DNA of 49,152 nt, from NCBI GenBank assembly GCA_017549125.1, contig JAFYVL010000039.1, positions 1 to 49,152 of the forward strand. Reading direction: 5' to 3'. The notes under the pieces were generated by a model. The model did not search any database and was not told the DNA's origin. It saw only the letters and a list, made by a program, of their open reading frames with translations. Positions within the stretch are counted from its first letter, which is position 1; each line of letters starts with the position of its first letter. The position numbers and the translations under genes were made by a program. Positions 1 through 49,152 of the stretch are shown here, in pieces. The stretch is from Oscillospiraceae bacterium (GTDB lineage: Bacteria > Bacillota > Clostridia > Oscillospirales > Oscillospiraceae).

Positions 1-1459
1 ACTCGTAGCCGTTGACCACCAGGTCATACTGATCCGCATTGATGGCCAGCAGCTTCTCTACATCGCCCTCTGCAGCCTCCAATGCGGCCTTGCCGCCCTG
101 GGGCATGGAGAAGGGATTGTGGCAGAATTCCAGCTCGCCGGACTCCTCGCCCATTTCGTACATGGGGAAGTCCACGATCCAGCACATAGCGTACTGATTC
201 TCGTCGAAGTGACCGGGGATGCGCTTACCCAGCATGGTACGCACAACGCCAGCGGTCTTCTGTGCGGTGGACTTCTTAGCAGAAGCTGCCATGCACACGA
301 AGCTGCCGGGCTTCAAATTCAGCTTTGCGGTCAAAGCTTCGGTATAGTCGGTCAAGAACTTGGAGACACCGCCGGTGAACTGGCCGTTCTCGTCCACCTT
401 CACCCAGCAGACCTTGTTGCCGGTCTGGACTTCCACGTCCACCAACAGCTTATCGATCCACTTACGACCTTCGGTGAAATTATCCACAGCCACAGCCTTA
501 ACCGTAGCATTCTGGAAAGGACCAAATTCACAGCCGGCAACCTCTGCAGTAATGTCCTGTACCTCCAGGTCAATACGCAGGTCAGGCTTATCAGAGCCGT
601 AACGCTCCATGGCCTCCTTGTAAGGAATGTGCTTCCAGGGCCATGCAGACACACGGTCATACTTGCCGAAGTTCTGGAACACAGGGCCCAGTACCTCTTC
701 CAGGGTGGACAGCACATCTGCCTGGGATGCGAATGCCATCTCCATATCCAGCTGATAGAACTCACCGGGAGTACGGTCAGCACGGGCATCCTCATCACGG
801 AAGCAGGGTGCGATCTGGAAATAACGGTCAAAGCCGGAGGTCATCAACAGCTGCTTGAACTGCTGGGGAGCCTGGGGCAAAGCGTAGAACTTACCGGGGT
901 GATTTCTGGCAGGTACCAGATAGTCACGAGCGCCCTCGGGGCTGGATGCGGTCAAAATGGGAGTGGTGATCTCCAGGAAGCCCTTCTCGGTCATGCGGCG
1001 GCGAATATCCGCCACCACCTGGCAGCGCAGAATAATATTGCTCTTGACCGCAGGATTACGCAGATCCAGGTAGCGGTACTTCAGACGCATATTCTCGTCT
1101 GCATCACGGCTCTTATTGATCTCAAAGGGCAGCTGATTATGACGGCACTTGCCCAGGATCTCGATTTTCTCGGGAACGACCTCGATCTCGCCGGTCTCCT
1201 GCTTGGGGTTCTTGCTCTCACGCTCACGGACCTTACCGGTGACCTGAATGGTGGATTCCTTATTCACGGACTTGATGATCTTCATCATATCCTCGGTCTC
1301 TACCACCACCTGGGTAGTACCATAATAGTCACGGAGCACCAGGAAGGCGAAGTTGCTGCCCACCTCACGGACATTCTCCATCCAACCGGCTAATGTAACA
1401 TTCTGACCTGCATCGGCCAAACGCAGCTGGCCGCAGGTATGGGTTCTGGATTGAAACAT
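1..1459 (-). CDS. aspS: Aspartate--tRNA ligase, N-terminal part (cut by window start)
   Basis: Charges tRNA with aspartate in the cytoplasm. About 486 residues are visible; bacterial AspRS is usually near 590, so roughly the last 100 residues lie outside the window. The start is the ATG at 1459, preceded by GAGG. An N-terminal OB-fold anticodon-binding region (about 15-110, with FLVLRDYYGTTQVV) is followed by the class II core: ARNHPGKFYALPQAPQQFKQ, then motif 2 in FRDEDARADR followed by TPGEFYQLDMEM. The bacterial GAD insertion follows. The TPGEFYQ form, rather than the PEFTQ type of E. coli, is what I recall from other clostridial AspRS. It is a housekeeping gene divergent from the next gene and not part of the glycan locus. 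A good promoter lies 38 bases upstream. Confidence 0.95.
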   Translation of the reverse strand, partial: MFQSRTHTCGQLRLADAGQNVTLAGWMENVREVGSNFAFLVLRDYYGTTQVVVETEDMMKIIKSVNKESTIQVTGKVRERESKNPKQETGEIEVVPEKIEILGKCRHNQLPFEINKSRDADENMRLKYRYLDLRNPAVKSNIILRCQVVADIRRRMTEKGFLEITTPILTASSPEGARDYLVPARNHPGKFYALPQAPQQFKQLLMTSGFDRYFQIAPCFRDEDARADRTPGEFYQLDMEMAFASQADVLSTLEEVLGPVFQNFGKYDRVSAWPWKHIPYKEAMERYGSDKPDLRIDLEVQDITAEVAGCEFGPFQNATVKAVAVDNFTEGRKWIDKLLVDVEVQTGNKVCWVKVDENGQFTGGVSKFLTDYTEALTAKLNLKPGSFVCMAASAKKSTAQKTAGVVRTMLGKRIPGHFDENQYAMCWIVDFPMYEMGEESGELEFCHNPFSMPQGGKAALEAAEGDVEKLLAINADQYDLVVNGYE

Positions 1460-1496
1460 AAATCTGCCTCGCATTCTTTCATTTTTTCGTCCATCT

Positions 1497-1525
1497 ATTT
1501 TCTCATAAATCTCCAAAAAAGTCAA
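1497..1525 (-). promoter_or_regulatory. Probable sigma-A promoter of aspS
   Basis: Reading the minus strand, TTGACT (1525-1520) is separated by 17 bases from GAAAAT (1502-1497), about 38 bases before the aspS start. The -35 box matches the consensus at five of six positions and the -10 box at four. I see no T-box leader in this short upstream stretch. Confidence 0.6.
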
Positions 1526-1590
1526 TCCGTAAACAAAGTTTTAACAAACTTGTATTTTTGCCACCCCCGTGGTAAACTAACAAAAACAAC

Positions 1591-1744
1591 TTCCAATTTT
1601 TCGCTTTGCCTCCCCTGTAGGGGAGGTGCCCCGAAGGGGCGGAGGGGTGTTGTTAAATCCGCATAAATGTTGGCATTTACACCCCTCAGTCGCTTTGCGA
1701 CAGCTCCCCTACGAGGGGAGCCTTATGTGCGACAAATTGGAATT
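1591..1744. repeat. MITE-like palindromic element with terminal inverted repeats
   Basis: The ends are inverted repeats: TTCCAATTTTTCGC at 1591-1604 and the complement of TTCCAATTTGTCGC at 1729-1742 (13 of 14 match). The inside is a series of G/C-rich stems: CCTCCCC...GGGGAGG near 1609-1626, GCCCC...GGGGC at about 1628-1640, GGAGGGGTG paired with CACCCCTC across the middle, and CTCCCCT...AGGGGAG near 1704-1720. It encodes no protein. The 1460-1764 interval holds only this element and the aspS promoter. I see no clear target-site duplication. Similar CTCCCC/GGGGAG elements are common in Oscillospirales genomes in my recollection. The right end is only about 20 bases before the start of the next gene. 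Confidence 0.6.
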
Positions 1745-1764
1745 TACAATTGAAGGTGAAAAGC

Positions 1765-3663
1765 TTGGATATTCTTAAGAAAATCAAACCGTATTTACCG
1801 GGGATTGGACGGGATATTTTACGGTTTTTGATGATTTTTGCACCGTTTTTTGCGGTGGAACTATATGCGTATGCACTGCTGTCTCCGGCACGGGGAACGG
1901 TTCTGTTGTTCGGTCTGTGCTGGTCTGTTTTGCTGTCCGCTATGTTATATGCCATCCCCAGAAAGGTCAGCCGCATTGTCTTTGGCATACTCTTTTATCT
2001 CATGGCAGGCTGGACCGTGGCTCAGGTAGGCTATTACCAGATCTTCGGCAAACTGATGTGGTTCACCTCCACCCAATTTGCCGGGGAAGGCGCAGAATTT
2101 ATGGGTAGCATCCTGTCCAATTTCTCTGCCGGCTTCTGGATCTACAGCATTCTGCTATTGGGTCTCGGTGTGCCGGTGATCATCTTCTATCCAAAAACCG
2201 CCCGAAACCATTGGGTGCGGCTGGGCATGCTGATCCCGGTGATCCTAAGTATTCTGTGGCTGAATCAGCTGCCGGAGACTGTGTTTGAACAGGACAAGGG
2301 TGTATGGGGAACAAAATCAGAATTTGGGCAATCCTCTTCCCTGCGCGCCACCTACAACACCATGTACGATGCCCGAAATGTCTATGACATCTGCGGTATC
2401 TACCAGCTGTCATTCCGGGATCTGTGGGTCAACCATCTGTATCCCCTCACCCCGGGCTATCGTAAGCAGGTAAACAGCCAACGCAAGGAAATCGACCAAT
2501 ATTTCGACCAGCGTGGTAAACAGCAAGCCAACGAAATGACCGGCATTCTGGAGGACAAGAATGTGGTACTGGTACTGATGGAGTCCATGGACGATTGGAT
2601 GATCTCTAAAGCAGACACCCCTACCATTTGCCAATTGATGGACGAAGGCATCCAGTTTACCAACTTCTACACCCCCGGTTACGGCACAGCCCGTACCATC
2701 AACTCCGAGTTTTGCATGAATACGGGCATCTACCTGCCCACTACCGGCAAATACGTCTTTGACTATGTGACCAACAACTACCGCCAATCCATGGCCAGCC
2801 AATTGGTTGCCAGCGGCTACACCGCCCAGGCCTTCCATTACAACACCCGGGAATTTTACAGCCGGGGTGTGTTCCTGCCGGCCATGGGGTATGACAGCTA
2901 CAACACCTATATGGACTATACAGATGTAAAAACCGATCTGTACAGCGACCAGTATTTATTCGACAACGAAACGCTAAGCAGCCTCTTCTTCCGGGAGGGA
3001 CAGACCTTCAACACCATCATCACCCGTGCCGCCCACGGTTCTTATATTTACCGGGAAGTGGTCAGCCATTATGGTCTGAAGCAATATCCGCAATATAAGG
3101 GCTTGTATGGCAGTGAGGAGGAAGATTGCGCACGGCTAAAGGCCAAGCTGGTGGATGATATGTTCGCCCGACTCCTGCAGGAACTGGAAGCCCACGGTCA
3201 ACTGGAAAACACGGTGATCATCGCCATGACCGACCATTACACCTACCTGTACGACAACAAGGAAGAGGTGGCGGAACTCTCCGGTCTGAAGAACCGGAGC
3301 ACCATGCTTCTGGAAAAGACCCCCTGCTTCATCTGGAGTGCCGATTGCCCCAATGTGCAGGTGGACAAAACCATGAACACCGCTGATCTGCTACCCACGG
3401 TGATGAACCTTCTGGGCATCGAATCTTCCTGGGATTATCTGGGGCAAGATGCCTTTGATCCCAATTATCCGGGCTATGCCATCTTCTCCAACGGCAACTG
3501 GATCAGTAATGGCATTGTGTATCAAAGCGGCAAAGTGGTTCACAATCTCAACAATATCCAATATACCAATGAATACCTGGCAGAAATGAACCAAATCGCC
3601 CAGGATTTCATCCACATCAGCAACACCCTGCTGACCTGTGACTACTACGAAAAATTCCAATAA
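1765..3663 (+). CDS. LTA synthase family membrane phosphotransferase/sulfatase
   Basis: Membrane-anchored enzyme of the alkaline phosphatase/sulfatase superfamily, closest to lipoteichoic acid synthase-type glycerolphosphate transferases. I place the start at TTG 1765 because GAAGGTG sits 6 bases upstream (632 residues); TTG 1750 or GTG 1756 would add a few residues. About five hydrophobic segments fill the first 190 residues. The extracytoplasmic catalytic domain shows the metal-binding Glu in LVLMESMDDW, the likely nucleophile Thr in ARTINSEF (LtaS has a Thr followed by DSEF in the same place), ITRAAHGSY, and the metal-binding Asp-His in IIAMTDHYTYLY. Length fits LtaS-like proteins (about 600-700). 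It might instead add phosphoglycerol to another surface glycan. It converges on the glycan operon and carries no sign of belonging to it. Confidence 0.8.
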   Translation: MDILKKIKPYLPGIGRDILRFLMIFAPFFAVELYAYALLSPARGTVLLFGLCWSVLLSAMLYAIPRKVSRIVFGILFYLMAGWTVAQVGYYQIFGKLMWFTSTQFAGEGAEFMGSILSNFSAGFWIYSILLLGLGVPVIIFYPKTARNHWVRLGMLIPVILSILWLNQLPETVFEQDKGVWGTKSEFGQSSSLRATYNTMYDARNVYDICGIYQLSFRDLWVNHLYPLTPGYRKQVNSQRKEIDQYFDQRGKQQANEMTGILEDKNVVLVLMESMDDWMISKADTPTICQLMDEGIQFTNFYTPGYGTARTINSEFCMNTGIYLPTTGKYVFDYVTNNYRQSMASQLVASGYTAQAFHYNTREFYSRGVFLPAMGYDSYNTYMDYTDVKTDLYSDQYLFDNETLSSLFFREGQTFNTIITRAAHGSYIYREVVSHYGLKQYPQYKGLYGSEEEDCARLKAKLVDDMFARLLQELEAHGQLENTVIIAMTDHYTYLYDNKEEVAELSGLKNRSTMLLEKTPCFIWSADCPNVQVDKTMNTADLLPTVMNLLGIESSWDYLGQDAFDPNYPGYAIFSNGNWISNGIVYQSGKVVHNLNNIQYTNEYLAEMNQIAQDFIHISNTLLTCDYYEKFQ

Positions 3664-4011
3664 ACAACACCGCAGTGACCTCTCGGCCACTGCGGTGTCC
3701 AGTCTGTCAAAAAACTCTTTCTTGACAGACTGGCAGAGGTCAATAAAGTCGTCAAGACAAGCAACTCGAACCCGAAGTGTATGTGGATACTCGAGTGGTT
3801 CGAGTTGTGAAGTAAGTCAAAACACCTTGCGTAGCAAGCTTTTTAGGAGAACGGATTGCCACGTCAGTGTGCGCACTGGCTCGCAATGACGCATCGAAAT
3901 ACTTGCGGTGCAAAACGAACCGCCAATCATCAAAACCTGTGTTTTGACGATTGACGGCTTTTTTGACACTCTGAACACCGCAGTGACCTCTCGGCCACTG
4001 CGGTGTCCTTA
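3664..4011. repeat. Hairpin-rich convergent intergenic region with duplicated 32-bp hairpin
   Basis: No gene is seen in these 348 bases. Two identical 32-base hairpins (arms ACACCGCAGTG and CACTGCGGTGT) lie at 3667-3698 and 3975-4006 in the same orientation, 308 bases apart, one just after each convergent gene. Between them are a 10-bp stem (3701-3710 with 3722-3731), a 10-bp stem (3762-3771 with 3798-3807), a palindromic repeat at 3853-3890 (GGATTGCC...CAGTGTGCGCACTG...GCAATGAC), and a terminator-like hairpin at 3920-3964. The 3853-3890 type of repeat is, as I remember it, abundant in intergenic DNA of gut Clostridia. Confidence 0.6.
3920..3964. terminator. Bidirectional intrinsic terminator between convergent genes
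   Basis: Two 17-base arms (3920-3936 and 3941-3957) with a four-base loop. On the plus strand the stem has two mismatches and is followed by CTTTTTT, suiting termination of the LTA-synthase-like gene. On the minus strand the two mismatches become G-U pairs, but the following T-tract (TTCGTTTT) is weaker. It probably ends the minus-strand operon as well. Confidence 0.6.
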
Positions 4012-6849
4012 TTATTCTTCGTTCAGAAGCTGGCGCAGCCGCTTCTGGAATTCTTTTTCTGCCTCGGAATGGTAATACATAGGGGTATCCATGGTGGTCT
4101 CCACGGTAGCTACTGTGGCAGTGGCATTTTTCTTAGAACCGCCACCGGCTGTGGTGATCACAGCGAAATTATCAAAGCTTACATCATCGAAAGCAGAACG
4201 CAGACCCACATTGTGGCGAGGCAACGGTGTTGCGCCGCCGTAGGTATACACGGTAGTGACCCGGATGGAAGGCTTGCTGACCAGGCTCAAAGTGATGGTC
4301 ATGGTGTTGCCATCCAGATCCACACGCAGATTCACAGGCTCTTTCGCACCGGCAAACAAAGCATTGCCTGCGCCGGTCTCAGAGGTGTAGCGGTGCAGTT
4401 CCTTCCAGATGGGGAAACGGCCTACCACAATATCAATACGGTTCACAGCATCGTCCCAGCCGGTCATGTTGGATTCCACCATGACACACAGACCCTTGAT
4501 GCGATCCACACCATTTTCCACGGTAGACGTGCCAATATACAGACCGGAATTGATCTGGCCGCCGGCACCGGGATACAGATCCACGCTGACGGTTTGGATG
4601 GTTGCGCCGCCATCTTTATAAATGGCCTTGAACTCACCCTCTTCACCGGAAGGCGTCAGTTTGCCATCCTGCACGGTCAGGTTACCCTTGGAAGAACGGT
4701 AAATATCAAATCGATTGCTGTCGCTTTGCGCATCAAAATCGATCAACTCTGTGGGAATAAACTCCGGCTCTACCACATCGGGTTCTTTGTCCTCTGCTAC
4801 GGTATCATAAGCCACAGCAAAGTTATCGTAGGAAGCGCCGGTAAACTGAGAACGGATACCCACATTACCCAGGGCAATGTTTTCAAAGCCCTCGCACACA
4901 TAGGTGGTGGTTACAAACCGCTGGGGATCATCCAATCTCCGCAGCGTGATGGTCAAGGTATTGCCCTCAATGGTCACGGTCAGGTTCACAGGGGCTTTTT
5001 CACCGGCAAACAAGGCATTGCCATTACCGGTTTCAGAGATCACACGGTGCAATTCTGTCCATGTGGGGAACTGACCAACCACCAGGTCCACACGGTTTAC
5101 CGCATCTTCCCAGCCGGTGAAATGGGATTCTGCCATGACCACCAGACCGGTGATCTGGTTGGCAGCGTTGCCTACCTCGGTCACGTCCAGATACAAACCG
5201 CTGTTAATACCGGTGACACCGGGATAAATATCCACGCTGACACCACGGAAAGATGCGTTGGTATCTTTATAGATAGCCTTGAACTCGCCGTCTGCGCCGG
5301 TAGACACCAGCTTACCATCCTGCACCGCAAAGCCGCTGGCAGAGGAACGGTAGAATTCAAACTTATCAGCACTTTCTGCTGTCTCAAAATCCACCAAATC
5401 GGTGGGTACGATGGGATCGGGAGCATCCACCGGATCGGTTTCCTTATCCGCCTCCACCGTTTCATAGATCACGGAGAAGTTATCGTAGGTAGCATCGTTG
5501 AACTGGGAGCGGATACCCACATTACCCAAAGCAATATCGGTATAGCCTTGGCACACACAGCTGGTGGTGACCGCACGGGTAGGATCGTCCAGACGCTTCA
5601 AGGTAATAGTCAAGGTATTGCCCTGAATGGAGACGGTCAGATTCACAGGGGCTTTTTCGCCCGCAAACAAAGCATTGCCGTTACCGGTCTCGGTGATGGT
5701 GCGGTGCAGTTCCTTCCACTGAGGGAATGCGCCCACCACAATATCCGCACGGTTCACTGCATCTGCCCAGCCGGACATATTGGATTCCACCATGACCACC
5801 AGACCGTTGATCTGATTGGCAGGATCTGCCGCATCGGTCACATCCAGATACAGGCCGCCATTGATACCCTGGCTGCCGGGATAAATATCCAGGCTGACAG
5901 ATTGGAAGGAAGCATTGGTATCCCGATAGATGGCCTTGAACTCACCGGCATCACCGGTGGTTACCAGCCTACCATCCTGCACCGCAAAACCGCCGTTGGA
6001 GGAGTGATAGAACTGGAACTTGTCGCCGCTTTCAGCGGATTCAAAATCCACCAGATCTGTGGGCTCCACAGGCTCAGCAGGTTCGGAAGGTTCGGGCTCG
6101 GGTTCTTCGTCCACGGCAATCTCCGTGGTAAAATTATCAAATGTGCCGTTACACTTATCAGAGCGAATACCCACATCGCCCAGGCTCAGATCCACACCGG
6201 ATGTGTGGGTGTAAGTGGTGGTGATAAACTTGGCAGGATCGCTGAGCAGGCTCAAAGTGATGGTGAGCACGTTCATGCTGATATCCACCTTCAGCAGCAA
6301 GGGCTGCTTCTCACCGCCGGTAAACAGCGCATTGCCTGCACCGGTTTCAGAAATGGTGCGCTGATGCTCCGTCCAACCCGGGAATTCGCAGACGATCAGA
6401 TCGATACGGTTGGGCGCGTCTTCCCAGCCGGAATGATTGGACTCTACCATCACACCCAGGCCGGTGATCTTCTCACGACCATGAGCAGGCGCAGAGGCAT
6501 TGATGTACAAGCCGCCGTTGATGCCCTGGCTGCCGGGATGCAATTCCACGCTTACGGATTGGAACACCGCGCCATCGTCCTTGTAAATGGCCTTCATCTC
6601 ACCGGATGCGCCGTTGGGTGCCAACATGCCATTTTTCACAGAAAAACTGCCCATAGAGGAGCTATAGCAGCTAAATTTCTGTTTGTCCGTGGAGGATTCG
6701 AAGGTAATGGTGTTGGATTCCGCACCTCTACTTTCCTGCTCCGCAGACAGTACCGCTGTAGGCGGCAAAATGAGGCTTAGCAATATAGCCGCTGCTCCTG
6801 TTAAGGATAATAGTCGGCGCATAAAGCCCCCGCTAGTTTTTTGTGTCAT
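4012..6849 (-). CDS. Secreted non-catalytic protein of four CBM66/DUF1080-like domains
   Basis: A 945-residue exported protein with no recognisable catalytic domain. The start is ATG 6849, with AGGAG nine bases upstream; the frame extends 11 codons further but without a ribosome site. The signal peptide is MRRLLSLTGAAAILLSLILP, about residues 11-45. Four homologous units of about 200 residues begin near 40, 263, 482 and 701, joined by Pro/Glu-rich linkers such as EPEPSEPAEPVEP. Each carries GEFKAIYKD, GGLYI/GLYLDV, WxDAVNRxD, SETGxGNALF and a final VGIRS...YDNF. That pattern fits the concanavalin-like beta-sandwich superfamily with CBM66 and DUF1080, so carbohydrate binding is likely. There is no sortase, SLH or cell-wall anchor; the C-terminus is a charged helix-like tail. 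It is the last gene of module 1, 161 bases after the GH43 gene, so it may also be transcribed separately. Confidence 0.8.
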   Translation of the reverse strand: MTQKTSGGFMRRLLSLTGAAAILLSLILPPTAVLSAEQESRGAESNTITFESSTDKQKFSCYSSSMGSFSVKNGMLAPNGASGEMKAIYKDDGAVFQSVSVELHPGSQGINGGLYINASAPAHGREKITGLGVMVESNHSGWEDAPNRIDLIVCEFPGWTEHQRTISETGAGNALFTGGEKQPLLLKVDISMNVLTITLSLLSDPAKFITTTYTHTSGVDLSLGDVGIRSDKCNGTFDNFTTEIAVDEEPEPEPSEPAEPVEPTDLVDFESAESGDKFQFYHSSNGGFAVQDGRLVTTGDAGEFKAIYRDTNASFQSVSLDIYPGSQGINGGLYLDVTDAADPANQINGLVVMVESNMSGWADAVNRADIVVGAFPQWKELHRTITETGNGNALFAGEKAPVNLTVSIQGNTLTITLKRLDDPTRAVTTSCVCQGYTDIALGNVGIRSQFNDATYDNFSVIYETVEADKETDPVDAPDPIVPTDLVDFETAESADKFEFYRSSASGFAVQDGKLVSTGADGEFKAIYKDTNASFRGVSVDIYPGVTGINSGLYLDVTEVGNAANQITGLVVMAESHFTGWEDAVNRVDLVVGQFPTWTELHRVISETGNGNALFAGEKAPVNLTVTIEGNTLTITLRRLDDPQRFVTTTYVCEGFENIALGNVGIRSQFTGASYDNFAVAYDTVAEDKEPDVVEPEFIPTELIDFDAQSDSNRFDIYRSSKGNLTVQDGKLTPSGEEGEFKAIYKDGGATIQTVSVDLYPGAGGQINSGLYIGTSTVENGVDRIKGLCVMVESNMTGWDDAVNRIDIVVGRFPIWKELHRYTSETGAGNALFAGAKEPVNLRVDLDGNTMTITLSLVSKPSIRVTTVYTYGGATPLPRHNVGLRSAFDDVSFDNFAVITTAGGGSKKNATATVATVETTMDTPMYYHSEAEKEFQKRLRQLLNEE
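4140..6735 (-). repeat. Four tandem CBM66/DUF1080-like coding repeats
   Basis: Four in-frame units with a period of about 657 bases, seen by aligning the unit starts near 6060, 5402 and 4745. The same unit occurs three times in the GH43 gene at 7011-11522 and once in the phosphoesterase gene at 11549-15811, eight copies in all. Copies differ clearly in DNA sequence, so the duplications within this gene are not recent. Confidence 0.75.
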
Positions 6850-6974
6850 AGAAAACCGCTCCTTTTTTTGGTGATTTATCAAAAACAGAAAAACTGTATG
6901 GTTTACAAATTCATGACCCGTAATTTACCTGTGAATACGGCTTCACCCGACCAAGTGTCGGCTTTGGGAGTTCC

Positions 6975-7003
6975 GGCTTCCCGAGCAAAATGCTCGGGAA
7001 GCC
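6975..7003. other. Perfect 13-bp intercistronic hairpin without T-tract
   Basis: GGCTTCCCGAGCA and TGCTCGGGAAGCC pair perfectly around a loop of three A bases, eight bases after the stop codon of the GH43 gene on the minus strand. Neither strand has a following T-run, so it does not look like a normal intrinsic terminator. It could stabilise the 3' end of the upstream message or tune expression of the downstream binding-protein gene. The rest of 6850-7010 shows no convincing promoter. Confidence 0.55.
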
Positions 7004-7010
7004 TATAAAA

Positions 7011-10000
7011 TTACTCAGCTACGCTAGCGGTGATAGCGAAAGTCTGCACCTGCAAACTGCCCTCACGCAAACGGATCTTCAAGGTGTGGTTGCCGGGAGC
7101 CAGCTCCAACTGACTCAGCACATCACCTTCTACAGTTGCCAAATCGATTTCATAAATATCCTGGCCGTCTACGATGACCTGGAAGATCGTACCCTCGTCA
7201 GCTGTGAAATCAGCGGACAGGTCGTACAGACCGCCACCGTTTACGGCGATGGCATACTTGACCCAGTCACCGGCGGTGTCCAGCTTCAGAGAATACACCC
7301 CGTCATTATTGACGGTATTTTCCTTTTCGCCCTGGCGGATACCATTGGTAACCTGGGCATTGGCGATGTAGAAACCACGATATTCGCCCTTCAGGTAATG
7401 CACAGCAGGGAATGCACCCTCTACCACCTTCACGGTATCGAAGTCGCTGGTGCCCAGAGCATCATTGGACATGGCAATGTACTCCCAGGTGGCATCGCCG
7501 GCAACACCGATCTGACCGGCAATACCGGAAACTGCCAGATCGATCTTACGCATGGTGTCGATGTACACCAGCAGGCGGTTGCCGCCCTGCTCGATACGCA
7601 CAGTATGCAAAGCCTCAGACATGAGGAAATCTACAGTTGCGCTACCCAGAACGGTCTGCTCACCGTCCACGATGGAAATCACAGACAGGACTTTCTCGCT
7701 GTCGTCCCAGGTCACCACGCGGTAGTTATTTTCGTCCACATAGCCGAAGGCCATCATGCTGATGCCGCAATCGGCAGGGATGAAATTGAATTCGACGGTG
7801 TAAACGCTCTCAGAGTTGACTTCGCTGAACCAACCGCTTTCCACATTGCGGATCTCCAGGTCGGGACGCTCGGGAACAGGCATGGACCAATAGGTAGGAC
7901 CATTGGCCAGAACCTGAGAACCGTTGGTTACCAGCTGATCCAGCATGTAACGGCGCTGAGGGCCATCCACACCAAGCAGGTTGTGGTAGGCTGCATACCA
8001 GCTATCCAGATTGGGACCCAGCACATTGGAGTTATGACCCAAGCCACGGAAATTGTCCGGACCGGTCTTCAGCATGAGAACATTATCCTCGGGCTGAATG
8101 AAATCTTCCGTCATGGGGTTGGAGCCAATCAGGTAGGAATAGCCTACGCGGTAAGTATCCTCGGTCACTCTGTTGCCGGAATAGGTCAAATACAGATAAT
8201 CGCCTCTGCGGAACAGGCCGGGACCCTCAACCCACTTGTTGGTGCCGCCGGGCAGGGTTGCATTGAGAACCTTATGGCTGTTTGCCACGCTCACAGGTCT
8301 CATATTATCCATATCCATGGGAATGATCCGGATGCTGCTCTTGTAAGCATACAGGAAGAACAGCTCGCCATTATCATCGATCCACAAAGAGCCGTCGATA
8401 CCAAAGTCAAAATCTTCGGTCATAAGCTCAAAGGGTCCCAAGGGGCTCTGGCTCTTATAGATGTAATGTCCCTGACCGCCCTTGATCACGCCATCGACTT
8501 CTGCACTACCGGATTGGCACATCAAGAACCAGCCGTTGTAGTAGAGAACCTCGGGTGCATATGCACGGTCGGCCTCAACAGCCTCCAGCGCAAAGCCCTC
8601 ATAGGTCCAGTTCACCAGATCATCGGAGGAGAAAACCTTGACACCGGTCACACCGTTTTCTGCGGTGCTGGAGGAGGGATACATGTAATACTTGCCGTTG
8701 TACTTCATAACGAAGGGATCGCCGATGCCGTACTCGCCCTCAGCGGTGAATTCACTCTGACCCCACTGACCGGCAATATCCTGTCCGTTCTGGTAGGTAT
8801 CGGTGGTAGCGAAGGTGTACTTGGTCTCGCCACGGCTCAGAGGATCGGCAAAATTCACACCCTCAAAGAAGATGTTATTCAGCTCCCAGTTCTCAACCAC
8901 GTTCCGGTACTGCTCGCACAGAGCCAGAACTGCATCCTGCTGCTCAATGGTGTAGCTGTTCCATACGCTGTCCACCATCTGCAGGGTTTCCTTCATGGTG
9001 GTGGTATAAGCTGCGCTTGTCTGGGTGTGGGTGGTCTCGCCTACAGCAAAATTCACCTCAGCTGCAGCGCTGATGTTCATCTCGCCACCGTCATTGGCCA
9101 GAATGTTCTTCAGACGCAGGGTCATATCCTGCTTACCGGTGACGGTGTAGCTCTTGGGTGCGAAGTCATTGACCCACAGCTGGATACCGAAGCCGGTTAC
9201 CAGGCTCTGTACCAGTTCGTCGCCCTTCAGGCTAGCCTTGTAGCCCAGAGCATCCTTGGCAGGATCCAGAGAAATATGGGTCAGTTCTGCGGCATAGGGG
9301 TGTGCGCTATGGACACCTTCCACCGCATAGGTCAGATAAGTCTGACCGTTTGCCTCGCCGTAAACTTCCACAGGGCCAACTACCACAGCAGAACCCTTGG
9401 TTGCCTCATAGGTAGCAGCGCTGTCCACGATCTTCAGACTGCTGTCCTCGGTGGTGATCACACCGGTCAAGGTATGACCTGCCAGGTCGATGGTAGCATC
9501 ACCGGTCACGGTGAATACCTCGTCGGTATTGCACAGCACGGTGACCACACGACCCTCGGCCTTACGGACAGCCTGTGCCAGAGTTGCATAGCCATGAACA
9601 TCCTCGTAAGCCACGCTATTTACAGCGAAGTTGTCATACATGGCATTGTTGTGATGGCTGCGGATACCCACCTGCTTGGTGGACAGATCATAATCTGCGG
9701 TATAGGTAGCAGACACGCTCTTGGAAGGATCAGACTTGAGGCTGACCGTTGCCGTCACCGTATTGCCGTTGATCTCTGCACGCAGAACCAAGGGTTCTTT
9801 AACGCCGCCGGTGAACAGGTTGTTATTTGCACCGGTTTCGCTGACGGTACGGGCATGCTCTTTCCATGTGGGGAACTGGCCGATCACCAGGTCCACACGG
9901 TTGGGTGCATCCTCCCAGCCGGTAAAGTGGGATTCGATGCCGATGTACAGGGCATTGATGCTATCCTGTCCATGGGCTGCATTGGATGCGCCCACATACA

Positions 10001-11522
10001 GACCGCCATAGATGGGGCCGTCATTGCCTACGGGATGCAGTTCTACACTTACAGAGTTGATTGCCTTACCGCTCTCGCTGTAAATGGCCTTGAACTCACC
10101 GGCATCACCGGTGGGAACCAGCTTGCCGTTTTCGGCTGCAAAGCGGCCTTCAGAGGTGGAATACAGAGCAAATGCGCTGGCATTGTCGAAGCTTACAAAG
10201 GCAGCATGGGCATTTTCCACAGCATTCACAGCAAAGTTATCGAACATTGCGTTGTTATGATGGCTGCGGATACCCACCTGACCCTGGGACAGATCACGGT
10301 CTGCGGTGTAGGTAGCGGAAATGCTCACAGAGGGGTCTCTCAGCAGGCTCAAGGTAGCAACGACAGTGTTGCCGCTGATCTCAGCCTTCAGCACCACCGG
10401 CTCTTTGATGCCGCCGGTGAACAGGTTGTTATTTGCACCGGTCTCGCTGACGGTACGGGCATGCTCATGCCATGTGGGGAACTGGCCGATCACCAAGTCA
10501 GCACGGTTAGCAGCATCATCCCAGCCGGTAAAGTGGGATTCCACACCAATGTACAGGCCATTGATGGCATCCTGAGCATTGGCGGCATTGGATGCACCGA
10601 TGTACAGACCGCCAAAGATAGGGCCGTCGTTGCCCACAGGGTGGATCTCCACGCTGACAGTATTCACAGCACCGCTGTTCTTATAGATTGCCTTGAACTC
10701 ACCGGCATCACCGGTGGGAACCAGCTTGCCATTTTCGGCTACAAAGCCGCCTGCGCTGGCAGAGTACAGATCAAAGGCATTGGTATTTTCAAAGCCGATC
10801 ACCTGAGAATCCACAGTTTCTACAGGCTCATCGCCCACATACTCCACGGTGAAATTGTCATAGCTTGCGTAGTTGTACTGGCTGCGGATACCCACATCGC
10901 CCATGGACAGGTCTGTGCCCTCGGGCAGGGTGTACACAGTGGATACCTGGCGGGAAGGATCGGATACCAGGCTGACAGTCACATTCACCACATTGCCGTG
11001 GAACTCAGCACAGATCTTGATGGGCTGCTTGTTGCCGCCGGTGAACAGGTTGTTGCCGTTGCCGGTTTCACTGACCACACGAGCGCCAACCTCGCCTGCC
11101 CAACCCTGGGTGAACTTGCCCAAGGTAATGTCCAGACGGTTGGGCGCATCATCCCAGCCGGAGAAATGGGACTCAATACCAATATAGTAGGCATCGATCA
11201 GATCCTGACCGTTGGCAGGATTGCTGGCGCCAATATACAGGCCGCCGTACATGCCGTCGTTGCCATTGGGGTGCATTTCCACGCTGACGGCCTTGATGGG
11301 CTCGCCGCTATCCTTATAAATAGCCTTGAACTCGCCGGCTTCACCGGTGGGAGTCAATCTGCCATTATTGAGCTGGAAGCCGCCGCTGGAGCTGGAATAC
11401 AGATCAAATCCAAGCAGATTTGCAAAATCCACGCTCTCTGTTGCCTGTGCCAGCACCGGTACGCAGCTAAGCAGCATAGCCAAGGTCAACAGCACAGATA
11501 ATACGCGTTTGATATTCTTCAT
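7011..11522 (-). CDS. Secreted multimodular GH43 glycosidase with CBM66-like repeats
   Basis: A 1503-residue exported enzyme. The start is ATG 11522 behind AGGAGGTAACCT. The signal peptide (VLSVLLTLAMLLSCVPVLAQA) ends near residue 27. Modules: three CBM66/DUF1080-like units starting near 35, 241 and 442; the shared unassigned domain X (about 639-882); a GH43 five-bladed propeller (about 900-1220); a LamG-like sandwich (about 1220-1365); and a CBM6-like jelly roll (about 1365-1503, with GDWVKYAI and LAPGNHTLKIRL). GH43 catalytic residues are visible: base Asp in GDPFV (about 935), Asp in GIDGSLW (about 1042) and acid Glu in VEGPGLF (about 1098), with the propeller His in GLGHNSN. GH43 covers arabinofuranosidases, xylosidases, arabinanases and some galactosidases; I cannot tell which. 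It closely resembles the GH43 lipoprotein two genes upstream, whose LamG and CBM6 modules come in the same order. No wall anchor is visible. Confidence 0.85.
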   Translation of the reverse strand: MKNIKRVLSVLLTLAMLLSCVPVLAQATESVDFANLLGFDLYSSSSGGFQLNNGRLTPTGEAGEFKAIYKDSGEPIKAVSVEMHPNGNDGMYGGLYIGASNPANGQDLIDAYYIGIESHFSGWDDAPNRLDITLGKFTQGWAGEVGARVVSETGNGNNLFTGGNKQPIKICAEFHGNVVNVTVSLVSDPSRQVSTVYTLPEGTDLSMGDVGIRSQYNYASYDNFTVEYVGDEPVETVDSQVIGFENTNAFDLYSASAGGFVAENGKLVPTGDAGEFKAIYKNSGAVNTVSVEIHPVGNDGPIFGGLYIGASNAANAQDAINGLYIGVESHFTGWDDAANRADLVIGQFPTWHEHARTVSETGANNNLFTGGIKEPVVLKAEISGNTVVATLSLLRDPSVSISATYTADRDLSQGQVGIRSHHNNAMFDNFAVNAVENAHAAFVSFDNASAFALYSTSEGRFAAENGKLVPTGDAGEFKAIYSESGKAINSVSVELHPVGNDGPIYGGLYVGASNAAHGQDSINALYIGIESHFTGWEDAPNRVDLVIGQFPTWKEHARTVSETGANNNLFTGGVKEPLVLRAEINGNTVTATVSLKSDPSKSVSATYTADYDLSTKQVGIRSHHNNAMYDNFAVNSVAYEDVHGYATLAQAVRKAEGRVVTVLCNTDEVFTVTGDATIDLAGHTLTGVITTEDSSLKIVDSAATYEATKGSAVVVGPVEVYGEANGQTYLTYAVEGVHSAHPYAAELTHISLDPAKDALGYKASLKGDELVQSLVTGFGIQLWVNDFAPKSYTVTGKQDMTLRLKNILANDGGEMNISAAAEVNFAVGETTHTQTSAAYTTTMKETLQMVDSVWNSYTIEQQDAVLALCEQYRNVVENWELNNIFFEGVNFADPLSRGETKYTFATTDTYQNGQDIAGQWGQSEFTAEGEYGIGDPFVMKYNGKYYMYPSSSTAENGVTGVKVFSSDDLVNWTYEGFALEAVEADRAYAPEVLYYNGWFLMCQSGSAEVDGVIKGGQGHYIYKSQSPLGPFELMTEDFDFGIDGSLWIDDNGELFFLYAYKSSIRIIPMDMDNMRPVSVANSHKVLNATLPGGTNKWVEGPGLFRRGDYLYLTYSGNRVTEDTYRVGYSYLIGSNPMTEDFIQPEDNVLMLKTGPDNFRGLGHNSNVLGPNLDSWYAAYHNLLGVDGPQRRYMLDQLVTNGSQVLANGPTYWSMPVPERPDLEIRNVESGWFSEVNSESVYTVEFNFIPADCGISMMAFGYVDENNYRVVTWDDSEKVLSVISIVDGEQTVLGSATVDFLMSEALHTVRIEQGGNRLLVYIDTMRKIDLAVSGIAGQIGVAGDATWEYIAMSNDALGTSDFDTVKVVEGAFPAVHYLKGEYRGFYIANAQVTNGIRQGEKENTVNNDGVYSLKLDTAGDWVKYAIAVNGGGLYDLSADFTADEGTIFQVIVDGQDIYEIDLATVEGDVLSQLELAPGNHTLKIRLREGSLQVQTFAITASVAE

Positions 11523-11548
11523 AGGTTACCTCCTGCAATTAGGGGTGT

Positions 11549-14500
11549 TCAATTTTCTTCCTTGAAAAAGATGTTGTTCAGTTCCCACTTCTCTACCACA
11601 TTCAGATACCGGTTGCACAGATCCAGAACGGCGCTCTGCTGATCCGTAGAATAAGTATTCCATGCGCTGTCGACTTGCTGCAAGGTTTCCTTCATAGTGG
11701 TGGAGTAGGATGCACTTTCCTGGGTATAGGTGGTTTCGCCTACAGCGAAATTCACCACAGCGGTGGCATAAATATTCATTTCGCCGCCGTTGCACTTAAG
11801 AATGTTCTTCAAGCGCAGGGTGATTTCCTGCTTGTCGCTGGTGTAGGTCTTCACATTGTTCTCATCCACCCACAGACGGAAACCGAAGTCGGTCACCATG
11901 CTCTGCACCAGGGCATCACCATAAAGCTTTGCCTTATAGCCCAGGGCATCGTTGGTAGGATCCAGAGAAATGTGGGTCAGCTCTGCGCTGTAGGGATGGG
12001 CTGTGTAAACACCGTTTTCACCATAGGTCAGATAGTTCTGTCCTGCATTCTGGGCAAAGATCTCCACAGAGCCGGCTACCACAGCACTACCACAAGTTTC
12101 CTCATAGGTTGCCGCAGAGTCCACGATCTTCAAGCTGCTGCCTTCAGCGGCTACAACACCGGTCAAGTGGAAGCCTGCCAGATCGATGGTGGTGTTACCG
12201 GTAACGGTAAACACCTCGTCGCTATTTGCCATTACGGTGATGACTGCATTTTCTGCATTGGCTACAGCCTCTGCCAGAGTTGCATAAACTTGCTCACCCA
12301 CAGCTGCCACCGCGTTCATGACATGGAAATTATCATACATGGCATCGTTGTGCTGGCTGCGGATACCCACCTGACCCTGGCTTAGATCACGATCTGCGGT
12401 ATATGTAGTAGAAATACTCTTGGTAGGATCAGATTTCAGGCTCAAGGTGGCAGTGACCGTATTGCCGCTGATATCCACACGAAGTGTCAGAGGCTCCTTC
12501 ACACCGCCGGTGAACAGATTATTGCCCTTACCGGTCTCAGAGATCACACGGTCAAGCGCAGCCCATGAGGGGAACTGACCGATCACCAGATCTGCGCGGT
12601 TGGGCGCATCGTCCCAGCCGGTCATATTGGACTCTACACCAATGTACAGGGCATTGATCTGGTCTTGACCATTTGCCACATTGGATGCACCGATGTACAG
12701 ACCGCCGTTGATAAAACCGGTCTCGCCGTTGGGATAGATATCTACGCTGACAGAGGAAACGGTAGAACCGTTACCCTTGTAAATGGCCTTGAACTCACCG
12801 GCCTTGCCGCCGGCAACCAGCTTGCCGTCACGGACGGTGAAGCCACCGCTGGAAGTAGAATACAGGTCGAAAGCTTCCCATGCCTCTGCTACGGAGCTAA
12901 AGTCTACGATAGAAGGCACAGCAGGCTTTTCAGCCGGGGTGGTATCGTCGGTTTCATCGACCATATCCAAGGTGAAGGAGAACTGATTCTCCGTCATAAA
13001 GTATTGCTCTTTGATGGTGGAGTAGGTTTCCACCTGCACATTTTTGCCGTCCTCAGAGAAGTACAGCATGGTGATCATGCCGGTAGAGCCTTGTGCGGCA
13101 TCGACACCCTGGGGATCTACCAGGATCTGGGTAACCACATTACCGTGATCACCGATATCCTGTGCCATAACCACACGGTCACAGGGATCGTGTCCGCTGA
13201 GTACCAGCACGATATTGGAGTGCTTGGATACCAGCTTCTCCCACAGATGGTCGCCGTCATTGCAACCGCCGGAGGTGGAAGGAGGACAAACATCGCCTTT
13301 ATCCAGGGTTGTTCCGTCACGGAACAAATATGCGTGGGTGGTAATGATTACATTATATTCGGGATGCTCTTCAATTACCTGGTTTGCCCACTTCAGCACT
13401 GCATCGCTGGCACCGTAATCCAGGGTCATGATCAGATATTTAACAGTACCAACTGTCAGAGTGCGCCAGGTATTCTCGATACCGCCATCGAAGCTGCCTT
13501 CGATGGTTGCGGCATAGTCACCTCGATTAAAGGTTTCGTTCATCAGAGCAGAGCCGTCATGGTTACCTCTGACCAAGCTATAGCCAACCTGGCCATCCAT
13601 CTGGGTGATCAGATCGTAAACATAGCTCCACTCGGATTCCAGATTCTTATCTGTGATGTCACCCATACCAAGCACATACTGAATGTTCTTGGATTCCCGA
13701 TTGGCAAGAATCCAATCGTAAAGCTTAGCCAACTCGGTAGTACCGTTGGTGACATCCTTGTAAGCCACCTTCTGGGTGTCACCTACCACTACCATGGAGT
13801 AGCTGTAATCGGTGACGGGCTCTTTCTCAGAGAACCAGGTGGTGTACCGCTTCACAGTATAACCATTGCCGCTGTTATCAGCAATCTGCGAAGGTGCATT
13901 CAGATTTTCCAAATTCCAGGCTGCTACCAGGTCATCCTTGCGGACACCGGTCATGCTAGCCATATCTGCCTTAATTTCAGAAGCAGTACGAGCATCGGCA
14001 AACAGAGCCAGAGACTTGATGCTGCCCAAGAAATAACGCTCGTTGCCGCTGCGCAGGTCACCGCCCAGAGCGATGGCATTGTTGCAAATGGTATCTTCTA
14101 CGACCTGTACCTTAGACTGCGCCAGATAGCCATTTACATAGCAATCCAAAGTACCGGCTGCATCGTTGACCACGATGGTCAAATGTGTCCATTCACCGGT
14201 GCGCAGATCTACGTTATCGAATCGGCAATCCAGCTTCTTGTCGCCTTCATATTCCACATAGAAACGAGGAATACCATCGGTAAACACTTCCAGGTTGATG
14301 CATGCATCACCTGCGCCAAAGTTACCCACGATGACACCGCCACGCTGGTCATCCGCCAGATCCGCAGGTACATAGATCTCAGCCTCAATGGTATGGGGCA
14401 TAACGTCCAGCTGCTTCTGGGTTTTGTAGGTGGCCTCACCGTCAAAGGTCATGCCGCCTTCGTTGGTTACGGGGGTGGGAGTTTTCAGCATGGCATGATA

Positions 14501-15811
14501 GCCGTTGCCACTCTGATCGTAAATGGCATTTGCGCCCAGATTACCGGCGGTAACCCAGTATGCCATCAAATCTTCCTCGCCGGGAGCGTATATATCCGCT
14601 GCAATTTCCTCAGCGGTACGCATATCGGTGTAGGCAGCAACGGATTTCAGTTCGCCCTTGAACCACTGCGCATTATCGGTTCGCAGGTCACCGCCCAACA
14701 CCATGGGACTAGCAGAGATTTCCGTAGGAATCACTGCATCCATGCTCTGCTTCAGAACTCCATCCACATAGCAATGGATTTTTCCTGCGGCATCGTCAAT
14801 GGCAAATGCCACATGTACCCACTTACCGGTATACACGCTGGGAACACTGGTAAATCTCAGGTCGATGGTAGGCTTGCTATTGGCATCCTGCATATAGAAG
14901 CGAGGCTGACCGGAAGTATTAAATTCCACCGTCAAGTTCGGTCTGCCGGAATTGTAGTTACCGATCACGCTACCGGAACGAGCATTATAGTCCTTATCAA
15001 ACTTGAACCAAGTCTCGATGGTACGAGGCATAGAGGGGAATCCCTTGACCGCCTGATACATCCCGGTTTGTGTGAAGGTCATGGGCAGGGAAGCATTGTA
15101 GCCGTTGCCGCTGATGTCCTTCAGGGTCTGTGCGCCCTGCTGACCGGTCAGATCCCATGCTGCCATCAGACCTTCCGGAGCGAGGGTGATCATGTCTGCC
15201 TTGACTTCAGCGGCAGTACGCACATCCTCATACAGAGCCACGCCCTTCAGTTCGCCCTTAAAATACTGGGTATTGGCCAGGTTGTCACGCAGGTCACCGC
15301 CAATAAGAGGTGCGCTAAAGGTCAAATCCTTAGGAACGGCATACTGGGGTGCTTTGGTCTGCTTCAATTCACCGTTCACATAGCAAGAAATAGTACCCAC
15401 ACTGCCCTCGACGTCGTTGATGACCAGAGCCACGTGAACATACTCACCGGTGCAGACATTGACGTTTTGGAACTTCACATCAATGAATACGTCATTTCCA
15501 GCATCATCAATAAACTGTACAAAGAGACGGGGAGCGCCGCTGGTGTTGATTTCGAACACGAAGTCAGGTCTGCCCACATTGTAGTTGCCGATAATACAGC
15601 CGCCACGACCCGTAAAACTTGGATCAAACTTGACCCATGCTTCCATGGTACGGGGCATAGCAGAAAAACTCTTTTCCAGCTGGTACTGCTTAGCCGCAGT
15701 GAAGGTCATTCCAGGCTCTGTTTCCTGTGCCATGGCGGACATGGCAGGAATCAGAGACAGGATCATGACCAGGGTCAGAACCAGAGATACTACGCGATTA
15801 AACTTTGTCAT
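11549..15811 (-). CDS. Secreted LamG3-metallophosphoesterase-CBM66-like-domain X protein
   Basis: A 1420-residue exported protein, start ATG 15811 behind AGGAGGTAACTT. The signal peptide (VVSLVLTLVMILSLIPAMSAMA) ends near 29. Three LamG/concanavalin-like domains (about 33-215, 230-430, 445-640), each with FTxxKxYQ/MPRTxEAWVKF-type starts and CYVNGxLKQ-type strands, precede a calcineurin-like metallophosphoesterase (about 670-950). Metal-site motifs are GDTQ, GMGDITD, GNHD, TTHAY and SGHDP. A single CBM66/DUF1080-like unit (about 980-1167) and the shared domain X (about 1170-1420) follow. The family hydrolyses phosphomonoesters, phosphodiesters or nucleotides, so the substrate is open. Its place between GH43 genes and its glycan-binding-like modules suggest phosphate on a glycan (inference). 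A homologous phosphoesterase domain occurs in the gene at 31883-37471 in a different module order. Confidence 0.85.
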   Translation of the reverse strand: MTKFNRVVSLVLTLVMILSLIPAMSAMAQETEPGMTFTAAKQYQLEKSFSAMPRTMEAWVKFDPSFTGRGGCIIGNYNVGRPDFVFEINTSGAPRLFVQFIDDAGNDVFIDVKFQNVNVCTGEYVHVALVINDVEGSVGTISCYVNGELKQTKAPQYAVPKDLTFSAPLIGGDLRDNLANTQYFKGELKGVALYEDVRTAAEVKADMITLAPEGLMAAWDLTGQQGAQTLKDISGNGYNASLPMTFTQTGMYQAVKGFPSMPRTIETWFKFDKDYNARSGSVIGNYNSGRPNLTVEFNTSGQPRFYMQDANSKPTIDLRFTSVPSVYTGKWVHVAFAIDDAAGKIHCYVDGVLKQSMDAVIPTEISASPMVLGGDLRTDNAQWFKGELKSVAAYTDMRTAEEIAADIYAPGEEDLMAYWVTAGNLGANAIYDQSGNGYHAMLKTPTPVTNEGGMTFDGEATYKTQKQLDVMPHTIEAEIYVPADLADDQRGGVIVGNFGAGDACINLEVFTDGIPRFYVEYEGDKKLDCRFDNVDLRTGEWTHLTIVVNDAAGTLDCYVNGYLAQSKVQVVEDTICNNAIALGGDLRSGNERYFLGSIKSLALFADARTASEIKADMASMTGVRKDDLVAAWNLENLNAPSQIADNSGNGYTVKRYTTWFSEKEPVTDYSYSMVVVGDTQKVAYKDVTNGTTELAKLYDWILANRESKNIQYVLGMGDITDKNLESEWSYVYDLITQMDGQVGYSLVRGNHDGSALMNETFNRGDYAATIEGSFDGGIENTWRTLTVGTVKYLIMTLDYGASDAVLKWANQVIEEHPEYNVIITTHAYLFRDGTTLDKGDVCPPSTSGGCNDGDHLWEKLVSKHSNIVLVLSGHDPCDRVVMAQDIGDHGNVVTQILVDPQGVDAAQGSTGMITMLYFSEDGKNVQVETYSTIKEQYFMTENQFSFTLDMVDETDDTTPAEKPAVPSIVDFSSVAEAWEAFDLYSTSSGGFTVRDGKLVAGGKAGEFKAIYKGNGSTVSSVSVDIYPNGETGFINGGLYIGASNVANGQDQINALYIGVESNMTGWDDAPNRADLVIGQFPSWAALDRVISETGKGNNLFTGGVKEPLTLRVDISGNTVTATLSLKSDPTKSISTTYTADRDLSQGQVGIRSQHNDAMYDNFHVMNAVAAVGEQVYATLAEAVANAENAVITVMANSDEVFTVTGNTTIDLAGFHLTGVVAAEGSSLKIVDSAATYEETCGSAVVAGSVEIFAQNAGQNYLTYGENGVYTAHPYSAELTHISLDPTNDALGYKAKLYGDALVQSMVTDFGFRLWVDENNVKTYTSDKQEITLRLKNILKCNGGEMNIYATAVVNFAVGETTYTQESASYSTTMKETLQQVDSAWNTYSTDQQSAVLDLCNRYLNVVEKWELNNIFFKEEN

Positions 15812-15826
15812 AAGTTACCTCCTGTG

Positions 15827-18283
15827 TCAGGCTTCTGTTTGAATCCTGAAGTTTCTGAAAGCACAGCCGGCCTTGTTGGAACACAGAGCCACCTGGCCAT
15901 AGAGGAATGCGTTTGCGTCGTACATATCAATTACAGGGGTTTCCATATCGTCCAGGTAGACCATGATCCGATTGTTCTTCAAGGTCACCTTTACCGTATG
16001 GTACTCGCCCTTCATCCAATCCACACCTACCAGATCCAGGTTCTCTGCGCCGTAATTGTAACGGCTCAAGGTCACCTGGTCATTTCGCAGGGACAGATAA
16101 TAACCGCTGAAGGACTCGTCCATGTTGTTCATAAGGACATGGTTCTTAGCACGCAGAAGAATACCGGCATCATAGATGGTGGCTTCTTCTGTCATGGCCA
16201 CCTCCACCTGTACGGTGAAGTCTGTCAAAGTCTCGTCACCGGCATAGGCATAGGCCTTATCGCCGGAACGAGCGGTATGGGCATCGTCAATGATCTTCCA
16301 GTTGCCGATGTAAGACCAGCCCTGTTCATTGATCTCGTTCAGGGGATTCTCGTAGGTCAGCTCTGTGGGGTTCGTGGGCTCTAAAGTAAAGCTGTTGACC
16401 TCCATTTTGCCTTCCATGAGACGGATCTTGATGGTATGCTCACCAGCGGTCAAAGGCAAATGACCCAGCATGGAATTGACGAATCCTTCCCGAATGCCCA
16501 CCTTAGGAGCAGTAAAGGTATAGATCTCCTTGCTGTCGATGACCACCTGGAAGCGAGCGCCTGCAGAGGCGGCTGTCAGCTGGGCGGACAGGCCGTAGAA
16601 GCTATCCTCGGTGACACGGATGGCATATTTGACCCAGTCACCGGCCGTATCCAGCTTCAGGGAGTAGCTGCCGGTGGATTCATCGTAACCGGTATGCTCT
16701 TTTTCGCCTTGACGGATGCCGTTTTCCTTCACCTTGGCCTTCTCAATGGAGAAGCCGCGGTTTTCACCCTTGAGGTAATGGACAGCCGGGAAAGAACCGG
16801 ATACCATCTTCACGGTATCAAAGTCACCGGTACCAAAAGCATCGTTGGAGAACGCCAGGTAGCTAAACTGGGCATCGCCAGCCACACCGATCTTACCGGC
16901 AGTACCCTTGCGCTCCACATCGATTTTCCGCATAGCGTCAATATACACCAGTACACGGGATGCGCCCTGCTCCACACGGACGGTGTGCAGCACGTCAGCA
17001 TCCAGGAAGTCCACCATTTCCTCTGCCAAAGTCTGAGACTTGCCGCCGGAAACAGCGATCAGGCTCAAGGTCTTGGTGGCATCATCCCACAGGATCTGGC
17101 AGTAGTTCTTGGCATCCTTGTAGCCAAATACCAAAGAGGTCTGACCATTGGCCTTAGGAATGAAGTTATACTCTGCAGTAAATACCTTCTGGGCTGCGGT
17201 ATTGCTCAGCAGGTACTCCCCTGCTGTCTCCATGCCCTCTGTGCCACGGATCTCGAAATCGGGACGCTCCGGCACAGGCACATCGGAATAGGTAGGACCG
17301 TTGGCCATCACAATGCCGCCGTTGGTCACCAGCTTATCCACCATGTAACGACGCTGAGGACCGGCAGTAGCGATCAGATTATGATACGCAGTATACCAGG
17401 AATCCAGATCCGGGCCGATTACATTGGAGCTGTGACCCAGACCACGGAAATTATCCGGGCCGGTAGCCAAAATGATAATGTTATCGGTGGGCATAATGAA
17501 CTGACCGGAAGGATCTGTGCCCAGCTGATAGGAATAGCCCACACGGTAGCTGTCGCTGACAACGGAGTTACCCGTATAGGTCAGATACAGCATATCGCCA
17601 CGGCGGAACATACCGGGGCCTTCTGTCCAGCCGTTCAATGTGCCTGCCAGGCTGGTTTCGATACCGGGAAGCATGGTTTCCGTATCCACAGGTGCGATTT
17701 GCATCACATTGTTATCCGGATACAGGAAATACAGCTGGCCGTCATCACCGATCCAGAATGCACCGTCGATCTTACGACCGAAATTGTCGGTAACTCTCTC
17801 AAAAGGACCGGTGGGACTCTTACTCTTGAAAATGTAGTGGCCCTGGCCGTTCTGGGATTCACACATATAGAACCAGCCATTGTAGTAAACCACTTCGGGG
17901 GCATAGGCATAGTCTGCATCCTCGCCCTCCACGGCAAAACCCTCATAGGTCCAGTTTACCAGATCCTCAGAGGAGAACACCTTCACACCGGTCACACCGT
18001 TTTCCGGTTGACCGGAGGAAGGATACATATAATATTTACCGTCATAGCGCATAACGAAGGGGTCACCGATACCGTACTCGCCGCCGCTGGTGTCTACGCT
18101 TGCGCCCCATTGGCCTTCAATGTCCTGACCGTTATGGTAGGTCTGGCTTTCCGTAAAGGTGTATTGCTTTTCACCTTCGTCCTTTGCCTTGCCGAAATCC
18201 GGTGTGGAATCACAGCCCGCAAAAGGCAGTACCATGGATACCACCAGCACAAATGCCAGGGTACGCAATAAAATATTCTTCAT
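15827..18283 (-). CDS. GH43 glycosidase lipoprotein with LamG, CBM6-like and DUF1080-like modules
   Basis: An 818-residue lipid-anchored enzyme. The start is ATG 18283 with AAGGAGGG; the stop of the preceding gene overlaps that site, indicating tight coupling. The lipobox is PFAGC (Cys about 24). Modules: GH43 propeller (about 45-340), LamG-like sandwich (about 345-505), CBM6-like jelly roll (about 505-640, GDWVKYAIRV, LTAGEHTIKIRL) and a DUF1080/CBM66-type sandwich (about 645-818, ending AGCAFRNFRI). Catalytic residues: Asp in GIGDPFVM, Asp in KIDGAFW, Glu in TEGPGMF; His in GLGHSSN. It is very similar to the catalytic half of the secreted GH43 at 7011-11522 but tethered to the membrane, suggesting the same linkage is attacked at the surface and at a distance. 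The precise specificity is unknown. Confidence 0.87.
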   Translation of the reverse strand: MKNILLRTLAFVLVVSMVLPFAGCDSTPDFGKAKDEGEKQYTFTESQTYHNGQDIEGQWGASVDTSGGEYGIGDPFVMRYDGKYYMYPSSGQPENGVTGVKVFSSEDLVNWTYEGFAVEGEDADYAYAPEVVYYNGWFYMCESQNGQGHYIFKSKSPTGPFERVTDNFGRKIDGAFWIGDDGQLYFLYPDNNVMQIAPVDTETMLPGIETSLAGTLNGWTEGPGMFRRGDMLYLTYTGNSVVSDSYRVGYSYQLGTDPSGQFIMPTDNIIILATGPDNFRGLGHSSNVIGPDLDSWYTAYHNLIATAGPQRRYMVDKLVTNGGIVMANGPTYSDVPVPERPDFEIRGTEGMETAGEYLLSNTAAQKVFTAEYNFIPKANGQTSLVFGYKDAKNYCQILWDDATKTLSLIAVSGGKSQTLAEEMVDFLDADVLHTVRVEQGASRVLVYIDAMRKIDVERKGTAGKIGVAGDAQFSYLAFSNDAFGTGDFDTVKMVSGSFPAVHYLKGENRGFSIEKAKVKENGIRQGEKEHTGYDESTGSYSLKLDTAGDWVKYAIRVTEDSFYGLSAQLTAASAGARFQVVIDSKEIYTFTAPKVGIREGFVNSMLGHLPLTAGEHTIKIRLMEGKMEVNSFTLEPTNPTELTYENPLNEINEQGWSYIGNWKIIDDAHTARSGDKAYAYAGDETLTDFTVQVEVAMTEEATIYDAGILLRAKNHVLMNNMDESFSGYYLSLRNDQVTLSRYNYGAENLDLVGVDWMKGEYHTVKVTLKNNRIMVYLDDMETPVIDMYDANAFLYGQVALCSNKAGCAFRNFRIQTEA

Positions 18284-18297
18284 ATTCCATACCCTCC

Positions 18298-20715
18298 TTA
18301 AGCGATTGCCTTGTCAGAGAAGAAGCTGTACCAATCCGGATCTTGGGGATCAGGACACAGATCATCATGGTGCCATGCCGTAGTGCCGTCCTTATTGACG
18401 GTCACCTGGCCGAAAGCCACACTGATCAGATCTGTGGGTCGGCTACCACCAAACTCTGCCCAGGGAACGAATACCTCGATGCAGTAGCCTGTATCGGTTT
18501 TCCGTGCGCCGGACAAAATGTTAGGTGTGCGGAAATCTGCATAAGCACCGTTTTCACCCTTGCGGAAGAGCATATTGCCTGCTGCATCCACCAGGATGGT
18601 ACGATCCTTGGCATCGGGATTGCCGCCGTTACAATCATAGTCCATATAGATCTCGATACTGCTGTTCTGGAAGGGCTTATCGCCACCGGTATACACACGG
18701 TTATCGGCCACAGTAAAGCCGAAATAGCAACCCTTGTCCGTCCAGAACCAATTGACAGATACGCTGTCGCTGTTAAAGCGATGCACCGCTGTGCCGTCCC
18801 AATGCTCTTCATTGATACGGCCATCCAGCATGATCTCGGGCTTTTCTACCGGATCGCCCAGGAATTCGCCAATATAGGTCTGGGTAAAGTCGCTGTACAG
18901 GTCGGGTTTCTGAGGATCGGTACACCAGCCATCATCATGCCAAGCTGTGCCCTTCTGACCGGCAGCCAAGGTAACCTGACCCAGAGCAATACCCATCTTT
19001 TCCGGCTTCTTGATACCCAGCTCCACCCAGGGAATGTACAATTCCACATTGTAGCCTGTATTGGTTTTCTTCACACCGGATTGAATCCGGTTCGTACCAA
19101 AGTCAATATACTTGCCGCCAATACCCTTACGGAACAACATATTTCCGGCCGCATCCACCAAAATGGTACGGTCATGGTCATCGGGCTTGCCACCGTTCTT
19201 GTTAGCATCCAGATAAACCTCAATACTGCTGTTTTCAAAGGGTTTTGCACCGTTGGTCTTTACATAGTTGTCTGCAACGGTGAAGGCCATGTAACAGCCA
19301 CGGGCTGTCCAGAACCACTGCACTTTTACACTATCTTTATGATAAGTAAAGCTGGGTGTGTTCTTCCATTTTGCTTCGCTGAATGCGCCGTCCAGGTTCA
19401 CTTCCGGATCGGGAGCAGGCTCTACTGCGCCTTCAATACCCTTTGCCGTCATGTTGATATAGGTATCCGGCACCTGAGGATCTGTGCCAATACCGCTCCA
19501 GGAGATCAGTCGGCTACCGTCTGCGTTGAACTTGCCGTCCCAATCCACAGAACCGAAGCTAACCTTCACGCTCTGGGGAGCAAATTCATAGTTCAGATCT
19601 GCCCAAGGCACAAACACTTCCACCGCATAGCCGTCCTGGGTTTCGCAAGTACCGGCGAACACATTGTTCATCACATTGTTCCATTCGCCGTCGCCCACAC
19701 CACGGAGGACTTCGATATTGCCGGCCGCATCCACACGAACCTGCACATCGTCCGTATCGGGCTTCTTGCCGCCATTGGACAAAGCATCCATGTAGATTTC
19801 CACAGAGTCATTGAGGAATACGGAGTTGCCGTCCACGCTGACCACATCATCCCGCATCTCAATGAAGAAATAACAGCCCTTCTCGTCAAAGTGGTTCTTG
19901 ACAGTACCGCGGCCGCCATCTGCGAAGGCATAGACCAGCTTACCTGCCCATGCGCTGTCGGTGTCCTTGCCGTCCAGATTCAGATTGGACTGGTTCACCT
20001 TCCGGAAATATTCCACGGAATTGGTGTCACGGTACAATTTTAAATAGGTATCGGGAGATTGGACATTGACGCCGGGTGCGCCACGCCAGATCTCACGGAC
20101 GTTGCTGCGGCAACCAACCAGACCGAAGGCGATACCGTAGTCCACTTGGGGCTCACCGCCCAGCTGGGAATAGGGAATGAACATTTCTACGCAGTAGTTG
20201 TTGTTCTCATCCCAGATACCGACCTCGCCGTTGACCTTCACAGCGTAGTTCTTGATCAGGCTGTCCTCATGCCACTTACCGCTGCTACCGCGACGGCTGA
20301 GACTCTGCTCGTTAATGTCCATGAAGATCTGCAGATGCTCGTTTTCGGGCTGTGTACCACCCTTACCGCTGTAATCCAGATACACCTCGAAAGAGGTATT
20401 ATCATAGACCAAGGTACTGGTTGCCCACAGTTCCGGGTCGTTGACCACTGCGCCCACATAGACACCGCTTTCGCCATAGAAAGCCTTAACCGTAGCGTTG
20501 ATCTCATCACCGAAGGTAAATTCCTTCAGATTTTCCCATTTGCTGTCATCCAGCACACCGTCCAAGGTAATTTCAGGCTTTTTGTAGCCTGTCTCCACCA
20601 GGAAGGGGTTTGCGTCTGCCTTGGCCTTGTAGTCCTTGGGCAAGGAATTACTACAAGCAGTCAGACCCAGTAGCACCAAAGCCAGAAGCCAAGGAAGCCA
20701 TTTTCTTTTATTCAT
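18298..20715 (-). CDS. Lipoprotein of four tandem CBM9-like domains
   Basis: An 805-residue lipoprotein with no catalytic domain seen. The start is ATG 20715, five bases after AAGGAGG; the frame runs 22 codons further upstream, into the permease gene, without a ribosome site. The lipobox is LGLTAC (Cys about 21). Four homologous CBM9-like domains start near 48, 242, 438 and 623, each with (V)xLDGxxxExxWxx, a central SSxEVYLDxxxxGG, ILVDAAGNMLFRKG or a variant, and a xGYxxExxxPWxExG strand. CBM9 domains bind reducing ends of plant polysaccharide chains in some xylanases; related sandwiches occur in many surface proteins. It lies directly after the permease genes, so capture of oligosaccharides next to the importer is plausible. 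Confidence 0.82.
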   Translation of the reverse strand: MNKRKWLPWLLALVLLGLTACSNSLPKDYKAKADANPFLVETGYKKPEITLDGVLDDSKWENLKEFTFGDEINATVKAFYGESGVYVGAVVNDPELWATSTLVYDNTSFEVYLDYSGKGGTQPENEHLQIFMDINEQSLSRRGSSGKWHEDSLIKNYAVKVNGEVGIWDENNNYCVEMFIPYSQLGGEPQVDYGIAFGLVGCRSNVREIWRGAPGVNVQSPDTYLKLYRDTNSVEYFRKVNQSNLNLDGKDTDSAWAGKLVYAFADGGRGTVKNHFDEKGCYFFIEMRDDVVSVDGNSVFLNDSVEIYMDALSNGGKKPDTDDVQVRVDAAGNIEVLRGVGDGEWNNVMNNVFAGTCETQDGYAVEVFVPWADLNYEFAPQSVKVSFGSVDWDGKFNADGSRLISWSGIGTDPQVPDTYINMTAKGIEGAVEPAPDPEVNLDGAFSEAKWKNTPSFTYHKDSVKVQWFWTARGCYMAFTVADNYVKTNGAKPFENSSIEVYLDANKNGGKPDDHDRTILVDAAGNMLFRKGIGGKYIDFGTNRIQSGVKKTNTGYNVELYIPWVELGIKKPEKMGIALGQVTLAAGQKGTAWHDDGWCTDPQKPDLYSDFTQTYIGEFLGDPVEKPEIMLDGRINEEHWDGTAVHRFNSDSVSVNWFWTDKGCYFGFTVADNRVYTGGDKPFQNSSIEIYMDYDCNGGNPDAKDRTILVDAAGNMLFRKGENGAYADFRTPNILSGARKTDTGYCIEVFVPWAEFGGSRPTDLISVAFGQVTVNKDGTTAWHHDDLCPDPQDPDWYSFFSDKAIA

Positions 20716-20726
20716 TGTTTTCCTCC

Positions 20727-21569
20727 TTAGCCCTTCAATCCGGAAACTACCATGGAATCTACAAAATACCGCTGGAAGCAAATATACAGCACCAACAGCG
20801 GCAGACAGGAGATCACAGCACCGGCCATGATCATGGGATACTCACTGGTGGCCTCAGACATGTTGTTCAGAAGCCGCAATGCCAATTGAATGGTATAGTT
20901 TTCTTCGCTGTCCAAATAGATCAGCGGACCCATAAAGTCATTCCAAATGCCCATGAACCAGAAGATCACCTGCGCTGCAATAGCAGGCTTCATGGTGGGC
21001 AGCATGATCTTGCGGAAGATGGTGATCCATCCTGCGCCGTCGATCTTTGCCGCATCGATCAGTTCATTGGGAACACCGGCCAAATACTGCCGGAAGAAGA
21101 ACATCATGGTGATATTACCCAGCGTACCGGGCAAAATCAAGGGAATAAAGCTGTCGATATAGCCTGCCTTGCCCCAAACCAGATACTGGGGGATCAAGGT
21201 GACCATGCCGGGGATCATCATGGAGCTGAGCAATGCCATAAACAGAAAATTCTTCTTGGGAATATCCATTTTGGCAAAGGCAAAGGCTGCCATGGCAGAG
21301 GACAGAGTACCAAACAGCAGCACCGGAATGGCAATAGTCAAGCTGTTCTTAATACCGCTGAGCAAGGGAGCAACCTCCCAAACCTCTGTGTAACCTTCCC
21401 AGTTGAAAGGATCGGGAATCCACTTGGGCGGAAATTCCAATGCGCTCATTTTATCCTTCAAGGATGTGGAAATCATCCAGATGAAGGGAAAAAGCATGGT
21501 CAAAGACACCAGGATCATAATAATATGGATCACGGTGTTGACCAATCGTTCTTTTGTACGAATTTTCAT
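20727..21569 (-). CDS. CUT1 sugar ABC transporter permease, MalG/AraQ type (system 1)
   Basis: Inner-membrane permease of a carbohydrate ABC importer, 280 residues with about six hydrophobic segments. The EAA loop that contacts the ATPase is ELIDAAKIDGAGWITIFRKI followed by MLPTMKPA. The N-terminus KERLVNTVIHIIMILVSLTM and the C-terminal ending near FVDSMVVSGLKG are typical of MalG-type partners. The start is ATG 21569, 12 bases after the partner permease stop. Its own stop overlaps the ribosome site of the CBM9 lipoprotein gene, so the two are translationally close. No ATPase gene is present in the window; clostridial CUT1 systems often share an MsmX/MsmK-type ATPase encoded elsewhere. Confidence 0.92.
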   Translation of the reverse strand: MKIRTKERLVNTVIHIIMILVSLTMLFPFIWMISTSLKDKMSALEFPPKWIPDPFNWEGYTEVWEVAPLLSGIKNSLTIAIPVLLFGTLSSAMAAFAFAKMDIPKKNFLFMALLSSMMIPGMVTLIPQYLVWGKAGYIDSFIPLILPGTLGNITMMFFFRQYLAGVPNELIDAAKIDGAGWITIFRKIMLPTMKPAIAAQVIFWFMGIWNDFMGPLIYLDSEENYTIQLALRLLNNMSEATSEYPMIMAGAVISCLPLLVLYICFQRYFVDSMVVSGLKG

Positions 21570-21581
21570 AACACCGCCTCC

Positions 21582-22487
21582 TTAATGACTGCCGTCATAG
21601 ACCCAGCGCTTGGACATCTTGAACTGGATCAATGTTACCGCCATGATAAACAGGGACAACAGCCATGCCACAGCACAGGCAGCACCCATGTTATACTCTG
21701 TAAAGCCCTTCTGGTACAGGTAGTACACCACAGTCATTGCGGAATGCTCCGGGCCCAGACCGGTGATGATAAACTGATCGCCGAAGGCCTGCAAACCACC
21801 GATGACACCGGTGATAATTACATAGAAATAGGTAGGACTCATCATGGGCAGGGTCACATAGCGCAATTTGTGCCATGCGTTGCCACCGGCCACATCCACC
21901 ACTTCGTAATATTCCTTGGGCACATTCTGCAAACCTGCCAAAAACAGCAGCATGGTGTTACCCAGACCACGCCATACACCCAACAGGATCAAGGTGATCT
22001 TGACCATAGCCGGGTCGCCCAGCCAGTTAGGGCCGGGCTTACCGGTGATCTGCTGAATGATCATATTCAAAATACCGTACTCTGCATTGAAGATCCATCT
22101 CCACAGCAGCGCAATGGCCACGGTGGAAGTAACTGCAGGCAGATACACAATGACACGGTAAATGGTCTTACCACGCATTTTCCGGTTCAAAGCCAATGCC
22201 AGCAGCATTGCCAGGATCATACCCACAGGAATACCGATCATCAAATAGATGGTATTGCCCAGGGACTTCCAAAACAGCGGATCTTCCAGAACCTTTTTGA
22301 AATTTTCAAGTCCAATAAAGTTTTCTGTGCCTTCCAATATGTTCCAGTCCGTCATACTCATGTACAAGGAATAGCCCATAAAGAACAGGAAAAACACAGT
22401 AAATTGGAGAAAGATCGGCGCAATAAAGGCAAGACCCGCTCTACGCTCAGAGCGTCTCAGCTTGCTGGCCGTTCCTTTCTTTTTCAT
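21582..22487 (-). CDS. CUT1 sugar ABC transporter permease, MalF/UgpA type (system 1)
   Basis: Inner-membrane permease, 301 residues, partner of the MalG-type permease just downstream. It shows RRAGLAFIAPIFLQFTVFFL at the first membrane segment, FIGLENFKKVLEDPLFWKSL in the periplasmic-side region, and an EAA-type loop YEVVDVAGGNAWHKLRYVTL followed by PMMSP. The start is ATG 22487 after AGAGGTG. The gene lies 23 bases after the solute-binding protein gene and 12 before the next permease, a standard CUT1 order. EVV in place of the usual EAA is a small deviation. Confidence 0.92.
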   Translation of the reverse strand: MKKKGTASKLRRSERRAGLAFIAPIFLQFTVFFLFFMGYSLYMSMTDWNILEGTENFIGLENFKKVLEDPLFWKSLGNTIYLMIGIPVGMILAMLLALALNRKMRGKTIYRVIVYLPAVTSTVAIALLWRWIFNAEYGILNMIIQQITGKPGPNWLGDPAMVKITLILLGVWRGLGNTMLLFLAGLQNVPKEYYEVVDVAGGNAWHKLRYVTLPMMSPTYFYVIITGVIGGLQAFGDQFIITGLGPEHSAMTVVYYLYQKGFTEYNMGAACAVAWLLSLFIMAVTLIQFKMSKRWVYDGSH

Positions 22488-22510
22488 GGTTTTTCACCTC
22501 TGTTTTTTGC

Positions 22511-23857
22511 TTATTTGCCCTCGTCCAGACGCTCCTGCATCTTGGGCTGGATCTCCTTGACGAATTCTGCGGCAGTCATATCGCCGTTCCAGACCTTGCT
22601 GGACTCAGAATAGAAATAGGTAAACCAAGTGGTATTCTTGGTATAGTAAGTGGGCTTGAACTGACCCTTTTCTGCATCTTCGATGATGTTCAGGAATACC
22701 TGCTTGTTGGCGGGTGCCTTGTCCATAGCCAGATAGTCGTTCTTAGCCATGTCTACGATGTTGGGAACAGCCTGACCGGCCTCGTAGTTGTACTTCTGAG
22801 CCTCAACGTTCATGCTCAGGAACTCTGCCAACTCGTAAGCCAGCTGCTTCTGCTTGGAATCCTTGGATACGCACAAAGCGGCAGATGCCAGCCAAGTGAC
22901 ACCCTTACCGGTCTTGTCAGATACGGGAGTGGGCATAATGTCCCATTCAAAGCTTACGCTATCCCAGAAGGTAGCCTGGTCCCAGGGACCCATCCATGCC
23001 ATACCCACCTTACCGTTACACCAACGGGTAAACCAACCGCTGGCGCTATCCTCGGCTGCGGTAGGAGAAACACCATGCACCAGAGCCAGGTCTGCAACCC
23101 ACTGCATAGCCTCAGCAAACTCGGGGGTATCTACGGTAACCTGGGTGTGATCCTTGTTCAGGAAATCTGCGCCATTGGACCATACAGCAGATTCCAGGGT
23201 GTAGTTCGCAGTACCAAAGACCTTGTTAACGCCCTTACCGCTGGTCAGCTTCTTACAAACCTCTACGAACTCGCTCCAGGTCATGGGGACTTCGGGATCG
23301 GGCAGAGGAATGCCGTTGGCCTCGAACAGGGTCTTGTTGTAAACCATTGCCCAGGGACCCAGATCCTTAGGCAGACCGTACAGGTCGCCGGACTCTACGC
23401 CCACCTGATGGGTTGCGCTGTCATAACGGAAAATGTTCAGAGACTTCTCCCAAACGGTGGTGTTAGCAGCCACTTCGGAAGCCTGCATATAGGGAGTCAG
23501 ATTCTCCAGACGGCCTGCATCGACCCAGGAGTAGAACTCATCGGAGTGGATGTAGAACACATCGGGCATCTTGTTAGCAGCCAGCAAGGAGGTCAGCTTG
23601 ACCAAATAGTCTTCCTGGGAGCCGGGAATGTGCTGATAGTTGACCTTCACACCGGGGTGGGTCTTTTCGAACTCGTCGATCATGGAAGTAAAGATCTTCT
23701 TTTCGGCCAGAGAGCCCCAGCCTGCGAAGGTAATTACGGTGTTGCCTTCGTTGTCTACGCTTTCGCCGCCCAGGGTCTTACCCTTACCGCAGGCAGCCAT
23801 TGCCAGCACCATAACCAGAGCCAGCATCAGAGATACGATTCTTTTTGCCATTTTCAT
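22511..23857 (-). CDS. Extracellular sugar-binding lipoprotein of ABC system 1
   Basis: Family 1 (CUT1) solute-binding protein, 448 residues. The start is ATG 23857 after AGGAGG. The signal peptide ends at a lipobox, LAMAAC (Cys about 23). The mature part begins with the usual ITFAGWGSLAEKKIFTSMID strand-helix, with YLVKLTSLLAANKMPDVFYI (a typical CUT1 early motif) and GKVGMAWMGPWDQATFW later. It delivers an oligosaccharide to the two permeases encoded next to it. The ligand cannot be read from sequence. The high number of aromatic residues is consistent with sugar binding. It lies 19 bases after the GH2 gene. Confidence 0.92.
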   Translation of the reverse strand: MKMAKRIVSLMLALVMVLAMAACGKGKTLGGESVDNEGNTVITFAGWGSLAEKKIFTSMIDEFEKTHPGVKVNYQHIPGSQEDYLVKLTSLLAANKMPDVFYIHSDEFYSWVDAGRLENLTPYMQASEVAANTTVWEKSLNIFRYDSATHQVGVESGDLYGLPKDLGPWAMVYNKTLFEANGIPLPDPEVPMTWSEFVEVCKKLTSGKGVNKVFGTANYTLESAVWSNGADFLNKDHTQVTVDTPEFAEAMQWVADLALVHGVSPTAAEDSASGWFTRWCNGKVGMAWMGPWDQATFWDSVSFEWDIMPTPVSDKTGKGVTWLASAALCVSKDSKQKQLAYELAEFLSMNVEAQKYNYEAGQAVPNIVDMAKNDYLAMDKAPANKQVFLNIIEDAEKGQFKPTYYTKNTTWFTYFYSESSKVWNGDMTAAEFVKEIQPKMQERLDEGK

Positions 23858-23876
23858 TACGCTTTCCTCCTATAAA

Positions 23877-25598
23877 TTAACCAAAAATTTTTCTTAACGT
23901 TTCCACGGGAACCTTCGGTTCACGATTACCGTCCAGCAAGCCGTTGGTTTCCTGCTGTACATCCGTCAACTGGGTGTAGCAGAAGCCACGGACTCTGTTA
24001 TGGCTGCGGATAGCCTGCATAATATCACGCAGGTACACCACCATTTGGTCAGCATCGGCCATATCGTTGTTATAGCCCCAGCCGCCGTCGTTCTTCAGTT
24101 TGACACCGCCCATTTCTGTGATCATAATGGGCACTTGGTTATAGGTTTCACCTGCTGCATACACAGGCTTGAAATTCACGCTGCCACGCAATGTCTCCTC
24201 AATGTCGGCATAGCGGGTGGCGAAATTATCGGGAGTGATGTCATAGTCGTGGATGCCGCAGAAATCGGTCAGTTCCAGCTGCTCCCAGCCATCGTTAGAA
24301 CCAACCAGGCGGCTGTTATCCAGAGACTTCATCAGATAGTAGCCGGCCTTCACAAAGTTCTTCTGCAAGGGGTCGCCTACGATCTGATGGACACCCCAGC
24401 TTTCGTTAAAGGGAATCCAGGTAATAATACAAGGATGGTTATGGTCACGCTTCATGAAGGCCTGCATCTCAGCCAGGAACATCCGCTGACCCTCTGCAGT
24501 AAAGTCATAATTACTGGGCATCTCGCCCCAAACCAGCAGACCCAGCTTATCTGCCCAGTAGTAGTACCGGGGATCTTCGATCTTCTGGTGCTTTCTTGCG
24601 CCGTTGAAGCCCATAGCCTTGGTCAGCTCCACGTCTGCACGAATGGCATCGTCGGAAGGCGCGGTCATCAGACCCTCCGGCCAGTAGCCCTGATCCAGAA
24701 CCAGACGCTGATACAAAGGAGAATTGTTCAGATAGATCCGCTCGCCGCATACATGGATCTTACGCATACCGAAATAAGTATCCACCGTGTCGATCACCTG
24801 GCCGTCACGGATCATCTGTACCTGCACATCCAGCAGATTGGGGAATTCCGGAGTCCAGTACAGATCGAACACAGAATTAACACCATGCTCCACAAAACCG
24901 AAGCTGCACTCTGTGCGGCTGGCATTGGCAAACACGGTCATAGAACCCAGCACCTCGTCGCCCTTGCGAATGGTCAGCTGCAGATCACAGGGCTGTCCCT
25001 TCAGGGTACGGATCATGAAATATGCACGGCATTGATCCAGATCCGGAGTAATATGTATATCGGTGATATAATCCCGACCGGTGAACTCCATCCACACACT
25101 CTGCCAGATACCGGTGGTGTTGCGATAGAAGCAGGCACGGGGCTCTTTTGCCCACATCTGCTTGCCACGGGGAATTTCACGCTCATAGCTGTCCTCAGCC
25201 TTCACCACCAAAGTGTTCTCACCGGGCTGCAGCAATGCGCTGATCTCCAGATGGAAGGGGGTGAAGCCGCCTTCGTGGCTGCCGGCATACTGGCCGTTGA
25301 TCCACACCTTTGCCACATGATCCACCGCACCGAAATGCAGCAGCACAGAGCCTTCCAGCTCATGGGGGGCAACCACCAGACGGCGGCGGTACCATACGCT
25401 CTTAGAAGGCATATCGGTGTTGATGCCACTCAGTTCCGATTCATAGCAGAAAGGCACTTGAATGGTCTTATCAAAGGGAATTGCACCCAAGCCCTCTGCC
25501 TCATACCGATCCTCGGGATCGAAGGAAAACTCCCACTCTCCGTTTAGGGTCAGCCAGTTTTCTCTTGCAAACGCGGGGTTCGGTAATTCTGTACGCAT
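23877..25598 (-). CDS. Intracellular GH2 glycosidase (module 1)
   Basis: A 573-residue glycoside hydrolase family 2 enzyme without a signal peptide, so cytoplasmic. I prefer ATG 25598 (AAGGA seven bases upstream); GTG 25613 with GGAG is also possible. N-terminal sugar-binding jelly roll (NWLTLNGEWEFSFDP, VWYRRRLVV, HFGAVDHVAKVWINGQ, GGFTPFHLEIS), then an Ig-like domain, then a TIM barrel. The acid/base Glu is in PFNESWGV (about 398) and the nucleophile Glu in MITEMGG (about 494). GH2 includes beta-galactosidases, beta-glucuronidases and arabinofuranosidases; this is the short form without extra C-terminal domains. It probably works on imported oligosaccharides. It starts right after the regulator stop, so the two are co-transcribed. 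Confidence 0.9.
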   Translation of the reverse strand: MRTELPNPAFARENWLTLNGEWEFSFDPEDRYEAEGLGAIPFDKTIQVPFCYESELSGINTDMPSKSVWYRRRLVVAPHELEGSVLLHFGAVDHVAKVWINGQYAGSHEGGFTPFHLEISALLQPGENTLVVKAEDSYEREIPRGKQMWAKEPRACFYRNTTGIWQSVWMEFTGRDYITDIHITPDLDQCRAYFMIRTLKGQPCDLQLTIRKGDEVLGSMTVFANASRTECSFGFVEHGVNSVFDLYWTPEFPNLLDVQVQMIRDGQVIDTVDTYFGMRKIHVCGERIYLNNSPLYQRLVLDQGYWPEGLMTAPSDDAIRADVELTKAMGFNGARKHQKIEDPRYYYWADKLGLLVWGEMPSNYDFTAEGQRMFLAEMQAFMKRDHNHPCIITWIPFNESWGVHQIVGDPLQKNFVKAGYYLMKSLDNSRLVGSNDGWEQLELTDFCGIHDYDITPDNFATRYADIEETLRGSVNFKPVYAAGETYNQVPIMITEMGGVKLKNDGGWGYNNDMADADQMVVYLRDIMQAIRSHNRVRGFCYTQLTDVQQETNGLLDGNREPKVPVETLRKIFG

Positions 25599-25617
25599 AA
25601 TTGTATCCTTCACATGA

Positions 25618-26559
25618 TCACTCCGTTCTTTTATCTTTGTAAGTAAATTTCATTAGTATATTTTGCTGATAGTTGCCAAATTTTTCACCGAACAAATTCA
25701 CACCGCCACGGTTCACCGCATCGGGCTTGATACCGATCCGCAGAGTGAAATAATCGTCCTGTTCTACATTTAATTGATTCAACTTCACAGAAGATACTTT
25801 ATTCTCATCCAGATAAGTACCTCCGCTATTGACACGAATGGTTTTCAGCAGGCCATATTGGGTGGAGAAATCCGACCACCAATCGGGATTCAGCTTTCCT
25901 CGATGGCCACCAAAGTCACCCGGAGACACCCAGGTACACAGCTCCTTGCCGTTGATCCAGAAGGTAATGTCCGATGCCCAATCATTGCGGTAGTTGGGCG
26001 CTTCCGAACAGATCTCCAAACTGAAACTCAGACCCACAGGATCTTTGTCTTTTAAAAAGTAGTTAGGAATCCGATATTCCAGATAGCCTTCGCTGAACCA
26101 AACCATCTGGGCGCTGGCTCGAGCCGGGGAGAAAAATACACCGGGGGTATCGTCGGTTTCAATAATATTCTCCTCATTGGCCATGCCACAACTGGGTACA
26201 GCATGGCAATCCGTGAAACTGCCGATGGGAATATCCAGCACCGTGGACAATTCCTTATTGGCATCAAAGCCGCCTACATAGCTGATATTGATCTCGTCGA
26301 TCTTTCGGCTGATGATCTTGGAAGATCCATGCTGGGCAGATTGGGATTGCACGTGCACCAGGTCCGCCGCCTGTAAATGATTGATATGGAATGCCGCTGT
26401 GGAGGTGGGAATGTGCAGCCGTCTGGCAATTTCCGTGACGCTGTAACTGTTGATACTGACCAATCGCAGAATATCCCGACGGGTCTTGGAGGCCATGGCC
26501 GCCATGATTTTGTCCAGCCGTTCTTCCTCATCGATGGATAGGTGCATATATCTCGACAT
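25618..26559 (-). CDS. ArsR-type transcriptional regulator with large C-terminal sensor-like domain
   Basis: A 313-residue protein. The start is ATG 26559, nine bases after AGGGGG; ATG 26565 would be only three bases from it. Residues about 10-90 are an ArsR/HTH_20 winged helix: LDKIMAAMASKTRRDILRLV, then SVTEIARRLHIPTSTAAFHI as the recognition helix region. The remaining ~220 residues are rich in beta strands and aromatics (MVWFSEGYLEYRIPNYF, LSFSLEICSEAPNY, ITFWINGKELCTW, PDWWSDFSTQYG) and resemble a sugar-binding sandwich more than any metal-sensing ArsR tail, but I cannot name the family. Classical ArsR proteins are about 100 residues. First gene of module 1, so probably autoregulated through the palindromes upstream. 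It is most likely a repressor released by an oligosaccharide (inference). Confidence 0.8.
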   Translation of the reverse strand: MSRYMHLSIDEEERLDKIMAAMASKTRRDILRLVSINSYSVTEIARRLHIPTSTAAFHINHLQAADLVHVQSQSAQHGSSKIISRKIDEINISYVGGFDANKELSTVLDIPIGSFTDCHAVPSCGMANEENIIETDDTPGVFFSPARASAQMVWFSEGYLEYRIPNYFLKDKDPVGLSFSLEICSEAPNYRNDWASDITFWINGKELCTWVSPGDFGGHRGKLNPDWWSDFSTQYGLLKTIRVNSGGTYLDENKVSSVKLNQLNVEQDDYFTLRIGIKPDAVNRGGVNLFGEKFGNYQQNILMKFTYKDKRTE

Positions 26560-26586
26560 AGGCATCCGCCCCCTTCTCACGCTTTA

Positions 26587-26604
26587 TTACAACTTTTCTT
26601 GTAA
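26587..26604. promoter_or_regulatory. Candidate operator O3 (TTACAA-N6-TTGTAA)
   Basis: Perfect six-base half-sites around a six-base spacer, between the transcription start region and the regulator's ribosome binding site. It is 33 bases from O2, three helical turns, which would let two dimers bind on the same face. It shares AGTTGTAA on the minus strand with the other two copies. Confidence 0.6.
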
Positions 26605-26625
26605 CGGGTTACCTCCCCGTTACAA
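26599..26625 (-). promoter_or_regulatory. Leader hairpin formed by facing operator half-sites
   Basis: TTGTAACGGG (26599-26608) and CCCGTTACAA (26616-26625) form a perfect 10-bp stem with a seven-base loop. The stem is made of the inner halves of operators O2 and O3 plus four G/C pairs, in the 5' leader of the regulator message. There is no T-tract. It could be a third, larger protein-binding palindrome or an RNA structure affecting translation. Confidence 0.45.
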
Positions 26626-26637
26626 CTATACTTGTTA
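26620..26637. promoter_or_regulatory. Candidate operator O2 (TTACAA-N6-TTGTTA)
   Basis: Second copy of the palindrome, one base off perfect symmetry, lying roughly 35-50 bases downstream of the expected transcription start. Bound protein here would act as a roadblock. Confidence 0.55.
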
Positions 26638-26677
26638 TTTTGCACAATCTACCACTGCAGACCATGCCACAATTTGT

Positions 26678-26707
26678 ATAATACCACAGCACATCGCCCA
26701 ATGTCAA
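26678..26707 (-). promoter_or_regulatory. Strong sigma-A promoter of the module 1 operon
   Basis: Minus-strand TTGACA (26707-26702), 18-base spacer, TATTAT (26683-26678), placing the transcript start near 26671 and giving a leader of about 110 bases before the regulator start at 26559. Operators O2 and O3 lie downstream in the leader and O1 lies about 35 bases upstream of the -35 box, an arrangement suited to looping repression. Confidence 0.75.
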
Positions 26708-26742
26708 CCAGTTTTCCCTCGATATTTTTACCAAATTATTCA

Positions 26743-26760
26743 TTACAACTTCAGTTGATA
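26743..26760. promoter_or_regulatory. Candidate operator O1 (TTACAA-N6-TTGATA)
   Basis: Third, least symmetric copy of the palindrome, upstream of the promoter. It keeps the complete AGTTGTAA half on the minus strand. Its position upstream of the -35 box could allow looping to O2/O3 or weak activation. Confidence 0.5.
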
Positions 26761-26810
26761 CCCCCCTCCCGTTTTACCTGTGTTCTGTGTGTTTCTGTCT
26801 CCCCTCTTAT

Positions 26811-26846
26811 AAAAAATCTGCCAATTGCAACCAGCAATTGGCAGAT
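26811..26846 (-). terminator. Intrinsic terminator after the intracellular GH43 gene
   Basis: On the minus strand a 13-bp stem (ATCTGCCAATTGC with GCAATTGGCAGAT, 26846-26816) with a five-base loop is followed by six T bases (26816-26811). It lies 13 bases after the stop codon at 26859 and separates module 2 transcription from the module 1 promoter. Confidence 0.85.
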
Positions 26847-26858
26847 GATTATGCATGA

Positions 26859-27770
26859 TTACATTCTTTGAACGGTGATCACACCATCTTTAAAATACAG
26901 CTTACAAGCACGGGCGGTGCGCTGATCCCCGGTCAATTCTACAGGAGGATCATAATCCCTTGCGTGGTAGATGGCATAATACTGACCCGCATAGCAAATG
27001 ACACTATGGTGACCAACACCCTCTTCTACCTCATTTTTGATCATCAGCGGATCAAACTGACCGTTCAGACTATGCTTTTCATAGACCACCCGGGTCAGAT
27101 CCGGATCGGTGGATTTGGCAGAAGCGTAGCCGATATGGTAGGTATCGTTCTGGTAGCAAGCACCGCTGTACATCACATACTGCCAGCCATCCACCTGCAG
27201 CCAAAATGCGCCCTCGATGGTATGCCAATGCTGACCGGGTACAAACCGATCCCGCATGAAGATCTCCTCATCGCAAGAGGGCATGACCTTCTCCACAGGC
27301 TCGCCCACGGGGGTCATGGGATCTTGCATTTTTTGCACAAAGATTCGTGTACCCACACGGTCGCAATCGGTTCTGTCCAGACAGTACCACAAAAACAGGC
27401 CGGCGTCGGTCTTGACCACATGGGGATCAATACTGAAATGGTCAAACAGCCGCTTGGTCTCACCAAACGGACCAAAGGGTGTTCTGCTTCGGGCTACATG
27501 GAGAAATTCATCGCAATCTGCGCTGTTGGGAGACATACAGGATACATACAGGTAGTACCAGCCATCCTCATAATACATACAGGGCGCCCAGTATTCATGC
27601 AGCCCCTCCAAGGCGAATACATTTCCCCGGTACTCCCAGGCATCAAAGGGGGTTTTGGCAAAATAAGCACCTACGCCATATTTGCCGGTTACATACATAG
27701 CCCAGCCGCCCTCTACCTCACACATAAAAGGATCGGGTTGCGCCATAATTACATCCGTATTCAGCTTCAT
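26859..27770 (-). CDS. Intracellular GH43 glycosidase
   Basis: A 303-residue GH43 enzyme made of the catalytic propeller alone, without a signal peptide, so it should act on imported oligosaccharides in the cytoplasm. The start is ATG 27770 with AAGGAG about ten bases upstream; an in-frame earlier start lacks a ribosome site. The catalytic base Asp is in MAQPDPFM (near residue 12), the pKa-modulating Asp in FSIDPHVV, the acid Glu in TIEGAFW, and the propeller His in GVGHHSV. The blade pattern (WAMYVTG, WAPCMYYEDGWYYLYVS, WYCLDR) is typical of beta-xylosidase/arabinofuranosidase-like members; exact specificity is unknown. It has its own promoter and terminator, so it forms a single-gene unit between the two operons. 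Confidence 0.88.
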   Translation of the reverse strand: MKLNTDVIMAQPDPFMCEVEGGWAMYVTGKYGVGAYFAKTPFDAWEYRGNVFALEGLHEYWAPCMYYEDGWYYLYVSCMSPNSADCDEFLHVARSRTPFGPFGETKRLFDHFSIDPHVVKTDAGLFLWYCLDRTDCDRVGTRIFVQKMQDPMTPVGEPVEKVMPSCDEEIFMRDRFVPGQHWHTIEGAFWLQVDGWQYVMYSGACYQNDTYHIGYASAKSTDPDLTRVVYEKHSLNGQFDPLMIKNEVEEGVGHHSVICYAGQYYAIYHARDYDPPVELTGDQRTARACKLYFKDGVITVQRM

Positions 27771-27814
27771 CGGTGATCTCTCCTTGTACTGCATTGTTCA
27801 TTCCTACATACCAT

Positions 27815-27831
27815 AGAAATATAATATTTCT
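27815..27831. promoter_or_regulatory. 17-bp perfect palindrome over the -10 box of the GH43 promoter
   Basis: AGAAATATAATATTTCT is a perfect palindrome around a central A. It covers the -10 box of the promoter at 27821-27849, an ideal position for a repressor. It is unlike the TTACAA-N6-TTGTAA sites of module 1. It could also be chance in an A/T-rich stretch. Confidence 0.45.
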
Positions 27832-27849
27832 CTTTTCTGCTTTTGTCAA
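27821..27849 (-). promoter_or_regulatory. Strong sigma-A promoter of the intracellular GH43 gene
   Basis: Minus-strand TTGACA (27849-27844), exactly 17 bases, TATTAT (27826-27821), about 50 bases before the start codon at 27770. The rest of 27850-28010 holds no gene I can support. Confidence 0.8.
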
Positions 27850-28011
27850 CAAGCCTGAGGGAAATAATTCCTTTATTTTCCTTATAAAATATATTTGCGC
27901 GTATATGCCGTTCCCGGTAAACCACCGCACCGGGAAATACTACCTCCATATTCTCTTGCGTACTGCGCCACAGGCCGCGCAAGCCATTGCTGACCGTGGG
28001 CGATCAACCGC

Positions 28012-28046
28012 AAAAAATAGCCGGGCGGTATTTCTACCACCCGGCT
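28012..28046 (-). terminator. Intrinsic terminator after the GH3 gene
   Basis: On the minus strand AGCCGGGTGGTA pairs with TACCGCCCGGCT (28046-28019; one A-C mismatch) and is followed by ATTTTTT (28018-28012). It lies 31 bases after the GH3 stop and ends the module 2 transcript before the separate GH43 promoter. Confidence 0.85.
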
Positions 28047-28077
28047 AAGTAAAAATCAATTTTTATATTGGTTTCCC

Positions 28078-30003
28078 TTACACAACAAAGGGCATCTGCA
28101 ACAAAATTTCGTTGGCATTTTTGCAGATCTGCAAGGCATATTCGCCCTTTTGCACCTGCCAGCCACCGGCTTGTACATCATAGGACTTAAAGGCATCCTG
28201 ATCCAGTTCCATGGTCACAGTCACCTTTTCACCGGCTTTGATGAACACCTTTTGGAAAGCCTTTAATTCCCGGACAGGGGCATCTTCCCGGTTTCCGGCA
28301 ACATATAGCTGCACAACCTCTTTGCCGTCCATCTTGCCCACATTTTCCACATCCACAGAAATGGTATTTCCGCAGACTTGTAAATTGGAGTAGGCAAATT
28401 CCGTATAGCTCAAGCCGTAGCCAAAGGGATACAGAACCGGCACATTTTCCGTTGCAAAATGACGATAACCCACATGCCAGGTTTCGTCGTAATACATACA
28501 GGCTTCATCCCGACGGGTATTTTCCGAGGGAATGTCCTTTATGCTGTATGCATAGGTTTCTGTCAAGCGTCCGGAGGGATTGACCTTACCTGCTAACACA
28601 TTGGCAACTGCCTGGGAGACGTTCTGTCCACCAAAGCCAGCCAGTACAACCGCATCTGCCAGTTCATCAAACCGGCTCAGGTCAACCGCAGAACCTGCGT
28701 AGACCACAACCACCAGTTTCTTGGCATACTTACGCAGATACTTTACAGCATCCAATTCCTCCGGGGTCAGGGTAATATCCCGGCGGTCCGTCTCTTCCAC
28801 CTCACCGCCTGCGCCTGTACCAACGGTCAGAATGGTCACATCGCTGTCGGCACTTTCCAGGCAAGCCTTTTTCAGGTTGCCCATGCTCACATTGCTGCCA
28901 TAGACCTTGCCGATGGATTCTGTATAGAACGCATCATAACCCAGCTGGGACAAGGCATCATACAAAGGCACAAAGGGTCGGTTGGGCTTTACTGCGCTGC
29001 TACCGCCGCCATGGTAATAAATATGAGACGGTGCGCCGGTGACGCAAACCTTACCGGATTGCAAGGGCAGCACGCCATTGTTTTTCAGCAGAACGATGCC
29101 GTTTTCCTCTACCTTTTGGGAAATGGCAATTCTTTCTTCCACAGTATACTTTACGTTTCTGTTTTTCTTCGCTTCTTGATTCTTTTCAGACAGCGCAAGC
29201 ATACGATTTGCAGAAGTTTCCAGGCAGGCAAGATCTACCTTGCCGTCTTTCAGATGCTGCTGCATCTGCTCTGCGTGCTTGGCATTGTGAGGGAATTCCA
29301 GATCAAGACCTGCATGGAGACTATCCAGAGGATCTTGCACCGCCTCCCAGTCAGAGACGATAACGCCGTCAAAGCCCAGTTCCTCACGGAGTACATGGTT
29401 GAGTTCCTGATTGGCGCTCATGCGCACTCCGTTGACCAGATTGTAAGAGGTCATCACCGTCCAGGGCTTGGCCTTCAGCGCAATTTCAAAAGGCTTTAAG
29501 TAAATCTCCCGCAGAGTTCTTGCATCGATCTCAGAGGACAGCCAGTAACGGGAATACTCTCGGTTATTACAGCAATAATGCTTCAAAGAAGTTCCCACAT
29601 GGCCTGCCTGGACACCTTCGATAAAGGATTTGCCAAACATACCTGCCACATAGGGATCTTCGCTGAAATATTCGAAATTTCTGCCGCACAGGGGGGTGCG
29701 CTTAATATTCACACCAGGTCCTAACAGCACATCCACATTATGGTCAATGCAATCGTCAGCAATGGCACGACCCATCTCCCAGGCAAGTCCCGTATCCCAG
29801 GTCTGGGACAGCATCTGGTAGCAGGGATAGGCAACGGAGGGGTAAATGCTGTCATTTTCCCAGCTGTCGGTAATGGCCAGACACCGCAGACCCACAGGGC
29901 CGTCGCTGACTTTGACCTTCTCCAGCTTGCCGCCTAAGTCCTCGGTTTCCCACCAGTCTTTTGCCATGACCAGTTTGATTTTTTCAGAATTAGAAATCGT
30001 CAT
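28078..30003 (-). CDS. Intracellular GH3 beta-glycosidase
   Basis: A 641-residue family 3 glycoside hydrolase without signal peptide. The start is ATG 30003 after AAAGG. The N-terminal TIM-like barrel has KVSDGPVGLR, GPGVNIKRTPLCGRNFEYFS, LKHYCCNN and the nucleophile Asp in VIVSDWEAV (about 218). The second alpha/beta domain contains ENGIVLLKNNGVLPL and EVEETDRRDITL, which supplies the likely acid/base Glu. A fibronectin III-like C-terminal domain (about 545-640, PFGYGLSYTEF, VENVGKMDGKEVVQLY) completes it. The order is that of beta-glucosidase/beta-xylosidase type members and no module is missing. It releases terminal beta-linked sugars from imported oligomers. Last gene of module 2, 27 bases after the second GH2. 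Confidence 0.92.
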   Translation of the reverse strand: MTISNSEKIKLVMAKDWWETEDLGGKLEKVKVSDGPVGLRCLAITDSWENDSIYPSVAYPCYQMLSQTWDTGLAWEMGRAIADDCIDHNVDVLLGPGVNIKRTPLCGRNFEYFSEDPYVAGMFGKSFIEGVQAGHVGTSLKHYCCNNREYSRYWLSSEIDARTLREIYLKPFEIALKAKPWTVMTSYNLVNGVRMSANQELNHVLREELGFDGVIVSDWEAVQDPLDSLHAGLDLEFPHNAKHAEQMQQHLKDGKVDLACLETSANRMLALSEKNQEAKKNRNVKYTVEERIAISQKVEENGIVLLKNNGVLPLQSGKVCVTGAPSHIYYHGGGSSAVKPNRPFVPLYDALSQLGYDAFYTESIGKVYGSNVSMGNLKKACLESADSDVTILTVGTGAGGEVEETDRRDITLTPEELDAVKYLRKYAKKLVVVVYAGSAVDLSRFDELADAVVLAGFGGQNVSQAVANVLAGKVNPSGRLTETYAYSIKDIPSENTRRDEACMYYDETWHVGYRHFATENVPVLYPFGYGLSYTEFAYSNLQVCGNTISVDVENVGKMDGKEVVQLYVAGNREDAPVRELKAFQKVFIKAGEKVTVTMELDQDAFKSYDVQAGGWQVQKGEYALQICKNANEILLQMPFVV

Positions 30004-30030
30004 AATGATACCTTTCTACCGAAGGTCTTC

Positions 30031-31815
30031 TTACAACAACTCCACGATTTTGTCATTGATGTTCTTGATGACCTTGGGATCGATCTTATAGTTACGGTCA
30101 ATGTCCAACACACCGTTGACCTCCTGCTGCACATCTGTATGCTGGGTATAGCAATAACCGCACACATAGGGCAGGGATTTAACAGCGGAAACGATTGCAT
30201 CCACTCGAGCAATCAGCGTGTCCTTATCCTTTGCCAGTTCACCGTAGCCCCAGCCACCTTCATCATTGCAGATGGCAATGCCGCCAAACTCGCTGATGAT
30301 CACCGGCTGACCACGATAGCCATAGCCATCGGCAAAGGAAGAATCACGTTTCTCAGAATAGACCGCATTGTTGAGCACCTTGTTCTGATCGGCAAATCTT
30401 TCCAGGAAACGCACGGTGTTGGATTCATACTCGTGGAGCGTAATGATGTCGGAAATGGTATGTACCCAGCCATCGTTGACGATCACAGGGCGGTAAGGAT
30501 CCATCATTTTTGTAGCATGATACACCGCTTCTGTAAAGTGCTGCTGGGGCACACAGGTTTTGACCTTATCTACGCCCCAGGATTCATTAACCGGTGTCCA
30601 GGTGATGATGCTGGGATGGTTATAATACTGTCTTACAATATCCAGCCATTGTCCCAGGAAGGCATCTGTGGCACGATCCGAGAACATAAACGCAGAGGGT
30701 GCTTCACACCACACCAGCAGACCCTTAACGTCACACCAGTACAGGAAGCGCTCATCCTCCGTTTTTTGGTGGATTCGCAGGCCATTATAACCCATTTCCC
30801 GGATCATTTCAACATCTTTTATCAAGGCTTCTTCGTCCGGTGCGGTCAAGTGGGTATCCTTCCAGTAGCCCTGTGCCAGAATCAGCTTTTGATAAATACG
30901 CATACCGCTGAGCAAAATATTTTGTCCATCGATGCGGATATCACGCATGGCCGCATAAGAACCAACCTCATCCAGAATCTGACCGTTACGCACCAGGCGC
31001 AGCTGCACATCGTAAAGATTGGGCTCTGCAGGTGTCCAGACAGGTCCGTTATAATAATGGCCCTTATCCCCCATCAGCGTCATATCCACGGAGGTGATCA
31101 CACGCTGTGCGGTTACTGCCGTAAAGTTCCGGCTGACCAAAGCATCCTGATAGGTGACCACCGTTTCAATGAGCAGATCCCCATCCATAGCGGACGCAGG
31201 TGCATCCACTTCAAATTCCAGCTTCAGCACAAATGCGTCCATATCCGGGGTCATTTTCACGGCGGAAAGGCTACACTGGGGAACATATTCGCTCCAAACC
31301 GGTTTCCAGATGCCGGTGGTCTGCACATACCAGCAGGCATAGTTATGATCCTGCCAGCGCTGTTTGCCACGAGGCTGCTGAGGATCTAAGGAGTCCTCCA
31401 CCTTCACGGTCAGATCGTTCTGTCCATCATGAACCAGATCCGTAATATCAAAGGAGAAACGGGTATAGCCGCCTGTATGGCTACCGGCAAACTGACCGTT
31501 GACCCAAAGCTTGGTCACATAATCCGAGCCTTCAAAATGCAGGATATAGCGGTTGCCCTTCAGCTTAGCGCCGTCCACGCAAATGGTTCTGTGATACCAT
31601 ACATTTTCATGGCAGGTTTCATCGCCAATGCCGCTGGCGGCTGTTTCATAGGCAAAGGGCACGCGAATGGTGCGCTCTGCCTGAAAATCGCAGTACCACT
31701 TCTCGCTCTCACCAATATTGCTGTCATCAAAGGAAAAATCCCAGATTCCGTTCAGGTTCTCCCAGTTGTTACGGACAAACTGCGGTCTGGGATAGTCTTT
31801 TATATAACACTTCAT
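30031..31815 (-). CDS. Intracellular GH2 glycosidase (module 2)
   Basis: A 594-residue GH2 enzyme, cytoplasmic by lack of signal peptide. The start is ATG 31815 after AAAGGAAGAG. It is the same short three-domain form as the GH2 at 23877-25598: sugar-binding jelly roll (NWENLNGIWDFSFDD, NVWYHRTI, LHFEGSDYVTKLWVNGQFAG), Ig-like domain, TIM barrel. The acid/base Glu is in WTPVNESWGV (about 411) and the nucleophile Glu in VIISEFGG (about 508). The two GH2s are clearly homologous but diverged, so they probably differ in preferred sugar or chain. It lies between the 1862-residue secreted protein and GH3; a perfect hairpin sits just upstream. Confidence 0.9.
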   Translation of the reverse strand: MKCYIKDYPRPQFVRNNWENLNGIWDFSFDDSNIGESEKWYCDFQAERTIRVPFAYETAASGIGDETCHENVWYHRTICVDGAKLKGNRYILHFEGSDYVTKLWVNGQFAGSHTGGYTRFSFDITDLVHDGQNDLTVKVEDSLDPQQPRGKQRWQDHNYACWYVQTTGIWKPVWSEYVPQCSLSAVKMTPDMDAFVLKLEFEVDAPASAMDGDLLIETVVTYQDALVSRNFTAVTAQRVITSVDMTLMGDKGHYYNGPVWTPAEPNLYDVQLRLVRNGQILDEVGSYAAMRDIRIDGQNILLSGMRIYQKLILAQGYWKDTHLTAPDEEALIKDVEMIREMGYNGLRIHQKTEDERFLYWCDVKGLLVWCEAPSAFMFSDRATDAFLGQWLDIVRQYYNHPSIITWTPVNESWGVDKVKTCVPQQHFTEAVYHATKMMDPYRPVIVNDGWVHTISDIITLHEYESNTVRFLERFADQNKVLNNAVYSEKRDSSFADGYGYRGQPVIISEFGGIAICNDEGGWGYGELAKDKDTLIARVDAIVSAVKSLPYVCGYCYTQHTDVQQEVNGVLDIDRNYKIDPKVIKNINDKIVELL

Positions 31816-31841
31816 AATTCTCTTCCTTTGTAGTTTTTACA

Positions 31842-31872
31842 TTCAGGCGAGGCAGAATCTGCCTCGCCTGAA
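31842..31872. other. Perfect 14-bp intercistronic hairpin without T-tract
   Basis: TTCAGGCGAGGCAG and CTGCCTCGCCTGAA pair perfectly around a three-base loop, 10 bases after the stop of the 1862-residue gene on the minus strand. There is no T-run of terminator quality on that side. Position and style match the hairpin at 6975-7003, both directly after a giant secreted-protein gene and before a downstream operon gene. Confidence 0.55.
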
Positions 31873-31882
31873 CAATGAATGA

Positions 31883-34800
31883 TTAGTATTCGATCTTGCC
31901 TTCTGTCACAGCGTCCTTGCCGTTTTCATACAGGCTCTGGATCTTCTCAGCGGACAGGATGCCGCTGTACAGATCCAAGCTCAAAATTCTGCCCTTAAAG
32001 GATCTGGAATTGCCACTACGGAAATCGCCACCAATGACAAAATCAGCATTGGTGGATTCCAGCTGAATGGGATTGGCTGTGGTCAATGTTTGCTTCAGCT
32101 GGCCATTGACATAGCAGGAAACACGATTACCGCTGATGGTAAATACCAGGTGTACCCACTGGGTATTGGAGCGAATGTCTACATTGTTGAAAATCAAGCT
32201 ATCAAAGACATTGCTTGCATTACGGTGATACAATCTGGGATTACCGTTTTTGCTGATCTCAATGTTCAAACAGTTGGGGTAGCTGCCGCTGTAATTGCCA
32301 ATGATCACGCCGCCCTCACTTGTTACACTGGTAGACAGATTGATCCATGCGGAAATGGTATAAGGTGTTTCAGAAAGTGTAACTTTCTGCTCGTCAGTGA
32401 TGGCGGTAGTAAAGGCCTTGCCCTCGGTCAGCGCATTGTTGGTATAAGCGCCGGTTGCTGCCACAGTACCACCCTGTGCCTTCTGCACCACATCCAGCTG
32501 GGTAGTAAACTGATTTTCAGCCTTGAAATACTTTTCCTTAGCGGTGGAGTAGTACTCAACCTGAACGGTCTTGCCATCGGCAGAGAAGTGAAGCAATGCT
32601 ACCATGCCCATAGAGCCTTCCTGTGCCTCCACATCCTGTGCATCGATCAGCATAGCGGTAACGGTGTTGCCGTTGTCGCCGGTAGAGCGGTTCACAATAA
32701 TGTTCTCCTGAGGATCATGGCCGGACATAACCAGCACGATGTTTTCGTGCTTGGAAACCAGCTTCTCCCACATATCGTCACCGTCGTTGACACCGCCGTT
32801 GGCAGAAGGAGGTACCAGATCTCCATCGTCGATGGTAGTGCCATCACGGAACAGGTAAGCATGGGTGGTGATGATTACATTGTGGTCGGGATGCTGATAG
32901 ATCACATCGCTTGCCCAGTTCAAAACAGCATCATTTGCGCCCCAATCCAGGGTGATCAGCAAATACTTGATACCGGCAACTTCCAGAGTTCTCCAGGAGT
33001 TGGCAATATTGTCTTCGCTGTAGAAGCCCTCAAACTGTGCCTTGTAGGCGGTAGTGCCAATGTAGTTGGTATAATCGTCAACTGTATAATTTTCAGCTTC
33101 CTTATCCTTGCCGTACCAGCTCAGATCATGGTTGCCGCGAACAACAGAGTAAGGAATACCGGCAGCCAGCAGCTTTTCGTTCTGCGCCTGTGCCAGAGTC
33201 CACTCGGCCTCGTTGTTGTTGTCGGTCACATCGCCCAGGCCAAATACGAACTGAATGTTCTTGCTATCCTGGTTGGCTACGATCCAATCATACAGCTTTG
33301 CCATATTGGTTTCGCCATTGACCACATCGTTTTCTGCCACGATCTGGGTATCGGGAATCACAGCAAAGGTATAGGCATAATTGGTAACTGCTTCCTTCTC
33401 AGCGAACAGACGCAGCTGCTCAACGGTCACATCCTCGGTAATGGAGAAGGGAATCTGTACGTTGACACCGGCATCGTCATAGTGACGCAGGTATACGGTC
33501 ACGGTGGTGTCTGCAGTGATGTCATAGGAGAAATCATAGCCCTTTACCATCACATCGTTCAGGTACAGGTAGAACTCTGTGCCATAGCGAACCACGCGGA
33601 AGTTCAGACCACCGGGGTTGCCGCTCTTCATTTCCTCAGCGGTAACCACATAAGCATCAATGAGTGCCTGCTCGGTGATGAAATAGGGGGTCTTCCAATC
33701 CAAAAGCGTACCGCCTCTGGTCTGGATTCTGTAAGAACCGCCGTTGTTTACAACGCCAAAGGTAACGGTCTCACCGTTATCAAAGACGAACTCCAGGTCA
33801 GTTCTGGCAGCAGTTTTGGCTTCATCTGCGTAATCTCTTGCCACCAAAGACACACCCACATTGGTATATGCGCCCTTGAACTGCAGAGGCTTAGCGGTAG
33901 CACCGCCGCCGTTAGGCAGGGAAACTACGCCCTGGCACTGCTGTGCCACATTCCAAAGGGAAGTATCAAAGGTATTCTCGAAAACAGGCGTACCGAAAGC
34001 AAATGCTACATCGTAAGCCTTTGCACCTGCGGTGAAAGTATAAGTGCCAACACCGGAAGTATTCACGCTCATGTTGCCGGTCTGGTCGTTACCGTTCACC
34101 AGCATCTGGGAACATACCATACCCTCAACGGAAGGAGTAGCGGTCAGAACCACCTTCTCGCCCACAAAGTGGGTATCGCTGAGCTTGGATTTTCTGGTGC
34201 CATCGACATAGTAATTCACATTGCCTGCATGGGCTGTGCCGTTTTCACCGGCAGTCACAGAAACTTCCACAGGTGTTACATCGGTCTTGATGCTGAAGGG
34301 AATCTGCACACCGGCTTCTCTCAGATCGTCATAGTGACGCAGGTAGATGTACATCTTGGTGTCTGCAGTAATACCGGTTGTGGTGGTAGTGCTGCCGTTT
34401 TTACCAGCTGTCAGATCACAGACAGCAACCTGCTTGTTCTCGATGAACAGGTACATGGTAGTGCCATAACGAATCACACGCAGATCCAGGCCATCCTCAT
34501 TGCCGGCTGCGATCTCATCGGCATCAATGACCAGCTGAGCCTTTTCTGCAGCATTCAGATCATAGGGAGTCTTCCAATCCAGGAGCGTACCGCCTCTGTT
34601 CTGGATTCTGTTGCCTTCGGCAATACCGAAGGTAACGGTCTGGTCGCCCTTGGCGGTGTCGATCTTACCGTCACCGTCCACGTCGAATTCAAAGCCGAAC
34701 TCGGTTCTGGACTTGGTGGATACATCGGCATAATCCTTGGCGTTCAAGGTCAGGTCCACATTCTGATAAGTACCTGCAAACTGCAGAGGCTTATTGGTAG

Positions 34801-37471
34801 CGCCACCGCCGCCAATGACAGTTACATAGCCGTCATACTGACCGGACAGATCCCACAGAGCAGCATCATAATTGTTTTCGAAGATCACGATCTCTTCAAA
34901 CACTGCATCCACAGCATAGCTATCCTTTGTAGCAGTGAAGGAATAGGTAGTGCCGCCAACATTCTTGCCATCTACGCTGAAGGACACAAACTTGTTGCCC
35001 TTGGCGGGTCTTGCGGTCAGAGTGACCTTTTCGCCCAGGAAGTGCTGCTGGCTGTACTTGGATACACGGGCATTGTTTACATAGTAGTTGATGGAATTAC
35101 CGGTCACCTCGCCACGCTCAGCGGTTACACCGGTGATTTCCACAGGCTTTACATTGGTGCTGATGCTGAAGGGAATCTGGACACCATCGGCTCTCACATC
35201 GTCATAGTGACGCAGGTAGATATACATCTTGGTGTCTGCGGTAATGCCGCTTTCGGTGTCGCCATTGGCATTGGCGCACTTGGTCAGATCGCAAACAGCA
35301 ACCTGCTTATTTTCAATGAACAGGTAGATGTTGGTGCCGTAACGGATCACACGAAGATCCAGGCCATCCTCATTGCCTGCTGCGATCTCTTCGGCATCAA
35401 TGACCAACTGAGCCTTTTCTGCAGCATTCAGGTCATAAGGTGCCTTCCAGCTCAGAAGTGTACCGGCTCTGCCCTGGATTCTGTCGCCTTCGGCAATACC
35501 GAAGGTCACGGTTTGGTCGCCCTTGGAGGTGTCGATCTTGCCGTCGCCGTCCACGTCGAATTCAAAGCCGAACTCGGTTCTGGACTTGGTGGATGCATCG
35601 GCATAATCCTTTGCATTCAGAGTCAGATCAACATCCTGATAAGAACCTACAAACTGCAGAGGCTTATTGGTAGCGCCACCGCCGCCAATGACAGTTACAT
35701 AGCCGTCAAACTGACCGGACAGATCCCACAGAGTGCTGTCATAATTGGATTCAAAAATCACATACTCTTCGAAGGTTGCGCTGGCATCATACTCTGCCTT
35801 GGTTGCAGCAAAGGAATAAGAAATTGTGCCGTCGTCGTTAAACACAGCCTGCTCGGTAACATCCTTGCCATCCACAGAAATACCGGTTGCCTTGTAGCCC
35901 TTAGCAGGTACTGCGGTCACGGTCACCACTTCGTTCATAAAGTGGGTTTCGCTGTAGGTGGAGAGTCTCTGGTTGTTTACATAGTAGTTGATGGGGCCAC
36001 CGGCAACGGTGCCGCCCTCGATTGTGCCGCTGATCACTTCCACAGGCACTACATCGGTGGAAATGCTGTAGGGAATCTGCACGCCAGCCTCTCTTGCATC
36101 ATCATAGTGACGCAGGTAGACAAACATCTTGGTGTCTGCAGTGATACCGCTCTCGGTATCGCCCTTAGCATTGGCGCACTTGGTCAGATCGCAAATAGCA
36201 ACCTGCTTGTTCTCGATGAACAGGTACACAGTAGTACCGTAACGAATGATCCGCAGATCCAGACCATCCTCATTGCCGGCAGCGATCTCTGCCTCGTCGA
36301 TCATAAACTGATCGGCCTCTTCCTGGGTCAGATCATAGGGGGACTTCCAGTTCAGGATCGTGCCGCCTCTGGTTTGAATACGGGGAACACCAGCCTCGTT
36401 GACCAGACCAAAGGTAACGGTCTGACCGTTGTCAAACACGAACTCCACATCGGTTCTGGATGCTGTGGAGGCATCGGCATAGTCTCTGGCATTGATGGTC
36501 AGGTCGATATTGCCATACTCGCCTGCAAACTGCAGAGGCTGTGCGGTAGTACCACCGCCGCCGATCACAGTTACACAACCGTCGGCAACATTCCACTTGT
36601 CAGTATCGTAGCAGCCTTCAAAATCGCCCACCTCAAACAGGCCGGAAACATCCCACTTGGAAATGGTGGACTCATAGCGCTGATACATGGCACGAACAGC
36701 TTCCTTCTTGTCCATAGAGTAAGGACCAAAGGACTTTGCCACACCCTCTACTACCTGGCACAGGCTGTAGCTGCTTTCAGCGCTTTCCAGCACCTGGCCG
36801 TTTTGGAAGGTAATGATAGCCTTGGCGTTAACGGCGGTCTCGCCGTAGTTTGCCACATCAAAATTCTTAATGCGCAGGGTCAGAACACTCTTAAAGGTCT
36901 CTGTGATTCTGGTAATGGCAGTATAGCCCTCCAGACCCAGTTCGTAACCAATGCTCTGCACCTGTGCCTGTACCTTGCTATCGCCGTAGAACTCTGCCTT
37001 GTAGCCGAAACCGGTAACAGCAGGTGCAAGAGAAATGTTTGTGATGCCCACGTAGAAGCGGTGGAAGGACAGACCGTTGCCTTCCTCCACAGCCAGGTAA
37101 CGCTTGGCATCCGCATTTTTATAATCTGCAGCATAGTCGCCGGTGATCTGGGCGATCTTGCCACAGTTGTCTGCGTTATCATACTTGTCGGTGGTGCTGT
37201 CCATACCATACAGAGTACCGTTGGTAATGGTCAGACCAGCCAGGGTCTTGCCGTTCAGATCCAGGTACAGATCACCGGATGCTGTGACGGACTCAGAAGA
37301 ATCTGCCAGCAAGGTAACCACTGCGCCGTTTGCAGCATCTACAGCTGCCTGGACGGTGGTATAGGTCTGCCCGTTGACGCTGGCAACATCACCTTCTGCG
37401 GCAAAAGCCATGGGCATTACCGCCAGAACCATCGCAAGCACCAGGGTCCATACGATCAGTCGTTTTTTCAT
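31883..37471 (-). CDS. Giant secreted protein: domain X, four RHYD repeats, metallophosphoesterase, LamG
   Basis: An 1862-residue exported protein, start ATG 37471 after AGGAGGAATATCA. The signal peptide (LIVWTLVLAMVLAVMPMAFA) ends at about 25. Modules: domain X (about 28-285, YTTVQAAVDAANGAVVTLL, YLDLNGKTLAGL, VLTLRIKNF); four unassigned beta-rich repeats with the RHYD motif starting near 284, 572, 862 and 1165, the middle two with a calcium-loop-like DVDGDGKID, the first three each followed by a small GEKVTLTA-type repeat; a calcineurin-like metallophosphoesterase (about 1370-1657) with IPDTQ, GLGDVTD, GNHD, TTHAY, SGHDP; and a C-terminal LamG domain (about 1680-1862, CYVNGQLKQTL). No sortase or SLH signal. 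The phosphoesterase is clearly homologous to that at 11549-15811 but sits among different modules. Likely role: bind a glycan and remove phosphate (inference). Confidence 0.83.
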   Translation of the reverse strand: MKKRLIVWTLVLAMVLAVMPMAFAAEGDVASVNGQTYTTVQAAVDAANGAVVTLLADSSESVTASGDLYLDLNGKTLAGLTITNGTLYGMDSTTDKYDNADNCGKIAQITGDYAADYKNADAKRYLAVEEGNGLSFHRFYVGITNISLAPAVTGFGYKAEFYGDSKVQAQVQSIGYELGLEGYTAITRITETFKSVLTLRIKNFDVANYGETAVNAKAIITFQNGQVLESAESSYSLCQVVEGVAKSFGPYSMDKKEAVRAMYQRYESTISKWDVSGLFEVGDFEGCYDTDKWNVADGCVTVIGGGGTTAQPLQFAGEYGNIDLTINARDYADASTASRTDVEFVFDNGQTVTFGLVNEAGVPRIQTRGGTILNWKSPYDLTQEEADQFMIDEAEIAAGNEDGLDLRIIRYGTTVYLFIENKQVAICDLTKCANAKGDTESGITADTKMFVYLRHYDDAREAGVQIPYSISTDVVPVEVISGTIEGGTVAGGPINYYVNNQRLSTYSETHFMNEVVTVTAVPAKGYKATGISVDGKDVTEQAVFNDDGTISYSFAATKAEYDASATFEEYVIFESNYDSTLWDLSGQFDGYVTVIGGGGATNKPLQFVGSYQDVDLTLNAKDYADASTKSRTEFGFEFDVDGDGKIDTSKGDQTVTFGIAEGDRIQGRAGTLLSWKAPYDLNAAEKAQLVIDAEEIAAGNEDGLDLRVIRYGTNIYLFIENKQVAVCDLTKCANANGDTESGITADTKMYIYLRHYDDVRADGVQIPFSISTNVKPVEITGVTAERGEVTGNSINYYVNNARVSKYSQQHFLGEKVTLTARPAKGNKFVSFSVDGKNVGGTTYSFTATKDSYAVDAVFEEIVIFENNYDAALWDLSGQYDGYVTVIGGGGATNKPLQFAGTYQNVDLTLNAKDYADVSTKSRTEFGFEFDVDGDGKIDTAKGDQTVTFGIAEGNRIQNRGGTLLDWKTPYDLNAAEKAQLVIDADEIAAGNEDGLDLRVIRYGTTMYLFIENKQVAVCDLTAGKNGSTTTTTGITADTKMYIYLRHYDDLREAGVQIPFSIKTDVTPVEVSVTAGENGTAHAGNVNYYVDGTRKSKLSDTHFVGEKVVLTATPSVEGMVCSQMLVNGNDQTGNMSVNTSGVGTYTFTAGAKAYDVAFAFGTPVFENTFDTSLWNVAQQCQGVVSLPNGGGATAKPLQFKGAYTNVGVSLVARDYADEAKTAARTDLEFVFDNGETVTFGVVNNGGSYRIQTRGGTLLDWKTPYFITEQALIDAYVVTAEEMKSGNPGGLNFRVVRYGTEFYLYLNDVMVKGYDFSYDITADTTVTVYLRHYDDAGVNVQIPFSITEDVTVEQLRLFAEKEAVTNYAYTFAVIPDTQIVAENDVVNGETNMAKLYDWIVANQDSKNIQFVFGLGDVTDNNNEAEWTLAQAQNEKLLAAGIPYSVVRGNHDLSWYGKDKEAENYTVDDYTNYIGTTAYKAQFEGFYSEDNIANSWRTLEVAGIKYLLITLDWGANDAVLNWASDVIYQHPDHNVIITTHAYLFRDGTTIDDGDLVPPSANGGVNDGDDMWEKLVSKHENIVLVMSGHDPQENIIVNRSTGDNGNTVTAMLIDAQDVEAQEGSMGMVALLHFSADGKTVQVEYYSTAKEKYFKAENQFTTQLDVVQKAQGGTVAATGAYTNNALTEGKAFTTAITDEQKVTLSETPYTISAWINLSTSVTSEGGVIIGNYSGSYPNCLNIEISKNGNPRLYHRNASNVFDSLIFNNVDIRSNTQWVHLVFTISGNRVSCYVNGQLKQTLTTANPIQLESTNADFVIGGDFRSGNSRSFKGRILSLDLYSGILSAEKIQSLYENGKDAVTEGKIEY
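33400..36620 (-). repeat. Four tandem RHYD-domain coding repeats in the 1862-residue gene
   Basis: In-frame units starting near 36620, 35755, 34885 and 33975. The two middle copies align with an offset of 873 bases (34658 against 35531) and are highly alike in DNA, including the stretch coding the DVDGDGKID loop. They also resemble the units at 37.7-39.5 kb in the neighbouring gene. Confidence 0.75.
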
Positions 37472-37684
37472 TGATATTCCTCCTAAATCACATTGGGTGA
37501 ATTACTGAGTGGATGCGCCATCCCTCCCCTGTTTTGGGGATGAGATGGTCATCATCGCTTTTTTGCAAACTTCCGTCTGCAAAAATGGGGATTATCTTCT
37601 CCATTGCTCCAAAGCGCCAACTTCCAAGCCGTACCAAGGTCGTTGATTCTTTGGCAATGGTTTCAGATTCTCTGCGCTTTCCGG
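37472..37684 (-). other. 213-base gap between the two giant repeat genes, possible internal promoter
   Basis: This is unusually long for this tight operon. On the minus strand TTGGCG (37620-37615), 18 bases, GATAAT (37596-37591) could be a weak promoter for the 1862-residue gene. A G/C-rich stem follows at about 37531-37556 (CATCTCATCCCC with GGGGAGGGATG), and AGGAGG precedes the start at 37471. I recognise no riboswitch and no gene here. Confidence 0.35.
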
Positions 37685-40600
37685 TTATTCCTCAAAGGTC
37701 GCATGAATTTCATACTGCTTCTTGGAGACCGTAAAGCTGTAAGTGCCGTCATTGTTCATGGTAACTTCTATGCCGTTGACCGCAAGCCCGGCAATTGCCG
37801 CATTCACAGCAGGACGAGCTGTCAGCACGATCTTCTCGCCCATAAAATGGGTATCGCTGTACTTGGAAGTTCTGCCGTTGTTCACATAGTAGTTAACGAC
37901 ATTGGTTGTTACCGTTCCCTGACCGTCCGTCGTCATCGAAACGGTCACCGGTGTTACTTCTGTGCTGATGCTAAAGGGAATCTGAACACCGTCAGCTCTC
38001 TTATCGTCATAATGCCGCAGGTAGACGAACATCTTGGTGCTTGCCTTGACGCCGCTGGCCTTATCGCCGGAAGAATTGGCGCATTTGGTCAGATCGCAAA
38101 TGGCAACCTGCTTGTTCTCGATGAACAGATACATGGTTGTGCCGTAACGGATGATCCGCAAGTCCAAACCGTCTTCATTGCCTGCCGCGATCTCCTTGGC
38201 ATCCACGATGTACTGATTGATCTCTGCCTGGGTCAATTCGTAGGGGCGCTTCCAGTTCAGAAGCGTACCGGCTCTGGTTTGGATGCAGTAATAACCATCG
38301 GTATAGACCACACCGAAGGTAACGGTCTGGTCGCCCTTGGCGGTGTCGATCTTACCGTCACCATCCACGTCAAACTCAAAGCCTACATCGGTTCTGGATG
38401 CGGTGGAGGAGTCGGCATAGTCTCTGGCGTTGACGGTCAGGTCTATGTTCTGATAAGTACCTGCAAACTGCAGGGGCTGAGCGGTTGCGCCACCGCCGCC
38501 AATGACGGTTACATAGCCGTCATGCTGACCGGAAACATCCCACAGGGCAGCATCATAATTGCTTGCAAATACCGAAGCCTGGGTCTTGAAGTTCGCCTGA
38601 ACCTCATACTTAGGCTTGGTGGCAGTAAAGCTATAGCTGCTGCCGGACAATGTGACCTCTGCACCGTTTACCACCAGGCTCGTAAGCTTGCTGTCAGCAG
38701 AAGGCTTTGCGGTCAAAATGATTGTCTCGCCCATGAAGTGGACATCGCTGTACTTAGCGGTTCTGCCGTTGTTCACATAGTAGTTGACGGGGTTGGTAGT
38801 GACCGTGCCCTTGTCACCGGCAACAATGGAAACCTCTACAGGCTCCACTTCCGTGGAAATGCTAAAGGGAATGTCTACACCGGCAGTTCTCTTATCATCG
38901 TAATGCCGCAGGTAGACGAACATCTTGGTGTTTGCCTTGACGCCGCTGGCCTTATCGCCGGAAGAATTGGCGCATTTGGTCAGATCGCAAATGGCAACCT
39001 GCTTGTTCTCAATGAACAGATACATGGTTGTGCCGTAACGGATGATCCGGAAGTCCAAACCATCTTCGTTGCCTGCCGCGATCTCCTTGGCATCCACGAT
39101 GAATTGATTGATCTCTGCCTGGGTCAATTCGTAGGGGCGCTTCCAGTTCAGAAGCGTGCCGGCTCTGGTCTGGATGCAGTAATAGCCATCGGTATAGACC
39201 ACACCGAAGGTAACGGTCTGATCACCCTTGGCGGTGTCGATCTTACCGTCGCCGTCCACATCAAACTCAAAGCCAAACTCGGTTCTGGATGCTGTAGAGG
39301 AGTCGGCATAATCTCTGGCATTGAGGGTCAGGTCCACATTCTGATAAGTACCTGCAAACTGCAAAGGCTTATCGGTTGCGCCACCGCCGCCAATGACGGT
39401 TACATAGCCGTCATGCTGACCGGAAATATCCCACAGAGCGGCATCGTAGTTACTCTCAAAGATGGCACTTGCGAAAATGCCTTCCACCGTATAGCTAGAC
39501 TTGGTGGCAACGAAGCTGTAAGTACCATCGGCCTTCAGCGGCACTTCTACACCGTCCACCTTTAAACCGATCAGAGTCTTGCTCGGGGTTTTGCTGGTCA
39601 GTACGATCTGACCGCCCACAAAGCCTCGCTTGTTCTGCATACCCATAGCACCGTCGGTACTATTGTCGGTAATGGTCACTTCCGCAAATCCACGGGAAAC
39701 CGTAAAGGGAATGTCCACCCGGTCGGTTACGGCATCATAATGGCGCAGGCTCACTGTCGCCTTCATATCTGCGGTCACTCCGCTGCCGTTCTGAGTCAAG
39801 TCGAACACAGCCACGATCTTACCCTCTACGATCACATGCACATCTGTTCCGGTACGCACCAAACGCAGCTGTACACCATCGGTCAGGTAGGCATTGGTTT
39901 CGTCCTTCGTCAGGGTATACAGGGTATTTTTTCTGTTTGCGGGAATGTGGTTTGTGCTGTTGCCCAGAGTCTCCACGATACAAGAAGAGGTATCAGACCA
40001 CTTCAAAATACCGAAGGACACATTCTTGCCGTTCTCAAACTCTAACAGCACATCGGTACGACCACCGTTTGCAGCACCGGATGCCTTGTTTTCCTTGGCA
40101 GTGATGGTCAGATCCATATCGGTAAAGCTTTCATAGAACGCAACCGCATTGGTACCGCCACCGGGCAAGGATGCATTACCCTTGATTGCTTCCACACCGT
40201 TGACCGTCTGAGTGCCCAGATTTTCCTGAGAAAGATCCCAGGCATTGTTGGGCTTAAAGACAGGCTTGGGCAGCTTCTGAATCTCGGATTCATTTACCTG
40301 ATCGATAACCGTAAAGGGAATGACCACCCGATCAGCAACCGCATCATAATGGCGCAGGCTCACCGTTGCCTTCATATCAGCGGTAACACCACTGTTATTT
40401 TGCGTCAGATCGAATACCGCAACCACTCTGCCTGCCACGATCACATACACATCTGTTCCGCTACGCACCAAACGCAGCTGCACACCGTCGGCCAAATAGG
40501 CATCGGTCTCGCTGTTGGTCAGCGTATACAGGGTATTCTTTCTGTTTTCGGGAATGTAGTTTGTGCTGTTGCCCAAAGTCTCCACGATACAAGAAGAGGT

Positions 40601-41995
40601 ATCAGACCACTTCAAAATACCGAAGGATACATTCTTGCCGTTCTCAAACTCAAACAGCACATCGGTACGACCACCGTTCTCCGCATTCGCCGCCTTGTTT
40701 TCCTTGGCGGTGATGGTCAGATCCAGGTCAGTAAACTGTTCGTAGAAGGCTGCTACATTGGTACCGCCGCCGGGCAATGCAATCATTCCTTCATACTGAC
40801 CGGACAGATCCCATTTATGATTGGGCTTGAATACCGGCTTTTTCTGCTCTACCACCGCAGGCTTCACCACCTGATCGGTGACTTTAAAAGGAATGTTGAT
40901 CTGATTGGCAACTGCATCATAATGTCTTAAGAACATATTTGCCTTGGTATTTGCGGTAACTCCGCTACCGTTCTGCGTCAGATCAAACACAGCAACCTGC
41001 TCATGATCCAGATACAGATATACCATGGTCCCATAGCGAACCACCCGGAAATCAATACCTGTGATATTATACTTTTGTGTCTGTTCGTAGGTGAGCTCAT
41101 ACAGCTCGTTGATCCGGCTCTCAGGGAGATACTTCTCCGCCCAGCCCAGAGTCTCGATGACACAACGACCATTGGAACGCTGAATGATACCGAAGGAAAC
41201 ATTCTTATCCATGGTGCCATCGTTATTCAGATCAAACTCGAACAGGACATCCGTACGTCCGGGCTTCGTGCCTGTGGCATCGTTTTCTCTGGCCTTTAGG
41301 GTCAGATCAATATTTTGATATTGCTTAAAGAATTGTAAGCTGGTATCCGTTCCGCCACCGGGCAAGGAAACTACGCCCTCATACTGACGGGAAAGATCCC
41401 ATTTGTCATTTGCCTTGAAGATCCGGTCAATTTTCACATCGCCAACCTGATTGGAAATGTCAAAATTCAAGGTTACATCGCCCTCGGCATCGTAATGTCT
41501 TACAGATACCACCACGGGTGTCTTAGCTGTGACACCGCTGCCGTTCTGTGTCAGATCCCAAATGGCAATTTCTTCACCATCCAGGAACAAATAGGCCTCT
41601 GTTCCCTTTCGGATCACCTGCAGCTCCACACCCTTACCGCCAAGATACTTGGCAGCTTCCGTGGTGCTTAATTTGTACAGACCCTTGATTCTGGTAGCGG
41701 GGATATAATTATCCGCATTGCCCAGAGTCTGCACCCAACAGACCTTATTGGCACGGTCTGTACACACAATACCAAAGGATACGCTCTTATCTGCTTTTCC
41801 GTCACCATTGGTGTCAAATTCCAGCAAGATGTCAGTACGTCCGGGCTTTTGACCGGTGGTATCATGCTCTTTGATATTCTTCAGAGTCAGCGCCACATCT
41901 GTGTACTTGCCGTAGAAGGGGATTGCCGCACTACCGCCCTCGGGCAGGCGCAGCACGCCGTCCATTTGTCCGCTAATATCCCACTTGGTATTGGT
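37685..41995 (-). repeat. Six tandem RHYD-domain coding repeats, last two near identical in DNA
   Basis: Unit starts lie near 41990, 41420, 40830, 40255, 39455 and 38570. The last two units have a period of 891 bases (38001 aligns to 38892) and are almost identical over several hundred bases, showing recent duplication or conversion. Units three and four (40.8 and 40.2 kb) are also close to each other, with long shared stretches such as the part coding SSCIVETLGNSTN. Confidence 0.8.
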
Positions 41996-43879
41996 AGTGA
42001 AATAGAAGCTGCGCAGATTCCGATCCAGCGTCCCGGAAATATTGTATTTCAATTCCTCGATCTGCTGATTGGCGACCCAGCCTTCAAAGCCCAGCTGGGC
42101 GGTCAGGTTCGCATATTCAGAATCCAGCACCTCAATGGCAACGGGTTTTCCATCCAGGCACACCCAAGCATAGTTGCCGTCTCTTAACACAGACAGTTGG
42201 ATGCCTTCCTGGCTGCAGTACTTGGCAATCTGCTCGTCTGTCAGCGTGTGGACGGTTTTCCAGGTAAACAACGTGCCATCGCTGTGGGTAGCATACTGCA
42301 CCTTGTATACACCATCTTCCAGCATCAGGTCCACACGCCAGTATTTACCGTTGCTGAATTTGATTTGGATACCGGCTCGCTGCTGCTTGTAATTATTTCC
42401 CTTACCTGCTTCGGCAAGCTGTGTATCATACTTAAACTGTCCGTCGATCCGGAACTTGTTGTAGGAATCTACGGTCAGAATTTTACCGGAACCGCCAAAA
42501 CGGTTCAAAACACCATCATTCTGGTCATCCAGAATCCAATTATAACCTACCTCGGTCTGGAACACCTGGTATTCCAATACCAGCTCTGTGTTCACATTCC
42601 GGTTCAGGTAAATGCCTCGGTTGATGGGCGCATAGCCCTTCTTTTCCGCAGTAATGATGTAATAGCCCTGCTCCAGGTCGCTTAACAGGAAGCTGCCGTC
42701 ACTTTCCATGGCAAGGGGCTTTTCGCCGCCGGGTCCTTTATAACTGACAGACACACCCTCCAGGGTATCGCCTCCCAGCTTGTGCACCTGCACGCTGCCG
42801 CTAAGATTCTTTTTTCCTTCCGTCACAGCCTCTGCCGTTGCACTAACCGTCAGACCACCCTCCTGTCCACGCAGCTGCAGGGTGATAGAGCCGTCTTTGT
42901 TATAGGCTACCCGATGAATATACTCCTGTCCATTGACCAGAATGGAAGAAATGGCATAGCCTGCATCCGGCGCAATGTCTACCGTGGTGAGCATACCGGT
43001 AACCACGCTGTCATTGCCGGTAATGGTATAATTCGCGCCGGTCTTGAGCGTAACAGGAACAGTTCCCAATGCGCCCTTTGCACCCAGGCGGAAATACTGG
43101 GGAACATCGTTCCAGCCGTCACCGCCAAGCTGTGTGGCGAAGGAGTACCAGTATCGGTCTGTACCGGACTCAGTACCTTCATAGTTATAGGATGTGATAT
43201 GCACCGGGTTCACATAGAAGAAATCCTGATCACCCGCAATGTTCATGCCCAACTTATCCAGGTATACCCAGGGCATGAACAGCTCCAGGCTATAGCCGGT
43301 ACATTCCTCAGAATTGACCGGACCGCCTTTGGTGGTTGCGCCCAACATGGCCATCATATCATCGGTGCTTGCCACATTGACCCAGTTATCCTTGGCAGTT
43401 CTCTGCCGGATACTCAGGTCACCGTTGGGGAGCATATCAATTTCCAAAAGCTGGTTGCTGCTCATACTGGCCACACTACTGGAAGCCAAGTACATTTCGA
43501 TACAGCTATTGAGATAGGTGGGGCGGTTGGGGTTGAAATAAATTCTGGAGCTTTCGGTAATGTCGAAAACAATGTACAAGCCATTGTCACCGAAATAGCT
43601 GGTAGCAGCTACCTCTACGCCTGCACCGCCCTCAGTATTCTTTAATTTCAGCCAGTTACTATTCTGATACTGTGCTTCATCCAAAATGCCATCGATCACA
43701 AAGCCGGCATCCGGCTCTGCCTTGATCTTCTCCGCATTTGAAAAACCGTACTTGCCATCAGCCTTGATCAGCTGTGTACCCTGGAAGGCAAACAGCCATA
43801 CGGCCAACGCACCTGCGCCAAGGATCAGCACTGCAGCCAGAATGATCGCAATACGCTTTATTTTTTTACTTTTTTCCAT
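37685..43879 (-). CDS. Giant membrane-anchored CBM9-like/RHYD-repeat protein
   Basis: A 2064-residue protein, start ATG 43879 with AAGGAGG eight bases upstream. A single N-terminal segment (KKIKRIAIILAAVLILGAGALAVWLF, in parts about 6-32) follows positive residues and has no clear cleavage site, so it probably stays as a membrane anchor with the rest outside. Modules: CBM9-like domain (about 55-245, VIDGILDEAQYQ, SCIEMYLAS), a small Ig-like region (about 250-345), a carboxypeptidase-regulatory/SpaA-like domain (about 350-430, GYYIITAEKKGYAP), one divergent sandwich (about 440-620), then six RHYD repeats starting near 630, 820, 1016, 1208, 1475 and 1770. Four of these carry a DxDGDGxxD-type loop. 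The last two are followed by bacterial-repeat modules (GETIILTAKP). No catalytic domain is seen. It may be a tethered glycan-capture protein; no sortase motif. Confidence 0.8.
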   Translation of the reverse strand: MEKSKKIKRIAIILAAVLILGAGALAVWLFAFQGTQLIKADGKYGFSNAEKIKAEPDAGFVIDGILDEAQYQNSNWLKLKNTEGGAGVEVAATSYFGDNGLYIVFDITESSRIYFNPNRPTYLNSCIEMYLASSSVASMSSNQLLEIDMLPNGDLSIRQRTAKDNWVNVASTDDMMAMLGATTKGGPVNSEECTGYSLELFMPWVYLDKLGMNIAGDQDFFYVNPVHITSYNYEGTESGTDRYWYSFATQLGGDGWNDVPQYFRLGAKGALGTVPVTLKTGANYTITGNDSVVTGMLTTVDIAPDAGYAISSILVNGQEYIHRVAYNKDGSITLQLRGQEGGLTVSATAEAVTEGKKNLSGSVQVHKLGGDTLEGVSVSYKGPGGEKPLAMESDGSFLLSDLEQGYYIITAEKKGYAPINRGIYLNRNVNTELVLEYQVFQTEVGYNWILDDQNDGVLNRFGGSGKILTVDSYNKFRIDGQFKYDTQLAEAGKGNNYKQQRAGIQIKFSNGKYWRVDLMLEDGVYKVQYATHSDGTLFTWKTVHTLTDEQIAKYCSQEGIQLSVLRDGNYAWVCLDGKPVAIEVLDSEYANLTAQLGFEGWVANQQIEELKYNISGTLDRNLRSFYFTTNTKWDISGQMDGVLRLPEGGSAAIPFYGKYTDVALTLKNIKEHDTTGQKPGRTDILLEFDTNGDGKADKSVSFGIVCTDRANKVCWVQTLGNADNYIPATRIKGLYKLSTTEAAKYLGGKGVELQVIRKGTEAYLFLDGEEIAIWDLTQNGSGVTAKTPVVVSVRHYDAEGDVTLNFDISNQVGDVKIDRIFKANDKWDLSRQYEGVVSLPGGGTDTSLQFFKQYQNIDLTLKARENDATGTKPGRTDVLFEFDLNNDGTMDKNVSFGIIQRSNGRCVIETLGWAEKYLPESRINELYELTYEQTQKYNITGIDFRVVRYGTMVYLYLDHEQVAVFDLTQNGSGVTANTKANMFLRHYDAVANQINIPFKVTDQVVKPAVVEQKKPVFKPNHKWDLSGQYEGMIALPGGGTNVAAFYEQFTDLDLTITAKENKAANAENGGRTDVLFEFENGKNVSFGILKWSDTSSCIVETLGNSTNYIPENRKNTLYTLTNSETDAYLADGVQLRLVRSGTDVYVIVAGRVVAVFDLTQNNSGVTADMKATVSLRHYDAVADRVVIPFTVIDQVNESEIQKLPKPVFKPNNAWDLSQENLGTQTVNGVEAIKGNASLPGGGTNAVAFYESFTDMDLTITAKENKASGAANGGRTDVLLEFENGKNVSFGILKWSDTSSCIVETLGNSTNHIPANRKNTLYTLTKDETNAYLTDGVQLRLVRTGTDVHVIVEGKIVAVFDLTQNGSGVTADMKATVSLRHYDAVTDRVDIPFTVSRGFAEVTITDNSTDGAMGMQNKRGFVGGQIVLTSKTPSKTLIGLKVDGVEVPLKADGTYSFVATKSSYTVEGIFASAIFESNYDAALWDISGQHDGYVTVIGGGGATDKPLQFAGTYQNVDLTLNARDYADSSTASRTEFGFEFDVDGDGKIDTAKGDQTVTFGVVYTDGYYCIQTRAGTLLNWKRPYELTQAEINQFIVDAKEIAAGNEDGLDFRIIRYGTTMYLFIENKQVAICDLTKCANSSGDKASGVKANTKMFVYLRHYDDKRTAGVDIPFSISTEVEPVEVSIVAGDKGTVTTNPVNYYVNNGRTAKYSDVHFMGETIILTAKPSADSKLTSLVVNGAEVTLSGSSYSFTATKPKYEVQANFKTQASVFASNYDAALWDVSGQHDGYVTVIGGGGATAQPLQFAGTYQNIDLTVNARDYADSSTASRTDVGFEFDVDGDGKIDTAKGDQTVTFGVVYTDGYYCIQTRAGTLLNWKRPYELTQAEINQYIVDAKEIAAGNEDGLDLRIIRYGTTMYLFIENKQVAICDLTKCANSSGDKASGVKASTKMFVYLRHYDDKRADGVQIPFSISTEVTPVTVSMTTDGQGTVTTNVVNYYVNNGRTSKYSDTHFMGEKIVLTARPAVNAAIAGLAVNGIEVTMNNDGTYSFTVSKKQYEIHATFEE

Positions 43880-43892
43880 CTGCAGCACCTCC

Positions 43893-45722
43893 TTACTTTC
43901 CGATAATTCTAACCTCGGAAATGCCTACAGAGGTCTGTCCTTTAGGAATTTCCACAGTGATCTTAATGGACTTTACACGTAATTGCGCGAACTCCGCATA
44001 GGCTGCTGCACCGGGGGTCACATAGTACACAGAGCCATCGTAGTCATTGGTTTGCAGGAATTGTGCGCCAAAGGGAACATCCTCAATGACACGCGTCACT
44101 TCCTCACCGTTTTCTACACAGGTAAATTCCATCTTAGCAATGCCGGTAAATACGGTATTCTCCAGCTTGGAGTTGTATACCATAACCGCACGAACCATTC
44201 TGGCTTCTTCAAAATCGAAGGTAAACGTTGTTGTTTCGGTGATGGTAGTTTCCCGGATATACTCCATGAATGTAGCATCACCGTATTTGTAAATAGACAA
44301 AAGATCGTCATTGAGGCAAGCAGCATCCGCACTGCCGGACACCTTCGCCTCCGGTGCAATATTGCGGTATTCGCTGTAGGCCTCCAGTCTGGGCTGCACC
44401 GAACAGGTAGGACCGTTTGCATACATGACCTCCAGGTCATTGCCGTCCTGATCCTTGACGGTGATCCATTTGATCTCATCAATGGCATGATTACGGGCAG
44501 TACCTGCGGTAATGAAGTTATCATGACGATGATAGATCACATACATCTTCTCGCCCAGAGTAATAAAGCTGTGGTGACCTGTACCGGAGATATCCTGGCT
44601 GCCTGCCACACCACCGGACAAGAGCAAACCGCCCTCTGCTTCCGTCAGCTTGCGATAGGGGCCTAAAACATTGTCGGCTACCGCCTGTCCCAGCTGATAG
44701 GAGCTGTCCCAATAGTCGTTGACCGAGAAGGTCAGATAGTATTTTCCGTTATGCTTTACAAGGAACGGACCCTCATTGGTATGATTGGATTCATTCTCAT
44801 AACTTACCAGGGGTACACCTGCACCTTCCTGGGCAGCCTTCCAATCCTCCACAGTATAATAATGGGTATAGGTCAGCACCTGGGCAGTAGACCAATCGGG
44901 CTTCAACCAGTTCTCCATTTTCACACCGCAAAGACGGTCCTGATCCAGGTTATCCACCCACAGCAGGTACTTGGTGCCATCCTCATCCACATAAGGATGG
45001 GGGTCAATGGCCGTGGTATAGCCGCCGTAGCCAACACCTGCGTCTTCTCTGCCGTTTGCCACAGAGAAAGGAATGTAATAGGACGGATCCAGCATCAGAT
45101 ACTTGGCAAAATAATGGGGGAACTGCGCTTCAGAGTAGCTGTGTACATTCTCTGCGCCGCAGCTTGCCGGGTCCTTAAAATCCACCAGTTCAAAATTCTG
45201 ATAGGGAGATTTGGATCTTGCCACCATCAGCTGTCTGGTGGGCGTACCGGACTCCACACCGTTTCCGGGCACCACAGTGGTATCCTCTACGGGTGTGGCA
45301 CTGAAGAACATATAATACAATTCCTCATCTGCATCGTAGACCACTTCCGGCGCCCAAATATCCTGCCATGTGGATTTCACATCATCAGGAATCGTGCCGT
45401 CTTCATTATAGAAATAAATATCCAATGCGTTGCCCACCGGCTCCCAATCCATCAGGTTCTGGGAGCGGTAGCAGAACAGAGAACCTTCTGTGCCGTACAT
45501 ATAGTAGTAACCGTCAACAGAAGTATTGTCCAACACAAAAGGGTCTGCCAGACCGGTCTGCTTATCGTTGCGATAAAACAGCTCCTTGTTGTAGTCGGGT
45601 TGGGTTTGACCTTCCCGGAGCTGTCCCTGGTAGCTTGCAATTTCATATTGGGCTTCCCGGCAGCCGCCGAACAAGGTCATGATCAACGCGCTCAAAAGCA
45701 TTACGGGTATTATTTTTTTCAT
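43893..45722 (-). CDS. GH43 glycosidase lipoprotein with C-terminal F5/8-like domain
   Basis: A 609-residue lipid-anchored enzyme. The start is ATG 45722 with AAGGGG upstream; GTG 45728 is less likely. The lipobox is LFGGC (Cys about 21). The GH43 propeller (about 45-440) has the base Asp in GLADPFVL, Asp in AIDPHPYV, acid Glu in HTNEGPFLV and the propeller His in SGTGHHSF. It is a different GH43 type from the two in module 1: the blades differ and an insertion (about 115-200) is present. The C-terminal part (about 450-609, NIAPEAKVSGSADA, FTFDFEEARMVRAVMVYNS, ISEVRIIG) looks like a discoidin/F5/8-type (CBM32-like) sandwich. It follows the system 2 permeases by 21 bases and precedes the giant anchored protein. 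Substrate unknown. Confidence 0.85.
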   Translation of the reverse strand: MKKIIPVMLLSALIMTLFGGCREAQYEIASYQGQLREGQTQPDYNKELFYRNDKQTGLADPFVLDNTSVDGYYYMYGTEGSLFCYRSQNLMDWEPVGNALDIYFYNEDGTIPDDVKSTWQDIWAPEVVYDADEELYYMFFSATPVEDTTVVPGNGVESGTPTRQLMVARSKSPYQNFELVDFKDPASCGAENVHSYSEAQFPHYFAKYLMLDPSYYIPFSVANGREDAGVGYGGYTTAIDPHPYVDEDGTKYLLWVDNLDQDRLCGVKMENWLKPDWSTAQVLTYTHYYTVEDWKAAQEGAGVPLVSYENESNHTNEGPFLVKHNGKYYLTFSVNDYWDSSYQLGQAVADNVLGPYRKLTEAEGGLLLSGGVAGSQDISGTGHHSFITLGEKMYVIYHRHDNFITAGTARNHAIDEIKWITVKDQDGNDLEVMYANGPTCSVQPRLEAYSEYRNIAPEAKVSGSADAACLNDDLLSIYKYGDATFMEYIRETTITETTTFTFDFEEARMVRAVMVYNSKLENTVFTGIAKMEFTCVENGEEVTRVIEDVPFGAQFLQTNDYDGSVYYVTPGAAAYAEFAQLRVKSIKITVEIPKGQTSVGISEVRIIGK

Positions 45723-45743
45723 ATTCACAACACCCCTTATGAG

Positions 45744-46619
45744 TTATTCCTTCACACCGCCGGCGGACACGCCTTCGATGAAGTATTTTTGTAGCAATAC
45801 ATAGATGAGAATCAAGGGCAGCATGCCCAAAACAGCCGCAGCAGAATAGATATTCTCGCTGCCTGCATTGGGGAACATACTACGGATCTCACTTAAGTAC
45901 AGCTGCAAGGTGATAAATCTCGGCTGATTCTGCAAATACAGCATGGGGCCTAAATAGCTGTTGTAGCCTGCTACAAAGCCGAAAATGAATTGTGCGATAA
46001 ATGCAGGTTTTGCCAAGGGGAACATGATCTTAAAGAAGCATTGGAAGAAACCTGCGCCATCCAATGTGGCAGCTTCGATCAAGGAATTGGGAATGCCGTC
46101 GAAGAACAACCGCAAGAAGAACATCGTACCGATAGAGCCAAACAGACCCGGGATCAGCAAAGGCAGATAGCCTGCCTCTCCTGTCCAGCCAATGGCAGAA
46201 AAGAACACAAAGGAGATCACGCCAAATGCACCCAAGGGAATGGAGCGCAAAATGACGGAGAACTTAAACAGGGGTTCTTTAAAGGGGAAGTTCATCTTGG
46301 AGAATGCGTAAGCAGAGAATCCTGCCACGATCATACCCACCACAAGAGGGATCAAAGTCAGCCACATGGTGTTGATGAAGCCCATCAGCAAACCGGGCAT
46401 ACCCACAAGATCTATATAGCTATCATACTGGAAAATAGTCTTGTAGGCATCTATGCTCATATTGTTTGACCACCAAATAAAGCCTTTACTGGTAGCCAGT
46501 TCCTCGCTGGGAATGAAAGAGGTCAGCAAAATGGTAACAATGGGGAAAAACAGCAGGATCGTATAAACCACCAGCACAGCGATAATCAGCGCTCTGCCCA
46601 GAGAAAATTTCTTTTTCAT
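45744..46619 (-). CDS. CUT1 sugar ABC transporter permease, MalG type (system 2)
   Basis: A 291-residue inner-membrane permease with about six hydrophobic segments. The start is ATG 46619 after GGGGGAGGATCT; a longer frame overlapping the upstream gene has no ribosome site. The EAA loop is LIEAATLDGAGFFQCFFKIM followed by FPLAKPA. The C-terminus LLQKYFIEGVSAGGVKE is typical of MalG partners. It lies 13 bases after the MalF-type gene. It differs clearly from the system 1 permease at 20727-21569, so system 2 is not a recent copy. Confidence 0.92.
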   Translation of the reverse strand: MKKKFSLGRALIIAVLVVYTILLFFPIVTILLTSFIPSEELATSKGFIWWSNNMSIDAYKTIFQYDSYIDLVGMPGLLMGFINTMWLTLIPLVVGMIVAGFSAYAFSKMNFPFKEPLFKFSVILRSIPLGAFGVISFVFFSAIGWTGEAGYLPLLIPGLFGSIGTMFFLRLFFDGIPNSLIEAATLDGAGFFQCFFKIMFPLAKPAFIAQFIFGFVAGYNSYLGPMLYLQNQPRFITLQLYLSEIRSMFPNAGSENIYSAAAVLGMLPLILIYVLLQKYFIEGVSAGGVKE

Positions 46620-46632
46620 AGATCCTCCCCCT

Positions 46633-47616
46633 TTACTCTGCGCTCTTATCACGCATCCGGAACAGGAACACAGATGCGATACCGGTTACCAAGAAGATCA
46701 GCCAACTGATCACGCAGGCGCAGGATACCATGTAACTGACACCGTTTGCGTCGGTGGTAGTAGCGTTCTGAATTAAGAAGTACACCAACCGGATCAGCGT
46801 CAGACCCATGGATTCGTTACCACCCGGCACGCCCCAGGCATTGGGTATAATGAGTGCCGCCAGGTCATAGGTTAACAGACCTGCCACCACACCGGCCTGC
46901 AACAGGAAGAAGGTGGTGGGTGCAATGCCGGGTAGCGTCACGTTCTTAAACTTATGCCATGCGTTAGCACCGTCCAGGGCAGCAGCCTCATAGAGGCTAT
47001 TGTTGATATTGGAAAATGCTGCCTTATACATGACGATACCGTAACCGGGTGCTTGCCAGATAATGGCAACGATGATACACCAGGTGATGTAATCCGGATT
47101 TTCCAGCCACTTAATGTTTGTGCCCAGGATACTATTGAGAATACCGCCGTCCCAATCCAGAATCCAGCGCCACATCAGCGCAACGGCAACTGTGGAGCAG
47201 ATATAGGGAATAAAGAACAGGGTCTGGAACACTCTGCCACCCTTGGGCTTCTCACGGAGCAAGGTAGCAATGAACATGGCAATGACCAAAGTCACCAGCT
47301 GGGTGGAAGCGATCCAAAGGGTGATGACCACGGCCTTATAGAAATACTTGGCCAGGTCGAAATAGAACAGTTCGTATGCGTGGTTGGGAATAAACACGGA
47401 CTTAAAGCCTTCGAAATTATTCCACTCAATTTTGGTCAGATCATAAAGATCCACATTGCAGAACATTCCGATAAAGGAAATGATCAGCGGAAAGCCATTG
47501 AAAATCAAGAAACCAACCAGGGGGACACAGGCAACGAGCATGGCGAAAATTTGTTCTTTGCGCCATTTATGCTTCTTGGGTCGCAAGGTTTCCGGTGTTG
47601 TTTTCTGTAAAGACAT
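46633..47616 (-). CDS. CUT1 sugar ABC transporter permease, MalF type (system 2)
   Basis: A 327-residue inner-membrane permease. The start is ATG 47616, three bases after the solute-binding protein stop, so the two are probably translationally coupled. The EAA loop is LYEAAALDGANAWHKFKNVT followed by LPGIAPT. The N-terminal KKHKWRKEQIFAMLVACVPL leads into the first membrane segment. Its partner is the permease just downstream; the ATPase is not encoded here. Confidence 0.92.
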   Translation of the reverse strand: MSLQKTTPETLRPKKHKWRKEQIFAMLVACVPLVGFLIFNGFPLIISFIGMFCNVDLYDLTKIEWNNFEGFKSVFIPNHAYELFYFDLAKYFYKAVVITLWIASTQLVTLVIAMFIATLLREKPKGGRVFQTLFFIPYICSTVAVALMWRWILDWDGGILNSILGTNIKWLENPDYITWCIIVAIIWQAPGYGIVMYKAAFSNINNSLYEAAALDGANAWHKFKNVTLPGIAPTTFFLLQAGVVAGLLTYDLAALIIPNAWGVPGGNESMGLTLIRLVYFLIQNATTTDANGVSYMVSCACVISWLIFLVTGIASVFLFRMRDKSAE

Positions 47617-47619
47617 GAA

Positions 47620-49152
47620 TTATCTCCCCATAATACGCAGGCGCATACCCTTCAGACCGGTATTGGCCGCATCCTGTTTCTTTTCAATAAACTGAGCAAG
47701 GGTCATCTTGCCCTCACGGACATCCTTGTTAAAGGCCATAGACCACTCGGTGATCCAGGTCAAAGAGGTAAAGTAAGTATAGTCACCGATATCGGCTTCC
47801 TGTGCCATGTAAGCACCTGCCCACATACCGGACAGCAGGCGGTCTGTAGAATCTGCATACTCGCCCAGGCCGTAAGCGGTCTGGTTGGGAACCAGCTTGT
47901 TGCCCTTAGCCAGGATTGCCTGACCCTCAGGACCTGCTGCCCAGGTGACAAACTTGAAGGCTGCATCATAATTCTTGCCCTTGGTGTTGGCAGGCAGGAA
48001 GAAGCCTGCAGCTTCGCTGGCGGTAGCGGCTTCGCCTACGATGGCGGTGCCGTTTTCCATGTGCAGCTCACCGGTGTAAACTTCACCGTTGTAGGTCTCG
48101 CCGATGACCTTCAGGTACTCAGTGCCGTCCTTTTCATAGGTGCTTCCACCCACATACTCACGGTACTGTGCAGGAACAGCCATACCCAGCTTGTCGCCCA
48201 GAATGCCCTGGAAGGACTGTGCCTGGGAGAAATACTCAATCAGGAAGGGGCAGTCAGTACCGGAAGTGAAACGAGCGGTACGGTTTTGGGTAGTGGAAGG
48301 TGCAACACCGTAGCCATAGATACCTTCCTCTGCCTGCTTGGTAGTGGGAACACCCAGACGGGTGAACTCCAGAATGGCATCATACTGAGAAGGCATCTTA
48401 TAAACCTTACCCTCCAGCTTGCTCAGCTCGGCAGCATTGTTGTTCAGGAAAGTCTTTGCCTCGTAGGTCAGCACATCGCCCTTGGTATAATTGACACCAT
48501 TGACGGTGATGTCCTCCAGAGCCAGGTAGCCGGACTGCTTGTCCATGAGGGTCAGCTTATAGTTGCCGGATGCCTCATCCCAGCCTACGCAGTCGCCGCC
48601 TACAGAGAAGCCCATAAAGAACCACCACTCGCTCATGAAGCCGTACTCATAGCCGTACTGCTTCTGGAAAGCACGGGACAGGCAACGCTGCTCTTCCCAG
48701 CTCATGCCGATGCACTCATTGAATACCTTGTATACAAACTCACCGGCTTCGTTCTTGCTGCTCACTGCATCTGCATAGGGAGCTTCCTTATACTCTGCAT
48801 AGCCGTGGGGCTGCAGGGTTGCGCTGTTGGCAGAATTGTAGGCTGCCAATTCGCTCTCGGGAACGGAGATCACATTGATACCGCAATCGTTCAGAATGCC
48901 CTTGTTGTAGTACAGCACCTGGGGATCGTTGCCTGCAGGAATTGCCAGCAGAGATGCGCCCTCACCTGCCAGGAACTTGCCACCCTCAGCGGGCTTGGTG
49001 TTCATACGGAAGCGGTTGACCAGGGAATCGGGAATCTGATCCCACTGCATAGCGGTCTTGGCTTCGTCGGTCAAATACTTGTCCAGCTCCACGAAATAGT
49101 TGCCGCCCTGCATAGCCAGGGTCTTGTACTCATCGTCATTGATCTGCAGTAC
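47620..49152 (-). CDS. Extracellular solute-binding protein of ABC system 2 (N-terminus outside window)
   Basis: The C-terminal 510 residues of a family 1 solute-binding protein; the frame is open to the right edge, so the signal peptide and start are missing. Visible features are SBP-like: GNYFVELDKYLTDEAK, LLAIPAGNDPQVLYYNKGIL, TASEAAGFFLPANTKGKNYD and AFKFVTWAAGPEGQAIL, the last being the usual family 1 pattern near the C-terminus. The whole protein exceeds 510 residues, larger than the system 1 binding protein (448), which suggests a longer or different ligand. It is followed by its two permeases. The promoter of module 2 must lie outside the window. Confidence 0.9.
   Translation of the reverse strand, partial: VLQINDDEYKTLAMQGGNYFVELDKYLTDEAKTAMQWDQIPDSLVNRFRMNTKPAEGGKFLAGEGASLLAIPAGNDPQVLYYNKGILNDCGINVISVPESELAAYNSANSATLQPHGYAEYKEAPYADAVSSKNEAGEFVYKVFNECIGMSWEEQRCLSRAFQKQYGYEYGFMSEWWFFMGFSVGGDCVGWDEASGNYKLTLMDKQSGYLALEDITVNGVNYTKGDVLTYEAKTFLNNNAAELSKLEGKVYKMPSQYDAILEFTRLGVPTTKQAEEGIYGYGVAPSTTQNRTARFTSGTDCPFLIEYFSQAQSFQGILGDKLGMAVPAQYREYVGGSTYEKDGTEYLKVIGETYNGEVYTGELHMENGTAIVGEAATASEAAGFFLPANTKGKNYDAAFKFVTWAAGPEGQAILAKGNKLVPNQTAYGLGEYADSTDRLLSGMWAGAYMAQEADIGDYTYFTSLTWITEWSMAFNKDVREGKMTLAQFIEKKQDAANTGLKGMRLRIMGR

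Follow-up and report, generated by a model that had tools for sequence, protein, structure and literature searches.

The window analysed here, the whole 49,152-nucleotide stretch of a contig from an Oscillospiraceae bacterium, carries on its minus strand an operon headed by the gene for an ArsR-type protein, P0001. The reading frame is intact (25618-26559, minus strand, 313 amino acids plus stop), and its full-length conservation rules out a chance ORF. Alternative in-frame starts lie upstream (the ORF listing opens at 26580) and, in one case, 12 nt downstream, which makes the assigned start provisional. Gaps between the genes that follow are 4-26 nt as far as the gene ending at 7011, with 128 nt before the last gene, and the operon spans 19.5 kb without that last gene or 22.5 kb with it. 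Terminator-like hits across 11450-26560 number 13 on both strands against a shuffle mean of 11.8, which is no excess. The features of the operon are:

25618..26559, minus strand: regulator gene P0001, ArsR-type winged helix plus unclassified C-terminal domain
26347..26496, minus strand: winged helix of P0001 (residues 22-71), Pfam HTH_20/HTH_5
residues ~92-313 of P0001, minus strand: unclassified C-terminal domain
23877..25613, minus strand: GH2 enzyme, nearest solved relatives 7xyr (GH2_19) and 9j6n/9j6m (beta-D-galactofuranosidase, GH2_18)
22511..23857, minus strand: ABC solute-binding protein, nearest solved relative 6rjy, an arabino-oligosaccharide-binding protein (E 5.5e-93)
21582..22487, minus strand: ABC permease 1, named by eye; as profile seed it finds relatives in homologous loci
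20727..21569, minus strand: ABC permease 2, named by eye; as profile seed it finds relatives in homologous loci
18298..20781, minus strand: protein with CBM9-like domains; the listed ORF start overlaps the neighbour and the true start is probably an ATG inside
15827..18283, minus strand: GH43 with CBM6/CBM35 and a 3-keto-disaccharide-hydrolase-like domain (domain matches)
11549..15811, minus strand: 1420-aa protein with three Laminin_G_3 stretches and a metallophosphatase domain (domain matches)
7011..11522, minus strand: 1503-aa GH43 protein with N-terminal FDLYS-type repeats (domain matches)
4012..6882, minus strand: protein with four FDLYS-type stretches (domain search), the last gene, 128 nt behind the preceding one

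The GH2 enzyme matches 7xyr, an entry titled beta-glucuronidase, at E 2.1e-108 and the beta-D-galactofuranosidase 9j6n at E 1.1e-72, and in sequence it resembles the furanosidase group. The FDLYS-type domain is N-terminal and about 200 residues long; it occurs in giant proteins at 22 places on nine contigs, including 10788-11432 (minus) of the window, and no Pfam family was found at this stretch in three proteins scanned (E<=0.001 or 0.0001). A second glycan operon (26859-49113, minus) with an ABC importer, GH43, two giants, GH2, GH3 and GH43 ends just upstream of the regulator, and at 1750-3663 (plus) a gene for a membrane protein, by eye a lipoteichoic-acid-synthase-type sulfatase, runs convergent toward the end of the regulator operon.

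Residues 22-71 of P0001 score above the Pfam cut-offs for HTH_20 (40.3 bits against 27, E 3.1e-10) and HTH_5 (31.4 bits against 22, E 1.8e-7), and this winged helix is the sole above-cut-off Pfam match in the protein. Both models also match all 59 aligned family members at E<=1. ArsR/SmtB metalloregulators are marked by a cysteine metal-site motif in or beside the helix-turn-helix; residues 1-117 of P0001 hold no cysteine at all, and the NCBIfam metalloregulator model NF033788 reaches 36.9 bits, under its cut-off of 55. The sequence-only reading, which had proposed an ArsR-type head lacking metal-binding features, is thus upheld on both counts. All NCBIfam matches to P0001 are below cut-off and confined to the first half of the protein. 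An HTH_5 search of the organism's own genome (E<=0.01; assembly 71.5% complete) returned P0001 as the only match.

The C-terminal domain resembles little in the databases searched. Because the scans of the 59 members list 25 families out of 83 from Pfam and 25 out of 95 from NCBIfam, with match ranges for P0001 only, the C-terminal stretches of ten members were scanned separately, and nothing above cut-off was found in Pfam or NCBIfam. Even at E<=1, eight of the ten were matchless in Pfam and eight of the ten in NCBIfam; the four weak matches (E 0.039, 0.089, 0.21 and 0.21) fall far under cut-off and belong to four different families. A PDB profile search with the family alignment gave ArsR- or other HTH-type chains, over the head region, among the 60 listed of 87 matches (E<=1), and no PDB sequence match was found for the C-terminal part of P0001. 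In an hhalign-type profile comparison with ten nearby domains the best match was a GH2 N-terminal domain, over 13 residues at 15.9% probability. A carbohydrate-binding beta-sandwich, the fold considered in the sequence-only reading, is at most a candidate for residues 92-313. Conservation is nonetheless concentrated here: the 59-row alignment has 17 invariant columns, and residues 113-295 contain 15 of them, the C124-G125 pair is invariant in 59/59 aligned members, and the consensus blocks read WFxxGYVEYRFPN, SEAPxYxxDWPSDITxWINGxExGTWTSPGDFGG and GGxNLFGxxFGNY. No description of the domain was found in the open-licence PMC literature searched. By its sequence P0001 is a member of a long ArsR family, in which head and C-terminal domain are homologous together and which we take to correspond to COG 4189.

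Upstream of the regulator gene lies a set of predicted control elements:

26816..26846, minus strand: predicted intrinsic terminator of the preceding GH43 gene (26859-27794), 13-pair stem
26743..26760, unstranded: third palindrome, weaker (one mismatch), upstream of the -35-like box
26678..26707, minus strand: predicted sigma-70 promoter TTGACA-18-TATTAT (scan; 11/12 match, TG before the -10)
26620..26637, unstranded: operator-like palindrome 2, no mismatch, 33 bp from palindrome 1
26587..26604, unstranded: operator-like palindrome 1, TTACAA-N6-TTGTAA, no mismatch, in the 5' leader
26587..26637, unstranded: composite element, the pair of palindromes 1 and 2

The terminator-like stem separates the preceding GH43 gene from the regulator operon. 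With the pattern TTACAAC-N5-TTGTWA and up to two mismatches, the window gives 12 matches, six of which are the three sites read on both strands, against 1.41 expected, and none of 100 shuffles reaches 12. Both proposals made earlier for this region, palindromes at the regulator's promoter and a regulator standing first in a glycan operon of about 22 kb, agree with these three sites, with the promoter- and terminator-like signals ahead of the gene and with the close-packed GH and ABC genes behind it.

Single palindromes of this kind are not specific. In the organism's own genome the single-palindrome pattern (<=2 mismatches) has 18 hits and its reversed control 20; a lone site therefore carries no weight, and only the pairing is enriched. 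Single-site hits on contigs C31 and C80 came paired, and the hit on C21 was found paired by reading its surroundings. We searched the same 71.5% complete assembly with a composite pattern, ACAA-N6-TTGT-N19-ACAA-N6-TTGT plus six further fixed positions (<=3 mismatches), which was drafted from the sites that it afterwards recovered. It occurs at four places, one in the window (contig C26) and one each on C21, C31 and C80, each on both strands, and the reversed control has none. No match lies inside the second operon (49113-26859), whose promoter falls beyond the contig end.

The four copies share a setting. Each is downstream of a TTGACW / NANNAT pair (found by scan in the window, by eye in the other three), 27 to about 81 nt ahead of a start codon and 39-46 nt after the -10-like hexamer (by eye, 4/4). 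TGTGCA stands just ahead of all four, 5-7 nt from the first ACAA, as TTGTGCA in three (by eye). For the third palindrome, no counterpart was recognised at the other three promoters, where one 7/8 half-match at C80 overlaps the promoter. What follows each element is either the regulator operon or a gene whose giant product begins, by eye, like a signal peptide. The three giant genes are:

C80:4812 onward (locus L133): Laminin_G, metallophosphatase and GDSL domains
C21:94666-98358 (locus L134): DUF4886 and GDSL domains
C31:~21380 to the contig end (locus L132): gene cut by the contig end

With their esterase-like GDSL, DUF4886 and metallophosphatase domains, the C21 and C80 giants could be de-esterifying glycan enzymes. 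Their N-terminal domain is of the FDLYS type, as in the window genes at 7011 and 4012, and the cut C31 gene shows the beginning of such a domain (by eye). The idea that the operator accompanies every FDLYS-type gene was rejected, given that the domain is found at 22 places and the operator at four.

The leader also has folding potential as RNA. Together the two leader palindromes form an inverted repeat with 23-nt arms that are 78% complementary, and the leader (26560-26671, minus) folds at -37.1 kcal/mol (z -5.18), with none of 200 shuffles as low. In the predicted fold a 10-pair stem joins one palindrome to the other, and a further hairpin precedes the pair. Among the 47-nt elements, those of C26, C80 and C21 fold better than all 300 shuffles, whereas that of C31 forms no hairpin and is equalled by 129 of 300 full shuffles. 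When only the 19-nt spacer is shuffled, folds as low arise in 0/300 cases for C26, 30/300 for C80, 114/300 for C21 and 210/300 for C31, a clear contribution in C26 alone. No Rfam family matches at the leader and no T-run was seen after the composite element.

The family to which P0001 belongs is widespread. A scan of genome contigs found at least 589 relatives in several phyla, the best 80 of which were kept for analysis, and tblastn placed the family in 260 of 72,556 plasmid records, 259 of them covering at least 80% of the query in one place. Among 293 genomes of the same class, 36 have a member at E<=1e-30, and among 200 of the same taxonomic family, 5 at E<=1e-15, the organism's own genome included in both; no copy was found in the three other listed genomes of the genus at E<=1e-15. 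In a FastTree phylogeny of 82 rows P0001 groups with three proteins from clostridial metagenome-assembled genomes (L014, L015 and L017, support 99).

Gene labels around 84 loci, 80 scanned and four from plasmids, were assigned with profile HMMs built from neighbour clusters and window genes. The regulator is most often accompanied by a solute-binding protein, two permeases, GH2 and GH43. At least 57 of the 84 loci have GH2, GH43 or GH51 within 9 kb, at least 72 have one or more GH, sugar-ABC or galK/galT genes within that distance and at least 44 have a solute-binding protein of this profile cluster, all of which are lower bounds because of short flanks and missed genes. Where more than 7 kb is available on both sides (n = 60), 44 loci have GH genes and 51 have GH, sugar-ABC or galK/galT genes. 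Longest-ORF gene calling mislabels some loci, and L015, L039, L092 and L006 lost their regulator in this way. Loci frequently run from the regulator through a solute-binding protein and two permeases to GH2 or GH43, an arrangement that the window shares except for the position of GH2. In 20 genomes that we chose from named loci, 33 GH2 copies were found (BLAST-type search, E<=1e-60), and GH2 (HMM, E<=1e-12) lies in 14 of the 20 regulator loci against 0.12 expected. The binding protein of locus L057 matches a differently named sugar-binding protein (4qrz, E 1.8e-24).

The linkage has a second form and some exceptions. Six Lachnospiraceae-type loci from Blautia and relatives (L053, L054, L067, L069, L074 and L044) have galK, galE or galT near the regulator, mostly directly downstream, and five of these six have no GH labelled near. 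Galactofuranose and arabinofuranose share the same ring stereochemistry. The galK/galT adjacency means that galactofuranose fits as well as arabinofuranose. Twelve of the 84 loci have no marked gene near, and one of these (L009) has an annotated arabinofuranosidase. The distant members L144:6567-7538 and L145:6460-7377 lie among non-glycan genes, with HAD-type and malic-enzyme-like neighbours in common (by eye), and may represent a second role for the regulator family. Hence the earlier expectation that homologues sit beside GH and ABC genes holds for the main family, with its 72 of 84 loci, and not for every relative. From the linkage, the targets of these regulators appear to be importers and enzymes for glycans that contain arabinose or galactofuranose.

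Palindromes are also enriched ahead of the family's genes. Identical 5-nt arms gave no shared motif over 85 upstream regions (best 4/85, against 2-5 in 20 shuffles), whereas 6-nt-arm palindromes number 190 against 75-124 in shuffles. Palindromic expectation maximization (EM) with a symmetric matrix, using 60 starts on real data and 40 on shuffled sets, converged on tt.TGTttTAaaACA.aa at width 18 and AaaACAaaAaTttTGTttT at width 19, with a log-likelihood ratio at width 18 of 77.5 against 21.5, 16.4 and 22.2 in three shuffled sets. For a held-out run, 10 near-duplicates and the window were removed and the remaining 74 regions split into two halves. Fold 1 scored 11.3 against -17.8 (sd 2.4) in 50 shuffles; fold 2 scored -1.6 against -12.6 (sd 3.2), above all 50 shuffles, with a matrix that is a different AT-rich palindrome. 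The window's own sites match the family-wide matrices poorly (best 6.3 and 2.1).

A closer counterpart of the window's sites appears in few relatives. A perfect TTACA-N6-9-TGTAA stands upstream of 3 of 107 members (the window, L019 and L038) and L030 matches 9/10 positions; these four are the only ones of the 107 with Ala-Ala-Phe in the recognition helix (helix column at residue 57). Five other members with Phe match 6-8/10 positions, and 9/10 matches occur in 9 of 98 Phe-less members, near the shuffled expectation. The nearest relatives (L014, L015 and L017) have partial operator matches at most upstream of the gene. Rows were left out where no full start was found (L071, L078, L093), where the regulator was not parsed (L104, L122, L128) or where starts were uncertain or the genome was that of a longer locus (L002-L005, L130). 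Since the Ala-Ala-Phe grouping was picked after seeing the sequences, and L030 and L038 are sisters, the apparent joint variation of recognition helix and operator is only a lead.

Taken together, we think it probable that P0001 acts as a one-component repressor on a furanoside-glycan regulon that includes its own gene, working through the paired palindromes and relieved by a furanosyl ligand. We infer its DNA binding, repression as opposed to activation, the class of inducer and the fold of the domain. The ArsR-type winged helix would bind, as dimers, the two ACAA-N6-TTGT palindromes in the 5' leader. With transcription predicted to start near 26671, about 7 nt after the -10, the pair would lie at about +35 to +85, and its 33-bp period, about three helical turns, would put both dimers on one face of the DNA. 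Bound P0001 would stand in the way of RNA polymerase, both at the operon that it heads and at the three promoters of giant, apparently secreted proteins. The C-terminal domain may sense a furanosyl sugar or oligosaccharide, most likely alpha-L-arabinofuranosides, or else beta-D-galactofuranosides or the released sugar, which the operon's ABC importer would bring in and its GH2 and GH43 enzymes would cut. Ligand binding would then release P0001 from the DNA, and with an operator at its own promoter P0001 would also limit its own synthesis.

Another regulator might own the composite operators, with P0001 merely a member of, and controlled by, that regulon; the lack of specificity of single sites, nearest relatives without the same operator and a genome 71.5% complete, from which further regulators may be missing, all leave room for this. 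We nevertheless find it rather improbable, given that one element sits at P0001's own promoter, that P0001 is the only HTH_5 protein found in that assembly and that helix and operator co-vary, though post hoc; the geometry of the pair also resembles that of known ArsR-type sites. The signal could instead be something other than a glycan, that is, P0001 regulates the operon and senses a metal, redox state or a central metabolite, its Trp/Tyr-rich domain being no sugar site. ArsR-type proteins mostly sense metals or redox state, C124-G125 never varies among the 59 members, some members lie away from glycan genes and six lie beside galK or galT. We judge this unlikely: the Cys-free residues 1-117 and the sub-threshold metalloregulator score speak against it, as does the finding of GH, sugar-ABC or galK/galT genes at 72 of 84 loci, and a metal sensor would not be expected to travel across phyla with furanosidases.

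If the third palindrome (26743-26760), which lies upstream of the -35-like box, served activation and the downstream pair tuning, P0001 would be an activator or dual regulator, which appears quite unlikely: of the three sites it is the weakest, nothing like it was recognised at the other three promoters while all four have the downstream pair, and a position behind the promoter suits repression. The C. bescii regulator ArbR was likewise named a repressor from the positions of its sites (PMC8579813). We give a slim chance to the composite element being a leader RNA hairpin (an attenuator, a stability element or the target of an RNA-binding protein) and not a DNA operator. Its placement in the leader as an inverted repeat, the leader's z of -5.18, the three of four copies that beat all 300 shuffles and the added contribution of the spacer in C26 all fit a hairpin and lower our confidence in the DNA reading. 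Yet two like palindromes pair of necessity, which makes folding something that paired DNA operators would also show, and the DNA reading is kept first. C31 lacks a hairpin, the spacer contributes clearly only in C26, each half is itself palindromic, the third copy lies upstream of the promoter and outside the transcript, and neither a T-run nor an Rfam match accompanies the element.

Known regulators resemble P0001 in part. CzrA and SmtB (PDB 1r1u and 1r1t) have winged helices of the same Pfam families; they are about 100-120 aa long and have no C-terminal domain, whereas P0001 has 313 aa and stays under the metalloregulator cut-off. ArsR/SmtB metalloregulators such as CzrA and SmtB have metal sites. 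AraPST is a two-component regulator of arabinose and arabinan use. AraR, another regulator of such use, is of the GntR type (PMC8579813). Both likely share the kind of substrate and the job with P0001, with unrelated DNA-binding and sensing domains.

The closest precedent is ArbA/ArbR of Caldicellulosiruptor bescii, a predicted ArsR-family regulator presented in 2021 as the first of its family to govern carbohydrate use; in the available part of that paper the role of ArbR, as of other repressors, is argued from site positions (PMC8579813). Like P0001, ArbA has the ArsR-family label, a gene beside an alpha-L-arabinofuranosidase gene (abfA) and three predicted sites in a shared control region; unlike P0001, its named target in that text is the divergent abfA and not a large operon with a dispersed regulon, and the two are likened by description only (PMC8579813). 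No Caldicellulosiruptor was named among the loci kept, the best 80 of at least 589 relatives. The arabinan cluster of Geobacillus 56T3, with an ArsR label, a solute-binding protein, two permeases, GH43, a GH2 alpha-L-arabinofuranosidase and galK/galE/galT, has an order close to that of the family here; it is likened by annotation alone, the ArsR gene being a table entry with no regulator study in the available text (PMC4428132). Other mentions of ArsR in sugar clusters stay at annotation level in the texts available, for Geobacillus 56T3 (PMC4428132), Lactobacillus rossiae and a bifidobacterial isomaltulose cluster (PMC4855831, PMC8143103). ArbA was the only regulatory precedent found for a glycan-linked ArsR in the open-licence PMC literature searched, and within it the view of P0001 as a little-described class stands.

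A wider proposal can be put forward tentatively, as one against which we lean slightly: the C-terminal ~220 residues may be a new kind of sensor for furanoses inside the cell, attached to an ArsR-type winged helix. The combination would serve in several phyla as the usual switch of operons for arabinofuranosyl/galactofuranosyl oligosaccharides, and in this organism it would control scattered genes for giant secreted proteins by way of a 47-bp operator pair placed behind the promoter. The usual reading of an ArsR-type protein is that of a metal or redox sensor. One study took an excess of ArsR regulators in a sugar-using Bacillus to signal metal resistance (PMC11575207). A broad family of long ArsR proteins linked to furanosidases and to arabino-oligosaccharide importers would give many glycan operons in Bacillota and Chloroflexota their regulator, and with it a set of candidate operators and a likely new sugar-sensing domain.
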